In this document: one piece after another, positions 1-64,000 of the stretch | How the letters are laid out: every line of letters begins with the position of its first letter | How positions within the stretch are numbered: position 1 is the first letter of the stretch | Source: Microlunatus flavus | Lineage (GTDB): Bacteria > Actinomycetota > Actinomycetes > Propionibacteriales > Propionibacteriaceae | DNA: 64,000 nucleotides | Assembly: GCF_900110855.1 (NCBI RefSeq) | Contig: NZ_FOFA01000002.1 | Coordinates: 558,001 to 622,000 of the forward strand | Direction of reading: 5' to 3' | The notes under the pieces: model-generated | Told to the model about the DNA's origin: nothing | Database searches by the model: none | What the model saw: only the letters and a program-made list of their open reading frames with translations | Position numbers and translations under genes: made by a program

Positions 1-481
1 TGCGGTCCGCCACGCCGGCCAGCGCCTGCCGCCGTTGGAGCAGCTCCTGGACCTGGCCCCTCACCTGCTCGGCCCGGACCGTCACCTCCTGCTCGCTGCT
101 GCCGACCACCTGGACGTCGAGGGTGGGGGCGGTGAAGAGGGGTTGGAACTGCGAGCCCTGGTTGGGCAACCGGACCTGCACGCCGTCGCGCACGCCGAGA
201 CCGAAGAGGGTCGTCGTCGCGTACGACGTGAGCAGCGGGGGCCGCGGGCCGTTGAAGTCGCTCACCACGAGCGCCGCCAGGGGTGCCAGGCTGTGCGGCG
301 CGTCCGCGACGGTGTTCGGGTAGTACGGCTCCGCCGGCGCCACCAGGACGAGCTCCATCTGGGCCCAGTAGACGCCGGGGCGGACGAAGACGCCGCCCAG
401 CGCCACGAGGGTGAGGAGGCCGCCGGCGACGAGGACGTACCAGCGCCGCACGAGCACGTGCACCAGCTCGCGAGAAGTCAT
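1..481 (-). CDS. Wzz-like polysaccharide chain-length determinant, 5' part only
   Basis: The reading frame starts at ATG 481 and runs off the left edge of the window, leaving 160 visible residues. The start MTSRELVHVLVRRWYVLVAG is a short basic cytoplasmic segment followed by one transmembrane helix (about residues 14-33), and an extracytoplasmic region follows. This is the N-terminal half of the Wzz/co-polymerase layout known from polysaccharide chain-length regulators. It resembles the gene at 770, which begins with a similar RRRWY-plus-helix start. Family knowledge: such proteins set chain length and help export of O-antigen or capsule polymers, often with a tyrosine kinase. Whether a second helix or a kinase domain follows cannot be seen. 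It is divergent from the gene at 770 and shares its upstream region. Confidence 0.7.
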   Translation of the reverse strand, partial: MTSRELVHVLVRRWYVLVAGGLLTLVALGGVFVRPGVYWAQMELVLVAPAEPYYPNTVADAPHSLAPLAALVVSDFNGPRPPLLTSYATTTLFGLGVRDGVQVRLPNQGSQFQPLFTAPTLDVQVVGSSEQEVTVRAEQVRGQVQELLQRRQALAGVADR

Positions 482-769
482 CTGTCCCTGCCACCCCCGC
501 GAAGGATCCTCCCACGCGCGCGAGGGCCTCGTCCCGGGTTCGACCAGATCGTCGAGGCCGGGGCGGCTTTTCCCCGATCTCTGCGGGAGCCGTTCCCAGG
601 CTCTACCCTTTCGTGAGGGTGCCGGAGACGGCACCGGGGGATGCAGGGGGGACCTGGTGGTCCGCGAGGCGCGTCGGCGACAGTCGACGCAGCCCCGCGC
701 AGACCGGGCGACCTCGGCTTGTGCTCCTGACGCGTCGTCCTGCGTCGTCAGGTCCAGGGGGGTTTGTCC
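482..769. promoter_or_regulatory. Divergent promoter region between two Wzz-like genes
   Basis: This 288-nt non-coding stretch separates two divergent Wzz-like genes and must carry both promoters. A perfect 7-bp stem closed by a GAGA (GNRA-type) tetraloop lies at 618-635 (GGTGCCG / CGGCACC). It would fall in the untranslated leader of the rightward gene. A G-rich Shine-Dalgarno stretch is at 756-762. I do not recognise a known riboswitch class here, and a GGTTCGA string near 540 lacks the pairing needed for a tRNA. Confidence 0.4.
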
Positions 770-1672
770 ATGCAGGTCCAGGACTTCATCCTGGCGATCC
801 GACGGCGCTGGTACCTCGCGCTGGCAGCGCTCGTGCTGTCCGTCGTCGCGACCGTCGCCGCGCTCGCGCTGGTCGGTCCGACGTACGAGGCGAAGGGCAC
901 CACGCTGCTCGTGCCGCCCGGCGCGACCCTGCAGCAGCAGCGTCCGGGTGAGGCCGTCTCCACGGGCAACCCGTACCTCGAGCTGAGCGGTCTCGGCCAG
1001 GCCCGCGACATCGTCATCCGCTCGATGACCTCGCAGTCGACCTTCCTGGCGCTCTGCTCGGCGACGGGGGACGCGAAATACCTCGCGATGCGCGACTCCC
1101 TGTGCCAGTCGCACCCCAAGGTGAAGTACACCGTGACGCCGGACTACGAGAGCAGCGCTCCCGTGATCATGGTGACGATCGAAGCGAACAGCCAGCAGGA
1201 CGCCATCACCGCGCTCGGTGCCGTGATGAATCAGGTCCCGGCCTCGCTCCGCTCGCTGCAGGGCAGCCTCAACCTGCGGGCCCGCGCCGACATCACCTCC
1301 ACCCCGGTCACCGCCGACGTGGTGCCGGTCGTCGTGCGCAAGAACCAGATCAGGGCGGGCATCCTCGTCGGCGGCGGTTCGCTGGCCCTGTTCCTGCTCG
1401 CCATCGGGCTGCTGGACAGTTTGCTGCTGTCCCGAGGCACCCGCCCCGAGCGACCTGTCGCGGCGTCCGGTCCGGCGCAGGAGGCCGAGGAGGCCGACGC
1501 GGGCTGGGGCTGGACCGACGACGACGCGGCTGCCGGCACGCCGGTGGCGGCCGAACCGACGGTCGAGGAGGCCGACGGCTGGGGGTCCATCGGGCCCGAG
1601 GTCGAGCAGTCCGACGACCCCCGCGCGCCCGGCGGCAAGGTGCCCCAGCCGACCAGCGCGGGCTGGGGCTGA
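770..1672 (+). CDS. Wzz-like polysaccharide chain-length regulator with acidic C-terminal tail
   Basis: This 300-residue membrane protein starts with MQVQDFILAIRRRWYLALAA. A first transmembrane helix lies at about residues 15-36, an extracytoplasmic domain spans about 37-190, and a second helix is near 195-217. That is the classical Wzz topology. The cytoplasmic tail of about 80 residues is Asp/Glu/Ala-rich and carries repeated GWG motifs, including at the very C-terminus. I see no Walker kinase domain, so it would be the membrane adaptor half of a chain-length/export system. ATG 770 is preferred over TTG 764 because the AGGGGGG box ends 7 nt before it. It is the first gene of a four-gene operon with the ligase and two glycosyltransferases. 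Confidence 0.72.
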   Translation: MQVQDFILAIRRRWYLALAALVLSVVATVAALALVGPTYEAKGTTLLVPPGATLQQQRPGEAVSTGNPYLELSGLGQARDIVIRSMTSQSTFLALCSATGDAKYLAMRDSLCQSHPKVKYTVTPDYESSAPVIMVTIEANSQQDAITALGAVMNQVPASLRSLQGSLNLRARADITSTPVTADVVPVVVRKNQIRAGILVGGGSLALFLLAIGLLDSLLLSRGTRPERPVAASGPAQEAEEADAGWGWTDDDAAAGTPVAAEPTVEEADGWGSIGPEVEQSDDPRAPGGKVPQPTSAGWG

Positions 1673-1675
1673 TCG

Positions 1676-2995
1676 GTGACCGGGCTCGTCCTCAGCGAGC
1701 TGGGCCCCGAACGCTCGGTGCCCCAGCGGGTCCGGAGCAGGGGAGTCGACGGCGCCACGGTCCTGACCGTCTACCTCGTCCTGCTGCTCGCCATCCCCTC
1801 CGTGATGGTCCTCGGCCCCCTCGGGAGCGCCGGGGCCCCCTCGACCGTCACGGCTGTCGCGCTCTTCCTCGTCTGGCTGTGGTTCCAGGTGGACCGCACG
1901 ACGCCCGGCCTGCCCTTCGCCAGACCGGTCCGACGCGCCGCGCTCGTCTGGCTGCTGGTGATGGTCGTGGTCTACGCCCACGCGATGGCCTCACCCATCC
2001 CCTTCGACGAGATCAGCCCGGCCGACTTCGGCATGCTCAAGCTCGTCGGCTTCACGGGCGTCCTCCTCGTCGCCAGCGACGGCTTGTCGAACCGGGACCG
2101 GTACCGGACCTTCGTCTCGCGTCTCGTCCTGGCGGTGTTCCTGGTGGCGCTCCTCGGCCTCCTGCAGTTCGTGACGAAGGACGTGCTGGTCGATCGGATC
2201 CACATCCCCGGGCTCACCTCGAACGGGACGGGCGAGCTGATCAACCGCGGTGGGCTCCCTCGACCGAGCGGCACGTCGACGCACCCCATCGAGTACGGGG
2301 TGGTGCTGTCGATGGCGTTTCCGCTCGCAGTGGTCCACGCACTGAAGGCCCCACGTCTGCGCTGGCTGTACGCGGCCGTCACGGCGGTGATCGCGCTCGA
2401 CATCGTCCTCTCGAGCTCACGTTCTGCCCTCGTGTGCTCCGGCATCGCGATCGTCGTGCTCGCGCTGAGCTGGTCGGGCGCTCTGCGTCTGAAAGCGCTC
2501 GCCGTCGCGGCGGTGCTCGGCGGGCTGGTGTACGTCGTCGTGCCGAGCTCGCTGGGTGCGACCACCAAGCTCTTCACCCAGGCGGGGGACGACCCCAGCA
2601 TCGCGTCGCGGACCGGCAGCTACGACCTGGTCGCCACCTTCTTCGCCCACAGCCCGGTCCTCGGCCGGGGGTTCGGGACCTTCCTGCCCAAGTACTGGAT
2701 CCTCGACAACGGCTACCTCGGCCTCCTGATCGAGGGTGGTGTCCTCGGGCTCGGCGGCCTCCTCGTCCTCATCCTCACGGCCGCCTGGTGCGCGAGAGCA
2801 GCTCGCCGACGGCTGACCGACGACTTCGACCGGCAGCTCGCTCAGGGCCTCCTGGCTGCGGTGCTCAGCGGCGCTGCCGGCCTCGCCTTCTTCGACACCT
2901 TCGGCTTCCCGCAGTCCGCGGGGTGCTTCTTCCTCGTCCTCGGGCTGGCGGGCGGGCTCTACCGGCTGTCGCGCGAGGAGGTCGAGGCCGCGTGA
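1676..2995 (+). CDS. O-antigen ligase/polymerase-type membrane protein (Wzy/WaaL superfamily)
   Basis: This 439-residue polytopic protein has roughly ten to twelve hydrophobic segments. A larger extracytoplasmic loop (about residues 165-200) is followed by a Wzy_C-like core with the SSRSALV segment and the FGTFLPKYWILDNGYLGLL stretch before the last helices. Arginines at loop-helix borders are typical of the family. Members join or polymerise lipid-linked oligosaccharides on the outer face of the membrane. Ligase and polymerase cannot be told apart by sequence alone. In a Gram-positive host with a flippase at 7477-9018, a Wzy-type polymerase is the more likely role. Its GTG start lies 3 nt after the stop of the Wzz-like gene, and its stop overlaps the next start by 4 nt. 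Confidence 0.78.
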   Translation: MTGLVLSELGPERSVPQRVRSRGVDGATVLTVYLVLLLAIPSVMVLGPLGSAGAPSTVTAVALFLVWLWFQVDRTTPGLPFARPVRRAALVWLLVMVVVYAHAMASPIPFDEISPADFGMLKLVGFTGVLLVASDGLSNRDRYRTFVSRLVLAVFLVALLGLLQFVTKDVLVDRIHIPGLTSNGTGELINRGGLPRPSGTSTHPIEYGVVLSMAFPLAVVHALKAPRLRWLYAAVTAVIALDIVLSSSRSALVCSGIAIVVLALSWSGALRLKALAVAAVLGGLVYVVVPSSLGATTKLFTQAGDDPSIASRTGSYDLVATFFAHSPVLGRGFGTFLPKYWILDNGYLGLLIEGGVLGLGGLLVLILTAAWCARAARRRLTDDFDRQLAQGLLAAVLSGAAGLAFFDTFGFPQSAGCFFLVLGLAGGLYRLSREEVEAA

Positions 2996-3921
2996 GCGCG
3001 GGGTCGGCGCCGGGTGAGCGGCTGGCGCGCGAGCACGTCGCCGTCGTGGTCGTCCTGTACAACAGCGCACCCCTGCTCGCCGACCTGGTGGCCTCGCTGC
3101 CCGGAGGCCTGCGCGGAGTCTCCTACCAGCTGGTCGGCGTGGACAACGACTCCGACGACGACGGTCCCGACGTGCTGGAGTCCCTCGCGCCCGACGCCCT
3201 CGTGGTGCGCACCGGGCGCAACGGCGGTTACGCCGCCGGCTTGAACGCCGGGGTGGCGGTGGCGGACCCGCACACCGCCGTGCTGCTCCTCAACTCCGAC
3301 GTGCGGCTCGAGGAGGGCTGCGTCGCCGAGCTCCTGCTCCGGCTCCGCGACCGGGGGGCCGGGATCGCGGTGCCGCGGCTGACTGGTGCGCAGGGAGAGC
3401 TGATCGCCTCGATCCGGCGCGAGCCGAGCTGCGTCCGGTCCTTCTTCGACGCCGTGCTCAGCGCCAAGGTCGCCGGGCGTGTCCTGCGGCTCGGCGAGGT
3501 GGTCACGGACCCGCGTGCGTACGAGCACGAGCAGCTCGTGGACTGGGCGGAGGGGTCGACGCAGCTCGTCAGCGCGGAGTGCTGGCAGACCTGCGGGCCC
3601 TGGGACGAGTCGTTCTTCCTCTACTGCGAGGAGACCGACTACGGCCTCCGCGCCCGCGACGCGGGGCTGGGCACGCTCTACGTCCCGACCGCGCGCGCGA
3701 TCCACCTCGAGGGCGGTTCGTCGACCTCGGTCGACTGGCTGTGGAGCCTGCAGACGGTGAACCGGCTGAAGCTCTACCGACGCCGTCACGGTGGCGTCCC
3801 GTCCTTCCTCTTCTGGGCGGTCACGCTGCTGCGGGAGGTCACGCGCGCTGCTCTGGGACGGACCAAGAACCGGGCGGCGGCACGAGCCCTGCTCGACCCG
3901 CGACTGCTCAGCGAGAGCTAG
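2992..3921 (+). CDS. Family 2 glycosyltransferase (rhamnosyltransferase-like)
   Basis: This 309-residue cytoplasmic GT2 enzyme has a GT-A fold. VAVVVVLYNSAPLL opens the nucleotide-binding fold, GRNGGYAAGLNAG is the typical N-rich donor-site loop, and LLNSDV stands at the DXD-like metal position. FFLYCEETDYGLRARDAG holds the acceptor-side catalytic acid region. The set resembles WbbL-type rhamnosyl- and galactofuranosyltransferases, but the sugar cannot be read from the sequence. GTG 2992 overlaps the preceding stop by 4 nt (GTGA), which indicates translational coupling. It probably adds one residue to the lipid-linked repeat unit. Confidence 0.8.
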   Translation: MSAGSAPGERLAREHVAVVVVLYNSAPLLADLVASLPGGLRGVSYQLVGVDNDSDDDGPDVLESLAPDALVVRTGRNGGYAAGLNAGVAVADPHTAVLLLNSDVRLEEGCVAELLLRLRDRGAGIAVPRLTGAQGELIASIRREPSCVRSFFDAVLSAKVAGRVLRLGEVVTDPRAYEHEQLVDWAEGSTQLVSAECWQTCGPWDESFFLYCEETDYGLRARDAGLGTLYVPTARAIHLEGGSSTSVDWLWSLQTVNRLKLYRRRHGGVPSFLFWAVTLLREVTRAALGRTKNRAAARALLDPRLLSES

Positions 3922-3931
3922 GAGGATGACC

Positions 3932-5119
3932 GTGGCGCCCACCGGCGACCGATCGGCCGCAGGGATCTCGATCGTCTGCGTGTTCAACGACCCCGCGGTC
4001 CGCACCGAGTGCCTGGATAGCTCGGTCGCGGCCTACCGCGGCGACCTCGACGTCGACTACATCCCCGTCGACAACACGACGCACCGCTTCACGAGCGCGG
4101 GTGCCGCCCTCAACCACGGCGCCTCCCTGGCTCGGCACCCACTCGTGGTCTTCGTGCACCAGGACGTCTACCTGCACTCGATCGACCGGCTCGTCGAGGC
4201 GGGCTCGCACCTCGAGGGCGGGCGCTGGGGGGTCCTGGGCGCGAATGGCGTGACCGACAGCGGGCTGAACGTCGGTCGGCTGCGCGACCGCACGCAGCTG
4301 ATCGGCGAGCACGCCCCCGAGCCCGTCGAGGTCCAGACGCTCGACGAGGTCCTGTTCATGGTCCGTCGGGAGCAGGTCCTGGAGCACCCCCTCACCGAGG
4401 ACCCGGACCTGGCCTGGCACGCGTACGCCGTGGAGTACAGCCTCCGGGTCGTCGGGCTCGGCCTGGCGGCGGGTGCGGTCGACCTCGCGGTCACCCACAA
4501 CAGCCTCAGCATCAACATGGCGCGACTCGATGTCGCGCACGGCCGGGTGGGCGAGCTGTACCCGACGCTGCGGCCGATCTGCACGACCTGCGGCACGATC
4601 GGCGCGGGTAGCTCCCGACTGCGGCGCACCCGACTCGTCCGTGCCCACGGCTGGCGGCTGCGCTGGTTGCGCCACTCGCTGCTCGCCCGCCGCGCCCGCC
4701 GACGGCTGCAGGTCCCGGTCGTCCTGAGCGACATCCGTGAGGAGGTGGACCTGCTGGAGCCGGGGACGCCCCTGCGGCTCGTCGACGTCGACCGGGCGGG
4801 GGGCTTCGTCGAGCACGGGCGCGAACCGTTGCGCCTGACCCGCTTCGGCCGCCCTGTCACCATGTCCGCGGTCTCGACGGTCGCCGAGGTCCCCGACGTC
4901 CTCGCCGGCGTCGGGGTGGAGGAGATCGTGCTCGTCGTCGGACTCGATCTCGACGACCTGGCCGACGCGGCGCTGTTCACGACCGGTGACCGCCCGTGGC
5001 TGCTCGGCATCTACCCCGACGAGATGTGGCTGCTGGGCGGTTTGCCGCTGGACCGCCTGCCCGAGGCGTGGTCGCGCCGCGCGGCGCAGCCTCTCGGGGG
5101 GTCGACCCTGGTGGCTTGA
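3932..5119 (+). CDS. Glycosyltransferase-like protein (StrF-type GT2 variant)
   Basis: This protein of about 395 residues opens with ISIVCVFNDPAVRTECLDSS, a GT-A-like start, and carries LVVFVHQDVYL followed by GVLGANGV. These match my memory of the StrF-like glycosyltransferase family (PF13712), in which an HQDV segment sits at the DXD position. About 170 further residues after the core (from about 235) are rich in Arg and Asp and are not assigned to a known fold. Start choice: AGGAGG at 3920-3925 directly abuts ATG 3926, which leaves no spacer, so GTG 3932 with a 6-nt spacer is preferred. The stop lies 7 nt from that of the convergent GT4 gene. Function within the polysaccharide pathway is inferred from context. 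Confidence 0.65.
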   Translation: MAPTGDRSAAGISIVCVFNDPAVRTECLDSSVAAYRGDLDVDYIPVDNTTHRFTSAGAALNHGASLARHPLVVFVHQDVYLHSIDRLVEAGSHLEGGRWGVLGANGVTDSGLNVGRLRDRTQLIGEHAPEPVEVQTLDEVLFMVRREQVLEHPLTEDPDLAWHAYAVEYSLRVVGLGLAAGAVDLAVTHNSLSINMARLDVAHGRVGELYPTLRPICTTCGTIGAGSSRLRRTRLVRAHGWRLRWLRHSLLARRARRRLQVPVVLSDIREEVDLLEPGTPLRLVDVDRAGGFVEHGREPLRLTRFGRPVTMSAVSTVAEVPDVLAGVGVEEIVLVVGLDLDDLADAALFTTGDRPWLLGIYPDEMWLLGGLPLDRLPEAWSRRAAQPLGGSTLVA

Positions 5120-5126
5120 GCCGGGG

Positions 5127-6233
5127 CTAGCGCCCGGGTGCGACGACGAGCTCTTCGAGGCGCTCGGCGAAGACCCTGCTCGAGTACAGGCCGTCGACCC
5201 GGCGGGCGGCCGCTGTTCCGAGGCGGTGGCGCTCGTCGGCGTCGACCAGGAGCTCGGTCACCGCTGCGGCGAAGGCGTCGACGTCTTCGGCCGGCACCAC
5301 CCGCCCGCCGTCGCCGACCTGCTGGGCGACCCCGCCGACGTCGAAGGCGACGACGGGTGTCCCGAGCAGCATCGACTCGAGCACCACGAGCGGGAACGGG
5401 TCGTCGCGCGACGGCAGCGTCGCGACGTCGAAGCGCCGCATGTGGGGGTACGGGTTGGTGGTGGGGCCCACGAACTCGGCCCCGGCCTCGTCGGCGCCGG
5501 GCACGGGTGCGGCGAGGTCGCCGAGCCACACGAAGCGCACGGCGCGCTGCGGCAGGGCCTCGCGCACCCGCCGCGCGACCTGGACCCACAGATCCGGGCC
5601 CTTGCGGTGCTCGACGCTGCCGCAGCACCCTACGACCAGATCGTCCGCCGCGTAGGGGCGGTCGGGGTCGAGATCGGCGAGCCGGGCGACGAGGTCGTCG
5701 TCCGGGACCGACGGCAGCAGCACCACCGCCTCCGGCGGCCTCCCGGTGAGGACGGCCAGGTCGGCGCGCACGCTGGGCGAGCAGGCCACGAGGGTGGTCC
5801 GTTCGAGCTCTGCCGCCGCGTGCTCGTGCCGGAGGAAGGAGGACGCCACCGCGCCGGACTCGTGCACGTGCAGCACACGAGGCAGGCGCAGCCACCGAGC
5901 CGGGCGCAGGTAGACGGCGGCCGCGGTCGAGTTGACGTAGACGAGACCGGGCCGGTGCCGCAGCAGCTCGAGCGCGGCGACCGCGGTGTCCAGCGCGAAG
6001 GTGACGCCGCGCAGGCCCCGTGTGCGTCGCAGCCGACGCCGCACGCGAGGCAGCGGTTCGACGGCCGCGGGTGCCGCTGTCCCGAGGTCGGCCATCAGCG
6101 GCCCGGGCAGGCGCGACAGCACCGCGACCTCGTGCCCGGCCTCCACGAGGTCGCGGGACACCATCGCGGCGACCCGGGGCGCACCGCTGCGCGACGCCTC
6201 GTGGCTGATGACAAGGACCCGCACGGGAGTCAC
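5127..6233 (-). CDS. Family 4 glycosyltransferase
   Basis: This 368-residue GT-B enzyme is the last gene of the eight-gene minus-strand operon. The N-terminal Rossmann domain has the Ser/Gly-rich acceptor loop SHEASRSGAPRVA. The C-terminal donor domain starts near GCCGSVEHRKGPDL (the conserved RKG-type phosphate contact) and carries DDPFPLVVLESMLLGTPVV, a recognisable form of the GT4 EX7E region with its second Glu intact. GTG 6233 overlaps the upstream stop by 4 nt. Members are retaining enzymes that use nucleotide-sugar donors on the cytoplasmic face. Donor and acceptor cannot be predicted. Confidence 0.82.
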   Translation of the reverse strand: MTPVRVLVISHEASRSGAPRVAAMVSRDLVEAGHEVAVLSRLPGPLMADLGTAAPAAVEPLPRVRRRLRRTRGLRGVTFALDTAVAALELLRHRPGLVYVNSTAAAVYLRPARWLRLPRVLHVHESGAVASSFLRHEHAAAELERTTLVACSPSVRADLAVLTGRPPEAVVLLPSVPDDDLVARLADLDPDRPYAADDLVVGCCGSVEHRKGPDLWVQVARRVREALPQRAVRFVWLGDLAAPVPGADEAGAEFVGPTTNPYPHMRRFDVATLPSRDDPFPLVVLESMLLGTPVVAFDVGGVAQQVGDGGRVVPAEDVDAFAAAVTELLVDADERHRLGTAAARRVDGLYSSRVFAERLEELVVAPGR

Positions 6234-7480
6234 CAAGTCCTGGCGTGCCGGAGGTCGTGCGCGGCCGCACGCAGCACGAGGGCACCGGCGTCGGTCAGCC
6301 TGCGCGGTAGCCCGGGCAGCTGGCGGAGCTCGGTCCGGTAGAGGGCTTCGAGCTGGTCGGCGCCGGCCTGCAGCCCGTAGCGCTGAACCTCGGCGTGCCC
6401 GAAGGCCGCGAGCTCGGCGCGGTGCACCGGGTCCAGCAGGCGCTCGAGCTGGTGGGCGAGGTGGCCTGCCGGGTCCGCAACCGGCTCCTCGCCGAAGAAC
6501 CCCTCGGTCGCGAAGTGCTCGCGGGTGCCGACGTCGAAGGTCGCGGCGTACCCGTTCTGGCCGAGCACGACGAGCGGGCGCGCGTGGGCCAGCGCCCGGA
6601 GCGCGGACCCGCCCATGCCGAGGGCGACGTCGGCGGCGTCGTAGGCCGGCCTCGGGTCCTGCCGGGAGCCGGTGAGAACGACGGCCGGGCGCCCGAGCCG
6701 CTCGTTCGCCGCAGCAGCCCGACCCGCGACCCGCTCGAACGCATCGCCGTCACCGACCACGACCAGCCGCAACGCGGGCAGGTCCAGGCGCTCGACCGCG
6801 TCGATGGCGTGCCCCAGCCCCTCTTCCTTCAGGTGAGCGTCCACGCGGCCGACCACCACGACCGCCAGCTCGTCGTCGCCGATCCCTACCTCGCGGCGGA
6901 AGCGGCGCCCGGCCTCCGGGTCGGCGGCATCGGCGTCGAGGTCGACAGGAGGCTCCATCAGCCAGACGTGGCGGCCCTGCATGCGCTCGGCCTCGTCGCG
7001 CAGCGACCTCGTGCCGAGGACGAGCGGCGTCCTCCGCGGCACGTAGGGGACGTTCTCCATCATCCAGTTGGTTACGACGGCCGACCGCGGCGTGGCCCCT
7101 GCGACCGCCATCGTCGCGGCGCGCCCGAGCCACGGCCCGAAGACGTGGACGACGTCGGCTGAGGACTCGAGCGCCAGTCGCCGGATCTGCCGAGCGCGTT
7201 CCAACGTCCCTGCGTGCTGGGGAAGGACTGTGGGCGTGAAGCCGGAGCGTTCCGCGTAGGGCAGCAGCGAGGTCTTGACCTGCTCGTCGATGGCGAAGAC
7301 CTCGACCCGGTGCCCGCGGGCGCGCAGCGTCCGGCCCAGGTCCAGGGCGTTGATCGGGCAGCCGCCCAGCGCGAGACCCTCCAGCCCGACCAGGACGCTG
7401 AGGCGGCGCCCGTCGTCCGCGGTGCCCGGACCGGCGGGCGTCGTGACGATAGAGGTCACGGGCTCGGACACCTGGGTCAC
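6230..7480 (-). CDS. GT4-like glycosyltransferase lacking a clear EX7E motif
   Basis: This 416-residue GT-B-type protein starts at GTG 7480, which overlaps the flippase stop by 4 nt. After a short variable lead it has VLVGLEGLALGGCPINALDL, the GG-type acceptor loop of GT4 enzymes. VVVVGRVDAHLKEEGLGHAI is the donor-domain start with the expected Arg/Lys. Where family members carry the paired glutamates, this one reads ALGMGGSALRALAHARPLVV, so neither catalytic-region Glu is in place. It may be a divergent active enzyme or a non-catalytic partner of the GT4 encoded next to it. The tight coupling shows that it is produced with the pathway. Confidence 0.72.
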   Translation of the reverse strand: MTQVSEPVTSIVTTPAGPGTADDGRRLSVLVGLEGLALGGCPINALDLGRTLRARGHRVEVFAIDEQVKTSLLPYAERSGFTPTVLPQHAGTLERARQIRRLALESSADVVHVFGPWLGRAATMAVAGATPRSAVVTNWMMENVPYVPRRTPLVLGTRSLRDEAERMQGRHVWLMEPPVDLDADAADPEAGRRFRREVGIGDDELAVVVVGRVDAHLKEEGLGHAIDAVERLDLPALRLVVVGDGDAFERVAGRAAAANERLGRPAVVLTGSRQDPRPAYDAADVALGMGGSALRALAHARPLVVLGQNGYAATFDVGTREHFATEGFFGEEPVADPAGHLAHQLERLLDPVHRAELAAFGHAEVQRYGLQAGADQLEALYRTELRQLPGLPRRLTDAGALVLRAAAHDLRHARTW

Positions 7481-9018
7481 GGGGCTGCGACCTCGCGCCG
7501 CGCCTGGAGCGCCCACCCGGGGACCCAGCCGGGCACGAACCGGTCGGGCAGCTGCCGCAGCGCCATGGGGGCGATGGCCAGCGCGTACACGACCCCTCCG
7601 GCGAGGCAACCCACGAGCAGGGCGAGCCAGGGCGTGGTGAAGGGCTGGCTGGCCAGGCGGGCCGCGGCCGCGGCGAGCGTCGCCGCCACCAGCGGCGCTA
7701 CCACGGCGCGCAGCAGCAGGAGAGGGTGCCGGCCGGTGGCTCGCACGACGGCGACGCCGTACGCCGGCACCGCGATCAGGCCGATGGTGACGACGTGCGC
7801 CCACGCCACACCACGCAGCCCCGCCCAGTGCTCTCCGAGCACCATGCCCGGGACGAGGACGACCACCCAGCCGAGCTGGATCAGCAGGAGCCGCACGGTC
7901 TGCCCGGTCGCGACCAGGACGTTCGCGAAAAGCAGCGAGAAGGCGTAGAGGGCACCGTAGCCGGCGAGGACCACGAGCACCGGCGCCGCCTCGGCCCACC
8001 GCGCGCCGAAGACGGTGTCGACCAGCGGGCGGGAGAGGGCGGCGCTGATCGCTGCGGTGGGGAGCGCGACGGCGGCCACGAGCCCCGTGGACGACGTCAG
8101 GGCCGCGCCGAGGCGTTCCCGGTCGTCGGCGACGCGGCCGAAGGCGGGCACGACCACGCTGTTGAGCACCGAGCCGAGGACGGCAGTGGACCAGTTCGCG
8201 ACGTTGAAGGCGATCACGTAGACGCCGATCTGCGCCGCGTCGACCAGCCGCCCGAGGATCATGTAGTCCGCGTTCAGCAGCGTCCAGTTGACCAGGTTGG
8301 CCAGCGACAGGGGCAGGCCGAAGCGCAGCAGCGGACGGACGACCTCACGGCGCCAGCGCGGCCAGTAGCGCCGCGACGTGCTGAGCACGAAGACGAGCCC
8401 GGTGGCGAGCTGCCCGACCACGCGCGACCAGGCGAAGGCGGTGGCGCCCCCGCCGTGCAGCGCCAGCAGGACCAGGAGCGGGTTGGCGACGAGGAACCCG
8501 ACCACGGTGCCGAGGAAGATCTTGTCCTGGCGGAACTCGCGGACCAGCTGGGCGCCGGGCACCGCGAACACGCCGGTGAGCACCAGGCACAGCGCGAGGA
8601 TGCGGATGGGCTGCGCGGCGCCGGGTTGTCCCAGTGCGGAGGCGATCAGCGGTGCGCCGCTCGCCATGAGCACCGCGATGCCGACGCTGGCCAGGATCGA
8701 GATCGAGGAGATGGTCGGAGCGATCTCCTCGGGCTCCAGCGGTGACCGCGCGACGGCCGAGGCCATCCCGAGCTCGGCGAGGCTCGCGACCACGAGGTAG
8801 ACGGCGAGCGCGACCGCGAAGATCCCGAAGTCCTCCTTCGACAGCAGCCGCGCGAGGATCGCCGTCACCGCCACGCTCGCGAACCGCATGGTGATGTTCG
8901 CCGCGAGCGCCCACGCCGCGCCGCGGCCCACCGACCGGGCGAGCGTGGGCTCCGCCGCGGCCGGTGCGTCCTGCGCCGACGGCGCCGCCGCCGTCGACGG
9001 CCCTGCGCCGTCGGTCAC
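7477..9018 (-). CDS. Wzx-like polysaccharide flippase (MOP superfamily)
   Basis: This 513-residue integral membrane protein has about 12-14 hydrophobic helices and the MOP-type start LARSVGRGAAWALAANITMRFASVAVTAILARLLSKEDFG (positions about 26-64). That GxxW...R...LAR-L-EDFG pattern is typical of the Polysacc_synt/MATE-like lipopolysaccharide flippases. It should translocate the undecaprenyl-linked oligosaccharide from the cytoplasmic to the outer leaflet, feeding the ligase/polymerase at 1676-2995. GTG 9018 overlaps the upstream stop by 4 nt. The N-terminal 25 residues are Ala/Pro-rich and probably disordered. Confidence 0.88.
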   Translation of the reverse strand: MTDGAGPSTAAAPSAQDAPAAAEPTLARSVGRGAAWALAANITMRFASVAVTAILARLLSKEDFGIFAVALAVYLVVASLAELGMASAVARSPLEPEEIAPTISSISILASVGIAVLMASGAPLIASALGQPGAAQPIRILALCLVLTGVFAVPGAQLVREFRQDKIFLGTVVGFLVANPLLVLLALHGGGATAFAWSRVVGQLATGLVFVLSTSRRYWPRWRREVVRPLLRFGLPLSLANLVNWTLLNADYMILGRLVDAAQIGVYVIAFNVANWSTAVLGSVLNSVVVPAFGRVADDRERLGAALTSSTGLVAAVALPTAAISAALSRPLVDTVFGARWAEAAPVLVVLAGYGALYAFSLLFANVLVATGQTVRLLLIQLGWVVVLVPGMVLGEHWAGLRGVAWAHVVTIGLIAVPAYGVAVVRATGRHPLLLLRAVVAPLVAATLAAAAARLASQPFTTPWLALLVGCLAGGVVYALAIAPMALRQLPDRFVPGWVPGWALQARREVAAP

Positions 9019-10154
9019 GATGCGGTCGACACCTCGGTCCGGACGCCGTGCGCGGCCACCGCTGCGCGGAGCGCCGCCACGACCTGCTCCTGCTGCGCCT
9101 GCGTGATGTGCGGGTAGAGCGGGAGCGACAGGATCTGGTCCGCGGCCTGCTCGGCGACCGGGAACGAGCCCCGCTCGAGGCCGAGGTCGGCGTACGCGCG
9201 GGTCAGGTGCACCGGGGTGGGGTAGTGGATGCCGGCACCGATGCCGGCCTCGTTGAGGCTGCGCAGGACGGCGTCGCGCTCGGCGACCCGGACGACGTAG
9301 AGGTGCCAGACGTCGACGTTGCCCTCGGCCGAGCGCGGGGCCCGGACGCCGTCGACGTCGGCGAGCAGGGTGGCGTAGCGGGCGGCGGCCTCGCGGCGCC
9401 GCTCGTTCCAGCCGGCCAGGCGGCGCAGCTTGGCGTTGAGCACCACGGCCTGGACGGTGTCGAGGCGGGAGTTCATGCCCACGACCTCGTGGTCGTACTT
9501 GCGCGCGGAGCCGTGGCTCGCGATGACCCTGATGCGCCCGGCCATCTCGCCGTCCTGCGTGGTCACGGCGCCGGCGTCGCCGGCCGCCCCGAGGTTCTTG
9601 CCCGGGTAGAAGCTCGTGCCCGCCACCGCTCCGAGGCTGCCGGCGAAGCGGCCGAACCGGGTCGCGCCCTGGGACTGGGCGGCGTCCTCGACGACCGGGA
9701 TGTCCCCGGCGACCTCGAGGACCCGCTCGACGGGGGCCACCTGGCCGAACAGGTGCACCGGGACGATGGCCTGCGTCCGTCCGGTGACGGCCGCGGCGAT
9801 CAGGTCGGGGTCGATGAGCAGGTGCTCGTCGTCGACGTCGACCAGCACGGGGACGGCGCCGATGCGCGAGATCGCCTCGGCCGTCGCGACGAAGGTGTTG
9901 GCCGGGATGATGACCTCGCCGCCGGCCCGGACCCCGACCCCGCGCAGCGCGAGCTCGACGGCGTCGGTGCCGTTGGCGACCCCGACGCAGTGGGCGACGT
10001 CGGTGGCCTCGGCGTAGGCCCGCTCGAACTCGCCCACCGGCTTGCCGCCGATGAAGGCGGTGGTCGCGAAGACCTCGTCGAGGCCGGCCATCACCTCCTC
10101 GTGGATCTCCTTCTGCTGCGCAGCGAGGTCGACCAGTGGAATGGCGGTGTTCAC
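9015..10154 (-). CDS. DegT/DnrJ/EryC1-family sugar aminotransferase (WbpE-like)
   Basis: This 379-residue PLP-dependent enzyme has IPLVDLAAQQKEI at its start, the NGTDAVELALRG cofactor-phosphate loop, VEDAAQSQGA with the Asp that contacts the pyridine nitrogen, and FYPGKNLGAAGDAGAV with the Schiff-base Lys. The LVDL start and the PGKNLGA lysine segment are typical of the WbpE/VioA-like subgroup that transaminates 3- or 4-keto UDP sugars. With a Gfo/Idh/MocA dehydrogenase and a hexapeptide acyltransferase in the same operon, the WbpB-WbpE-WbpD logic (keto-sugar, amino sugar, N-acyl sugar) is a natural reading. That route is inferred, not shown. GTG 10154 overlaps the preceding stop by 4 nt. 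Confidence 0.85.
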   Translation of the reverse strand: MNTAIPLVDLAAQQKEIHEEVMAGLDEVFATTAFIGGKPVGEFERAYAEATDVAHCVGVANGTDAVELALRGVGVRAGGEVIIPANTFVATAEAISRIGAVPVLVDVDDEHLLIDPDLIAAAVTGRTQAIVPVHLFGQVAPVERVLEVAGDIPVVEDAAQSQGATRFGRFAGSLGAVAGTSFYPGKNLGAAGDAGAVTTQDGEMAGRIRVIASHGSARKYDHEVVGMNSRLDTVQAVVLNAKLRRLAGWNERRREAAARYATLLADVDGVRAPRSAEGNVDVWHLYVVRVAERDAVLRSLNEAGIGAGIHYPTPVHLTRAYADLGLERGSFPVAEQAADQILSLPLYPHITQAQQEQVVAALRAAVAAHGVRTEVSTAS

Positions 10155-10840
10155 GAGAGGCTCCCCATCGAGGTGGTGTCGTAGGTCGTGCCGGTCACCG
10201 GGGTGGACTGGCGCGGTCGGGCCGGCACACCGACCCAGGTCTGGCCGTCGGGCAGGTCGGCGACCAGGGCCGCCCCCATCCCGAGGACCGCGTCGAAGCC
10301 GACCGTGGTGTGCTCCCGCACGCTGCTGTTCATGCCGAGGTAGGCGGCGCGCCCGACGCGCACGCTGCCCCCGAGGCTGACCCCGGCGCAGAGCGTCGCG
10401 AAGTCGGCCACGGAGTCGTCGTGGGTCAGCGTGACGTTCGGCATCGCCACGACATGCCTGCCCACGTTGACGTCCGTGGTGAGGACGGTACCGGCGAGGA
10501 TCACGCTGCCGCAGCCGATCCGACAAGTTCCCGGGACCGAGGCGCGCGGGTGCACGAACGTCGCGTACCCGTCCTGCGCGACCCCGAGCCGGGTGAGCCG
10601 CTCGACGATCGAGGCCCGGCTCGAGCCCTTCCCGGCGCAGACCAGGAACCGGGCGTCGAGGTGAGCCGCGGCCACGTCGAGCGTCCCCAGGACGGGGAAC
10701 CCGCCGACAGTCGTGCCCTGCAGGTTCGGCGCGTCGTCGAGCAGGCCGCGCACCTCGAACCCGCATCCGTCGTGGGCCAGCGCGGCGAGGACCTCGCGCG
10801 CGAGGCCGCTCGCGGCGACGAGGACGAGGGGGACGCTCAT
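10151..10840 (-). CDS. PglD-like sugar O/N-acyltransferase (left-handed beta helix)
   Basis: The protein has 229 residues. The N-terminal part (1-75) is a Rossmann-like domain beginning LVLVAASGLAREVL, as in the PglD/NeuD family. The C-terminal part (about 85-210) is a hexapeptide-repeat helix with turns such as GTCRIGCGSVILAG, VGRHVVAMPNVTLTHDD and VGRAAYLGMNSSV. The His of LTHDD stands where PglD-type enzymes hold their catalytic base. These enzymes transfer an acyl group, usually acetyl from acetyl-CoA, to an amino or hydroxyl group of a UDP sugar. Between two aminotransferase genes, N-acylation of a new amino group is the likely job. ATG 10840 overlaps the upstream stop by 4 nt. Confidence 0.82.
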   Translation of the reverse strand: MSVPLVLVAASGLAREVLAALAHDGCGFEVRGLLDDAPNLQGTTVGGFPVLGTLDVAAAHLDARFLVCAGKGSSRASIVERLTRLGVAQDGYATFVHPRASVPGTCRIGCGSVILAGTVLTTDVNVGRHVVAMPNVTLTHDDSVADFATLCAGVSLGGSVRVGRAAYLGMNSSVREHTTVGFDAVLGMGAALVADLPDGQTWVGVPARPRQSTPVTGTTYDTTSMGSLS

Positions 10841-11973
10841 GCCCGGGCGGCCTCGACGAGCACGTCGACCACCCGGCCCTGCTGCGTCTCGTCCATCTGG
10901 TGGAAGAGGGGCAGGATCAGCGTGGAGTCCGTGAGGTGCTCGGTGACGGGCAGCGAGCCGGGCGCGGCCACGCCGACGTACGGCGGCTGCCGGTGCGTCG
11001 ACATGATCCCGCGCCGCGCGGAGATGTCGGCGTGCGCGAGCCGCTCGAGCAGCCCCTCGCGGTCGAGCGGGTACGCGTCGCCGACCTCGACCCAGAAGGA
11101 CTGGAAGTTGCTCTCGCCCCACGCGGGGTCGATGACGGTGCGCAGCCCGGGGACCTCGGCGAGGAACTTCGTGTACGTCGCCGCCAGCTCGCGCCGGCGC
11201 GCCACGACCTCGGGCAGGCGCCCGAGCTGCACGATGCCGACCGCCGCCTGGAGGTCGGTCATGCGGAAGTTGTAGCCCACCTCGTCGTAGGTCTCGGGCG
11301 GCGCCAGCACGGAGGCGTGGCGGTCCGCGGCGGACACGCTCATGGCGTGCTCCCGGAGCTTGTGAGCCCGGTCCGCCCAGTCCTGCCGGGAGGTCGTGAT
11401 CATCCCGCCCTCACCGGTGGTGAGGATCTTGCGCGGGTGGAACGACCAGGCGGCGATCTCCGCGCCGGCTCCGACGGGCCGCCCGCGGTAGGTCGAGCCG
11501 GCGCCGCACGCGGCGTCCTCGATGACGGCGATCCCGCGGGGGTCGCACACCGCGCGGATCGCGTCGAGGTCGACCGGGACGCCGCCCTGGTCGACGACCA
11601 CGACGGCCTTCGTGCGGTCGGTCAGCTCGGCCTCGACCGTCTCCGGCGTGAGGTTGCCCGTGGTGACGTCGACGTCGGCGAAGACGGGCGTCGCACCGAC
11701 GTAGCGGACGGCGTTGGTGGTGGCGATGAACGAGAACGACGGCACGACGACCTCGTCGCCGGCACCGACGCCCACCACGACCATGGCGAGGTGCAGCCCG
11801 GTGGTGCACGAGGAGACGGCGACCGCGTGCTCGGCCTGCATCGACGCGGCGAACAGGCGCTCGAACTCGGCCACCCGCGGGCCCTGGGCCACCCAGCCCG
11901 AGCGGAGGACCTCGGCGACCGCCTCGACCTCCTCCTCGCCCAGGTAGGGGAGCATCACGTTCACGCGGCTCAT
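10837..11973 (-). CDS. Second DegT/DnrJ/EryC1-family sugar aminotransferase
   Basis: This 378-residue PLP enzyme belongs to a different subgroup from the gene at 9015. It opens with VNVMLPYLGEEEVEAVAEVL, has the cofactor loop SSCTTGLHLAM, VIEDAACGAGSTY with the pyridine Asp, and WSFHPRKILTTGEGG with the Schiff-base Lys. The SFHPRK-TTGEGG version is common in enzymes that aminate the C4 position of UDP-4-keto sugars (PglE/ArnB-like). Two aminotransferases with one acyltransferase suggest a di-amino sugar or two separate amino sugars. ATG 11973 overlaps the epimerase stop by 4 nt. Confidence 0.86.
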   Translation of the reverse strand: MSRVNVMLPYLGEEEVEAVAEVLRSGWVAQGPRVAEFERLFAASMQAEHAVAVSSCTTGLHLAMVVVGVGAGDEVVVPSFSFIATTNAVRYVGATPVFADVDVTTGNLTPETVEAELTDRTKAVVVVDQGGVPVDLDAIRAVCDPRGIAVIEDAACGAGSTYRGRPVGAGAEIAAWSFHPRKILTTGEGGMITTSRQDWADRAHKLREHAMSVSAADRHASVLAPPETYDEVGYNFRMTDLQAAVGIVQLGRLPEVVARRRELAATYTKFLAEVPGLRTVIDPAWGESNFQSFWVEVGDAYPLDREGLLERLAHADISARRGIMSTHRQPPYVGVAAPGSLPVTEHLTDSTLILPLFHQMDETQQGRVVDVLVEAARA

Positions 11974-13019
11974 GCCATGGCTCCGGCCGGCTCGGGGGTC
12001 GTGTCGTCCTGCGCGTCCTTGCCGGGGTCGTTGCCCAGGGCCTTCTCCGAGCGCCACCAGTCGACGAGCTGACGCAGCCCCTCGTCGAGGCCGATCTCGG
12101 CGGTGAAGCCGAGGTCGCGGGTGGCGGCCTCGGTGCTGGCCAGGCGGCGGGTGACGCCGTTGACCGGGCGGTCCGGACCGTGCTCGACGCCGAGGTCGGA
12201 CCCCATCACCGCGAGAAGGCGCTCGGCCAGCTGCAGCAGCGAGGTCTCCTCGCCGCGGGCGACGTTGTAGACGCCCTCGGCGATCGGGCTCGCCGCCGCG
12301 AGCAGGTTGGCCCGGGCGATGTCGGTGGTGAAGACGAAGTCCATCGTCTGCGCACCGCTGCCGAAGATCAGCGGCGGCTTGCCGTCGACGATGCGCTCCA
12401 TCCAGCGGATCAGCACCTCGGTGTAGAGCCCATGGATGTCCATCCGCGGGCCGTACACGTTGAAGTAGCGCAGGGCGACGTAGTCGAGGCCGGACATCGC
12501 CCGGAAGCTGCGGAGCATGCCCTCGTTGAACGTCTTGGCCGCGCCGTAGAAGGTGTCGTTGTCGTACGGGTGCTGGTGCTCGGTCGTCGGGAACTCCTCG
12601 GCGAGGCCGTAGACCGACGCCGATGAGGCGGCGACGAGCTTGCCGACCTTGTGCTGGGCAGCCGCCTCGATGACGTTGAACGTCCCGTCGACGAGCACCT
12701 CGAGGGCCAGCCGGGGCTCCTCGGCGCACTGCGTGATCCGGATGGCGGCCTGGTGGAAGACGACGTCCGCGCCCCGGGTCAGGTCGTTGACCAGGTCGCG
12801 GTCGCGCAGGTCGCCGACCACGAGCCGGACGCGCGGGTCGTCGAGGACGCCGCGGAGGTTGGCCCGTCGGCCCCGGACGAGGTTGTCGAGGATGCGGACC
12901 TCGCCGGCCCCGGCCGCGAGCAGCTGGTCGACGATGGTGGAGCCGATGGTGCCGGCGCCGCCGGTGACGAGCGTGGTCGCGCCACGCAGCCCGTTGTCGG
13001 GCAGCTCGGGGGCGATCAC
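11970..13019 (-). CDS. NAD-dependent nucleotide-sugar epimerase/dehydratase (extended SDR)
   Basis: The enzyme has 349 residues. TLVTGGAGTIGSTIVDQLL holds the GxxGxxG dinucleotide motif, VFHQAAI follows the second strand, SSASVYG supplies the active-site Ser, and YGAAK is the YxxxK catalytic pair. LRYFNVYGPRM is the substrate-side loop of UDP-glucose/GlcNAc 4-epimerases. It could be a 4-epimerase (WbpP/GalE-like) or a 4,6-dehydratase. The FNVYGPR loop favours the epimerase side, but the substrate is not decidable here. GTG 13019 overlaps the dehydrogenase stop by 4 nt. The C-terminal 25 residues are a polar tail outside the fold. Confidence 0.85.
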   Translation of the reverse strand: MIAPELPDNGLRGATTLVTGGAGTIGSTIVDQLLAAGAGEVRILDNLVRGRRANLRGVLDDPRVRLVVGDLRDRDLVNDLTRGADVVFHQAAIRITQCAEEPRLALEVLVDGTFNVIEAAAQHKVGKLVAASSASVYGLAEEFPTTEHQHPYDNDTFYGAAKTFNEGMLRSFRAMSGLDYVALRYFNVYGPRMDIHGLYTEVLIRWMERIVDGKPPLIFGSGAQTMDFVFTTDIARANLLAAASPIAEGVYNVARGEETSLLQLAERLLAVMGSDLGVEHGPDRPVNGVTRRLASTEAATRDLGFTAEIGLDEGLRQLVDWWRSEKALGNDPGKDAQDDTTPEPAGAMA

Positions 13020-14071
13020 GCGACGAGCTCGCGGTCGGCGACGGTCGCGCCGTCGGTCCGGACCGGCCCACCGCTGGCGAGGCTCGCGCTGGCGGCCTCG
13101 AGGACGGACAGGACGCGCAGGCCCGAGCGGCCGTCGGTCTGCGGCGCGCGGCCCGCCTCGATGGCGGCGGCGAACTCGGTCGCGACGCCCGCGAGGGCCT
13201 CGGTCTCCTTCAGCGCCGGGACGACGACGTCGCCCATCCGGTACGAGACGGTGACGGCCTCGCGGCGGGCTGCATCGGCGGCCTGCGTACGCAGGTCGAC
13301 GCCACGGTCGTGGATCGAGATCCGCTGGGCCGGGTTCATGTCGTCCCACACGAGGGTCCGGCGGCTGCCGCCGATCACCATCTGGCGGATCTTCGTGGGG
13401 GACAGCCAGTTCACGTTGATGTGGGCGATCCCTCCGTTGCCCAGCGGCAGCGTCAGGTAGCCGACGCAGGCCTTGCCCGCGCCGAGCGGGTCGGCCCCGC
13501 TCGCGGTCACGGTCTCCGGGCGCAGCCCACCGGGCAGGATGAAGTCGAGGATCGACAGGTCGTGCGGCGCCAGGTCCCAGAAGACGTCGACGTCGGGCTG
13601 CACGAGCCCGAGGTTGATCCGCGTCGAGTCTACGTAGAGCACCTCGCCGAGCTCGCCGGCGGCGATCACGTCGCGGATCCGCTGGACCGCCGAGGTGTAG
13701 CAGAAGGTGTGGTCGATCATCAGCACCTTGCCGGCCGCGTCGGCGGCGCTGACCATGAGTGCCGCGGTCTCCGCGTTGTCGGCCAGCGGCTTCTCCACCA
13801 GCACGTGCTTGCCGGCCTCGAACGCGGCGAGCGCGAGCGGGGCGTGCGTACGGGCGGGCGTCGCGATGGCGACCGCGTCGATGTCGTCACGGGCGAGCAG
13901 CCGCTCGACCGAGGTCTCGACCTCGACCGTGGAGCGCGACCCGACGACCTTGCGGGCGCGCTGCTCGTCGAGGTCGCAGACGGCGACCAGGTCCCAGGCC
14001 GGGTTGGACCGGAAGTTGCGGATCAGGTTCGGACCCCAGTAGCCCGCGCCGATGACGGCGATCGAGAACAT
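13016..14071 (-). CDS. Gfo/Idh/MocA-family sugar dehydrogenase (WbpB-like), first gene of the operon
   Basis: The enzyme has 351 residues. FSIAVIGAGYWGPNLIRNF is the NAD(P)-binding start with a GxGxxG variant. VLVEKPLADN is the EKP catalytic-lysine motif, and WDLAPHDLSILDF carries the catalytic-region His. The GYWGPN and DLAPHD signatures are common in the WbpB/WlbA-like group that oxidises C3 of UDP-N-acetylglucosaminuronate or related sugars. It is the promoter-proximal gene of the eight-gene operon, with a GGGGGAG ribosome site just before ATG 14071. Only 108 nt separate it from the stop of the giant gene upstream, so read-through from that gene is possible. Confidence 0.87.
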   Translation of the reverse strand: MFSIAVIGAGYWGPNLIRNFRSNPAWDLVAVCDLDEQRARKVVGSRSTVEVETSVERLLARDDIDAVAIATPARTHAPLALAAFEAGKHVLVEKPLADNAETAALMVSAADAAGKVLMIDHTFCYTSAVQRIRDVIAAGELGEVLYVDSTRINLGLVQPDVDVFWDLAPHDLSILDFILPGGLRPETVTASGADPLGAGKACVGYLTLPLGNGGIAHINVNWLSPTKIRQMVIGGSRRTLVWDDMNPAQRISIHDRGVDLRTQAADAARREAVTVSYRMGDVVVPALKETEALAGVATEFAAAIEAGRAPQTDGRSGLRVLSVLEAASASLASGGPVRTDGATVADRELVA

Positions 14072-14179
14072 CTCTCCCCCAGAGGTGTCAGGTGGTGCTG
14101 TGCTGATGTGCGGCTCGGCCGACGTGCGGCCGTGCGCGGCGATGTGCTAAGTGTGCGGCAGATCGAGCGTGTCGGCAGG

Positions 14180-17100
14180 TCAAACGGAGACGAGCACGTC
14201 CACCCAGTAGTTCGTCGAGCTCGCGTTGGTCGGGAAGACGTCGCCGAAGCCGGTCCGCGCACCCGAGGCCGGAACGCTCAACGGCCCGGAGGTGTACGCG
14301 GACGAGTACCCGGAGGTGGTGGTGGACCAGTTCCCGGCGGGCGCGTAGTAGCTGGCGGTGTAGGCCGTGCCGGCCGTGATCGAGATCGGTGTGGCGAACG
14401 TCGCGGTGCGCCACCCCGTCCCGGTCTGCGTGGTGGTGGCACTGCCCAGCACGGCGCCGCTGCTGGAGTACAGCTTCACCGTCTTGCCGGTGTTCGTGGA
14501 CGCCGCGTAGTAGCGGATCGCCGTCACCTTCCCGTCCCGGCTCGAGGAGAACTGGACGCCCAGCGTGGACGTCGTGGTGCTCGTCGAGGTGGCGCTCGGG
14601 GTCCGGGTGGTCGTGTACAGGCTGAAGGTCTGGGCGGCCGTGGTGAAGGACCAGGTGACGGGGCTGGCCATCGGCACGCCGGAGGTGTTGCTCGCGCTGA
14701 CCGAGGCCGTGTAGCTCGTCGAGCTGGTGAGGTCCGACGTCGGGTTGAAGGTCGCCGTCCGGGTCGTCGCGCTGTAGCTGACGGCGCCGGGCACGGTCGT
14801 GCCGCTCGCCGACTTGAGCGTGACGGCGAGCGTGCCGCTGTTGATGGCGCGGGCGAAGGTCGCGGTCACGTTCGTGGACGCGGCGACGTTCGTCGCCCCG
14901 GCGGCCGGGCTCTTCGCGCTCACGCTGGGCTGGTCGGTGTCGGCGGTGGTGAAGGACCAGGTCGTGGGGCTCGTCATCGCCACGCCCGACGTGTTCTTCG
15001 CGGTGACCGACGCCGTGTGGCTCGTGAAGCTGGCGAGCGCCGACCCGGGCTTGAACGTGGCGGTCCGGCTCGTTGCGTCATAGGTCGTCGTGCCCGCGAC
15101 CGAGGCGCCGGCGCTCGTCTTGAGGGTCAGCACCACGGAGGCAGGGTCGATGGCGCGGGCGAAGGTCGCCGTCACCGAGGTGCCCGCACCCACCCCCGTC
15201 GCGCCGGCGGCGGGCGAGGTGCTCGACACCGATGGCGCTGCGGCGTCGGCGGTGGTGAAGGTCCAGGTCGTCGGCGCGGTCATCGCCACGCCGGAGACGT
15301 TGGAAGCCGTGACCGACGCGGTGAAGCCGGTCAGGCTGGCCAGCGCAGCCGACGGGGTGAAGGTCGCGGTGCGCGTCGTGGCGTCGTAGGCCGTCGTCCC
15401 CGCCACAGCGGCGGACGTGGCCGTGTTCTTGACGCCCAGCACGACCGAGGTGGGGTCGACCGCCCGGACGAAGCTGGCCGTGACCTTGGTGGTCGGAGCG
15501 ACCGCGGTGGCCCCCGGCGCGGGGCTCGTGCTCGCCACGCTCGGCGGGTCGGTGTCGGCCGTGCTGAAGGTCCACGTCTTCGGGGCGCTCATGCTGATGC
15601 CCGAGGTGTTGCGCGCCGAGACCGAGACCGTGTAGCCGGTGTTGCTCGCGAGCGCGCTGCCCGGGCTGAACGTCGCCGTGCGGGTCGTGGCGTCGTACGT
15701 GGTGGCGCCCGGCACGACCGTGGCGTCACTGGTCCGCGACACGGTGAACAGCGCCGACGCAGGGTCGATGGGCGAGGCGAAGGCGGCGGTGACCTTGGTC
15801 GACGTCGGCACGCCGCTGGCCGCGTCGGCAGGGCTGACGGTCGTGACCGTCGGCGGCTGCGTGTCGGCGGTGGTGAAGGACCAGGCCTTCGGGCTGGCCA
15901 TGGCGACCCCGGAGGCGCTCGAGGCGTTCGCCGTCGCCGTGTAGACCGTGGCTCCGAGCAGCGGGCTCGCCGTGGTGAACGTGGCGGTCCGGCTGGTGGC
16001 GTCGTACGCGACCTGACCCGGGACGGCGGCACCGCCCTGGTCCGCCAGCGCGAGCTGGAGCGAGGCCGGGTCGATCGCGGCGCTGAACGTCGCCGTGACG
16101 GCCGTCGTGGTCGCCACGCCCGTCGCGTCCTTGGCCGGGCTCGTCGAGCTCACCGTGAGCGGCGCGTCGTTGTTGGTGTCGAAGACGACGTCGACGTAGT
16201 AGTTCGTGTTCGCGTACGTCTGGTTGGGGAAGCCGTCCCCGTAGTGGTAGACGCTGCTCGGGTCCACGCTCTTGAGCGGGGTGTTGGTCACCGGGCTCGC
16301 GAAGTAGTTCAGGTCGGCCGAGTAGTGCCCGTTGGGCGCGTAGTAGGCCGCGACGTAGGTGGTGCCCGCCGTCACCGGGACGGTGCTGGAGAAGCTGGCG
16401 GTCTGCCATCCGGTGCCGTTGTCGTCGAACGTGAGGTCGGCGAGACGGTCACCGGTCGCGGAGTACAGGGTGCCGGTGTGCGTGCCCGTGTTGCTGGCGT
16501 CGCGCCAGTAGCGCAGGCCCTTGACGTAGCCGTTCGTCGTCGGGGTGAACTTCAGCCCGAGCGTCACCGCGTCCTTGTCGCCGGAGTCGCCCTGCGCCGG
16601 CTGGGTGGTGGTCTTCAGCAGCGAGCACGGGCACGCGGCAGCGCCGGAGGTGGTGAAGGTGAAGGTGACGCTCCCGCTCATCTTGGCGCCGTCGGCGCTG
16701 ATCGCGCCGCTGACGGTGGCCGAGTACTTCGCGCCCGGGTCGAGGCTGCTGGAGGGGACGAAGGTCGCCGTCGAACCCTGCGACTCCGTGCCGTTGTTGC
16801 CGGCCACGGTCGCTCCGTCGGAGATCCGCTTCACGACGATGGTCGCCGACCCCGGCTGGATCGGCACACCGAACATGACCTGCACCTTGTCGTCCACCGG
16901 CACCGAGGTCGCCCCGTTGCCCGGGGAGGTCGACAGGACCGTGGGGCGGACGCCGGCCGGGGTGAAGACCGGGTCGACGAAGTAGTTCGCCGACGACCCG
17001 CTCGTCGGGGCGGCGCTCGCGGTGTAGGTGTAGCGGCCGCCGTTCGCGGGCGTGCTGAGCGGTCCGTTCGTCAGCGAGCCGGAGAGCCCGTTCGCCGTGT

Positions 17101-20100
17101 AGCCGTAGCGCCCGTTCGACGTGTACGAGACGACGTAGGTGGCGCCCTTGGTGACCTGCTGGGGCGCGGAGAAGGTGGCCTGCTGCCAGCCCATGGAGGA
17201 CTCGGTGGTGGTGACGGCCTCGGCCACCTTGGTCGTGCCCGACCACAGGTCCACGGTGTGCGGTCCGACGTCCTCGAACCGCTTGTAGAAGCGCACGGCG
17301 GACACCTGGCCGTTCTGGGAGGCGACGAAGGCCGTGCCCAGCTTGACACCCGGGGCGTCGTTCTCCGGCCCGGTCACCGGCTGGTCGGTGTCGTTGAAGA
17401 GGGTGCACGGGCAGTCGTTCGGGATGCCGTCGGGGTCGACGGTCGTGAAGCTCCACTGGGTCGGCGCCGCCAGCGTGCTCGCGTTCACGGTGACCGTGTA
17501 GGTGGTGCTCGTGCCCAGCCCCTGCGCCGGGTTGAACGTCACCTTGGTGTTCGTCGAGTCCCACGTGGTCGTGCCCGGGATCAGGTTCTGCGCGGCGTCG
17601 ACCACCTGCAGGGTCACCGACGCGGGGTCGATCGGCTTGGAGAACGTGGCGGTGACGAGCGAGGTGGTGGCCACCGAGCTGGCGCCGGCCTTCGGTGCCT
17701 GCGCGACGACGGTCAGCGGGCTGGTGTCGGTGAGCGAGAACACGGGGTCGACGTAGTAGTTCGTCTGGCGGTACGAGGTCGACGGGAACGCCGCGCCGTT
17801 CGCGAAGACACCGTTGTCCACGCCCGCACCGCCGGCAGCGGTGAGGTTGCCCGCGTTGAACGAGCGGGTGAAGAAGTAGGAGTCGGCGGAGTAGTGGCCC
17901 TTGGGCGCCGAGTACCCGGCGACGTAGGTCGTCCCCGGCTGCACGGCGACCGGCTTGTCGAAGACCAGCGTCTGCCAGCCGCTGCTGGTCTCGTTGGCGA
18001 AGACGCCCGCCGCCAGGATCGCCCCGCCCGAGGAGTAGAGCGTCCCGGTGTGGGAGCCGGTGTTCGCCGACGACTTGTAGAAGCGCACGCCGCTGACGAA
18101 GCCCGCGGTCGACGTCGTGAACTTCGTCCCGAGCGTGACCGCGTCGGTGTCGCCCGAGTCGACCTGCTTGGGCGTGGCCACGCCGAAGAGGGTGCACGGG
18201 CAGGCCGAGTTCACGGCGACCGAGACCGGTGCGGAGGTGCGCGCCGAGTCGTCGGTCGCCCGCACCTGCACGGCGTTGGCGCCGTTGCCCGTGAGGATGC
18301 CGGTGTAGGACCAGGTCGTGGTCCCGTCGGCGGGGTGGAAGCTGGCTCCGCCGTCCACCGACACCTCCACGCCGGCCACCTGGCCGCCGACGTCGCTCGC
18401 CGTGCCGCTGACCGTGAGCAGCGAACCCTCGGAGAGGTCCTTGCCCGCGGTGGGGGACACGATGCTGACGGTCGGCGGGGTGATGTCGGTCGAGGGCGTC
18501 ACGGCCGCGATGCCGGGAGCCGGCGTCGTCGCAGGCGCCGACATGTCGGTGAGGACGTTGATGGTCGCCTGGCGCATCCGCGGGTCGGCGGTCGTCGCCG
18601 CGCCGTCGTGGGCGGAGTCGAGCCCCCAGGACCACTGGATGGTGCCCGCGGAGAACACCAGCGCCCCGCTGGCCGCGCGGTAGAGGGTGATGTGGTGCGT
18701 CGTCGTGCTCGGCTGCACCTGGTTGCCGAAGTCCATCAGGTACTCGGGCGTGCTCCCCGTGGCCGTCGACATGCGGATCAGCCCTGCGGGTCGGGAGCCG
18801 TTGTCGACGTCCTCGTTAGACTCGTAGCCGACGGTGTGGTCGCTCAGCGAGGCGGTGGTGCCGCTCGGGAGCGAGGCCAGGGCGCTTCCCCGCCAGATCC
18901 GCAGCTTGCCCTCGGCCGAGCTGACCTGGATCGGGAAGTCGTCGAAGTTGGCCTGGTACTGCGTGCCGATCAGGGCGTTCTCGGGGCCGTAGCCGTAGCC
19001 GAGGTCGCCGAAGCGGGGGTCGCGCCAGGTGGCCTGGACGTCGGTCCCGGGTCGGTCGATCCGCTTGTTCGCCCAGGTGTCCTTGTAGTCGACCAGGGTG
19101 CGGTTGGGCGTGCTGGTCCCGTCCTGCGAGGGCTCGAGCAGGGTCTTCCAGTAGACGTCGTTGCCGCCGAAGAAGGCGAGGTTGACCTTGGCGTCGCGCG
19201 CGTCGGTGACGTTCTTGCGCTGGCTCGCCGTCCAGTACTCGTCGTGACCCACCGACAGGAAGACCTTGTGCTTCGGCAGCAGGGCCGGATCGGTCGCCAC
19301 GTCGATGCCGGAGACGTAGGAGACGTCGACGCCGTTCTGCTCGAGCGTCCTCAGCATCGGGTACTCGTTGGAGAACAGGAAGTCGCGACCGGAGTTGTAT
19401 CCCCGCGTCGAGTACGGGCGGTTGTAGCTCAGCTTGTACGCGCGTCCGTTGGCGCCGCCCTGGTAGAAGTTCGACCCCCCGTACATGTTGTAGGCCTGCC
19501 ACGTCGAGTCCGAGGTCTGGAAGACGGCCGCCGACGTGTTGCCGTCGTTCCGGACGACGAAGGGGATGTGGGAGTCGCCCTTGGTGTCGCTACGGATCAG
19601 GCGCGCGATGTAGACGCCGGAGACCGAGGTCGAGGGCACGTTCCAGGAGGCGGAGACCGCCCAGGTGCCGCAGTCGACCAGCTGGGTCGAGTCGTCGGTC
19701 GCGCACGGCGCCTGGGTCTGGGGCAGGGGCACCGAGGGGGAGATGGTGGTCACGAGCCGGGCACCGTTGCCCTGGTACCAGCCCAGTCGGTAGATCTCCA
19801 CGGTGTAGGCGCGTGCGTCGGTGTCGATCTTGAAGTCGATGCGCGACCCGGCGTTGACGCTGGTCGCGGTGGCGAACCCCTGGATGCTGGTGTCGCCGAC
19901 GCCGTCCACGTCCCAGACGCTCTGCGGGGTGCCCGGGAGCTGGTTCTCGCACACGATCGCGTTGCCGCTGCACGCGGCCGCGGCCCTCTCGGCCGGCAGC
20001 ACGAGCACCGACGCGACCATCGCCAGGATGATCGCCGCCACGACGGTCCAGCGCCGCTTGACCGTGCGCGCCGTCGACGACGACAGCGTTGCGTGCTCGT

Positions 20101-20113
20101 AGGTCCTCGTCAT
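14180..20113 (-). CDS. Giant secreted protein: DMFase-like domain plus DUF4082 and Big_5-type repeats
   Basis: This 1977-residue exported protein has a long basic lead and a hydrophobic segment at about 25-42, ending in an AAA-type signal-peptidase site near 45. Residues about 50-540 resemble the C-terminal domain of the N,N-dimethylformamidase large subunit, with motifs such as EIYRLGWYQG, KLSYNRPYSTRG and LSVGHDEYWT. An Ig-like unit follows (about 545-635). Four DUF4082 units lie at about 636-793, 897-1050, 1158-1315 and 1826-1977; the first three begin with a CPC pair. Between them are seven Big_5-like units, five in tandem near 1316-1825. There is no LPXTG, membrane anchor or dockerin. 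The DMFase family hydrolyses amide bonds in an iron-dependent way, but activity here is untested. Its place beside the polysaccharide operon suggests a surface-polymer role, which is inference. Confidence 0.8.
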   Translation of the reverse strand: MTRTYEHATLSSSTARTVKRRWTVVAAIILAMVASVLVLPAERAAAACSGNAIVCENQLPGTPQSVWDVDGVGDTSIQGFATATSVNAGSRIDFKIDTDARAYTVEIYRLGWYQGNGARLVTTISPSVPLPQTQAPCATDDSTQLVDCGTWAVSASWNVPSTSVSGVYIARLIRSDTKGDSHIPFVVRNDGNTSAAVFQTSDSTWQAYNMYGGSNFYQGGANGRAYKLSYNRPYSTRGYNSGRDFLFSNEYPMLRTLEQNGVDVSYVSGIDVATDPALLPKHKVFLSVGHDEYWTASQRKNVTDARDAKVNLAFFGGNDVYWKTLLEPSQDGTSTPNRTLVDYKDTWANKRIDRPGTDVQATWRDPRFGDLGYGYGPENALIGTQYQANFDDFPIQVSSAEGKLRIWRGSALASLPSGTTASLSDHTVGYESNEDVDNGSRPAGLIRMSTATGSTPEYLMDFGNQVQPSTTTHHITLYRAASGALVFSAGTIQWSWGLDSAHDGAATTADPRMRQATINVLTDMSAPATTPAPGIAAVTPSTDITPPTVSIVSPTAGKDLSEGSLLTVSGTASDVGGQVAGVEVSVDGGASFHPADGTTTWSYTGILTGNGANAVQVRATDDSARTSAPVSVAVNSACPCTLFGVATPKQVDSGDTDAVTLGTKFTTSTAGFVSGVRFYKSSANTGSHTGTLYSSGGAILAAGVFANETSSGWQTLVFDKPVAVQPGTTYVAGYSAPKGHYSADSYFFTRSFNAGNLTAAGGAGVDNGVFANGAAFPSTSYRQTNYYVDPVFSLTDTSPLTVVAQAPKAGASSVATTSLVTATFSKPIDPASVTLQVVDAAQNLIPGTTTWDSTNTKVTFNPAQGLGTSTTYTVTVNASTLAAPTQWSFTTVDPDGIPNDCPCTLFNDTDQPVTGPENDAPGVKLGTAFVASQNGQVSAVRFYKRFEDVGPHTVDLWSGTTKVAEAVTTTESSMGWQQATFSAPQQVTKGATYVVSYTSNGRYGYTANGLSGSLTNGPLSTPANGGRYTYTASAAPTSGSSANYFVDPVFTPAGVRPTVLSTSPGNGATSVPVDDKVQVMFGVPIQPGSATIVVKRISDGATVAGNNGTESQGSTATFVPSSSLDPGAKYSATVSGAISADGAKMSGSVTFTFTTSGAAACPCSLLKTTTQPAQGDSGDKDAVTLGLKFTPTTNGYVKGLRYWRDASNTGTHTGTLYSATGDRLADLTFDDNGTGWQTASFSSTVPVTAGTTYVAAYYAPNGHYSADLNYFASPVTNTPLKSVDPSSVYHYGDGFPNQTYANTNYYVDVVFDTNNDAPLTVSSTSPAKDATGVATTTAVTATFSAAIDPASLQLALADQGGAAVPGQVAYDATSRTATFTTASPLLGATVYTATANASSASGVAMASPKAWSFTTADTQPPTVTTVSPADAASGVPTSTKVTAAFASPIDPASALFTVSRTSDATVVPGATTYDATTRTATFSPGSALASNTGYTVSVSARNTSGISMSAPKTWTFSTADTDPPSVASTSPAPGATAVAPTTKVTASFVRAVDPTSVVLGVKNTATSAAVAGTTAYDATTRTATFTPSAALASLTGFTASVTASNVSGVAMTAPTTWTFTTADAAAPSVSSTSPAAGATGVGAGTSVTATFARAIDPASVVLTLKTSAGASVAGTTTYDATSRTATFKPGSALASFTSHTASVTAKNTSGVAMTSPTTWSFTTADTDQPSVSAKSPAAGATNVAASTNVTATFARAINSGTLAVTLKSASGTTVPGAVSYSATTRTATFNPTSDLTSSTSYTASVSASNTSGVPMASPVTWSFTTAAQTFSLYTTTRTPSATSTSTTTSTLGVQFSSSRDGKVTAIRYYAASTNTGKTVKLYSSSGAVLGSATTTQTGTGWRTATFATPISITAGTAYTASYYAPAGNWSTTTSGYSSAYTSGPLSVPASGARTGFGDVFPTNASSTNYWVDVLVSV
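14632..16170 (-). repeat. Five tandem Big_5-like (Ig-fold) protein repeats of about 102 residues
   Basis: Inside the giant secreted protein, five consecutive units of about 306 nt encode the same pattern. Each begins with a P-V-S/TSP-A-GA/V block, continues with VTATFA-AIDPAS, then YDATTRTATF, SALAS-T-YTASV-ASNTSGVAMA-P and WTF/SFTTAD. DNA identity between units appears high, consistent with internal duplication. Such Ig-fold arrays usually act as stalks that hold enzymatic or binding domains away from the cell. Confidence 0.8.
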
Positions 20114-20400
20114 GCCGCCGCCCCCCGGTCGGAATCCACCGCCGCAGGACGGTGTCCCGCCGCCCCCCGCGGCAGGTCCCGGGCGGCGCCGTCCACCGGG
20201 GACGCTCGTGGAGACGAGCGAGGTCGGTGGCCGTGCAGGCCGGGCTCCGAGAAGACTAACGGCCCATTCTCAGGAACGCGGGTGAAGCAAGAATTGCCTG
20301 AGAGCGACCTGCGCGTGTAGGTCCTTCACCCGCCACCCACCACCCGGCGTACGAGCGAGGTCGCAGCGCGAGCAGCGGCTCCTCGCAGGTGGCCGGGGCG
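20114..20400. other. Intergenic region upstream of the giant gene
   Basis: No gene is visible in this 287-nt stretch. It lies between the lipoprotein gene (stop at 20401) and the giant gene (start at 20113), both on the minus strand. A 10-bp perfect inverted repeat (GCGGGTGAAG at 20278-20287 with CTTCACCCGC at 20324-20333) encloses a smaller GACCT/AGGTC stem (20306-20310, 20319-20323). This may end the lipoprotein transcript, although no T-run follows. A G-rich ribosome site precedes ATG 20113. A TAGTCT hexamer on the minus strand near 20255 could be a -10 element, with weak support. Confidence 0.35.
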
Positions 20401-21021
20401 TCAGCCGGTGACGACCGAGCGCACCGAGTCCGTGACGGACTGCTTGACGTAGTCCTTGGCCTTGCCGTTCACCTGCGCCACGAGCTCCACCTTGAGGTCG
20501 ACCCGCAGCGTCTGCGCGCCGCGGTCGACGGCCGGGATGGAGAACACCTGGATGTAGGCGTAGGACTGGCTGACCAGGTAGCCCGGGTTGATGTTGGTCG
20601 TGTCCACGATCGGGTCGGGACCCGGGAGGAAGGTGTTGCCGTCGTCGATCACCGACCGGACGGAGGCCCGGGTCAGGTAGATCTTCTGCTTGGCCGACCG
20701 GTCCTTGCTCACCTGGACACTGACCTGCAAGGGCGTCCCGCTGTCGCTCGCCCAGCGCGGTGGGGGCGGGGTGGAGTAGTCGATGACAAGGGTGAGGCCG
20801 CCGGACCGGACCGTGTGCCGCACGGAGCCCTTCGCCAGCTCGTCCACCGGTGCAGCCGTGGAGCTGCTCGGTGACGCCTCCGTCGGCTCCTCGCTGGGAG
20901 CGGCCGACAGCGACGGGGACGGCAGGGCCCCGCCCACCGGGGACGACTGGCCGCAGGCGGCGAGTCCCAGCGCGAGCACCGTCGCGAGGACGGCCGGCGC
21001 GACCGCCCGCCTTCGACCCAT
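20401..21021 (-). CDS. Putative lipoprotein of unknown function
   Basis: This 206-residue protein has an N-terminal lipobox: LATVLALGLAAC, with the modified Cys at about residue 23. A low-complexity Ser/Pro/Glu linker follows (about 25-60). The remaining domain of about 140 residues is rich in beta-prone stretches such as LTLVIDYSTPPPPRW, LQVSVQVSKD and TLRVDLKVELVAQVNGK. I do not recognise the family. ATG 21021 is preceded by a G-rich ribosome site. It is divergent from dxr, with 139 nt between the two starts. Membrane attachment on the outer face is predicted from the lipobox; anything more would be guesswork. Confidence 0.72.
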   Translation of the reverse strand: MGRRRAVAPAVLATVLALGLAACGQSSPVGGALPSPSLSAAPSEEPTEASPSSSTAAPVDELAKGSVRHTVRSGGLTLVIDYSTPPPPRWASDSGTPLQVSVQVSKDRSAKQKIYLTRASVRSVIDDGNTFLPGPDPIVDTTNINPGYLVSQSYAYIQVFSIPAVDRGAQTLRVDLKVELVAQVNGKAKDYVKQSVTDSVRSVVTG

Positions 21022-21160
21022 CGTTCCCCCCCCAGAGCAGTGCTGTCGCACAGACGTACGTGAGACAGCACGGTAGTGACCTGGAGGCGCCCCGGCAGGC
21101 CATTCGTCGAAGTCGCTCGCCCTCACGCTCCACGACCACGCCCCTGACACACTGAACCCC

Positions 21161-22447
21161 GTGCGCGACGTGGTGGTCCTGGGCAGCACCGGTTCGATCG
21201 GGACGCAGGCGCTCGAGGTTCTGAGCGCCAGGCCGGAGGAGTTCCGCGTCGTCGGGCTCGCGGCGGGCGGGGCGTCGGTGGAGCTGCTGGCCCGCCAGGC
21301 GCTCGAGACGGGGGCGCGGGTCGTGGCGGTCGCCCGGGCGACGGCGGTGCAGGACCTGCAGCTGGCGTTCTACGCGGAGGCGAGCCGGCGCGGGTGGTCG
21401 AGCGGCGAGGCGACGCTGCCCAAGATCCTGGCCGGCCCGGACGCGGCGACCGAGCTCGCGGCCATGCCCTGCGACGTGGTCCTCAACGGCATCACCGGCT
21501 CCACCGCGCTGCGCCCGACGCTGGCGGCGCTCGCGGCCGGGACCACGCTGGCCCTGGCCAACAAGGAGTCCCTCGTCGTCGGCGGGCCGCTGGTGCTCGC
21601 GGCGGCCGCGCCCGGCCAGATCGTGGCCGTCGACTCCGAGCACTCCGCCATCGCGCAGTGCCTGCGCGGCGGCCGGGCCGAGGAGGTCGACCGGCTGGTC
21701 CTGACGGCGAGCGGGGGACCGTTCCGCGGCCGTACGCGCGCCGAGATGGCCGACGTGACGCCGGCGCAGGCGCTGGCCCACCCGACCTGGGACATGGGCC
21801 GCGTCATCACCACGAACTCCGCGACCCTGGTCAACAAGGGCCTCGAGCTGCTCGAGGCGCACCTGCTCTACGGCGTCGACCTCGACCGGATCGACGTGGT
21901 CGTGCACCCGCAGTCGCAGGTGCACTCGATGGTGCAGTTCGTCGACGGCTCGACGCTGGCCCAGTGCTCGCCGCCGGACATGCGGCTGCCGATCGCGCTG
22001 GCGCTCGGCTGGCCCGACCGCGTCCCGGGCGCCGCGGCGCCGAACGACTGGTCCCGCCCGCAGAGCTGGACCTTCGAGCCCCTCGACGAGGAGGCGTTCC
22101 CCGCGGTCGCGCTGGCCCGCACGGCCGGCCGGCACGGCGGCAGCGCACCGGCGGTCTACAACGCCGCGAACGAGGTCTGCGTCGACGCCTTCCACGAGGG
22201 CCGGCTGGGGTTCCTCGGCATCGTCGACGTCGTGGCCCGGGTTCTCGGCGAGCACGTGGGCGAGCGCGTGAGCACGCCTGAGCACGGACGTGGCGCGACG
22301 GCTGAGGAGCGACCCGGCGCCGACGTACGCTCGACGCTGGTCACGAGCGACGACCTCACCCTGGAGTCGGTGCTCGCGGCCGACGCCTGGGCGCGGGCCC
22401 GCGCCGCGGAGCTCGTGGCGGAGGCGTCGCAGCAGTCGGACTCCTAG
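21161..22447 (+). CDS. dxr: 1-deoxy-D-xylulose 5-phosphate reductoisomerase
   Basis: Dxr converts DXP to MEP, the committed step of the non-mevalonate isoprenoid pathway. [17 protein letters not shown] is the NADPH-binding start. [11 protein letters not shown] and [12 protein letters not shown] (metal- and substrate-binding Asp/Glu) follow, and [15 protein letters not shown] is the flexible loop region. At 428 residues it is about 30 longer than usual. The extra length is a polar insertion near residues 365-395, between the [10 protein letters not shown] helix and the [13 protein letters not shown] end. The stop overlaps the AGGAGG ribosome site of rip1, so the two are coupled. The order dxr-rip1-ispG is conserved in actinomycetes. 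Confidence 0.95.
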
Positions 22448-22459
22448 GAGGGGCACACG

Positions 22460-23758
22460 GTGGACCTGGTCGTCTACGTCCTCGGCGCCGTCGTCTTCTT
22501 CGCTCTGGTGATGGCCTCCATCGGCCTGCACGAGATCGGGCACCTCGTGCCGGGCAAGCTCTTCGGGGTCAAGACGACGCAGTACTTCGTCGGCTTCGGC
22601 AGGACCCTGTGGTCGACCCGTCGCGGCGAGACCGAGTACGGCGTCAAGGCGATCCCGCTGGGCGGCTACGTCCGCTTCGTCGGCATGTACCCGCCGAGCA
22701 AGGAGCACCCCCACCAGGTCCGCAGGACCCGCACGGGGCTGTTCCAGACGATGAGCGACCAGGCGCGGGCCGCGGAGTGGGAGGACATCCGCCCCGAGGA
22801 CGACGGCCGGCTGTTCTACCAGAAGCGCGGCTGGCAGAAGGTGATCATCATGGCCGGCGGCCCGATGATGAACATCCTGCTGGCGTTCGGGCTGCTGCTC
22901 GGCGTGACCGCGACGTACGGGGTCAACCGGCCCCAGCTGACCGTCGCCGAGGTCCAGCCCTGCATCGTCCCCGGGAACGCGACCGACACCTCCTGCACGG
23001 GCAAGGCCCCGACGCCGGCGGCGGCGATGGGCCTGCAGCCCGGGGACCGCGTGGTGGCCTTCAACGGCAGGCCCGTGGACAGCTGGTCCGACGTCTCGAC
23101 CCTGATCCGCGGCAACCTCGACCAGCCGGCCCAGCTCGCCGTCGTCCGGGGCGGCCAGCGGGTCGAGCTGCCGACCGTGAACACCGTCGTCCAGGGCGTG
23201 CCCGACGCGCTCGACCCGTCCAAGCGGGTCGCCGCCGGCTTCCTCGGCGTCGTGCCGACCGTGGAGCGGGTGCGCGGCGGACCCGTCGCCGTCGTCCAGG
23301 ACATGTGGACCATGACCGAGCAGACGGCCGTCGCGCTGGTGCACTTCCCGGCCAAGGTCTTCTACACCGGCTACAACCTGGTCACGGGCAAGCCGCGCGA
23401 CCTCTACGGACCGATGAGCATCCTCGGCGCGAGCCGCGCGGCCGGCGAGATCGCCTCGACGCACCAGATCGGCACCGCCGACAAGGCGGCCGCCCTGTTC
23501 TCCGTGCTCGGCTCGGTGAACCTCTTCGTCGCCCTGTTCAACTTCGTCCCGCTGCTGCCGCTGGACGGTGGGCACATCGCCGGCGCCCTGTACGAGGCGG
23601 TGCGCCGGCGCCTCGCCGCGCTGTTCCGCCGCCCCGACCCGGGCTTCGTCGACACCGCGAAGATGCTGCCGGTGGCGTACGTCGTCGGCCTGCTGATCGC
23701 CGTCTCCGGCTTCGTGCTCATCCTCGCCGACGTGATCGACCCGATCCGGCTCTTCTAG
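22460..23758 (+). CDS. rip1: Site-2 intramembrane zinc protease (Rip1/RseP family)
   Basis: This 432-residue membrane protease has the zinc-binding GLHEIGHL motif (His24, Glu25, His28) in its first helix. Membrane segments at about 95-120 and 315-345 follow, with a PDZ-like domain between them (about 145-260; GLQPGDRVVAFNGRPV is the carboxylate-loop region). The second metal/active-site motif is FNFVPLLPLDGGHIAGAL, with the conserved LDG. Family members cleave membrane-anchored anti-sigma factors in their membrane span, and in mycobacteria they control cell-envelope lipid genes. GTG 22460 follows AGGAGG with an 8-nt spacer. It lies directly after dxr. Confidence 0.93.
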   Translation: MDLVVYVLGAVVFFALVMASIGLHEIGHLVPGKLFGVKTTQYFVGFGRTLWSTRRGETEYGVKAIPLGGYVRFVGMYPPSKEHPHQVRRTRTGLFQTMSDQARAAEWEDIRPEDDGRLFYQKRGWQKVIIMAGGPMMNILLAFGLLLGVTATYGVNRPQLTVAEVQPCIVPGNATDTSCTGKAPTPAAAMGLQPGDRVVAFNGRPVDSWSDVSTLIRGNLDQPAQLAVVRGGQRVELPTVNTVVQGVPDALDPSKRVAAGFLGVVPTVERVRGGPVAVVQDMWTMTEQTAVALVHFPAKVFYTGYNLVTGKPRDLYGPMSILGASRAAGEIASTHQIGTADKAAALFSVLGSVNLFVALFNFVPLLPLDGGHIAGALYEAVRRRLAALFRRPDPGFVDTAKMLPVAYVVGLLIAVSGFVLILADVIDPIRLF

Positions 23759-23873
23759 GGGCCCGGGGGCCCGGGTTCCGTCGCGGCGAACCCCTCCCAC
23801 TACCCCGTCGACGGGGGCGACAACCAGGACCTCGGTCCCGCGTCAGGAGCCCGAGCACGGGTAGGCCCGCGGC

Positions 23874-24980
23874 ATGCCGTCCCCGCCCGACCCCCTGCGC
23901 CCCGCGCCGCTGGCGATGGAGTACGTCCTCCCGCTGCGCTGGGGTCCGGAGGCCGATCCGCGCGACGCGGTGGCGCTGGCGGCGTACCTGGAGCGGCTGG
24001 CGACCTGGCTGGACGTCACCGTGGTGGACGGTAGCCCCGCGCCCGTCTTCGAACGGCACCAGGCCCTCTTCCCGCGGTCGGTGCGTCACCTCGCCCCGGG
24101 ACCCTGGCCGGGCTGCAACGGCAAGGTCGCCGGCGTGATGACCGGCGTCCGTACGGCGCGCCACGCGAACGTCGTCATCGCCGATGACGACGTCCGCTGG
24201 GATCGGCCCGGCCTGGCCCGGCTGGACCGGCTGCTGGCGCAGGCGCCCCTGGTCCGCCCGCAGAACGTCTTCGTCCCGGCACCGTGGCACGCCCGGGAGG
24301 ACACCGGTCGCTCCCTGCTCAACCGCGCGCTGGGCGCTGACTACCCGGGCACGTACGGGCTCCGCCGCGACGCGCTGCTCGACGCCGGTGGCTACGACGG
24401 CGACGTCCTCTTCGAGAACCTCGAGCTGGCCCGGACGCTGCGGGCCGCGGGCGGACGCGAGCTGTGCGTGCCCGACCTCTTCGTGGTGCGGGTGCCGCCG
24501 ACCGCGCGCCAGTTCCTGGGCCAGCGGGTGCGGCAGGCGTACGACGACCTGGCCCAGCCGCCGCGGCTGGTCTGCGAGATGGCGCTGCTGCCGGCTGCGC
24601 TGACGCTCCTCGACCGGGCCGCCCGGTCCGACCGCACGACGACGCGGCGCGCGGCCCGGCGGGCCCTCACGGTCCTGGCCCTGAGCCCCGTCCTGCTCGC
24701 CGAGGTCGGCCGCCGGCGGCACGGGGGAGCGACGGTCTACCCGGCCACGGCACCGCTGTGGGCGCCGTTCTGGCTCGCCGAGCGCGCGGTCTGCGTCTGG
24801 CTCGCGCTGGGTCACCGGCTGCGCGGCGGGGTGCCCTACCGCGGGCAGCGGCTGCGGGTGGCGGCGCACGGCGTCCGCACCCTGCGGCGCCGCGTGCGGC
24901 CCGTGCTCGGGCGGCTCGCCGAACCTTCGCCGTCCGGGTCGGTGCCCGAGGGGCGCGCGGCTACGCTGAACTCGCCATGA
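23874..24980 (+). CDS. Family 2-like glycosyltransferase inserted between rip1 and ispG
   Basis: This 368-residue protein has a GT-A core. [10 protein letters not shown] opens the fold, [12 protein letters not shown] is the nucleotide-side loop, and [10 protein letters not shown] carries an Asp triplet at 104-106 for metal-sugar binding. [23 protein letters not shown] resembles the acceptor-side acid region. One or two hydrophobic helices occur near 240-310, so it may be membrane-associated. No Shine-Dalgarno is seen before ATG 23874, but TAGGCC stands exactly 6 nt upstream and could be the -10 of a leaderless transcript. An internal ATG at residue 15 is an alternative start. The stop overlaps the ispG start by 4 nt. 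Donor and product are unknown. Confidence 0.7.
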
Positions 24981-26152
24981 CCACCGTGAACCTGGGCCTG
25001 CCCGCCCTGCCCCCGCCCGTCCTCGCCCCCCGCCGCAAGACGCGCAAGATCAAGGTGGGCAAGGTCGACGTCGGCGGCGACGCTCCGATCAGCGTGCAGT
25101 CGATGACCACGACGCTCACCTCGAACATCAACGCGACCCTGCAGCAGATCGCCGAGCTCACCGCGACCGGCTGCGACATCGTGCGGGTGGCCGTGCCGAG
25201 CCAGGACGACGCCGACGCGCTGCCGGCCATCGCCGCCAAGTCGCAGATCCCGGTGATCGCCGACATCCACTTCCAGCCCAAGTACGTCTTCGCCGCGATC
25301 GACGCGGGCTGCGCCGCGGTCCGGGTCAACCCGGGCAACATCCGCGCCTTCGACGACCAGGTCAAGGAGATCGCGCGGGCCGCGAAGGACCGCGGCACCT
25401 CGATCCGGATCGGCGTGAACGCGGGTTCTCTCGACAAGCGCCTGCTGGCCAAGTACGGCAAGGCGACGCCCGAGGCGCTGGTCGAGTCCGCGCTGTGGGA
25501 GGCGAGCCTGTTCGAGGAGCACGACTTCCGCGAGTTCAAGATCAGCGTCAAGCACAACGACCCGGTCGTCATGGTGCGCGCGTACGAGCTGCTCAGCGAG
25601 TCGTGCGACTACCCGCTGCACCTGGGCGTGACCGAGGCGGGCCCGGCGTTCCAGGGCACGATCAAGTCCTCCGTCGCGTTCGGCGCGCTGCTGAGCAAGG
25701 GCATCGGTGACACGATCCGCGTCTCGCTCTCGGCCCCTCCGGTGGAGGAGGTCAAGGTCGGCCTGCAGATCCTGCAGTCGCTGAACCTGCGCCCCCGCAA
25801 GCTCGAGATCGTCTCCTGCCCCTCGTGCGGGCGGGCCCAGGTCGACGTCTACAAGCTCGCCGACGCCGTCACCGCCGGGCTGGAGGGCATGACCGTCCCG
25901 CTGCGCGTGGCCGTCATGGGCTGCGTCGTCAACGGCCCGGGCGAGGCCCGCGAGGCCGACCTCGGCGTGGCGTCGGGCAACGGCAAGGGCCAGATCTTCG
26001 TGCGCGGCGAGGTGATCAAGACGGTGCCGGAGGCCGACATCGTCGAGACCCTCATCGAGGAGGCCATGCGCCTCGCCGATGAGATGCCTCCCGGCGAGGA
26101 GAGCGGCAGCCCCGAGGTGCTCGTCGCGGGCAGCGCCCCGGCCCGGGTCTGA
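24977..26152 (+). CDS. ispG: 4-hydroxy-3-methylbut-2-enyl diphosphate synthase
   Basis: IspG (GcpE) converts MEcPP to HMBPP in the MEP isoprenoid pathway, using a [4Fe-4S] cluster. The 391-residue bacterial two-domain form is seen. A TIM-barrel domain ([42 protein letters not shown]) is followed by the cluster domain with Cys281 and Cys284 ([11 protein letters not shown]) and Cys316 with Glu323 ([11 protein letters not shown]). ATG 24977 overlaps the preceding glycosyltransferase stop (ATGA). A TACGCT hexamer 9 nt upstream may be a -10 element for a separate short-leader transcript. With dxr it gives two steps of one pathway in the same cluster. Confidence 0.97.
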
Positions 26153-26181
26153 GCGCCGCGTGAGCCGGGTATGAGCTCGCG

Positions 26182-27060
26182 GTGACCGCGACGAGGGCCG
26201 GCGACCGCACCGGGGTGCACGGACGCGGACGCGTGCGGGTGCTCGGCCGCGACGACGTGCCCGCGGCCATCCGGGTGCTCTCCGAGCGACCCGTGGAGAA
26301 CGTCTTCGTCGCCGCCCGGATCCGCGCGGCCGGGCTCGACCCGGCCACGCTCGGCTGCCAGGTGTGGGGCTACGAGCGCGAGGGCACGCTCGTCGCGCTC
26401 TGCCACGCCGGCTCCAACCTCGTGCCGGTCAACGCCGACGAGGAGGCGCTGCAGGCCTGGACGGAGTACGCCGGGCGGCAGCGCATGTGCGCCTCGATCA
26501 TCGGTCCGTCCGACGTCGCCATGCGCTTCTGGCACCTGCTCGGCGAGCGCTGGGGCTCCTCGTGGTCCGAGGTGCGCGACGTCCGGCCGCACCAGCCCGT
26601 CATGACGATCGCGGGAGAGCCGCAGGTGGCGCCCGACCCGCGCGTGCGGCGGGTGACCCTCGAGCACTGGGACGCCTACACCGACGCGGCGGTCCGCATG
26701 TACACCGAGGAGATCGGCGTCTCGCCCGTCTCCGGGAGCTCGGCGGGCTACCGCTTCTACGTCCGCCAGCTGATCACCAGCGGGCGGGCGTTCGGGCTCT
26801 TCGACGGCGACCGGGTGCTGTTCAAGGCCGACCTCGGCTCGGTCTCCGGAACGGTCTGCCAGGTGCAGGGCGTCTGGCTCGACCCGGACGTGCGCGGGCG
26901 GGGCATGGCCCCCGCCGCCATGGCCGCTGTCGTCGGGCTGGCCCGCTCGGTCGTGCCGACCGTCTCGCTCTACGTCAACGACTACAACCGGCCGGCACGC
27001 GCCACGTACGAGCGGGTCGGCTTCACCCAGGTCGGGGAGTTCGCGACCATCCACTACTGA
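26182..27060 (+). CDS. GNAT acetyltransferase with DUF4081-type N-terminal domain
   Basis: This 292-residue protein has two parts. The N-terminal half (VRVLGRDDVPAAIRVLSERPVENVFVAARI onward) matches the DUF4081 group that sits next to ispG in many actinomycetes, including Rv2867c of M. tuberculosis. The C-terminal half (about 150-292) is a GNAT fold: VQGVWLDPDVRGRGMAPAAMAAVV is the acetyl-CoA-binding motif, and SLYVNDYNRPARATYERVGF is the C-terminal signature. The substrate is unknown. GTG 26182 is the only sensible start. A TATGAG hexamer lies 6 nt before it, similar to the leaderless promoters described for argG and proS. Confidence 0.87.
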   Translation: MTATRAGDRTGVHGRGRVRVLGRDDVPAAIRVLSERPVENVFVAARIRAAGLDPATLGCQVWGYEREGTLVALCHAGSNLVPVNADEEALQAWTEYAGRQRMCASIIGPSDVAMRFWHLLGERWGSSWSEVRDVRPHQPVMTIAGEPQVAPDPRVRRVTLEHWDAYTDAAVRMYTEEIGVSPVSGSSAGYRFYVRQLITSGRAFGLFDGDRVLFKADLGSVSGTVCQVQGVWLDPDVRGRGMAPAAMAAVVGLARSVVPTVSLYVNDYNRPARATYERVGFTQVGEFATIHY

Positions 27061-27094
27061 GTGGTCGCGTCGGCGCCCGGTGCTCCGGGCCCGT

Positions 27095-28555
<1,461 letters not shown>

Positions 28556-28562
28556 GCGGGGA

Positions 28563-28691
28563 CGCTCCCTGAGCTGGTCGAAAGGCCCGGAACGGGTCGG
28601 CGTCCCCGCACCTCTGGGGACGCTGACCTCTTCGAGGCCCTTCGACGGGCTCAGGGAGCGTTCTGCGGCCCTTCGACAGGCTCAGGGAGCG
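28563..28691. repeat. Three copies of a 24-nt dispersed repeat (two direct, one inverted)
   Basis: Downstream of argG a 24-nt unit occurs three times. Two copies at 28637-28660 and 28668-28691 read GCCCTTCGAC(G/A)GGCTCAG followed by GGAGCG and differ at one base. A less perfect inverted copy lies at 28563-28586. The inverted and direct copies can pair to form a long hairpin that may end the argG transcript. The core CCTTCGACAGGCTCAGG is known to me as a motif that recurs in intergenic DNA of many high-GC bacteria. Confidence 0.75.
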
Positions 28692-28713
28692 CTCCGTGGT
28701 CCTTCCCGGGCCC

Positions 28714-28731
28714 GATCGGTGTTGACCGATC
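28714..28731. promoter_or_regulatory. Short perfect inverted repeat upstream of the cellulase gene
   Basis: GATCGGT (28714-28720) and ACCGATC (28725-28731) form a 7-bp perfect dyad around GTTG. It lies 19 nt before the CebR/CelR-like box and 143 nt before the cellulase start. It could be a second regulator site or a small hairpin; nothing decides which. Confidence 0.35.
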
Positions 28732-28749
28732 AACAGCTCCCCAGCCGTT

Positions 28750-28763
28750 TGGGAGCGTTCCCG
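28750..28763 (+). promoter_or_regulatory. CebR/CelR-like operator upstream of the GH6 gene
   Basis: TGGGAGCGTTCCCG matches 12 of 14 positions of TGGGAGCGCTCCCA, the palindrome bound by LacI-family cellulose regulators (CelR of Thermobifida, CebR of Streptomyces). It lies 110 nt before the cellulase ATG, in the only intergenic region that can drive that gene. Binding would repress the gene until cellobiose is present. No such regulator is encoded in the window. Confidence 0.6.
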
Positions 28764-28873
28764 CGCGGTAACGCCGACCTGTAGAACCTGGCAGCGCGGC
28801 CGGGGTCCGCAAGGTCCGTCCGACGCGCGGCGGGTCGCACCGTGCGACCCGGGCCAGCGAGGTCGGGAGCACC

Positions 28874-30214
28874 ATGACCCATCCAACCCTCCGTCGGGGC
28901 GCTGCCGCCCTGGCCGGCGCCGCGCTGCTGGCTGCGGCGCCCTTCGCCACCGTCACCGCGTCCGCGGTGACCGCCCGTCCGCTGTCCGGCAAGACGCACT
29001 TCTACGTGCCGCCGGCCGCCGACGGGGCGAAGGAGCAGATCGACCGGCTGTGGGACCACGGCCGTGACCGGGCCGCTGCGCTGATCAAGGCGGAGGTGAG
29101 CACGCCGCAGGCGGTGTGGTTCACGGACGGCACGCCGAAGCAGGTCCGCAAGGCGGTCCGCAAGGTCAGCGACAAGGCCGCCAAGAAGAAGGCGGTGCCG
29201 ACCCTCGTCGTCTACAACGTGCCGGGCCGCGACTGCTCGCAGTACTCCTCGGGCGGCGCCGGCTCCGACGCGGCCTACCGCGCCTGGATCGACGGCTTCG
29301 CCAAGGGTCTGCGGAACAAGCAGAAGGTCGTCGTGGTCGTCGAGCCCGACGGCCTCACGAACCTGCCCGCCGACTGCCCCGGGGCCTACCCCGGCCAGGA
29401 CGCGGGAACCTTCCCGAACCCGGAGCCCGGCACCCTGACCGCCGGGCGCATCGCCGACATCGCGTACGCGGGCCAGGTGATCCGCAAGGCGAACCGCAAG
29501 GCGCTCGTCTACCTCGACTCCGGCCACAGCGCCTGGAAGAGCGTCGCCGACGCGACCGCCCGGCTCTCCGCCGCCGGCGTGCGCGACGTCCAGGGCTTCT
29601 CGCTCAACGTCTCGAACTACCAGTTCACGCCGAACCTGTCGGAGTACGGGACCTGGATCTCGAGCTGCCTGGCGCTGCACCCGGACGCCGCCACGACCAC
29701 CCCGACCGACTGCGGTGACCAGTACTACAGCGGCGGCCCCGCCAACGGGAACGTCGGCGTGGCGCTCGACCCGCAGCAGGTGTGGAGCGCCACGGCGAGC
29801 GACCCGACCGCGAACACCTCTGGCATCGACTCGCGGTACGCGGCCGAGCTGCAGGCCGCCGGTGTGAAGCCGAAGGCGCACTTCGTCGTCGACACGAGCC
29901 GCAACGGGCGGGGTCCGTGGGTCCCGGCCGCCGGGACCACCTACCCCGACCCGCAGGTCTGGTGCAACCCGCCGGAGCGCGGCCTCGGTGAGCGGCCGAA
30001 GGGGCACCCGGCGAAGGCGTACCCGCAGCTCGACGCCTACCTGTGGATCAAGACGCCGGGCCAGTCCGACGGCCAGTGCAACCGCGGCGTCGCGGGCAGC
30101 ACGACCGACCCGGAGTGGAACGGCCGCACCGACCCGGCCGCAGGCGCCTGGTTCGGCAAGCAGGCCCTCCAGCTGGCGCGCCTGGCTTCGCCGAAGCTGG
30201 AGATCAAGCGCTAG
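28874..30214 (+). CDS. Secreted glycoside hydrolase family 6 cellulase, catalytic domain only
   Basis: The protein has 446 residues with a signal peptide at about 1-32 (basic start, Ala-rich core, ASA site). The GH6 domain fills the rest: FYVPPAADGAKEQ opens it, VVYNVPGRDCSQYSSGG carries the conserved Asp120 of the RDC motif, and VVVVEPDGL carries Asp159 of the EPD motif, the family's proton donor. SLNVSNYQ, FVVDTSRNGRGP and WCNPPERGLG complete the substrate tunnel/cleft signatures. No cellulose-binding module or linker is present, so it may act on soluble or short beta-1,4-glucans. The family inverts the anomeric centre. A CebR/CelR-like box lies upstream. Its last 11 nt overlap the end of the convergent lipase gene. 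Confidence 0.93.
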   Translation: MTHPTLRRGAAALAGAALLAAAPFATVTASAVTARPLSGKTHFYVPPAADGAKEQIDRLWDHGRDRAAALIKAEVSTPQAVWFTDGTPKQVRKAVRKVSDKAAKKKAVPTLVVYNVPGRDCSQYSSGGAGSDAAYRAWIDGFAKGLRNKQKVVVVVEPDGLTNLPADCPGAYPGQDAGTFPNPEPGTLTAGRIADIAYAGQVIRKANRKALVYLDSGHSAWKSVADATARLSAAGVRDVQGFSLNVSNYQFTPNLSEYGTWISSCLALHPDAATTTPTDCGDQYYSGGPANGNVGVALDPQQVWSATASDPTANTSGIDSRYAAELQAAGVKPKAHFVVDTSRNGRGPWVPAAGTTYPDPQVWCNPPERGLGERPKGHPAKAYPQLDAYLWIKTPGQSDGQCNRGVAGSTTDPEWNGRTDPAAGAWFGKQALQLARLASPKLEIKR

Positions 30215-31202
30215 TGCCACCCGGGCGGGTGGAGGTCCGCGCGACGACGCGGTCGACGAAGTCGACGATCTCGCGCTCGACCTCCGCCCGCGTGGTGGGC
30301 TCGTTGTGCACCTCGTGGCGCACCCCGGTGAAGACACGGGTGCGGACGTCGGGGTGCCCGGACGCGACGAGGCGGTTCGCGACGTGGTACGCGCCCTCGC
30401 CGTAGTTCGTCACCGGGTCCTGGTCGCCGGCCAGGACCAGCACGGGCAGCGCGGCGGGCACGCCCGCGTACCAGTCGTCGCCGTTGACCCGGTCGTAGAG
30501 GTCGACGAAGCCCTGCAGGAAGCGCGCGCTGAGCGGCGCCCCGAAGTTGTTGAAGGGGTCGCGGGCGTGGTCGGCCACGACGTCGGCGTCGAGGGCGACC
30601 CAGGCCGTCGGGCCCGCCCCGGGCTCGTAGCGCTCCAGGAAGCCGTCGAACAGCTGGCCCACGAGCTCCATCGGGGCCGGGTCCGCGGCGTGGTCACCGG
30701 CGGACAGCTCGGCGAGCGCCGCCCGGTCGACGACCTGCTCGATGCCGTGCATCTGCGCGGCGATCCCGCCCAGCACGAGGCCGGCGACCGGCGCACCGGC
30801 GCCGGAGGCGGCACGGGGCAGCAGGCCCCGCGCGATCATCGAGCCCCAGCTGTGGCCGTAGACCACCCAAGGCAGCCCCGACGCGCGGTCGCCCAGCCGC
30901 GCACGGGCCTCGTCCTGCAGCGTCAGCGTGTCGGCGACCACGACCCGGGCCGCGTCCTCGCCGGCGTCGGCCCAGACGCCCGACTCCATCGCGGTCCGGC
31001 CGTGACCGGCGTGGTCGTCGGCCACGACGACGAAGCCCGCGTCCAGCAGGGTCGAGACCAGGTGCAGGTAGCGGCGCGAGTGCTCGCCCAGCCCGTGCAC
31101 GACCTGGACGACCGCCCTGGCCGGGACTACGGGTTCGTAGACCCACGCCTGGATCGTGTCCCGGTTGTTGGCCGAGGTGAAGGTGATCTCCTGCAGGGCC
31201 AC
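30204..31202 (-). CDS. Alpha/beta hydrolase, monoacylglycerol lipase-like
   Basis: This 332-residue cytoplasmic enzyme has VVQVVHGLGEHSRRYLHL, the HG oxyanion region with the GEHSxRY signature of serine aminopeptidase_S33/monoacylglycerol lipases. VVADDHAGHGRT follows, then VVYGHSWGSMIAR with the nucleophile Ser in GHSWG. Asp in VLAGDQDPVTNYG and His in VRHEVHNEP complete the triad. It probably hydrolyses monoacylglycerols or related esters. GTG 31202 has a GGGGAGAGG ribosome site upstream. The gene converges on the cellulase gene, and the two share 11 nt. Confidence 0.87.
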   Translation of the reverse strand: MALQEITFTSANNRDTIQAWVYEPVVPARAVVQVVHGLGEHSRRYLHLVSTLLDAGFVVVADDHAGHGRTAMESGVWADAGEDAARVVVADTLTLQDEARARLGDRASGLPWVVYGHSWGSMIARGLLPRAASGAGAPVAGLVLGGIAAQMHGIEQVVDRAALAELSAGDHAADPAPMELVGQLFDGFLERYEPGAGPTAWVALDADVVADHARDPFNNFGAPLSARFLQGFVDLYDRVNGDDWYAGVPAALPVLVLAGDQDPVTNYGEGAYHVANRLVASGHPDVRTRVFTGVRHEVHNEPTTRAEVEREIVDFVDRVVARTSTRPGGTSA

Positions 31203-31288
31203 GCCGACCGCCTCTCCCCGGCGGCGCCGCCGGGCTCACGCGAACGGTAGCGGTCGTCCCTGGGCGGGCGGCTGGAAGAGTGCGCGGG

Positions 31289-32539
31289 GTGAGCCCGGAG
31301 CGCGCTGCCGTGCCGGCGCTGCCGCGCGCGTTCCGGTGCTTCTGGTGGGGCGAGGCGGTCTCGGGCTTCGGCAACGCGGTCACCGGCCTGGCCCTGCAGA
31401 CCCTCGTGGTCGTCACCCTCGGCGGCACGGCCGTCCAGGTGGGGTGGCTGAACGCCGCCCGGTGGCTGCCGTACCTGGTGGTCGGCCTCGTCGTCGGCGC
31501 GCTCGTGGACCGGGTCCGGCGACGGCCGGTGATGGTGGCCACCGACCTGCTCCGGGCGCTGCTGCTGGCCCTGGTCCCGTTCGCCTGGGCGCTCGGCGTG
31601 CTAAGCCTGCCGCTGCTGCTGGGCGTCGTGCTCGCCTTCGGCGCGGCGTCGCTGGTCAACGACGCGGCCTCGCAGTCGTTCGTGCCACGGCTCGTGCCCC
31701 GCCCATCGCTGCAGCGGGCGCACGCCCGGCTGGACGGGGCGGCCGCGGTGGCGCAGACGGCGGGGCCGGCGGTCGCCGGTCTGCTCGTGCGGCTGGTCGG
31801 CGCGCCGCTCGCGGTGCTCGTGGACGCCGCGAGCTACGCCTTCTCCGCGGCCGTCGTCGCCTCCCTGCCCGACGTCGTCGAGCCGTCCCGCGTGCGCGAC
31901 CGGCTGACCGCCCGGGACCTCGCGGGCCAGGTCGTCGAGGGGGTGCGCTGGGTCTACGGCCGGTCCGGGCTGGCCCGCCTCGCCGTCGCGACCCACGTCT
32001 GGTTCGTCGCCCAGGCCGTCCTCCTCGTGGTGGCGGCGCCGTACGCGTTCCTGCGGCTGCACCTGAGCGCGCTCCAGCTCGGCCTCGTGTACGCGGTCGC
32101 GGGCGTCGGCGCGCTCGTCGGGGCGGTGGTGAGCACCGCGGTCGGCCGCCGGGTCGGCACCGGCGGGGCGATCGTCACCGCGCACCTCACCAGCGCGGTC
32201 GGTGCCCTGGTGATGCTCGCGGCGCTCGCCGCATCCGTGGGCTGGCCGGGCGCCGCGGTGCTCGCGGCCGGCCAGCTGCTGCACGGCTGGGCGATGGGCC
32301 TGAGCAACTCCCACGAGATGAGCTATCGCCAGGCGCTGACCCCCGACGCGCTGCAGGCCCGCACGAACACGACGATGCGGTCGCTGAACCGCGCCGTCGT
32401 GGTCGTCGTCTCGCCCCTCGCCGGGCTGGGCGCCGACCGGTTCGGGTACGGCTGGGCCCTCGGGGCCGTCGCCGCCGTGTTCACGCTGTCGGGGATGCTG
32501 CTGCTCCTCTCGCCCTTCCGTCGGGCACGGGCGGGCTGA
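31289..32539 (+). CDS. MFS exporter (EntS/MFS_3-like)
   Basis: This protein of about 416 residues has 12 predicted membrane helices. FRCFWWGEAVSGFGNAVTGLALQTLVVVTLGGTAVQVGWLNA (about 10-51) and LVVGLVVGALVDRVRRRPVMVATDL match the MFS_3 group, which includes enterobactin and macrolide exporters. The DRVRRRP segment is the loop 2-3 motif. The substrate is unknown. Two in-frame GTG starts exist at 31280 and 31289. GGAAGAG at 31274-31280 gives an 8-nt spacer to 31289, which is therefore preferred. The next gene, proS, seems to have its own promoter. Confidence 0.85.
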   Translation: MSPERAAVPALPRAFRCFWWGEAVSGFGNAVTGLALQTLVVVTLGGTAVQVGWLNAARWLPYLVVGLVVGALVDRVRRRPVMVATDLLRALLLALVPFAWALGVLSLPLLLGVVLAFGAASLVNDAASQSFVPRLVPRPSLQRAHARLDGAAAVAQTAGPAVAGLLVRLVGAPLAVLVDAASYAFSAAVVASLPDVVEPSRVRDRLTARDLAGQVVEGVRWVYGRSGLARLAVATHVWFVAQAVLLVVAAPYAFLRLHLSALQLGLVYAVAGVGALVGAVVSTAVGRRVGTGGAIVTAHLTSAVGALVMLAALAASVGWPGAAVLAAGQLLHGWAMGLSNSHEMSYRQALTPDALQARTNTTMRSLNRAVVVVVSPLAGLGADRFGYGWALGAVAAVFTLSGMLLLLSPFRRARAG

Positions 32540-32574
32540 GCGGAACGCGCTCGGTCGCCAGGGGCCGCGTCGCC

Positions 32575-32580
32575 TAGGGT
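32575..32580 (+). promoter_or_regulatory. Candidate -10 element of a leaderless proS transcript
   Basis: TAGGGT ends 6 nt before GTG 32587, with no Shine-Dalgarno sequence between them. This is the same geometry as at argG, ribF and the GNAT gene at 62474. Confidence 0.5.
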
Positions 32581-32586
32581 GAGCCG

Positions 32587-34368
32587 GTGATCTCGCGGAT
32601 GTCGGAGCTGTTCGTGCGCACCCTGCGGGAGGACCCGGCCGACGCGGAGGTGCCCAGCCACACCTGGCTCGTCCGCGCGGGCTACATCCGCCGCGCGGCG
32701 CCCGGCATCTACTCCTGGCTGCCGCTGGGGCTGAAGGTCCTGCAGAACGTCGAGCGCATCGTCCGCGAGGAGATGGACGCGATCGGCGGCCAGGAGGTGC
32801 GCTTCCCCGCGCTGCTGCCGCGCGAGCCGTACGACGCGAGCGGGCGCTGGACCGACTACGGGCCCAACATCTTCCGTCTGCAGGACCGCAAGGGCGCCGA
32901 CTACCTGCTCGGGCCGACGCACGAGGAGATGTTCACGCTCCTGGTGAAGGACCTGTACTCGTCCTACAAGGACCTGCCGCTCACGCTGTACCAGATCCAG
33001 ACCAAGTACCGCGACGAGCCGCGGCCCCGCGCGGGCATCCTGCGCGGGCGCGAGTTCGTCATGAAGGACTCCTACACCTTCGACATCGACGTCGCGTCGT
33101 TCCGCGAGCAGTACGCGGCGCACCGGGCGGCGTACATCCGCATCTTCGACCGCCTTGGCTTCGAGTACGCGATCGTGTCGGCGATGTCCGGGGCCATGGG
33201 CGGGTCGGCGAGCGAGGAGTTCCTGGCGCTGTCGGAGACCGGCGAGGACACCTTCGTGCGCTCGCCCGGCGGCTACAGCGCCAACGTGGAGGCGGTGCGG
33301 ACCCCGCTGCCCGACGCCGTGCCGTTCGACCACGTCCCGGCCGCGCACGTCGAGGACACCCCCGACACCCCGACCATCGCGTCGCTGGTCGCCCTCGCGA
33401 ACGAGCGTTTCCCCCGCGACGACCGGCCCTGGAGCGCGGCCGACACCCTCAAGAACGTCGTGCTCATGGTGACGCAGCCCGACGGCAAGGCCGCCCCGCT
33501 CGTCATCGGCCTGCCCGGCGACCGCGAGGTCGACCTCAAGCGGGTGCAGGCCCAGCTCGAGCCGGCCGACGTCGAGGTCTTCGACGCCTTCGAGGACTAC
33601 CCGATGCTCGTCAAGGGCTACATCGGCCCGCAGGTGCTGGGCGCGGAGTCGGGCAGCGGCATCCGCTACCTGGTCGACCCGCGGGTCGGCGAGGGCACCC
33701 GCTGGATCACCGGGGCCAACGTTAGCGGCCAGCACGTCTTCGACCTGGTCCGCGGCCGCGACTTCGACGCCGACGGGCTGATCGAGGCGGCCGAGGTCCG
33801 CCCGGGCGACCCGGCGCCGGACGGCTCGGGCCCGCTGGAGCTCGCCCGCGGCATCGAGATGGGGCACATCTTCCAGCTCGACACGAAGTTCTCCGAGGCC
33901 CTCGGCCTGCGCGTGCTCGACCAGAACGGCAAGCTCGTCACGGTGACGATGGGCTCGTACGGGCTGGGCGTGTCGCGTGCGGTGGCGGCGGTCGCCGACA
34001 ACACCTGCGACGACAAGGGCCTGTCGTGGCCCCGCGAGCTCGCGCCCTACCTCGTCCACGTGGTCGTGGCGGGCAAGGACCCCGCGGCGCTGGCCTGGGC
34101 GACCGAGCTGGCCCAGCAGCTCGACGACGCGGGGGTCAGCGTCCTGCTCGACGACCGCAAGGCGAGCCCGGGGGTCAAGTTCGCCGACGCCGAGGTGCTC
34201 GGGATGCCGACCATCGTCGTCGTCGGCCGCGGCTTCGCCGACGGGATGGTCGAGCTCCGCGACCGGCGCAGCGGCGACCGCCGCGACGTCGGCCTCGACG
34301 ACGCGCTGGCCGAGGTCACCGCGCACGCGCACGGCCGGCTGAGCATCGACGCGTCGGTGCGCAGCTAG
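32587..34368 (+). CDS. proS: Prolyl-tRNA synthetase (bacterial type with editing domain)
   Basis: ProS charges tRNA-Pro with proline. It is a 593-residue class II enzyme. Motif 1 lies around [21 protein letters not shown], motif 2 is [29 protein letters not shown], and motif 3 is [16 protein letters not shown]. Between motifs 2 and 3 (about residues 225-395) is the YbaK-like insertion ([27 protein letters not shown]) that removes mischarged Ala. The anticodon-binding domain ends the protein ([24 protein letters not shown] onward). Length and order fit the long bacterial form. In mycobacteria proS lies close to the DUF4439 gene and rimP. Here about 12 kb, including kdp, separates them. Confidence 0.97.
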
Positions 34369-34386
34369 CCGGTCGCGGACCCCGGC

Positions 34387-36372
34387 TCAGCCCACGTGCA
34401 CGTGCGGGCGGCGTGAGCGGTCGCGCTCGGCGCGGCGCAGCACCTCGCGGGTGACGGGCGCGGCCTCGCCGACCCCGAAGAGCAGGAAGCGCAGCAGGTT
34501 GACCGCCGGGTTGCCCTCCGTCCACTCGAAGTAGACGTGCGGGCGGCAGCCGGTGCGGTCGCGCACGGCCAGCATCAGGGCGGCGATCGCGTTCGGCACC
34601 GTCGGCCCGCTGAGCCGCAGGACGCGGTAGCGCCCGCAGCGAACCTCGCCCACCACGTCGAGGCGGCTGCTGAAGTCCGACGGGTCGGTGATCGTGATCT
34701 CGACGAAGATCACGTCGCTGTCGGGCAGGTCGTTGTCGCGCGTCACCTGGCGCAGCTTCTCGCTGTACTCCGCCCGGTCGCCGCGGTCGGGCTCGTTGGC
34801 CACGAGACGGATCGTGCGGTGCGCGCAGTCGCGGATGAACCGGGCCGCCAGGTCGTCGAACGTCACGTCCGTGACGCGCAGCTCGAAGGCCCGCCCCAGC
34901 CGTGAGGCGAAGGAGACCGCGAGGATCGCGGCGATGAAGATCGCGGCGATCTTGACGCCGTCCGGGCGCTCGACCACGTTGGCCGCCGTCGTGTAGCCGA
35001 AGACCAGCGTCACGATCCCGAAGGCCACCGTGCGCCGCCGCTGGCCGGCGTGGTGCGCGGCGAGGGTGACGGCGAGGGCCGCCGAGGTGATGAGCACGAG
35101 CACGCCGGTCGCGTACGCCCCGCCCTGCGCGTCGACGTCGGCGTCGAAGACCACGGTGATGAGGAAGGCGCCGGCGGTGAGGATCAGCACGAGCGGGCGC
35201 ACGGCCCGCGTCCAGCCCGGCGCCATGCCGTAGCGCGGCAGGTAGCGCGGGATGAGGTTCAGCAGGCCCGCCATCGCCGACGCGCCGGCGAACCACAGGA
35301 TGGCCACGGTCGAGGCGTCGTACACGCTGCCGAAGGTGCCGCCGAGGTAGGAGTGCGCGAGGTAGGCCAGCGCCCGCCCGTTGGCCGGGCCGCCGGGCTG
35401 GAACGCCGCGGCGGGGATGAGCAGCGTGGTGACGAGGCTGCTGGCGATCAGGAAGACGCTCATGATCACCGCGGCCGTGGTGAGCAGCCGCCGGGCACCG
35501 CGGATGCGACCCGTCGGGCGCGCGGCCGTGTCGCCCTCGGCGTCGGCGACGTGCGGCATGATCGCGACGCCGGTCTCGAAGCCGGAGAGGCCGAGCGCGA
35601 GCTTGGGGAAGACGAGCAGGGCGATCGCGACGACCATCAGCGGGTCGCCGCCGTGCTGCTGCAGCAGCGCGACCTTCCAGTCGACGAACAGGTGCGGCGC
35701 GGTCAGCACGTGCTGCACCCCGACGGCGATGACGACGACGTTGAGGACGAGGTAGACCCCGACCAGCCCGACGGCGATGCCGATCGCCTCGCTGAACCCG
35801 CGCAGGAACACCGCGCCCAGCAGCCCGAGCAGGACGAGGGTGACGACGACCTGGTGGCCGCCGAGGTACGGCGCGAGGTGCGGGTTCTCGGTCAGGTGCG
35901 CCGTCGCGTCGGCCGCGGACAGCGTCATGGTGATCATGAAGTCGGTGGCGGCGAAGCCCAGCAGCACGAGGACGAGGAGCTTGCCCTTCCAGAACGACAT
36001 GAGCCGCTCGAGCATGGCGATCGAGCCCTCGCCGTGCGGGCTCTCCTGCGCGACGCGGCGGTAGACGGGCAGCGCCCCGAGCAGGGTCAGCGCGACGAGC
36101 ACGAGGGTGGCGAGCGGCGACACCGCCCCGGCGGCGAGGGCCGCGATGCCCGGCTGGTAGCCGAGCGTGGAGAAGTAGTCCACGCCGGTCAGGCACATGA
36201 CCTTCCACCAGGAGTGCTTCTTCTCCGTGGCGGCCGGCGCGGCGTGCGGGCCGGGGTGGCCCGCGGGGTGCCGCTCCGGGTGCGCGTCGGTGCCGTCCAT
36301 CAGCCAGGCGCGGACGGGGTGGGGTGCGGGCCCGGTACGGGTGGTGCTCCCGGGCACGACGGTGGTGGTCAC
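34387..36372 (-). CDS. Large APC-superfamily permease with C-terminal cytoplasmic domain
   Basis: The protein has about 661 residues. After a Pro/His-rich lead come about 12 membrane helices, starting near [20 protein letters not shown], then [16 protein letters not shown], a layout of the APC superfamily that recalls the KUP/KimA potassium transporters. A cytoplasmic domain of about 160 residues ends the protein ([20 protein letters not shown] onward). Such proteins are usually labelled amino acid permeases. Its place directly downstream of kdpE makes potassium transport a reasonable alternative, but that is inference. GTG 36372 is chosen for its GAGAG site; GTG 36465 is a weaker upstream alternative. 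The stop lies 18 nt from proS, tail to tail. Confidence 0.72.
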
Positions 36373-36508
36373 GGCTCTCTCGCAGCTCTCGGTCGACGGG
36401 GACCGCGCGTGCGGCCCTCCACCCGAGTAGAGCGCGGGGGCACGCCCCAGCCGTCCGGCCTTCACGCGATTTCTACGCCGTGGTCCGGCCGGGTGCCTGG
36501 CGGCGGGG

Positions 36509-37209
<701 letters not shown>

Positions 37210-37213
<4 letters not shown>

Positions 37214-39777
37214 GGCACCAGGCTCCTCGCCGGCGCAACCGCCGGCAGCGAGATCGTCATGGTCAGCCCGCCGCCGGGCGTGTCCTCGGGCTCCAGGGTC
37301 CCCGACATCGCCTCGACGAGCCCGCGCGACAGGGCCAGCCCGAGCCCGACCCCGGTGCTGTTGTCGTGGTCGCCGAGGCGCTGGAAGGGCAGGAAGATCT
37401 GGTCGCGGTCGTCCTCCGGCACGCCGGGCCCGATGTCGATCACCCGGATCTCGACCCGCGAGCCGTGGCTGCTCGCCCCCACGCGGGGCGGGTGGCCCTC
37501 CGGGCTGAAGCGCAGCGCGTTCTGCACGAGGTTGGCGATGGCGCGCTCCAGCAGCGCCGGGTCGGCCCGCACCTCGGGCAGGTCGTCGGCGAGCTTGAGG
37601 ACCACCGGCTCGCCGGCCGGCCCGAGGCTCGCCACGGCCGCGTACACGACGTCGGCGACGTCGACCTCCTCGACCACGAGGGCCAGCGCGCCGGCCTGCA
37701 GCCGGCTCATGTCGAGCAGGTTCTCGACCAGGCCGCTCAGCCGGTCCAGCGAGCCCTCCGTCGCGTCGAGCAGCTCCTCGCGGTCGGAGTCCGACAGGCG
37801 CAGGCCGGGGGAGCGCAGCGTCCCCACCGCCGCCTTGGCCGACGCCAGCGGGGTCCGCAGGTCGTGGCTCACCGCGCTCAGCAGCGCGGTCCGGACGCGG
37901 TCCACCTCGGCCAGCGATCCGGCCGTGGCCGCCGTCGCCTCGAGGCGCTGCTGCTGCACGGCGCCCGCCGCCTGGGCCGCGAACGCCTCGAGCACCCGGC
38001 GGTCGTCGGCCTCGAGCGGGTGGCCGACGAGCACGAGGGTGTAGCGGTCGTCGACGTGGACCTCCGCGTCGCCCTCCCCGGGGGCCGTGCTGACCGGGTG
38101 CCCGTCGGAGGCGACGACGTCCCAGGCGTCGTCGGCGTGCTCCACGCCGGGGCCGGCACCCGCGCCCGTACGCCGCTCGAGCAGCGTCGCCCCCTGCAGC
38201 GCGAACGTCTCGCGCACCTGCCCCAGCAGCGCGGGCAGCGGGCGGGAGCCGCGCAGCACGCTGCCCGCGAGGGTGAACAGCGTGGCCGCCTCCGCCTGCG
38301 CCCGCAGGGCCTCGCGGGTCCGACGCGCCGAGGCGTCGACCACCCGGCTGAGCGAGAGGGCGACCACGAGGAACGCGACCAGCGCCACGAGGTTCTCCCG
38401 CTCGGCGACGGTGAAGAGCCGCAGGGGAGGGGTGAAGAAGTAGTTCAGCAGCAGGAAGCCGCCGACGGCGGCGAGCAGGGCCGGGAGCATCCCGCCCACC
38501 AGGGCGACGGCGACGACGAGCAGGAGGAAGACGACCAGGTCGGTGGCGAGGGACACGTCGCCGTCGACGAGGAGCAGGGCGCCGGTGACCAGGGGCAGGC
38601 CGAGGACCACCAGCAGCAGCCCGGTCAGCCGGCGCCGCAGGCTGAGCGCGCTCGCCCGGCCGGAGCGCACCCACCGCTGCCACGGTCGGCTGCGCCGGGC
38701 CGTCCGCTCGTGGGTGACGAGGTGGACGTCGATCGCGCCCGACTCCGACGTCGTCGTCACCCCGACGCCGGGCCCGAAGAGCTGGGCCAGGCGCCCGCGG
38801 CGGCTGGCGCCGAGGACGAGCTGGGTGGCGTTGACGCCGCGGGCGAAGGCGAGCAGGGCGTCGGGCACGTCGCTGCCGACGACCTGGTGGTAGGTGCCGC
38901 CGAGGTCCTCGACCAGGGCGCGCTGCCGGGCCAGGTGCGCGGGGTCGCCGCTGCGCAGGCCGTCGCTGCGGGCGACGTGCACCGCGAGCAGGTCGGCGGC
39001 GCTGGTCCGGGCGGCGATCCGGGCCGCCCGGCGGATCAGGGTGTCGCCCTCGGGCCCGCCGGTCAGCGCCACGACCACCCGCTCCCGCGTCTCCCAGGGC
39101 GCGCCGATGCCGTGGTCGGAGCGGTAGCGCTCCAGCTGCTCGTCGACCTTGCCGGCCACCCACAGCAGGGCGAGCTCGCGCAGCGCCGACAGGTTGCCGA
39201 CGCGGAAGTAGTTGCCGAGCGCCGCGTCGACCCGGTCGGAGGGGTAGACGTTGCCGTGCGCGAGCCGGCGCCGCAGGGCCTCCGGGGCCATGTCGATCAG
39301 CTCGATCTGGTCGGCCCGGCGCACGACCGCGTCCGGCACCGTCTCCTGCTGGCGGACCCCGGTGATGTCGGTGACCACGTCGTTCAGCGACTCCAGGTGC
39401 TGCACGTTCAGCGTCGTGACCACCGTGATCCCGTGCTCGAGGAGGACCTCGACGTCCTGCCAGCGCTTCTCGCGGCGCGAGCCGGGGGCGTTGGTGTGGG
39501 CGAGCTCGTCGACCAGCGCCACCTCGGGGCGTCGCGCGAGGACGGCGTCGACGTCGAGCTCACTGAGCTCGGTGCCGCGGTAGGTCACGCTCGCCCGGGG
39601 CAGCACCTCGAGGCCGTCGAGCAGGTCCGCGGTGTGGCGCCGGCCGTGCGTCTCGACCAGGGCGACGACGACGTCGGTGCCGCGCTCGAGGCGCCGCACG
39701 CCCTCCTCGAGCATCTTGTAGGTCTTGCCGACGCCGGGGGCGGCGCCGAGGTAGACCCGCAGCTCACCCCGCACCAT
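37210..39777 (-). CDS. kdpD: Sensor histidine kinase KdpD
   Basis: This is the full-length 855-residue sensor. The N-terminal KdpD domain holds Walker A (GAAPGVGKT, 11-19) and the LVDELAHTNAPGSR segment. A universal-stress-protein-like domain lies at about 225-355. Four close membrane helices (about 375-480) and a GAF-like region follow. The kinase core has AVSHDLRTPLASAK, with the phosphoacceptor His near residue 637, and an ATPase domain with N and G boxes (NLVQNALRFS, IDIGPGVPEDD, GVGLGLALSRG). Family role: it senses potassium and ionic strength and phosphorylates KdpE. ATG 39777 lies 37 nt after the kdpC stop, the only real gap inside the operon. Confidence 0.95.
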
Positions 39778-39814
39778 GACCCGATCCTCCCCCTGCCGTC
39801 ACGCCGCGCCCCCG

Positions 39815-40723
39815 TCAGCCGCGCCGCGGGAAGCGCGTGTCGAGGTCGGCGTTGAGCGTGACCACGTCCACGACCGGCTCCCCGAGGAAGCCGAGCGCCC
39901 GCCCGGAGGTGTGCGCGGCGACCAGCTGCTCGACCTGGTCGGGGTCCACGCCCCGCTCGCGGGCGACGCGGGGGACCTGGAGCTGCGCGTACGCCGGGCT
40001 GACGTCGGGGTCGAGCCCGGACCCGCTCGCCGTGACCGCGTCCGACGGCACGACGGGCGCCGCGGCGCTCGTCCGGCCCGCGTCGCGGACCGGCGTCACG
40101 ACGCCGTGCGAGTAGTCGTCGCCCGGGATCGCGCACGAGACGCGGACGCCCTCGTACGTGGCGAGGAAGGGCTGCTCGGGACAGGCCTGGTTGACGCTCA
40201 CGACCGTGGTCGCCGGACCGGTGAGGCCCTCGGTGCGGACGACGACCAGGACCGCCCCGACGCCGTCGCGGGTGCAGAAGGGCCGAGCGCCGTCCACGCC
40301 CTCCGTCGCGCCGACCTCGGCGCTGCGCGCGCAGACCTGCGTCAGCAGGCTCTGCCTGCCCTCGGCCTCGTCGGAGCCCGGCGCGGCCTTCGGGTCGGGG
40401 AGGGTGTCGACGACGTCCTCGGGGCCGAGGTTCGACGCGCTGGTCGCCGTCGGGTCGTAGCCGTCGCCGGCCGCCGAGGGCCGGGTCTGGAAGTACCGCA
40501 GCAGGGGCTTGCCGTCGGCGTCGGTGAAGGACTGGCCGACGAGGCTGCTGCCGGCGACGCTCCCGTCGGGCCGGTGCAGCAGCGAGCCGTCCGCGCGCTC
40601 GCGCAGACCGGGCAGCCGGCCGACCGCGAGGACGGCCAGCGGGTAGACGAGGCCGAGCAGGACCGTCAGCACGAGCAGGGCCCGTACGGCGGCGAGATGG
40701 GTGGACAACCAGGACGAGCGCAT
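39815..40723 (-). CDS. kdpC: KdpC subunit with an extra Cys-containing insertion
   Basis: KdpC is the single-helix subunit of the KdpFABC potassium pump. One membrane helix (about 12-35) leads to the extracytoplasmic part. Family signatures are [40 protein letters not shown] and the [17 protein letters not shown] end. The protein has 302 residues, against about 190-200 for typical KdpC. The extra 80 or so residues lie between SNLGP and VTASGSG and contain four Cys, placed where they would be outside the membrane. That invites two disulfide bonds. The start ATG 40723 is 1 nt after the kdpB stop. Confidence 0.93.
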
Positions 40724-40724
40724 G

Positions 40725-42929
40725 TCAGGACAACCCCGGGACGAGAGCGAGCAGAAGGTCGATGATCTTGATGCCGACGAAGGGCGCGACGACGCCGCCC
40801 AGGCCGTAGACGAGCAGGTTGCGGCGCAGCATCGCGCTGGCGCCGCCGGGCACGTAGCGCACGCCGCGCAGGGCGAGCGGGACGAGGGCGACGATCACGA
40901 CCGCGTTGAAGATCACGGCCGCGAGGATCGCGGTCTCCGGGCTGTGCAGGCGCATGACGTTCAGCGCGCCCAGGCCGGGGTAGACCACGGCGAAGATCGC
41001 CGGGATGATCGCGAAGTACTTGGCGATGTCGTTGGCGATCGAGAAGGTCGTCAGCGCGCCCCGGGTGATCAGCAGCTGCTTGCCGATCTCCACGATCTCG
41101 ATCAGCTTGGTCGGGTCGGAGTCGAGGTCGACCATGTTCCCGGCCTCCTTGGCGGCCGAGGTCCCCGAGTTCATGGCCACGCCGACGTCGGCCTGGGCCA
41201 GGGCGGGTGCGTCGTTGGTGCCGTCGCCGGTCATGGCGACGAGGCGGCCGCCGGCCTGCTCCGCCTTGATCAGCGCCATCTTGTCCTCGGGCGTCGCCTC
41301 GGCCAGGAAGTCGTCGACGCCGGCCTCCTCGGCGATGGCCTTCGCTGTCACCGGGTTGTCGCCGGTGATCATCACCGTGCGGATGCCCATCCGGCGCATC
41401 TCGTCGAAGCGGGCCCGCATCCCGGGCTTGACCACGTCCTTGAGGTGGATGACGCCCAGCGCCTCCGCGGGCGCGTCGCCGCGGCGCTCGGCCACGACGA
41501 GCGGGGTCCCGCCCGCCGCGCTGATCGCGTCGACGGCCTCGCCGATCCGGGGCCCGGGCCGGCCGCCGTTCTGCCGCACCCAGGCGAGTACCGAGGCGGT
41601 GGCGCCCTTGCGGACCTGCAGCAGGCCGCCGCCGGTCGGGTCGGTGCCCTCCGGGTCGGACCCGCCGCCTCCGGGCAGGTCGACCCCGGACATGCGGGTC
41701 TGGGCGGTGAACGGCACCCAGGTGGCGTCGGCCAGCTCCCCGGCCGCCCGGGCGCGCAGCCCGTAGCCGTTCCTGGCCAGCACCACCACCGAGCGGCCCT
41801 CCGGCGTCTCGTCGGCCAGGCTGGAGAGCTGGGCCGCCTCGGCGAGGCGCTGCGGCTCGACGTCCTCCGCGGTCACCAGGTCGACCGCCTGCCGGTTGCC
41901 GAGGGTGATGGTGCCGGTCTTGTCGAGCAGCAGCGTGCTCACGTCGCCCGCCGCCTCGACCGCGCGCCCGGACATGGCCAGCACGTTGCGCTGCACCAGC
42001 CGGTCCATGCCTGCGATGCCGATGGCCGAGAGCAGCGCGCCGATGGTCGTCGGGATGAGGCAGACGAGCAGCGAGACGAGCACGATCCCGGTGACCCCGT
42101 CCGCGTCGAGGACGGCCGAGCTTCCGGCCGCCGCCTGGACCGCGCGCGAGTAGATCGCGAGCGGCTGGAGGGTGGCGACGGCGAGCAGGAAGACGATGGT
42201 CAGCGCGGCGAGCAGGATGTTCAGCGCGATCTCGTTCGGCGTCTTCTGCCGGCTCGCGCCCTCGACGAGGGAGATCATCCGGTCGAGGAAGCTGGCCCCC
42301 GGCTCCTGGGTGATGCGCACGACGATGCGGTCCGACAGCACCCGGGTGCCACCGGTGACCGCCGAGCGGTCGCCGCCGGACTCGCGGATGACGGGGGCCG
42401 ACTCCCCGGTGATCGCCGACTCGTCGACCGAGGCGATGCCTTCGACCACGTCGCCGTCGCCCGGGACGAGCTGGCCCGCCTCGACGACCACGACGTCGCC
42501 GCGGCGCAGCTCCGCGGCGGGGACGGCCTGCTCCTCCAGCCCGGTCGCCCCCGGCGTCCAGCCGACGACGCGGCGGGCCACCGTGTCCTCGCGGGCCTGG
42601 CGCAGCGCCTGGGCCTGCGCCTTGCCGCGGCCCTCGGCGACGGCCTCGGCCAGGTTGGCGAAGACGACGGTCAGCCAGAGCCAGACCACGATCGACCAGG
42701 CGAAGAGGCTGGGGTGCACGAGCGCGAGGACGGTGGTGAGCACCGAGCCGACCTCGACGACGAACATCACCGGGTTGTGCCAGAGCGTGCGGGGGTCGAG
42801 CTTGCGCAGCGCGTCCGGCAGGGAGGTCAGCAGCAGCCGCGGGTCGAGCAGGCCGCCGCCGACCCGGCGGGGCGGGTGCGGCTGGTGGTCGGGCAGCACC
42901 GGGTCGGTGCGGGTGTCCAGGACGGTCAT
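40725..42929 (-). CDS. kdpB: Potassium-transporting P-type ATPase KdpB
   Basis: This is the 734-residue catalytic subunit of the high-affinity K+ pump. TGES in the actuator domain, the phosphorylated Asp336 in DKTGT, the KGAT nucleotide-domain motif and [16 protein letters not shown] in the P-domain are all present. [17 protein letters not shown] is the membrane motif typical of KdpB. A Gly/Pro-rich loop of about 15 residues ([16 protein letters not shown]) is inserted in the nucleotide-binding domain. ATG 42929 overlaps the kdpA stop by 4 nt and has a GGAGG site with good spacing. Confidence 0.97.
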
Positions 42930-44602
42930 GAGAGTGCCTCCGCGAGGGGCCCGAGCGCGAGCGCGGGCAGGTAGGTGAGGGCGACGAGCACGACCGTGAC
43001 CGCGAGGAGCATCCCCACGAACAGGGGCCCGCGCGTCGGCAGCGTGCCGGCCGTGGTCGCGGCCCGGCCCTGGGCGGCGAGGGAGCCCGCGAGGCCGAGG
43101 ACGAGCACGACGGGGACGAAGCGGCCGAAGGCCATGGCCAGGCCGAGCGTGGTGTTGTACCAGGTCGTGTTGGCGCTGAGCCCGGCGAAGGCCGAGCCGT
43201 TGTTGTTGGCCGCGGAGGTGTACGCGTACAGGACCTCCGAGAGGCCGTGCGGCCCGCTGTTGAGCATCGACGCGCGGGCCGACGGCAGGGCCATGGCGGC
43301 CGCGGTGCCGACCAGGACGAGCGCCGGCGTGACGAGGAAGTAGAGCGACGCGAACTTGATCTCCCGGCCGCCGATCTTCTTCCCCACGTACTCGGGCGTG
43401 CGGCCGACCATGAGGCCCGCGACGAAGACGGTGATGACCGCGAGCACCAGCAGCCCGTAGAGGCCCGAGCCGACACCTCCGGGGGCGACCTCGCCGAGCA
43501 TCATGTTCAGCAGGACCACCCCGCCGCCTGCGGCCGGGAACGAGTCGTGGAACGAGTTCACCGCGCCCGTGGAGGTGAGCGTCGTCGCGGCGGCGAACGT
43601 CGCCGACTGCGAGATGCCGAACCGGGTCTCCACCCCCTCCGTCGCCGCGCCCACGGCGCCGGGCACCGTGCCGCCCGCCTGGGCGAGAGCGAGGTTGGCG
43701 AGGGCGACGCCGGCCAGCGCCAGCACGGCCATGGTCAGCGCGATCGCCCGGCCCTGCCCCGTGTCGCCGGTCATGAGGCCGAAGACGCGCGGGAGGCTGA
43801 AGGGGATCACCAGGATCAGGAAGATCTCGAACGCGTTGCTGACCCCGCTCGGGTTCTCGAAGGGGTGGGCGCTGTTGGCGTTGTAGAAGCCGCCGCCGTT
43901 GGTGCCGAGCTCCTTGATCGCCTCCTGGCTCGCGACCGGGCCGCCGGTCAGGTGCTGGGTGCCGCCGGCGAGCGTGGTGGCGTCCACGCCGGAGGACAGG
44001 TTCTGGACCACGCCGGTGGCCAGGAGCACCAGGGCGGCGACGAAGGCCAGCGGCAGCAGCACGCGCAGGCTGACGCGGACGAGGTCGACCCAGAAGTTGC
44101 CGAGGGTGGCGCTGCTCGCGCGGGCGAGCCCGCGGATCAGGGCGAAGGCCACCGCGATGCCGACGGCCGCGGAGACGAAGTTCTGGACCGCGAGGCCGGC
44201 CATCTGGGCGAGGTGGCCCATCGTCGACTCGCCCGAGTAGGACTGCCAGTTGGTGTTGGTCACGAAGCTGATCGCGGTGTTCCACGCCTGCGACGGCTCG
44301 ACCCCGCCGAAGCCGAGGCTCAGCGGCAGGACGGCCTGGGCGCGCAGCAGCGCGTAGAGGAGCAGCACCGAGACCGCCGAGAAGGCCAGCACGCTGCGCG
44401 CGTACGCGGCCCACGACTGCTCGGCGCGGGCGTCGACGCCGACGAGGCGGTAGACGAACCGCTCGACGCCGAGGTCGCGCTCGCTCGTCGCGACGCGGTG
44501 CAGGTGGGCGCCCAGCGGGCGGTGGACGAGCACGAGCAGCAGCACCAGGGCGGCGACGAGCGTCGTGCCCGCCAGTGGGGTGCTCATCAGTCCGGTGCTC
44601 AT
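42926..44602 (-). CDS. kdpA: Potassium channel-like subunit KdpA
   Basis: KdpA (558 residues) is the K+-binding, SKT-superfamily subunit with about ten membrane helices. The four selectivity-filter regions can be traced: [45 protein letters not shown] and [13 protein letters not shown]. Potassium enters here and is passed to KdpB. ATG 44602 shares one base with the kdpF stop (TGATG) and has a GGAGAGG ribosome site within kdpF, so the two are coupled. Confidence 0.96.
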
Positions 44603-44715
44603 CAGAACCTCTCCGGGAGGAGCAGGGCGCACACGACGAAGACGAGGAGCACGACGGCGACCCCGAGGCCGACCGCGTTCTCCGCGCCGATCAGGGGCAT
44701 CAGGTGGGAAGTCAC
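44602..44715 (-). CDS. kdpF: KdpF small stabilising subunit
   Basis: This single-helix peptide has 37 residues from GTG 44715, or 32 from ATG 44700. The helix [22 protein letters not shown] ends in LLPERF, the typical actinobacterial KdpF terminus. KdpF packs against KdpA and stabilises the KdpABC complex. GTG 44715 overlaps the stop of the small upstream ORF by 4 nt, which argues for that start. ATG 44700 gives a length nearer the family norm. The stop overlaps the kdpA start by 1 nt. Confidence 0.85.
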
Positions 44716-44795
44716 AGTCGAGCACCCCCGCGCACGAGCAGGGCGAGGGCCGCGAAGACCGCGACCGTGAGCAGGACGAAGGCGGCGTCAGCCAT
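44712..44795 (-). CDS. 27-residue membrane peptide leading the kdp operon
   Basis: The ORF from ATG 44795 encodes 27 residues: an acidic start MADAAF, one hydrophobic helix ([15 protein letters not shown]) and a basic end RGGARL. It overlaps kdpF by 4 nt (GTGA) and is the first gene after the operon's promoter region. Size, single helix and position suggest an additional small Kdp subunit, or a translated leader that couples translation to kdpF. I recall similar short ORFs in front of kdpF in other actinomycetes, but cannot check this here. Confidence 0.6.
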
Positions 44796-44853
44796 GGGAT
44801 CTCTTTCGCACGTCCGCCATGCCAGCAGCGCCCGCCGTCCCACCGGAGCGGTC

Positions 44854-44901
44854 TTCACGCCCCTTTCACGCCGAGCCCGTAATCTTCACGGCGCCTTCAC
44901 G
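44854..44901. promoter_or_regulatory. Phased TTCACG direct repeats, candidate KdpE binding sites
   Basis: TTCACG occurs four times, starting at 44854, 44865, 44885 and 44896, with spacings of 11, 20 and 11 nt. All are on one face of the helix. OmpR/PhoB-family regulators bind such direct repeats spaced one helical turn apart. The array lies 59-106 nt upstream of the first kdp ORF and also between kdp and the divergent TauE/SafE gene, so it could serve either. Confidence 0.5.
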
Positions 44902-44960
44902 CCGAGGGCGCACCGAGGGGCGGGAGCGGGGACCTGAGCGGCTGGGCCGGTCTGCTGGGG

Positions 44961-45743
44961 GTGGAGCTGTCCCTCGGCACGCTCGCTCTGCTCGTCCTGG
45001 CGGCGTTCGTCGCCGGCTGGGTGGACGCGGTCGTCGGCGGCGGCGGGCTCGTCCAGCTGCCGGCGCTGCTGATCGGGCTGCCGGCCGGCACGCCGCCGGC
45101 CGCGATCCTCGGGACCAACAAGGTGTCGTCGATGTGGGGCACCGCGACGAGCTCGGTCACGTACGCGCGCCGGGTCCGCCCGGACTGGCGCACCGTGGCG
45201 CCGCTCGTGGTGAGCGCGGCGATCGGCTCGGCGCTCGGCGCGCAGCTGGCCAAGCTCCTCCCGAAGGACGCCTTCACCCCCATCGTGCTCGTGGCCCTGG
45301 TCGGCGTCGGCCTCTACACCTGGCGCCGTCCGCAGCTCGGGCTGACGAACGCGGTGCGCCACAGCGGGGGCGCCCACTACGGACGGACGGCCGTCATCGG
45401 GCTCGTCGTCGGCGCGTACGACGGGTTCCTGGGGCCGGGGACGGGGTCGTTCTTCGTCATCGCGCTGGTCGGGGTGCTCGGCTACGGCTTCCTCGAGGCG
45501 AGCGCCAAGGCCAAGATCGCGAACCTCGTGACCAACCTCGCCGCGCTGGTCGTGTTCGCGGCGCACGGCACCGTGCTGTGGGGCCTCGGGCTGCTCATGG
45601 GTGCGGCGAACCTGCTCGGCGGCTACCTCGGCGCCCGGACCGCCATCGCCCGCGGGAGCGCGTTCGTGCGCCGGGTGTTCCTGGTCGTCGTCGCTGCGCT
45701 GGCCCTCAAGCTCGCCTACGACACGGTGCGCCTCTGGTGGTGA
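44961..45743 (+). CDS. TauE/SafE-family permease
   Basis: This 260-residue protein has about eight membrane helices. The family signatures are GWVDAVVGGGGLVQLPALL and GTNKVSSMWGTATSSVTYA in the first half, repeated in a related form as GAYDGFLGPGTGSFFVIALV in the second half. That is the internal duplication known for TauE/SafE (DUF81) carriers. Members export or import small sulfonates, sulfite or other organic anions; the substrate is not predictable. The start is GTG 44961. It is divergent from kdp and ends 22 nt from the convergent DUF4439 gene. Confidence 0.85.
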   Translation: MELSLGTLALLVLAAFVAGWVDAVVGGGGLVQLPALLIGLPAGTPPAAILGTNKVSSMWGTATSSVTYARRVRPDWRTVAPLVVSAAIGSALGAQLAKLLPKDAFTPIVLVALVGVGLYTWRRPQLGLTNAVRHSGGAHYGRTAVIGLVVGAYDGFLGPGTGSFFVIALVGVLGYGFLEASAKAKIANLVTNLAALVVFAAHGTVLWGLGLLMGAANLLGGYLGARTAIARGSAFVRRVFLVVVAALALKLAYDTVRLWW

Positions 45744-45765
45744 GGCCCGCCTCTGGCCGGTCGGC

Positions 45766-46815
45766 TCAGTCGGGCCAGCCCGGCCACGCCTGCAGGCCCG
45801 CGCCCCAGGCCCCGGCCGTGCGCACCGTGCTGCGCAGCTGCGTCAGCGCCGCCGTGCGCTCTTTAGGCGTGGCCGCGGCGGCGAGCGTGAGCCCCACGAA
45901 CGGGCCGAGGCGGTACTGCATGCCGCGCACGAGGCGGATGGCGTCACCCGCGCTCCGCACGCCGGCGGTCGGGGCGTACGCGGGCTCCGCCGCCGGGACG
46001 TCGGCCTTGCGGCTCAGCAGGAAGGCGATCTCGGTGTCGAGGAGAGTACGAGCGGCCGCGAGCTCGGACACCGCCCGCCTGCGGGCCCCGCTGGCGTACT
46101 TGAGCTTGCCGATCGCCAGCTGGTAGCCGTAGACGACGGCGTGCAGCTGGGCGACGAGCTGGGAGGTCGCCGCCACGTCGGTGAGCAGCGGGGCCGGCCG
46201 GTGGGCGCGCAGACGGCCGACCGGCGGGGCCTTCGAGGCGCTGAGCGCCGCGGCGTACGTCTCCGCGGCGACGGCCAGCGACCCGGCCAGCAGGGCGTCG
46301 AGGCCCGACGCCGTCGTCGCGGCGCGGCGCTGCGCCGACGCCTGCCGCGACTCGGCCTGAGCGAGGCGCTTCAGCGAGGCCGACAGGCTCTGCCCACGAA
46401 GGTCCGGCGCGTGGGCCGACGGCGAGGGGGCCGAGGTCGTCGGGCGCGAGGACGGGTCGTCGCCGGCGAGGGCGACGGCGTGGTCGGCGTGGGCGTCGCG
46501 CAGGAAGGTCAGCAGCGTCCGTTGGGCTCCGGCGAGGTCCTTGCGGTGGGGTCCGGCGAGCACCGCCGCCGCGAGGGCCGACAGGGACTGCTCCGCCGTC
46601 GCGGCCGCGGGCACCGTGGGCGCGGGCGCCGGGGAGGCCGACGGGGGAGCGGTGCGGGCGGAGGTCGCGCCGCCGGGCGGCGGCTGCACCGTCGGCGAGG
46701 TCGAGCACCCCGCCAGCAGGGGAGCGGCACCGACGCCGGCGCCGAGCCCCAGGCCGAGCCTCAGCAGGTCCCGACGGGCCCAGCGGCCGCCGGGGTGGTG
46801 GGGCGCTACGGGCAC
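45766..46815 (-). CDS. Tat-exported DUF4439 (ferritin-like) lipoprotein
   Basis: This 349-residue protein has a signal with twin arginines (RWARRDLLRLGLGLG) and a lipobox (PLLAGC, Cys at about 37), followed by a Pro/Ala/Thr linker. The C-terminal 140 residues are helical and match DUF4439: LTDVAATSQLVAQLHAVVYGYQLAIGKL and LLDTEIAFLLSRKADVPAAEPAYA. The Gln/Glu/His positions recall a ferritin-like four-helix bundle, but a complete metal site cannot be confirmed. A DUF4439 gene also lies next to proS and rimP in mycobacteria, so this gene marks the conserved neighbourhood. Function is unknown. It is divergent from rimP. Confidence 0.8.
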   Translation of the reverse strand: MPVAPHHPGGRWARRDLLRLGLGLGAGVGAAPLLAGCSTSPTVQPPPGGATSARTAPPSASPAPAPTVPAAATAEQSLSALAAAVLAGPHRKDLAGAQRTLLTFLRDAHADHAVALAGDDPSSRPTTSAPSPSAHAPDLRGQSLSASLKRLAQAESRQASAQRRAATTASGLDALLAGSLAVAAETYAAALSASKAPPVGRLRAHRPAPLLTDVAATSQLVAQLHAVVYGYQLAIGKLKYASGARRRAVSELAAARTLLDTEIAFLLSRKADVPAAEPAYAPTAGVRSAGDAIRLVRGMQYRLGPFVGLTLAAAATPKERTAALTQLRSTVRTAGAWGAGLQAWPGWPD

Positions 46816-46850
46816 CGCACGAACCTACCTGAGGCCCTCCGGGGCGCCGG

Positions 46851-46856
46851 TATGCT
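46851..46856 (+). promoter_or_regulatory. Candidate -10 element for the rimP-nusA operon
   Basis: TATGCT preceded by GCCGG lies 64 nt before the rimP ATG, in the short divergent region shared with the DUF4439 gene. The same GGTATGCTCG decamer occurs at 56102 before rpsO. No clear -35 box is visible, as is common in actinomycetes. Confidence 0.45.
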
Positions 46857-46920
46857 CGACCCTCGGGCCTGCGGGTCCCTCACAACTGCTGGACACAACC
46901 GGATCGAGGGCGAGCACGAC

Positions 46921-47499
46921 ATGAAGGACCAAGCGATCGAGGCCGTCGTGGCCCCTGTCCTCGAGGAGTTCGGCCTCGAGCTCGACGCCCTCGAGGTGGT
47001 GCCGGCCGGCAAGCGGCGCGTCGTCCGGATCGTCGTGGACGGGGACGGCCCGAAGGGTCGCGGCCCGCTCCTCGACGACATCGCCGCGGCCAGCCAGGCG
47101 GTCTCGGCCGCCCTCGACACGTCCGACGCGGTGGGCCAGGCCGCGTACACCCTCGAGGTGTCGTCGCGCGGCGTGAGCCGGCCGCTGACCGAGGAGAAGC
47201 ACTGGCGGCGCAACCGCAGCCGTCTGGTCAAGGTCACGCTGGCCGACGGCAGCGAGCTCACGGGGCGGATCGTCGCGGCCGGGCCCGAGGTCGTGCGCCT
47301 CGACGTCGACGGCGGCCCGCGGGAGGTCGCGTACGCCGAGGTGGCCAAGGCCCTCGTGCAGGTCGAGCTGAACCGCCGCCTCGACGACGAGCTCGACGAC
47401 GCCGAGGACGCCGGAGACGACGCCGATGACGGCGACGAGGCGGACGAGGACGACGAGCAGGACGACGAGCAGGACGAGGACGAGGAGGAGGTGCGCTGA
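46921..47499 (+). CDS. rimP: Ribosome maturation factor RimP with long acidic tail
   Basis: RimP assists maturation of the 30S subunit. This 192-residue form has the N-terminal domain ([29 protein letters not shown], then [38 protein letters not shown]) and the SH3-like C-terminal domain ([16 protein letters not shown]). After about residue 150 comes a tail of about 40 residues made almost wholly of Asp and Glu, longer than in E. coli RimP. The stop shares one base with the nusA ATG. It is the first gene of the rimP-nusA-rnpM-infB operon. Confidence 0.93.
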
Positions 47500-48482
47500 T
47501 GGACATCGACATCTCCGTGCTGCGGCTGATGGAGCGCGAGAAGGACGTGCCCTTCGAGACGCTGGTCAACGCGATCGAGGAGGCGCTGATCGCGGCCTAC
47601 GAGAAGACCGACGACGCGGTGCCCGGTGCGCGCGTCGACGTGAACCGGCGCAACGGCCACGTCGCCGTGATGGTCCCCGAGCGCGACGAGGAGGGCACCG
47701 TCGTGGGCGAGTACGACGGCACGCCCGAGGGCTTCGGCCGGGTCGCCGCCGCCACCGCGCGGCAGGTGATCTTCCAGCGGCTGCGCGACGCCGAGGACGA
47801 CCAGAAGTACGGCCACTTCTCGGCCAGCGAGGGCGACATCCTCACCGGTGTCGTCCAGCAGGGCCGCGACTCGCGCACGGTGCTGGTCGACCTGGGCAAG
47901 GTCGAGGCGATCATGCCGCTGGCCGAGCAGGTGCCCGGCGAGCGCTACACGCACGGCACCCGCCTGCGCGTCTACGTCGTCGCCGTGCGCCGCGAGCTGC
48001 GCGGGCTCCAGGTCGTCGTCAGCCGTACGCACCCGGCGCTGGTCGAGCGGCTCTTCGCCCTCGAGGTGCCCGAGATCGCCGACGGCACGGTCGAGATCAA
48101 GGCGACCGCCCGCGAGGCCGGCCACCGCACCAAGATCGCCGTCACCAGCCACAACCCGGACGTCAGCGCCAAGGGCGCCTGCATCGGCCCCATGGGCTCG
48201 CGGGTGCGGGCGGTCATGCACGAGCTCGGCGACGAGAAGATCGACATCATCGACTGGGCGGAGGACCCGGCGGCGTTCGTCGGGCACGCGCTGTCGCCGG
48301 CCAAGGTCACCTCGGTGACCGTCGTCGACGCGGCGGCGCGGTCAGCCCGCGTCGTGGTCCCCGACTACCAGCTGTCGCTGGCGATCGGCCGGGAGGGGCA
48401 GAACGCCCGCCTCGCCGCCCGCCTCACCGGCTGGCGCATCGACATCCGGCCCGACACCGAGCCGCAGCCGGCGGGTGACTGA
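47499..48482 (+). CDS. nusA: Transcription termination/antitermination factor NusA
   Basis: This 327-residue form lacks the C-terminal acidic repeats of E. coli NusA, as usual in actinomycetes. The N-terminal RNA-polymerase-binding domain (1-105) starts [20 protein letters not shown]. An S1 domain follows (about 110-180, [21 protein letters not shown]), then KH1 ([26 protein letters not shown]) and KH2 ([25 protein letters not shown]). It modulates pausing, termination and rRNA antitermination. The stop overlaps the rnpM start by 8 nt. Confidence 0.96.
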
Positions 48483-48810
48483 GGGTCCGGCCGGCGGGGC
48501 TCCGGCCGGCGGGGCTCCGACCGGCGCAGGCCCGGTCCGGACCTGCGTCGGCTGCCGCCGACGCGACGACCAGGCCGCGCTGCTGCGGGTCGTCGCCGGC
48601 GGCACCTCGGTGCTCGTCGACGCCCGGCACCGGTCGCCCGGACGTGGCGCGTACCTGCACCCGGAGCCCGCGTGCGTCGCCGCGGCGGTCAAGCGCCGGG
48701 CCTTCGCCCGGGCGCTGCGGTGCCCGGTGGACGCCGCCGCGGCGGGTTCGGTGGTCGCCGCGCACCTGGACGCCGGCATCGCGTTGGGAAGACGCGGCGG
48801 CACCGGCTAG
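48475..48810 (+). CDS. rnpM: YlxR/RnpM-family RNA-binding protein
   Basis: This 111-residue protein has the YlxR fold (DUF448): [19 protein letters not shown] at about 22-40, the [15 protein letters not shown] motif, and [10 protein letters not shown]. The first 20 residues are Gly/Ala/Pro-rich and come from a short tandem duplication in the DNA (GGCGGGGCTCCGGCC units near 48493-48520). In Bacillus the homologue binds and modulates RNase P. The location between nusA and infB is the standard one. GTG 48475 overlaps nusA by 8 nt; TAG 48808 also begins a TAGAGT hexamer that could be an infB promoter. Confidence 0.88.
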
Positions 48811-48990
48811 AGTTGGGGATTGCTGAACCGGGTGCGTCCCGGTCCGTGCACCGGGTCCCGGTCGGGGCCCGCAGACACCAGGAAGTGAGCGCTCGCTCAT
48901 GAACTCTCGATGAGTACTGCTCAATGAGCATGCCCAGCATCTAGCTGGTCCGCGCCACTCAGGGTCGCGGGCCGACAACGTAGGAGATCA
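48811..48990 (+). other. infB leader region
   Basis: This 180-nt stretch between rnpM and infB holds no gene. A TAGAGT hexamer at 48808-48813 could be a -10 element for infB. G/C-rich complementary stretches (ACCGGG/CCCGGT around 48836-48875) and GAGCGCTCGCTC near 48887 can fold, but I do not recognise a known regulatory RNA. AGGAG at 48982 serves infB. Confidence 0.35.
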
Positions 48991-51900
48991 GTGCCCAAGA
49001 CCCGTGTCTACGAGCTCGCGAAGGAGCTCGGAGTCGACAGCAAGGCCGTCCTGACGATGGCCAAGGACATGGGGGAGTTCGTCAAGTCCCCCTCGTCCAC
49101 CCTGGAAGCGCCCGTGATCCGGCGCCTCCGCGAGAAGCTCGGCCCGTCCGCCGAGGGCGCGCAGACCGCGGCGCCCGCGGCCCGCACCGCCCCCGCACCC
49201 AGCAGCACGACGCTCGCGCCGGGCGCGCCGCGTCCGGGCGTCCCGGGCCGTCCCGACCCCAGCCGGTCGAGCTCTGCCCCGTCCACGCGCAACGCCCCGG
49301 CGCCGTCCGCGCCGTCGACGCGCACCCCGGGTCCGTCGGCCCCGTCCACGCGCAACGCGCCGGCGCCCTCCGCGCCGTCGACGCGCACCCCGGGCCCGTC
49401 GGCGCCGTCCACGCGCACCCCCGGTCCGTCCGCTCCGGCGACCCGTACGCCGGCCGAGCCGGCCGTGCAGGCCCCCGCCGCGGCTGCTCCGGCGGCCCCG
49501 GCGGCCGAGGCCCCGGCGGCTCCGGCCGCCAGCACGGCGCCGTCGACCCGCAACGCCCCGACGCCGCAGTCGCCGGCGCCGGGCGCCCCGACCAACCGTG
49601 GGGCCACCCCGGGCTCGGCACGTCCCGGCGCCCCGCGCCCGGCCACGCCCGCCCCGGGTGGACGGCAGGACGAGCGTCCCTCGACCTCCGCCCCGCGTCC
49701 GGGTGGCACGTCCGCGCGTCCGGGCACGCCCGGCGCCCCGGCTCGTCCGGGCACCCCTGGCGCCCCGGCCCGTCCCGGTTCCACCGGCACCCCGGGTGCT
49801 CCGGCCCCGCGCGACCGCCGTACCGGCACGCCGCGTCCGGGCAACAACCCGTTCGCGCCCTCGCAGGGCATGGGCACGGCGCGCCCGACCCGCCCCGGCA
49901 CGACCCCGACCGACCCGGCCCGCCCCGGCGGCCCGCGTCCGCCGGCCGGCCGCACCGGTGCTCCCGGCGCCCCGGGTGCCCGTCCGGGCGTCCCCGGCAT
50001 GCCCCGCCCCAACCCGGCGATGATGCCGCGCCAGGCCTCCGGCCAGCTCGGCGCTCCTGCCGGTCCCGGCGCCCGTGGCCGCGGTGCACCCGCGGGTCGC
50101 GGCCGTCCCGGCGGCGGCGGCGCGCCCGGTCGTCCCGGCGGCGGTCCTGGTGGTCCTCCCGCGGGTCGCGGCGGCCGTGGTGGCCGTGGTGGCACGCAGG
50201 GTGCCTTCGGTCGCGCGGGCGGTCCCGTCCGTCGCGGTCGCAAGTCGAAGCGTCAGCGTCGTCAAGAGTTCGACCAGATGCAGGCGCCGGAGATCGGTGG
50301 CGTCCGCGTCAGGCAGGGTGACGGGTCGACGATCCGGCTCGCCCGCGGCGCCTCGCTGACGGACCTGTCGGAGAAGATCAACGTCGACGTGTCGAACCTG
50401 GTCCAGGTGCTGTTCAACCTGGGCGAGATGGTGACGGCGACGCAGACCGTCGCCGAGGACACGCTGCAGGTCCTGGCCGGCGAGCTCAACTACAAGATCG
50501 AGATCGTCTCGCCCGAGGACGAGGACCGCGAGCTCCTCGAGAGCTTCGACATCGAGTTCGGCGAGAACGAGGGTGGCGAGGACGACCTCGCGGCCCGTCC
50601 GCCGGTCGTCACGGTCATGGGTCACGTCGACCACGGCAAGACGAAGCTCCTGGACGCGATCCGCAAGACCAACGTGGTGGCCGGCGAGGCCGGTGGCATC
50701 ACGCAGGCCATCGGTGCGTACCAGGTCTCGACCGAGGTCGACGAGACCGAGCGCAAGATCACCTTCATCGACACCCCGGGTCACGAGGCGTTCACCGCCA
50801 TGCGTGCCCGTGGTGCGAAGTCGACCGACATCGCCGTGCTCGTCGTGGCGGCGGACGACGGTGTGATGCCGCAGACGATCGAGGCGCTCAACCACGCGCT
50901 CGCGGCCGACGTCCCGATCGTCGTCGCGGTCAACAAGATCGACCGCGAGGGCGCCGACCCGACGAAGGTCCGCGGCCAGCTGGCCGAGTACGGCCTCGTG
51001 CCCGAGGAGTACGGCGGCGACACGCTGTTCGTCGACGTCTCCGCGGTCACCGGCCAGGGCCTCGACGAGCTCCTCGAGGCGGTCGTCCTGACCGCCGACG
51101 CGGCGCTCGACCTGCGCGCCAACCCGGAGATGGACGGTCAGGGTGTCGCCATCGAGGCGCACCTCGACAAGGGCCGCGGCCCCGTCGCGACCGTCCTCGT
51201 CCAGCGCGGCACGCTGCACGTCGGCGACTCGATCGTGGCCGGCACCGGCTACGGCCGCGTCCGGGCGCTGCTCGACGACCACGGTCAGAACGTGACCGAG
51301 GCACCGCCGTCCTTCCCCGTGCAGGTGCTCGGCCTCACGGCCGTGCCCGGCGCCGGCGACAGCTTCATCGTCGTCGACGACGACCGCATGGCCCGCCAGA
51401 TCGCCGAGCGGCGCGCGTCGCGGCTCCGCATGGCGGCGCAGGCGGCCGGCACGAAGCGCAAGACGCTCGACCAGCTGTTCGACCAGCTCGAGAAGGGCGA
51501 GGAGCAGGAGCTGCGCCTCATCCTCAAGGGCGACGGCGCCGGTTCGGTCGAGGCCCTCGAGGACGCCCTGTCCAAGATCGACGTCGGCGACGAGGTCAGC
51601 CTGCGGGTCATCGACCGCGGCGTCGGTGCCATCACCGAGACCAACGTCAGCCTGGCGGCGGCCTCGGACGCGGTCATCGTCGGCTTCAACGTCCGCCCCC
51701 AGGGCAAGGCGACGGAGATGGCGGACCGCGAGGGCGTCGACATCCGCTACTACTCGGTGATCTACGCCGCGATCGACGAGATCGAGGCCGCGCTCAAGGG
51801 CCTGCTCAAGCCGATCTACGAGGAGGCCACCCTCGGGCACGCGGAGATCCGCGAGATCTTCCGCAGCTCGCGGGCGGGCATCGTCGCCGGGTGCATGGTG

Positions 51901-52116
51901 CAGGACGGGTCCATCCGCCGCAACGCCAAGGCGCGGCTGCTGCGCGAGGGTGTCGTCATCACCGACACGACGATCGCCTCGCTCCGTCGGGAGAAGGACG
52001 ACGTCACGGAGGTGCGGGAGGGGTTCGAGTGCGGTATCACTCTGAACAACTACTCCGACATCCGTCAGGGCGACGTCATCGAGACCTACGAGATGCGCGA
52101 GAAGGCGCGCTCGTAG
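48991..52116 (+). CDS. infB: Translation initiation factor IF-2 with long Pro/Ala-rich N-terminal region
   Basis: IF-2 brings initiator tRNA to the ribosome and promotes subunit joining. In this 1041-residue protein the IF2_N-type start ([18 protein letters not shown]) is followed by about 370 low-complexity residues (Pro, Ala, Thr, Arg, Gly) and an RGG-like [10 protein letters not shown] stretch near residue 395. The GTPase core begins around 535: [12 protein letters not shown] (G1), DTPGHEAF (G3), NKID (G4). Beta-barrel domains and the C-terminal tRNA-binding domain ([28 protein letters not shown]) follow. GTG 48991 is preceded by AGGAG. It ends in two hairpins before an antisense gene. Confidence 0.97.
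49276..49431 (+). repeat. Tandem repeats of 30 and 33 nt in the IF-2 N-terminal region
   Basis: Five consecutive units encode [11 protein letters not shown] (33 nt) or [10 protein letters not shown] (30 nt), in the order long, short, long, short, short. A degenerate sixth unit (APATRTP) follows. The regular alternation shows that pairs were duplicated. A second set built on TPGAPARPG lies near 49725-49800. Confidence 0.85.
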
Positions 52117-52131
52117 GGCGCTGACCCCGGG

Positions 52132-52154
52132 GGAGGTCGGGCATCCCGACCTCC
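52132..52154 (+). terminator. Hairpin directly after infB
   Basis: GGAGGTCGGG and CCCGACCTCC form a perfect 10-bp stem around a 3-nt CAT loop, 15 nt after the infB stop. No T-run follows, as is usual for high-GC actinomycete terminators. Confidence 0.65.
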
Positions 52155-52161
52155 TCACCCG

Positions 52162-52220
52162 CGAACCGCTGACTCCCGACGTCCGATCCTCGCGATCGGC
52201 TGTCGGGAGTCAGCGGTTCG
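52162..52220. terminator. Perfect 19-bp inverted repeat with nested hairpin between convergent genes
   Basis: Arms at 52162-52180 (CGAACCGCTGACTCCCGAC) and 52202-52220 are exact reverse complements over 19 nt. The 21-nt spacer holds a further CCGATC...GATCGG stem (52183-52188, 52194-52199). It lies between the ends of infB (+) and the RIO kinase gene (-) and would serve both strands as a terminator. Confidence 0.7.
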
Positions 52221-52239
52221 TGCGTTCCCCGGGGAGGGA

Positions 52240-53127
52240 TCAGTACGCCGTGGCGACGAGCTCGGCGAACAGCGCGTCGGCGTCGACGGGTAGGCCGCGG
52301 CGGACGAACCAGGTCGCCGCGTTGACGCAGTCTCGGTGCAGGAGATCGAAGCCCAGCGGGTTGGCGACCAGGTCGACCATCTGCGGAACGTCGATGACCA
52401 CCAGGCGGTCGCCGGCGAGGAGGAGGTTGTACGGCGACAGGTCGCCGTGCACGAGGCCGGCGGCGGCCATCCGGCCCATGGCCTCGATCAGCTGCTCCCA
52501 CACCGAGCGCAGCAGGTCGGGCTCCGGGCGGGTGCTCGCGAGCCGGGGGGCGACGTCGCCGTCGACGTGGACGTACTCCATGAGGATCTCCAGCCCGTCG
52601 ACCTGGACGGGGTAGGGGACCGGCACGCCGAGCTGCCACAGCCGGTACAGCGCCTCCCACTCCGCGCCCGCCCACTGCCCGGCCGCCACGGCCTGGCCGT
52701 GCCGGGTGCCCTTGGCCGCGGCCCGGGCGTCACGGCTGTTGCGGGTGCGCCGGCCCTCGACGTAGGTCGCCTTGCGGTGGAACAGCCGGTGCTCGGCGTC
52801 GCGGTAGGTCTTGGCGACCAGGAGGCTGTGGCTCCCGGTGTCGCCGGGCAGCGAACCGGGGACGGCGCGTTCGAGGAGGCGGCAGTCGGCCTCCTTGCCG
52901 CTCTTGAGCGGCCCGAGGTCGGTGTCCCAGGCGGCGTGGGTCGTCACGACCCAGCCGGGCCGGGGCTCCGGACCGCGGGAGAGCGCGACGACGTCGTGCC
53001 AGGTCGACCAGCGCTGGCCGGGGCCGGGCTCGTCGACCGCGGTGAAGGAGAGGCCGCGCGGGTCGAAGGGGTCAGGGGCGGAGAGGTCAGACGAGCGAGG
53101 GTCGAGCGGGTTGGGGTCCGATGACAC
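52240..53127 (-). CDS. RIO-type atypical protein kinase
   Basis: This 295-residue protein has the RIO1-like fold. LVAKTYRDAEH carries the ATP-binding Lys (about 106), and FHRKATYVEGRR follows. EWEALYRLWQLGVPVPYPV leads to ILMEYV. The catalytic loop VHGDLSPYNLLL has Asp229 and Asn234, and VVIDVPQMVDL carries the metal-binding Asp246. Family knowledge: RIO kinases act in ribosome maturation in archaea and eukaryotes; bacterial members are poorly studied. The antisense position between infB and rbfA, both translation/ribosome genes, fits such a role but does not prove it. GTG 53127 has GGAG 7 nt before it. Confidence 0.85.
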   Translation of the reverse strand: MSSDPNPLDPRSSDLSAPDPFDPRGLSFTAVDEPGPGQRWSTWHDVVALSRGPEPRPGWVVTTHAAWDTDLGPLKSGKEADCRLLERAVPGSLPGDTGSHSLLVAKTYRDAEHRLFHRKATYVEGRRTRNSRDARAAAKGTRHGQAVAAGQWAGAEWEALYRLWQLGVPVPYPVQVDGLEILMEYVHVDGDVAPRLASTRPEPDLLRSVWEQLIEAMGRMAAAGLVHGDLSPYNLLLAGDRLVVIDVPQMVDLVANPLGFDLLHRDCVNAATWFVRRGLPVDADALFAELVATAY

Positions 53128-53185
53128 GGATGGGCTCCACGAGGTGCGAAGGGATCAGGGCGCAGGCCAGGGCCTCGACGGTCAT
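53087..53185 (-). CDS. Possible 32-residue leader peptide overlapping the RIO kinase start
   Basis: The ORF from ATG 53185 has an unusually strong ribosome site (GAGGAGGGAGG, 4 nt before the ATG). It reads MTVEALACALIPSHLVEPI, then a Pro-containing end, and stops 41 nt inside the RIO kinase gene in another frame. It matches no family I know. A translated leader that opens the kinase start would explain the overlap and the strong ribosome site. It could also be chance. Confidence 0.35.
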   Translation of the reverse strand: MTVEALACALIPSHLVEPIRVIGPQPARPSLV

Positions 53186-53358
53186 GACGCCTCCCTCCTC
53201 GCGGAGCGCGCGCACGGTCGCGCGCACGTGGAGCAGGCATCGTGTCCCGGGCGTCCCGCCGGAGCCAACAGGTTTTCCGCGCTGGGGCAGACTTGGGTGT
53301 TCTGCGCGACACCGGCGCAGCGCCACCCACCGCCTCACCCCGTTCGCAGGAGGACGCA

Positions 53359-53847
53359 ATGCCGTCGCCGAGAGTGCTCAAGCTGGCCGACCAGATCAAG
53401 GGGATCGTGGCCACGATGCTCGAGCGGCGCGTCAAGGACCCGCGGCTCGGCTTCGTCACCGTCACCGACGTCCGCCTGACGGGGGACAGCCGGGAGGCCA
53501 CCGTCTTCTACACGGTCCTCGGCGGCGACGCCGACCACGCGGGGACGGCCGCCGCGCTGCAGTCGGCGACGGGCCTGATCCGCTCCCAGGTCGGCAAGCA
53601 GCTCGGGCTCCGCTTCACCCCGATGCTCGCCTTCGTGCCCGACGTCGTGCCCGAGAGCGCGCGCCAGCTGGACGACGCCCTCGCTGCGGCGCGCGAGGTC
53701 GACGCGCGCGTGGCGCAGGTCGCGGTGGGCGCCTCGTACGCCGGCGACGCCGACCCCTACAAGCACCCCGATGACGAGGACGAGGACGCCGAGGACGACG
53801 CGGAGCCCGTCGACGAGGACGAGCAGGAGCGCGACCCTGCCCGCTGA
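53359..53847 (+). CDS. rbfA: Ribosome-binding factor A
   Basis: RbfA binds the immature 30S subunit and helps 16S rRNA 5'-end processing and cold adaptation. This 162-residue form has the KH-like fold ([59 protein letters not shown]) in residues 1-105. A tail of about 40 residues rich in Asp and Glu follows, encoded where truB overlaps. ATG 53359 has AGGAGG with a 5-nt spacer. It lies after the antisense kinase gene, so it needs its own promoter in 53186-53358. Confidence 0.94.
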
Positions 53848-54745
53848 GCGGGTCGAGCCGCCGTCCGGCGTCCTCGTCGTCGACAAGCCCGCCGGGCTGA
53901 CGTCGCACGGCGTGGTCGCCCGGGTGCGGCGGCTGCTCGGCACCCGCAAGGTCGGTCACGCCGGCACGCTCGACCCGATGGCGACCGGCGTGCTCGTCGT
54001 CGGGATCGGCCGCGCCACCCGACTGCTCGGGCATCTCACGTTGACGGACAAGGCGTACGACGCGACCATCCGCCTGGGCGTCGGGACCGTGACCGACGAC
54101 GCCGAGGGCGACGTGGTGGCCACCCCGGGTCTGCGCGACCTCGAGACGGCGGCCCTCGAGGCGGCCCTCGCCCCGCTGCGCGGCCCGATCCTCCAGGTGC
54201 CGACCGCCGTCTCGGCCATCAAGGTCGACGGCGTCCGCTCCTACGCCCGGGTGCGGGCCGGCGACGAGGTCGCCCTCGAGCCCCGGCCCGTCACCGTGCA
54301 CCGCCTGGACGTCCTCGAGCGGCGCGACGGCGTGGTGGACGGCGTCCCCGTGGTCGACCTGGACGTGGTCGTCGAGTGCACCTCCGGCACCTACGTCCGG
54401 GCGCTCGCCCGCGACCTCGGGGCCGCGCTCGGCAGCGCCGGGCACCTGACCGCGCTCCGCCGCACGCGCGTCGGACCGTTCGGCCTCGACGAGGCCGTGG
54501 TCCTGCCCGAACCCGGGCCCGACGTCCCCGCACCGATGGTCGAGCCGATCGCCGAGGCCGCCGCGCGCTGCTTCCCGGTGGTGCGGCTCGACGACGGGCA
54601 GGCCGGCGACGTGCGGGTCGGGCGCCGGCTCCCGGAGCTGCGGGTCGAGGGGCTGACCGCGCTGCTCGACCCCGAGGGAACCTTCCTCGCGCTCTACCGC
54701 CCGGGGCCCGACGGCGCCCGTCCGGAGGCGGTCTTCGTCGGCTGA
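53771..54745 (+). CDS. truB: tRNA pseudouridine 55 synthase
   Basis: TruB makes pseudouridine 55 in the T-loop of tRNAs. In this 324-residue protein, [18 protein letters not shown] opens the fold, [14 protein letters not shown] carries the catalytic Asp68, and [20 protein letters not shown] and [15 protein letters not shown] follow. A short C-terminal PUA-like domain ends it ([17 protein letters not shown] onward). The only in-frame ATG/GTG/TTG start before the fold is ATG 53771, which overlaps rbfA by 77 nt and gives a basic lead of about 27 residues. A CTG start near the rbfA stop would be the alternative. RbfA and TruB are adjacent in most actinomycetes. Confidence 0.92.
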
Positions 54746-54839
54746 GCAGGTCGTAACGGGCGCGTGCGCGGCGGCGATGGGGGTAGGGAACGACGGGCCC
54801 GCGGGACGCGCCGGCCACCATCCCGCGGAAGGACCTGCC

Positions 54840-55070
54840 GTGCCCGACGAGCTCCCGACCCCGACCACGCTCGTCGGTCAGGTTGCCCTGGCGCTCGGCG
54901 GCGCGGGCGCCCGGGAGGACGCCGTGACCGACCTGGCCACCCGCCGGCGGGCGCTCATGTACGCGGAGGCGATCGACGACGCCGACGAGGCCGACGCGGT
55001 GCTGCGCTACGGGCCCCGGCTGCGCGCGTGCCTCGACACGCTGGGCGTCGCGCTGGACGTCGCGGCCTGA
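54840..55070 (+). CDS. Small hypothetical protein between truB and ribF
   Basis: This ORF of 76 residues from GTG 54840 has an AAGGA ribosome site 7 nt upstream. It has an acidic, helical look (ATRRRALMYAEAIDDADEAD, then a short hydrophobic end LGVALDVAA). I recognise no family. It lies between two conserved genes in the same direction and has normal high-GC codon bias, so it is probably translated. Confidence 0.6.
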   Translation: MPDELPTPTTLVGQVALALGGAGAREDAVTDLATRRRALMYAEAIDDADEADAVLRYGPRLRACLDTLGVALDVAA

Positions 55071-55092
55071 GCTCGGCGTAGACCGGTCCGGG

Positions 55093-55098
55093 TACGCT
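55093..55098 (+). promoter_or_regulatory. Candidate -10 element of a leaderless ribF transcript
   Basis: TACGCT ends 6 nt before GTG 55105, with no Shine-Dalgarno sequence in between. The spacing is identical to those at argG and proS. Confidence 0.5.
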
Positions 55099-55104
55099 CC
55101 CGGG

Positions 55105-56037
55105 GTGGTCGACGAGCCGGGCGCGGTGACGCAGGCGCGCCCCGTCGTCGTCATCGGCAACTTCGACGGCGTGCACCGCGGCCACGCGGAGCTGCTGCGC
55201 GACGCCCAGGCCGCCGAGCCGGGTGCCCCGCTCGTGGTCGTCACCTTCTGGCCGCACCCGATGTCGGTCGTGCGGCCCGACCAGGCGCCGCCGCTGCTGT
55301 GCACCCTCGAGCGCCGCACGGAGCTCCTGCGCGAGCACGGGGCGAGCGACGTGGTCGTGGTCGAGTTCACCCCGGAGGTCGCGTCCTGGAGCCCCGCGCG
55401 CTTCGTCGACGAGGTGCTCCGCCCGCTGCACCCCGCCCGGGTCGTGGTGGGGGAGAACTTCCGCTTCGGTTTCCGCGCGGCCGGGACGGTCGAGACGCTG
55501 GCCGCGCTGGCCGGCGACGACTTCGCGGTCACCAGCGTCCCGCTGCTCACCGACGGCAGCCAGCCCAGCTCGTCCACGCTCATCCGGCAGGCCGTCGCCG
55601 AGGGTGACCTCGGACGCGTGCGCGAGCTCAGCGACCACGCCTTCCGCTTCAGCGGGGTGGTGGTCAAGGGCGACCAGCGCGGCCGCGAGCTCGGCTTCCC
55701 GACCGCCAACGTGGCCGTCCCGCCGGGGATGGCCGTGCCCGCCGACGGCGTCTACGCCGGCTGGGTCACCCGGCTCGACGAGCCGGACGCGCCGCGCTGG
55801 CCCGCGGCCATCTCCGTGGGGACGAACCCGACCTTCGACGGTCTCGAGCGCCGCGTCGAGGCGTACGTGCTCGACCGGACCGACCTCGAGCTCTACGGCG
55901 TCCCCATCGCGGTCGACTTCTACGCGCGGCTGCGCGGCCAGGTGAAGTACGCCGGGGTGGAGGCCCTGATCGTGCAGATGCACAGCGACGTCGAGCACGC
56001 CCGCCAGGTGCTGCACGCGTCCTCGCTCGCGCTCTAG
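55105..56037 (+). CDS. ribF: Bifunctional riboflavin kinase/FAD synthetase
   Basis: RibF phosphorylates riboflavin to FMN and adenylates FMN to FAD. In this 310-residue form, the nucleotidyltransferase domain has VVIGNFDGVHRGHAELL and VVGENFRFGFRAAGTVETL, then SSSTLIRQAVAEGDL. The kinase domain starts at VVVKGDQRGRELGFPTANVAVP (PTAN motif) and holds VGTNPTFDGLERRVEAYVLD. The N-terminus is about 15-20 residues shorter than in many actinobacterial RibF proteins, because translation starts near the fold. Its location between truB and rpsO is standard. Confidence 0.95.
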   Translation: MVDEPGAVTQARPVVVIGNFDGVHRGHAELLRDAQAAEPGAPLVVVTFWPHPMSVVRPDQAPPLLCTLERRTELLREHGASDVVVVEFTPEVASWSPARFVDEVLRPLHPARVVVGENFRFGFRAAGTVETLAALAGDDFAVTSVPLLTDGSQPSSSTLIRQAVAEGDLGRVRELSDHAFRFSGVVVKGDQRGRELGFPTANVAVPPGMAVPADGVYAGWVTRLDEPDAPRWPAAISVGTNPTFDGLERRVEAYVLDRTDLELYGVPIAVDFYARLRGQVKYAGVEALIVQMHSDVEHARQVLHASSLAL

Positions 56038-56103
56038 GCCCGGCCCGCCGGCGCGCCCTCCGCGCCTGGTCACGGCCGATTTCGGATGACCGGTCGGCCC
56101 CGG

Positions 56104-56109
56104 TATGCT
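56104..56109 (+). promoter_or_regulatory. Candidate -10 element for rpsO
   Basis: TATGCT in the context CCCCGGTATGCTCGGACG lies 121 nt before the rpsO ATG. The GGTATGCTCG decamer matches the one upstream of rimP exactly. Confidence 0.45.
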
Positions 56110-56230
56110 CGGACGTGCCGTTCGATCGGCCGCGGATGCCCAAGAGCTCCCTCGCACACCGGGTGCAGACCCCATCTCGTCAGAGGCGGATCCGGGGAGC
56201 GCCGCGCAACGAGACCCCCGGAGGGGAAGC

Positions 56231-56500
56231 ATGGCGCTCGACGCTGCCGAGAAGAAGCAGATCATGGAGAAGTACGCGACCCACCCGGGCGACACAGGTT
56301 CTCCCGAGGTGCAGGTGGCGCTGCTCAGCCGCCGCATCGCGCTCCTCACCGAGCACCTCAAGGAGCACAAGCACGACCACCACACGCGTCGTGGTCTGAT
56401 GCTCCTGGTCGGCCAGCGGCGCCGGCTCCTGAACTACGCCGCCAAGACCGACATCAACCGGTACCGCTCGATCATCGAGCGCCTCGGCCTGCGTCGGTGA
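56231..56500 (+). CDS. rpsO: 30S ribosomal protein S15
   Basis: S15 (89 residues, the normal length) binds the central domain of 16S rRNA at a three-way junction. [19 protein letters not shown], the conserved HDHHTRRGL segment and the [15 protein letters not shown] end are family signatures. ATG 56231 has the GGAGGGGAAGC ribosome site. A leader of about 120 nt lies upstream, where S15 autoregulation might act; I cannot identify a specific structure there. It is followed by pnp, as in many bacteria. Confidence 0.97.
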
Positions 56501-56868
56501 CGTGACGAGCGGTCTCGCGCGGGGAAGACCCGGCGGGACCGCTCTTCTGCTCGGCCCACAACTCCATAACCGGCCCACCAGCCGAACCCACCCAGACCGC
56601 ATCCCGCACCGCCAGCCCGCCGTGGCTCGGAACCCGAGACGCCCGGTCTCCGGTAGTGGCCTTCGGGAGCCCGCGCGACACCCGCGCTGCGCCCCCGCGG
56701 ACCTCGATCGAAGACCGGCTCCCGATGCGAGCCGGAGGGCACGGCGCACGAGGCCCGCCGCTGCTGCACAGCAGCGACGAGCCGGCGCCGTACCGAACCC
56801 CGGTGCGTGGATGTGGTCCCCATCCGGCACGACCCCGACCAGGGGCGTGCCTGCGAGAAAGGACCCCC
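56501..56868 (+). other. rpsO-pnp intercistronic region with stem-loop
   Basis: This 368-nt stretch holds no convincing gene. GAGCGGTC (56507-56514) pairs with GACCGCTC (56537-56544) around a 22-nt loop that starts 6 nt after the rpsO stop. In E. coli a stem at this place is cut by RNase III and used for PNPase autoregulation. A similar role here is inference. AAAGGA 6 nt before ATG 56869 is the pnp ribosome site. The rest shows no clear structure to the eye. Confidence 0.45.
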
Positions 56869-59067
56869 ATGGAGGGACCCGACCTCAAGTTCACCGAGGC
56901 CGTCATCGACAACGGCGCCCACGGGCGTCACGTCGTGCGCTTCGAGACGGGCCTGCTGGCCCGTCAGGCCGCCGGCTCGGCGACCGTGTACCTCGACGAG
57001 GACACGATGCTGCTTTCGGCCACCACGGCCCAGAGCAAGCCGCGCGACGCCATCGACTTCTTCCCCCTGACGGTGGACGTCGAGGAGCGCATGTACGCCG
57101 CGGGCAAGATCCCCGGCTCGTTCTTCCGCCGCGAGGGCCGCCCGAGCGAGGGCGCGATCCTCACCTGCCGCCTCATCGACCGCCCGCTGCGTCCCTGCTT
57201 CGTCAAGGGGCTGCGCAACGAGGTCCAGGTCGTCGTGACGGTCATGGCGCTCAACCCGAACAAGTCCTACGACGTCGTCGCGATCAACGCCGCGTCGCTG
57301 TCCACCCAGCTCGCCGGCCTGCCGTTCACCGGTCCGGTCGGCGGCGTGCGCGTCGCCCTCGTCGGCGACGACTGGGTCGGCTTCCCCGACGTCAGCCAGC
57401 TCGCCGAGTCGACCTTCGACATGGTCGTCGCCGGCCGCGTCACCGCCACCGGTGACGTCGCCATCGCGATGGTCGAGGCCGAGTCCACCGAGCAGACCTG
57501 GGACCTCGTTCGGGCCGGCAAGACCGCGCCGACCGAAGAGGTCGTGGCTGCCGGCCTCGAGGCCTCCAAGCCGTTCATCAAGGCCCTGTGCGACGCGCAG
57601 GCCGAGCTCGCCGCGCAGTTCCCCAAGGACACCGCGGACTTCCCGATCTTCCTCGACTACAACGACGACGTGTACGCCGCCGTCGAGGACCGGGCCTCCG
57701 CCCGCCTGTCCGAGGTCATGTCGATCGCGGACAAGCAGCAGCGCGAGCAGGCGACCGACGACCTGAAGGACGAGGTCCGGGGCCACCTGGTGGCCGAGGG
57801 CTTCGAGGGTCGCGAGAAGGAGATCAGCGGCGCCTACCGCGCGCTGACCAAGAAGCTCGTCCGTCAGAAGATCCTCACCGACGGCTTCCGCATCGACGGC
57901 CGCGGCGTCCGCGACATCCGCACGCTGTCGGCCGAGGTCGCCGTCGTGCCGCGCGTCCACGGCTCGGCGCTGTTCCAGCGCGGCGAGACCCAGATCCTGG
58001 GCATCTCCACGCTGAACATGCTGGGCATGGAGCAGAAGCTCGACACGCTCGCGCCGCAGACGACCAAGCGCTACATGCACAACTACAACTTCCCGCCGTA
58101 CAGCACCGGTGAGACGGGCCGCGTGGGTTCGCCCAAGCGCCGCGAGATCGGCCACGGAGCGCTCGCCGAGCGCGCCCTGGTGCCGGTGCTGCCGACGCGC
58201 GAGGAGTTCCCCTACGCGATCCGTCAGGTCTCCGAGGCGCTGGGCTCCAACGGCTCGACCTCGATGGGCTCGGTCTGCGCCTCGACGCTGGCCCTGCTCA
58301 ACGCCGGTGTGCCGCTGCGCGCGCCGGTCGCCGGCATCGCCATGGGCCTGGTCAGCGACACCGTCGACGGGGAGACCCGCTACGTCGCGCTGACCGACAT
58401 CCTGGGCGCGGAGGACGCGTTCGGCGACATGGACTTCAAGGTCGCCGGCACGAGTCAGTTCATCACCGCGCTGCAGCTGGACACCAAGCTCGACGGCGTC
58501 CCGTCCGACGTCCTGGCCGGCGCGCTGACGCAGGCCAAGGAGGCCCGCGCCACGATCCTGGAGATCATGGCCGAGGCCATCGACACCCCGGACGAGATGA
58601 GCCTCTACGCGCCGCGGATCATCACGATCACGATCCCGGTCGACAAGATCGGCGAGGTCATCGGCCCGAAGGGCAAGGTGATCAACCAGATCCAGGACGA
58701 CACCGGTGCGCAGATCAGCATCGAGGACGACGGCACGATCTACGTCGGTGCGGACTCGGGCGACAAGGCCGAGGCCGCGCGGGCGATGATCAACGCGATC
58801 GCCAACCCGACGATGCCCGAGAAGGGCGAGCGCTACCTGGGCACGGTCGTCAAGATCACCGCCTTCGGCGCGTTCGTGTCGCTGCTGCCCGGCAAGGACG
58901 GCCTGCTGCACATCTCGAAGCTGCGCCCGCTCGCGGGCGGCTCGCGCGTCGAGAGCGTCGAGGACGTGCTGAGCGTCGGCCAGAAGCTCCAGGTCGAGAT
59001 CAGCGAGGTCGACGACCGCGGCAAGCTCTCGCTCGTCCCCGTGGTCGAGGAGCCGGTGGCCGTCTGA
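56869..59067 (+). CDS. pnp: Polyribonucleotide nucleotidyltransferase (PNPase)
   Basis: PNPase degrades RNA 3' to 5' with phosphate and can add tails; it is also linked to ppGpp synthesis in actinomycetes. The 732-residue protein has two RNase PH domains. The first is at about 10-150 with [25 protein letters not shown]; the second is at about 345-560 with [35 protein letters not shown] and [15 protein letters not shown] (catalytic Asp). The KH domain has [20 protein letters not shown], and the S1 domain has [28 protein letters not shown]. Several in-frame starts exist upstream, but ATG 56869 fits the family and has a good ribosome site. Confidence 0.97.
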
Positions 59068-59108
59068 GCACCGTCGCCACCCGTACGCCCGCACGGCGCC
59101 GTCCCGAC

Positions 59109-61879
<2,771 letters not shown>

Positions 61880-61889
<10 letters not shown>

Positions 61890-61902
61890 GCCGTCGCGGC
61901 GG
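61880..61902. terminator. Weak hairpin between convergent genes
   Basis: CCGCCGC and GCGGCGG form a 7-bp stem with a 9-nt loop across the stop codon of the DUF2993 gene. It may act as a terminator toward the convergent GNAT gene that ends at 61911. Confidence 0.35.
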
Positions 61903-61910
61903 TCGGGTCG

Positions 61911-62474
61911 TCAGGCGTCGGTCCCGACCGGCAGCGTCGTGTGCAGGCGCACCTGCTCGAGGACGAGCGAGCCGTCGTCGGCGCCGATGCTCCGGGTGGC
62001 GCCGTCCGGCTCCCAGCCTGCAACCGCCAGGAAGCGGCGGAGCTCGACGTCCGGCCCGAGAACCCACCAGCGGGCGTGGGTGAAACCGTCGGCCCGCAGC
62101 GTGTCCGCACAGGCGTTGAGCAGGCGCGAGCCGTGGCCCTGGCGGCGTGCCGGAGGGTCGATCCAGAACTGGTCGACCTCGCCGTCGGCGCCCGCCTCCG
62201 CGTCCGGGTCGGCGGACGGGCCCGTGGTCGCGAAGCCGACCACCCGACCGCCGCCCCCGAGCGCGGTCAGGACGCGTTGGCGGGCGTCCCGCGGCCGGGC
62301 GAGCACCTGCTCCCAGGCCTGGACCATCTCCGCCTCGTCCACGCCGGCCAGGAGCGTCCCGCCCAGCTCTCCGGGAAGGTCGAGCCAGGCGCGGCGCTGC
62401 ACGGCGGCGATCGCCGCGGCCTCGGTCGGCCAGGCCAGCCGTACCGAGTCGGCGACCGGGAGGGGTTCGGGCAC
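61911..62474 (-). CDS. GNAT-family N-acetyltransferase
   Basis: This 187-residue protein has a single GNAT domain. VRLAWPTEAAAIAAVQRRAW is the alpha1 region, VVGFATTGP the beta4 core, and VDQFWIDPPARRQGHGSRLLNACAD the acetyl-CoA motif (RRQGHGS). ARWWVLGPDVELRRFLAVAGWEPDG is the C-terminal signature. The substrate is unknown. The minus-strand hexamer TAGCAT (62481-62486) lies exactly 6 nt before GTG 62474, so the transcript is probably leaderless. Confidence 0.87.
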   Translation of the reverse strand: MPEPLPVADSVRLAWPTEAAAIAAVQRRAWLDLPGELGGTLLAGVDEAEMVQAWEQVLARPRDARQRVLTALGGGGRVVGFATTGPSADPDAEAGADGEVDQFWIDPPARRQGHGSRLLNACADTLRADGFTHARWWVLGPDVELRRFLAVAGWEPDGATRSIGADDGSLVLEQVRLHTTLPVGTDA

Positions 62475-62717
62475 GCGGCGATGCTATCGGGGCCGGCGTG
62501 TGCCTCACGTCACAGCCGTGCCGGTGCAACGAACCGAGTGGCTGCGGCGATGGTCCGGGTGAAGTCGGCGCCCTACCTGAACCCCCGAGCAGGCATGGCG
62601 CCGACTTCGTCATGTCCTGAGCGGGCGCGGTGGGGGCACCACCCGGATCCGCCGGCGGCCGCTCCCTTACGTTGGCGAGGTATGCCCGCCGCCTGGTGGG
62701 CAGCCCGAGGAGCATCC
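62475..62717. promoter_or_regulatory. Divergent region with a perfect 12-bp inverted repeat
   Basis: This region separates the divergent GNAT and sugar-porter genes. TAGCAT at 62481-62486 (minus strand) is a candidate -10 element for the GNAT gene. GAAGTCGGCGCC (62561-62572) and GGCGCCGACTTC (62597-62608) are perfect inverted arms around a 24-nt spacer. This could be an operator for the sugar transporter, an RNA hairpin, or the trace of a small element. A GAGGAGC ribosome site precedes ATG 62718. Confidence 0.45.
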
Positions 62718-64000
62718 ATGGCGGCCGGCACGGACAAGACGACCGACGAGAAGACGGAGCGCACGAGGTCCGGCCCCCAGCAGGACGGCGGCGCCGAGGG
62801 CGTCTCCCAGGCGCTGACCGGGCGGATGCTGCTCGCCGCTGTCGTGTCGGCCATCTCGGCGCTGCTCTACGGCTACGACACCGGCATCATCTCCGGCGCG
62901 CTGCTCCAGATCCGTCGCGACTTCCAGACCGGCAACGGCATGGAGCAGGTGATCGCGGCCAGCATCCTCTTCGGCGCGGTCCTCGGCGCCGCGACGTGCA
63001 GCCGGCTCTCCGAGCGTCGGGGCCGCCGGACGACCATCCTGATCATCTCGGGGGTCTTCGTCGCCGGGACGCTGCTCTGCTCGGTCGCCCCGAACGCGAC
63101 CACCCTCGCGCTCGCCCGCATCGTGCTCGGGTTCGCCGTCGGCGGCGCCACGCAGACGGTGCCGATGTACGTCGCCGAGCTCGCGCCGGCCCGCAAGCGC
63201 GGCCGTCTCGTCCTCACCTTCCAGCTCGGCATCGGGGTGGGCATCGTGCTCGCGACGCTCGTCGGCGCGTCGGAGGCGTCGCCCTGGCGCGTCTCGGTCG
63301 GTGCTGCTGCGGTGCCGGCGGCGATCATGCTCGTCCTCATGCTCCGGCTGCCCGAGAGCCCGCGCTGGCTGGTCAAGGCCGACCGGCGCGACGACGCCCG
63401 CGAGGTGCTGCGCGGTGTGCGCGAGGAGGGCAGCGACCTCGATGCGGAGCTGCAGGAGATCGTCGACCTCGAGGAGGAGGAGCGTTCCGCCGGCGACGGC
63501 AACCGCGGCTGGCGGGGGCTCCGCCAGGCCTGGGTGCGTCCCGCGCTCGTGGTCGGCCTCGGCATCGCGATCTTCACGCAGCTGAGCGGCATCGAGATGA
63601 TCATCTACTACGCACCGACGATCCTCACCGACAACGGCTTCTCGGAGACCGCCGCCCTGCGCGTCAGCCTGGCGCTCGGTGTGACCTACCTCGTGATGAT
63701 GATCGTGGGCCTGACCATCGTCGACAAGGTCGGCCGGCGCCGCCTGACGCTGATCATGGTGCCGGGGGCCGCCCTCGCCCTGGCCGTGCTGGGCGCGCTC
63801 TTCGTCACGGGCCACAGCGGGCCCGACGACATCCCGTTCATCATCGCCTGCCTCATCGTCTTCATGTTCTTCAACGCCGGCGGCCTGCAGCTGATGGGCT
63901 GGCTGACCGGGTCGGAGATCTACCCGCTGGCCGTGCGCAGCGCCGGGACGAGCGCGCAGTCGGTCGCGCTGTGGAGCACGAACATGCTCATCACCCTGAC
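62718..64000 (+). CDS. Sugar-porter MFS transporter, truncated by the window end
   Basis: About 427 residues are visible, and the frame runs off the right edge. After a polar lead (1-35) come at least ten membrane helices. The sugar-porter signatures are all there: LLYGYDTGIISGALL in helix 1, LSERRGRRTT in loop 2-3, LPESPRWLVK before the central loop, QLSGIEMIIYYAPTIL in helix 7 and VDKVGRRRL in loop 8-9. Members import hexoses, pentoses or polyols with protons; the substrate is not predictable. Close to the C-terminal end, GWLTGSEIYPLAVRSAGTS matches the helix 10 loop with the E-YP motif. It is divergent from the GNAT gene. Confidence 0.93.
   Translation, partial: MAAGTDKTTDEKTERTRSGPQQDGGAEGVSQALTGRMLLAAVVSAISALLYGYDTGIISGALLQIRRDFQTGNGMEQVIAASILFGAVLGAATCSRLSERRGRRTTILIISGVFVAGTLLCSVAPNATTLALARIVLGFAVGGATQTVPMYVAELAPARKRGRLVLTFQLGIGVGIVLATLVGASEASPWRVSVGAAAVPAAIMLVLMLRLPESPRWLVKADRRDDAREVLRGVREEGSDLDAELQEIVDLEEEERSAGDGNRGWRGLRQAWVRPALVVGLGIAIFTQLSGIEMIIYYAPTILTDNGFSETAALRVSLALGVTYLVMMIVGLTIVDKVGRRRLTLIMVPGAALALAVLGALFVTGHSGPDDIPFIIACLIVFMFFNAGGLQLMGWLTGSEIYPLAVRSAGTSAQSVALWSTNMLITL

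Follow-up and report, generated by a model that had tools for sequence, protein, structure and literature searches.

A giant dimethylformamidase-like protein at the head of an amino-sugar polysaccharide cassette in Microlunatus flavus, a candidate exopolysaccharide N-deacylase

Introduction

The CE4-type exopolysaccharide N-deacetylases (PgaB, IcaB, PelA) differ in fold and metal site from the N,N-dimethylformamidase (DMFase)-like domain considered here, which, in the giant protein described below, would play an equivalent part towards a secreted polymer of amino sugars. One solved relative of this domain is the large subunit of the Paracoccus DMFase (PDB 6lvb). As reported in the sections of PMC7686228 on which we draw, DMFase cleaves small formamides and has no activity on acetamide, its large subunit is inactive by itself, and its iron is held by Y399, Y440 and E521, with H519 being essential; there the site belongs to an enzyme that degrades a solvent and whose folds are of unclear origin. 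Another solved relative, N-acetyl-(R)-beta-phenylalanine acylase (8i5a/8huy), acts on an amino acid, judging by its name. Literature searches gave no title on that acylase among the papers listed, nothing pairing phenylalanine acylase with dimethylformamidase, nothing linking dimethylformamidase with exopolysaccharide, and nothing on DUF6605; DUF4082 surfaced as an entry in a table of one paper.

Here we describe a giant gene encoding a domain of this family in a window of 64,000 nucleotides of the Microlunatus flavus contig NZ_FOFA01000002.1 (positions 558,001 to 622,000), together with the genes that accompany it and its relatives.

Results

A giant gene joins a DMFase-like domain to a DUF4082/Big_5 array

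The gene is an ATG-started, uninterrupted frame of 1977 codons on the minus strand of the window (14180-20113), with a GC content by codon position of 0.54/0.60/0.97. The first-pass annotation of this DNA had given the interval and a list of domains, both of which stand, and had named no strand. Each of the domain types on that list was matched by Pfam in the 1977-residue protein with scores far beyond chance, PF20254 and DUF4082 both being above cut-off in the minus-strand product. DMFA2_C (PF20254) covered residues 104-501 with 323 bits (cut-off 27; E 4e-96), DUF4082 (PF13313) four stretches (470 bits, above cut-off), Big_5 seven stretches (346 bits) and the Ig-like Big_7 residues 547-612 (37.9 bits). 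Self-comparison of the giant protein set the borders of the repeated units, placing DUF4082 at residues 646-788, 910-1046, 1170-1307 and 1837-1971, and Big_5 at residues 795-891 and 1054-1155 and then, as five consecutive units, over 1314-1825. Of the 1977 residues, 1327 belong to the Ig, DUF4082 and Big_5 units. A signal peptide had also been proposed; the N-terminus has, by eye, the look of one (KRR, a hydrophobic run and AAAA). The resulting layout is as follows.

14180..20113, minus strand: giant protein, 1977 aa, ATG start (ORF and Pfam)
19973..20113, minus strand: signal-peptide-like N-terminus, residues about 1-47 (by eye)
18524..19966, minus strand: DMFase-like unit, residues about 50-530, PF20254 proper 104-501 (Pfam, profile)
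18278..18475, minus strand: Ig-like Big_7 unit, residues 547-612 (Pfam)
17750..18178, minus strand: DUF4082 unit 1 (Pfam, self-comparison)
17441..17731, minus strand: Big_5 unit 1 (self-comparison)
16976..17386, minus strand: DUF4082 unit 2 (self-comparison)
16649..16954, minus strand: Big_5 unit 2 (self-comparison)
16193..16606, minus strand: DUF4082 unit 3 (self-comparison)
14639..16174, minus strand: Big_5 units 3-7, consecutive (Pfam, self-comparison)
14201..14605, minus strand: DUF4082 unit 4, near the C-terminus (self-comparison)

CopC was also reported by Pfam (two stretches, 61.7 bits against 23.3, the best at residues 1059-1152); as the latter stretch shares residues with a Big_5 unit, we did not adopt a genuine copper domain, without having disproved it. 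A PDB search returned no solved relative of DUF4082, the short WD40 matches looking spurious. Read in a single frame, the plus strand of 14180-20110 was without any Pfam match; we took the frame 13310-20320 on that strand to be a shadow frame.

The iron-site residues of DMFase are conserved

A profile built from 50 sequences (492 positions) was run against the PDB. Its best match was the acylase 8i5a/8huy (E 2.9e-25), and it also matched the DMFase large subunit 6lvb (E 3.6e-23; best stretch, profile positions 93-486 of 492). The proposed DMFase-like domain is thus borne out by both Pfam and the profile; solvent degradation, by which the first-pass annotation had characterized the family, is not its sole known role, a solved member being named N-acetyl-beta-phenylalanine acylase. 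Of DMFase, the alignment covers residues 3-31, which by themselves fall short of significance, and then residues 337-764. No counterpart of DMFase residues 32-336 was found in it, nor any pentraxin match by Pfam in the giant protein. The Paracoccus enzyme thus differs in having a pentraxin domain II (residues 74-337) that the giant protein does not share, whereas the latter looks secreted and carries the Ig/DUF4082/Big_5 array. Y399, Y440, E521, H519 and N547 of DMFase, in contrast, all have counterparts, the roles given below being those in the sections of PMC7686228 used here.

19490..19492, minus strand: Y208, counterpart of DMFase iron ligand Y399 (profile alignment, PMC7686228)
19463..19465, minus strand: Y217, counterpart of DMFase iron ligand Y440 (profile alignment, S-x-Y pattern, 8i5a)
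19238..19246, minus strand: H290-D-E292, matching DMFase H519 (essential) and E521 (iron ligand) (profile alignment, PMC7686228)
19160..19162, minus strand: N318, counterpart of DMFase N547 (profile alignment)

The register of Y217 with Y440 was argued from the S-x-Y pattern and from acylase 8i5a, HMMER itself placing DMFase Y435 there. In the printed alignment the acylase has, by eye, the same Tyr, Tyr, H-x-E and Asn positions; unlike the giant protein, it is a 776-residue chain, matched at 337-753, and too short for the array. All 50 aligned rows, among them that of the window's protein, have identical residues at Y208, Y217, H290 and E292, as do 118 of 121 wider matching segments (duplicates included). 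The whole relatives with lost site residues were two, both of them second copies (L094, L099). By sequence comparison, then, the Tyr/Tyr/Glu ligands that the first-pass annotation had proposed to look for are all present, as is the essential His. Loss of these ligands, which would have left only an adhesin, was rejected on the same comparison. The giant protein carries a domain that has the look of an intact, iron-dependent amide cutter.

The giant gene heads an amino-sugar cassette

Next to the giant gene, which heads the cassette, lie genes for a Gfo/Idh dehydrogenase, an epimerase, an aminotransferase, a NeuD/PglD acetyltransferase, another aminotransferase and a flippase, with further polysaccharide genes beyond.

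13016..14071, minus strand: Gfo/Idh/MocA sugar dehydrogenase, first after the giant gene, 108-base gap (Pfam; conserved neighbour)
11970..12986, minus strand: NAD-dependent sugar epimerase, approximate start (sequence comparison)
10837..11943, minus strand: DegT aminotransferase 2, PseC-like but below the NCBIfam cut-off, approximate start (Pfam, NCBIfam)
10151..10831, minus strand: NeuD/PglD/VioB-type sugar N-acetyltransferase, approximate start (sequence comparison)
9015..10121, minus strand: DegT aminotransferase 1, QdtB/WbpE-like, approximate start (Pfam)
7477..9018, minus strand: Wzx-type polysaccharide flippase (Pfam)
5127..6236, minus strand: GT4-like glycosyltransferase
1676..2995, plus strand: Wzy/O-antigen ligase-like protein

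Polysaccharide genes flank the giant gene on one side and dxr, an M50 peptidase gene and ispG on the other; because of these neighbours, a mobile-element reading was dropped. The cassette appears to be one for an amino-sugar polysaccharide. Since the giant gene stands at its front and encodes an intact-looking domain, the enzyme may therefore trim the cell's own sugar coat.

The long form is linked to the cassette across Actinomycetes

The class was surveyed in 246 genomes, that of M. flavus included, with dehydrogenase matches accepted at E up to 1e-80 and the long form defined as an open frame of 1000 aa or more with a PF20254 match. PF20254, secreted or not, was found in 111 of the 246 genomes (among the matches listed). 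The cassette dehydrogenase occurred in 28 genomes, a long DMFA2 frame in 29 and both in 23 (Fisher p 3e-22; counts among the matches listed, kinship being ignored by the test). All 23 pairs lay on the same contig within 25 kb, and 20 were less than 7 kb apart on the same strand. The long form was missing from 5 of the 28 dehydrogenase genomes, and the dehydrogenase from 6 of the 29 long-form genomes; G132 and G178 have the dehydrogenase and no PF20254 match among those listed.

Among 80 loci viewed with flanks of up to 10 kb each, the dehydrogenase, epimerase and PseC-like aminotransferase were all present in 22 and the cassette was not seen in 58. In L044, L049 and L075, counted among the 22, epimerase identity was just 37-38%. 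DUF4082 was found in 22 of 22 proteins from cassette loci versus 20 of the 58 others. In a tree, 11 labelled short forms branched outside the long-form clade, and the rhizobial sequences branched apart from the main actinobacterial one. Short forms in other Actinomycetes occupy, by eye, other loci.

In 16 of the 28 genomes, a second DUF4082 frame (<1000 aa) lay no more than 40 kb from the dehydrogenase. Four of these 16 sequences were read, and by eye the protein has a right-handed beta-helix look; searches for such a helix found nothing, either with Pfam in the four proteins or in the PDB. The cluster of one relative, G018 (L117), holds a CE4 gene (PF01522).

The cassette and the domain in rhizobia and on plasmids

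On a Rhizobium binae plasmid, two DMFA2/DUF4082 proteins accompany a cassette whose dehydrogenase is 45%, epimerase 62% and aminotransferases 49% and 43% identical to their counterparts. Rhizobium and Arthrobacter plasmid proteins annotated as 'N,N-dimethylformamidase beta subunit family domain-containing' or DUF4082 share about 46-62% identity over the domain, and those of Rhizobium often lie beside the same cassette. The R. binae protein differs in its stalk, which consists of He_PIG, Big_9 and cadherin-like units with no Big_5 match. One Rhizobium relative is annotated 'adhesin'. The dehydrogenase and DMFA2 genes were less than 15 kb apart in 42 of 43 Rhizobium records, these 43 being the overlap between the best 60 of 150 and the best 60 of 120 records; in the remaining record the two genes lie near opposite ends. 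Rhizobium acyltransferases matched the window's NeuD/PglD enzyme weakly, and the Rhizobium translocase had no match to the window's flippase at 1e-3.

Sinorhizobium meliloti pSymB (L132) carries the six cassette genes side by side, and neither DMFA2 nor DUF4082 was matched across 29 kb there. An interrupted-looking Ig-like gene beside this cassette suggested a remnant of the giant gene; a search with the two profiles found none. Among Sinorhizobium plasmid records, 36 match the Rhizobium dehydrogenase and only 5 the DMFA2 domain. Both genes share one plasmid in Microvirga ossetica (about 80 kb apart) and in Sinorhizobium sp. B11 (786 kb apart). Eight annotated plasmid regions with the domain comprised two with the cassette (L115, L133), four beside metal genes and two with neither; three Arthrobacter/Paenarthrobacter plasmid copies adjoin copper genes. 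A CobW gene follows the R. binae and Bradyrhizobium copies; with the metal genes beside four plasmid copies, a metal link for DMFA2 copies was considered. In a raw tally of 115 neighbour proteins from 21 non-actinobacterial loci, the first 25 families listed included none of the sugar-nucleotide or glycosyltransferase kind with more than 3 proteins.

Discussion

Our computations place the domain in the DMFase family with its ligands conserved, resolve the layout of the protein and reveal its linkage to the cassette in two phyla. We tentatively favour, at somewhat below an even chance, the reading that the giant protein is a secreted, probably iron-dependent N-deacylase finishing the exopolysaccharide of its own cluster. 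In this scheme, for which we infer that the protein is secreted, binds iron and is catalytic, what its substrate is and that DUF4082 does the binding, the Gfo/Idh dehydrogenase and the epimerase would act with the two aminotransferases to place amino groups on a sugar, the NeuD/PglD-type enzyme would acylate one of these to yield an N-acylated amino sugar as the cassette product, and the polymer would then leave the cell. There, Fe(III) would be held by Y208, Y217 and E292 of the DMFase-like domain, which with H290 would hydrolyse selected amides of the polymer (N-acetyl or N-formyl), the DUF4082/Big_5 array tethering the enzyme, as we picture it, to the polysaccharide or the cell surface. The carbohydrate-acting role that the first-pass annotation had raised gains from the cassette linkage in Actinomycetes and Rhizobium and from the second DUF4082 protein in the cluster, the polymer itself remaining a candidate substrate.

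Kept ligands, cassette linkage, an acylase within the family and the cleavage of small formamides by DMFase count for an N-deacylase. Linkage to N-acylated polymer synthesis, expected of such an enzyme, was found, if not always. Counting against are the S. meliloti pSymB cassette standing alone, the other genomes, loci and plasmids in which cassette and domain are parted, the weak or absent matches of the Rhizobium acyltransferases and translocase, the copies beside metal genes and the short relatives elsewhere, as well as, in the sections of PMC7686228 used here, the inactivity of DMFase on acetamide and of its large subunit alone. We hold fairly unlikely the further proposal of a new exopolysaccharide N-deacylase class, namely an extracellular Fe(III)/two-Tyr/one-carboxylate enzyme that is kept with the cassette in Actinomycetes and Rhizobium and whose substrate is a polymer of di- or tri-amino sugars, two secreted proteins of one cluster sharing DUF4082 as the module that binds this polymer.

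The same conserved ligands would suit an active secreted amidase with another substrate, be it amino sugars of the cell wall, peptides or small amides from the environment, for which proximity to the cassette would reflect a common surface role. The short forms seen by eye in different loci of other Actinomycetes, the S. meliloti cassette without the domain and the four plasmid copies adjoining metal genes all speak for such an enzyme, which we nevertheless judge fairly unlikely, as the long DUF4082 form is tied to one cassette in Actinomycetes and Rhizobium beyond what a general surface role predicts. A mere fibre would have no use for a catalytic His and a full set of ligands kept so strictly; this, together with the finding that whole relatives with lost residues are second copies (L094, L099), weighs against a mainly structural protein, in which an Ig/DUF4082 fibre would tie polysaccharide to the cell or link cells and the DMFase-like head would bind sugar or metal with no turnover. 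We hold this unlikely, even though the Ig, DUF4082 and Big_5 units take up 1327 of the 1977 residues, the cluster has a second DUF4082 protein and a Rhizobium relative is annotated 'adhesin'.

The ThuA/glutamine-amidotransferase-like fold serves several chemistries, and the right-handed beta-helix is common in lyases and epimerases. The domain might thus modify the polysaccharide by a different reaction (chain cleavage, transacylation or other), an idea to which the beta-helix-like look of the second DUF4082 protein lends itself, as does the core of DMFase domain III, which is ThuA/glutamine-amidotransferase-like in the sections of PMC7686228 used here. We consider it quite improbable, given that both solved relatives with the same residues are named amide hydrolases and that the beta-helix reading is without a Pfam match in four proteins and without a PDB match.

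Returning to the N-deacylase, the iron-site residues of DMFase recur in a family that 111 of the 246 class genomes possess (among the matches listed), and one long DMFA2 subfamily of it goes with a polysaccharide cassette. Should this link hold, DMFA2_C would gain a candidate natural substrate and DUF4082 a candidate role, and the subfamily would be a place to seek a new way of removing N-acyl groups from a biofilm polymer.

Domain layout and putative active site of the giant protein

The giant gene (window 14180–20113, minus strand) was found to run from an ATG start through 1977 codons without interruption. Pfam placed DMFA2_C (PF20254; 323 bits) at residues 104–501 of its product, Big_7 at residues 547–612, and four DUF4082 and seven Big_5 stretches. 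Together with self-comparison, this yielded the N- to C-terminal order DMFase-like domain, Ig unit, DUF4082-1, Big_5-1, DUF4082-2, Big_5-2, DUF4082-3, Big_5-3 to 7 and DUF4082-4, confirming the anatomy claimed in the first-pass annotation (a DMFase-like domain, an Ig unit, four DUF4082 and seven Big_5). Judged by eye, the N-terminus resembles a signal peptide, and no obvious anchor was seen at the C-terminus. A 2336-codon open frame opposite the gene (window 13310–20320, plus strand) looks like a high-GC shadow; plus-strand 14180–20110, translated in one frame, matched no family.

Searched against the PDB as a single sequence, the giant protein did not retrieve N,N-dimethylformamidase (DMFase). 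A 50-member profile (the window's own sequence and 49 relatives) gave matches at E 2.9e-25 to N-acetyl-(R)-beta-phenylalanine acylase and at E 3.6e-23 to the large subunit of DMFase. The DMFase study gives Y399, Y440 and E521 as the iron ligands, H519 as essential, and N547 as located in the active site (PMC7686228). In the HMMER alignment, DMFase Y399, H519, E521 and N547 fell on Y208, H290, E292 and N318 of the giant protein, and the DMFase residue opposite Y217 was Y435, not Y440. Because the acylase ATY motif aligns directly to Y217 and an S-x-Y pattern is also found at DMFase Y440, Y217 is the likely counterpart of Y440. Y208, Y217, H290 and E292 were identical in 50/50 rows of the profile and N318 in 49/50; all of the first four were kept in 118 of the 121 matching segments across the loci examined, the exceptions being second copies at two loci (L094 and L099) and a fragment at L084. 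Each of the two second copies lacks the catalytic His together with one of the iron ligands, and an intact copy is present in both loci. The earlier proposal of DMFase likeness thus extends, by sequence comparison, to retention of the putative Tyr/Tyr/Glu iron ligands, and by the same means the giant protein is shown to belong to PF20254. Unlike the DMFase large subunit, it has no counterpart of pentraxin domain II in the profile alignment, and its identity as a dimethylformamidase therefore does not follow.

Linkage of the long form to a sugar cassette

The sugar cassette starts 108 bases downstream of the giant gene on the same strand and comprises:

Gfo/Idh dehydrogenase; best NCBIfam match UDP-N-acetylglucosamine 3-dehydrogenase, far under cut-off
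NAD-dependent epimerase, UDP-glucose 4-epimerase-like
DegT aminotransferase, PseC-like
N-acetyltransferase of the NeuD/PglD/VioB family, over the NCBIfam cut-off
second aminotransferase, QdtB/WbpE-like
flippase, followed by glycosyltransferase-like proteins and a Wzy-like protein

Judged from this gene content, the cassette is predicted to make an N-acylated amino sugar that enters a polysaccharide destined for export. The opposite flank holds dxr, an M50 peptidase gene and ispG. Outside the polysaccharide cluster, a glycosyl hydrolase family 6 protein (cellulase family) is encoded at window 28874–30214 (plus strand).

Among the best 80 of 575 relatives in genome_contigs, dehydrogenase, epimerase and PseC-like aminotransferase were present in the flanks (at most 10 kb) of 22; in 20 of these the dehydrogenase gene lies downstream in the same orientation, and in two (L038 and L080) it lies upstream. 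Across 246 genomes of the class, own genome included, the dehydrogenase (E up to 1e-80) was found in 28, a long form (PF20254 in an open frame of at least 1000 aa) in 29, and both in 23 (Fisher p 3e-22, kinship ignored). All 23 pairs lay within 25 kb, 20 of them within 7 kb on one strand. Five genomes had the dehydrogenase without the long form (G062, G074, G132, G178 and G199; G062 is in 230 contigs and G074 in 380), and six the reverse.

DUF4082 was detected in 42/246 genomes (39 above cut-off). In 16 of the 28 dehydrogenase genomes, own included, a second, shorter DUF4082 frame lay at most 40 kb from the dehydrogenase:

L116:12376–13890 (C15), own second DUF4082 protein, about 5 kb before the window start, in the same polysaccharide cluster

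This protein has a Thr/Pro linker, and its C-terminal half, which matched no family, resembles a right-handed beta-helix. In the four of the 16 that were read, a single DUF4082 lies close to the N-terminus, and by eye the C-terminal half has the look of a right-handed beta-helix, for which no Pfam or PDB match was obtained. Beside one of these four, at L118, is an additional protein matching Beta_helix (26.4 bits; cut-off 25.9). Since a single polysaccharide cluster encodes two secreted-looking proteins with DUF4082, the distribution of this domain suggests, and does not prove, that it binds polymer or surface.

The pattern recurs partly in Alphaproteobacteria. On Rhizobium binae plasmid p7, and likewise in R. 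leguminosarum CB782, a dehydrogenase, an epimerase, a pair of aminotransferases and a pair of acyltransferases are encoded together with polysaccharide genes and two DMFA2/DUF4082 proteins. In 42 of the 43 Rhizobium records common to both match lists (best 60 of 150 and best 60 of 120), dehydrogenase and domain lay at most 15 kb apart; in the remaining record the pair sits near opposite ends, probably spanning the circular start. All these records are closely related and represent few events. Distances were 16–30 kb in S. terangae, S. chiapasense and Rhizobium sp. CC-CFT758, about 80 kb in Microvirga ossetica and 786 kb in Sinorhizobium sp. B11. Among Sinorhizobium plasmid records, 36 matched the dehydrogenase against five matching the domain. 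The strongest counterexample is S. meliloti pSymB (L132), where the six genes of the cassette occur alongside rhamnose and export genes and no DMFA2 or DUF4082 match was obtained within 29 kb; the protein is thus not needed by the cassette, at least there. At this locus three integrase genes and the gene of an Ig-like protein adjoin the cassette, and a right-handed beta-helix protein is encoded inside the polysaccharide cluster.

PF20254 away from the cassette

The cassette was missing from the flank examined in 58/80 loci. Among 115 neighbour proteins from 21 non-actinobacterial loci, no sugar-nucleotide or glycosyltransferase family occurred in more than three, and type-1 secretion parts (ABC, HlyD, C39) reached 4–5. 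Four copies, three from Arthrobacter/Paenarthrobacter and one from Methylobacterium, sit among copper or heavy-metal genes:

L109, L112, L113 and L111: CopC or RND pump; in three of these loci, a P-type ATPase accompanied by lspA

No polysaccharide genes were annotated in the stretches read of these four loci. Copies in Rhizobium sp. T136 and Bradyrhizobium adjoin neither cassette nor metal genes. On two plasmids, a CobW-type GTPase gene follows the DMFA2/DUF4082 gene (L115:14728–15912, Rhizobium binae; L114:15727–16974, Bradyrhizobium sp. 195); CobW proteins are often metal chaperones. Short forms of about 450–570 aa, with no room for the array, occupy other loci (12 loci, by eye), five of them near apparent purine-synthesis genes (L120–L122) or enolase (L127 and L128). 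In the tree, 11 labelled short forms branch outside the long-form clade, and rhizobial forms are separate from the main actinobacterial long-form clade.

Proposed role

Database records call such proteins 'DUF4082 domain-containing' or 'N,N-dimethylformamidase beta subunit family domain-containing', so the architecture is already familiar to annotators; no role for it was found in the literature searched. The corresponding polysaccharide cluster of a same-genus genome (G018) encodes a CE4 polysaccharide deacetylase (L117:5958–6617), and deacylation by another enzyme thus exists in such clusters. Given the metal-gene, other-locus and short-form copies, the domain itself is general and the polysaccharide link is a property of the long form. 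For the latter, the most likely mechanism, at somewhat less than even odds, is a predicted iron-dependent reaction outside the cell that removes N-acyl groups from the polysaccharide of the cassette.
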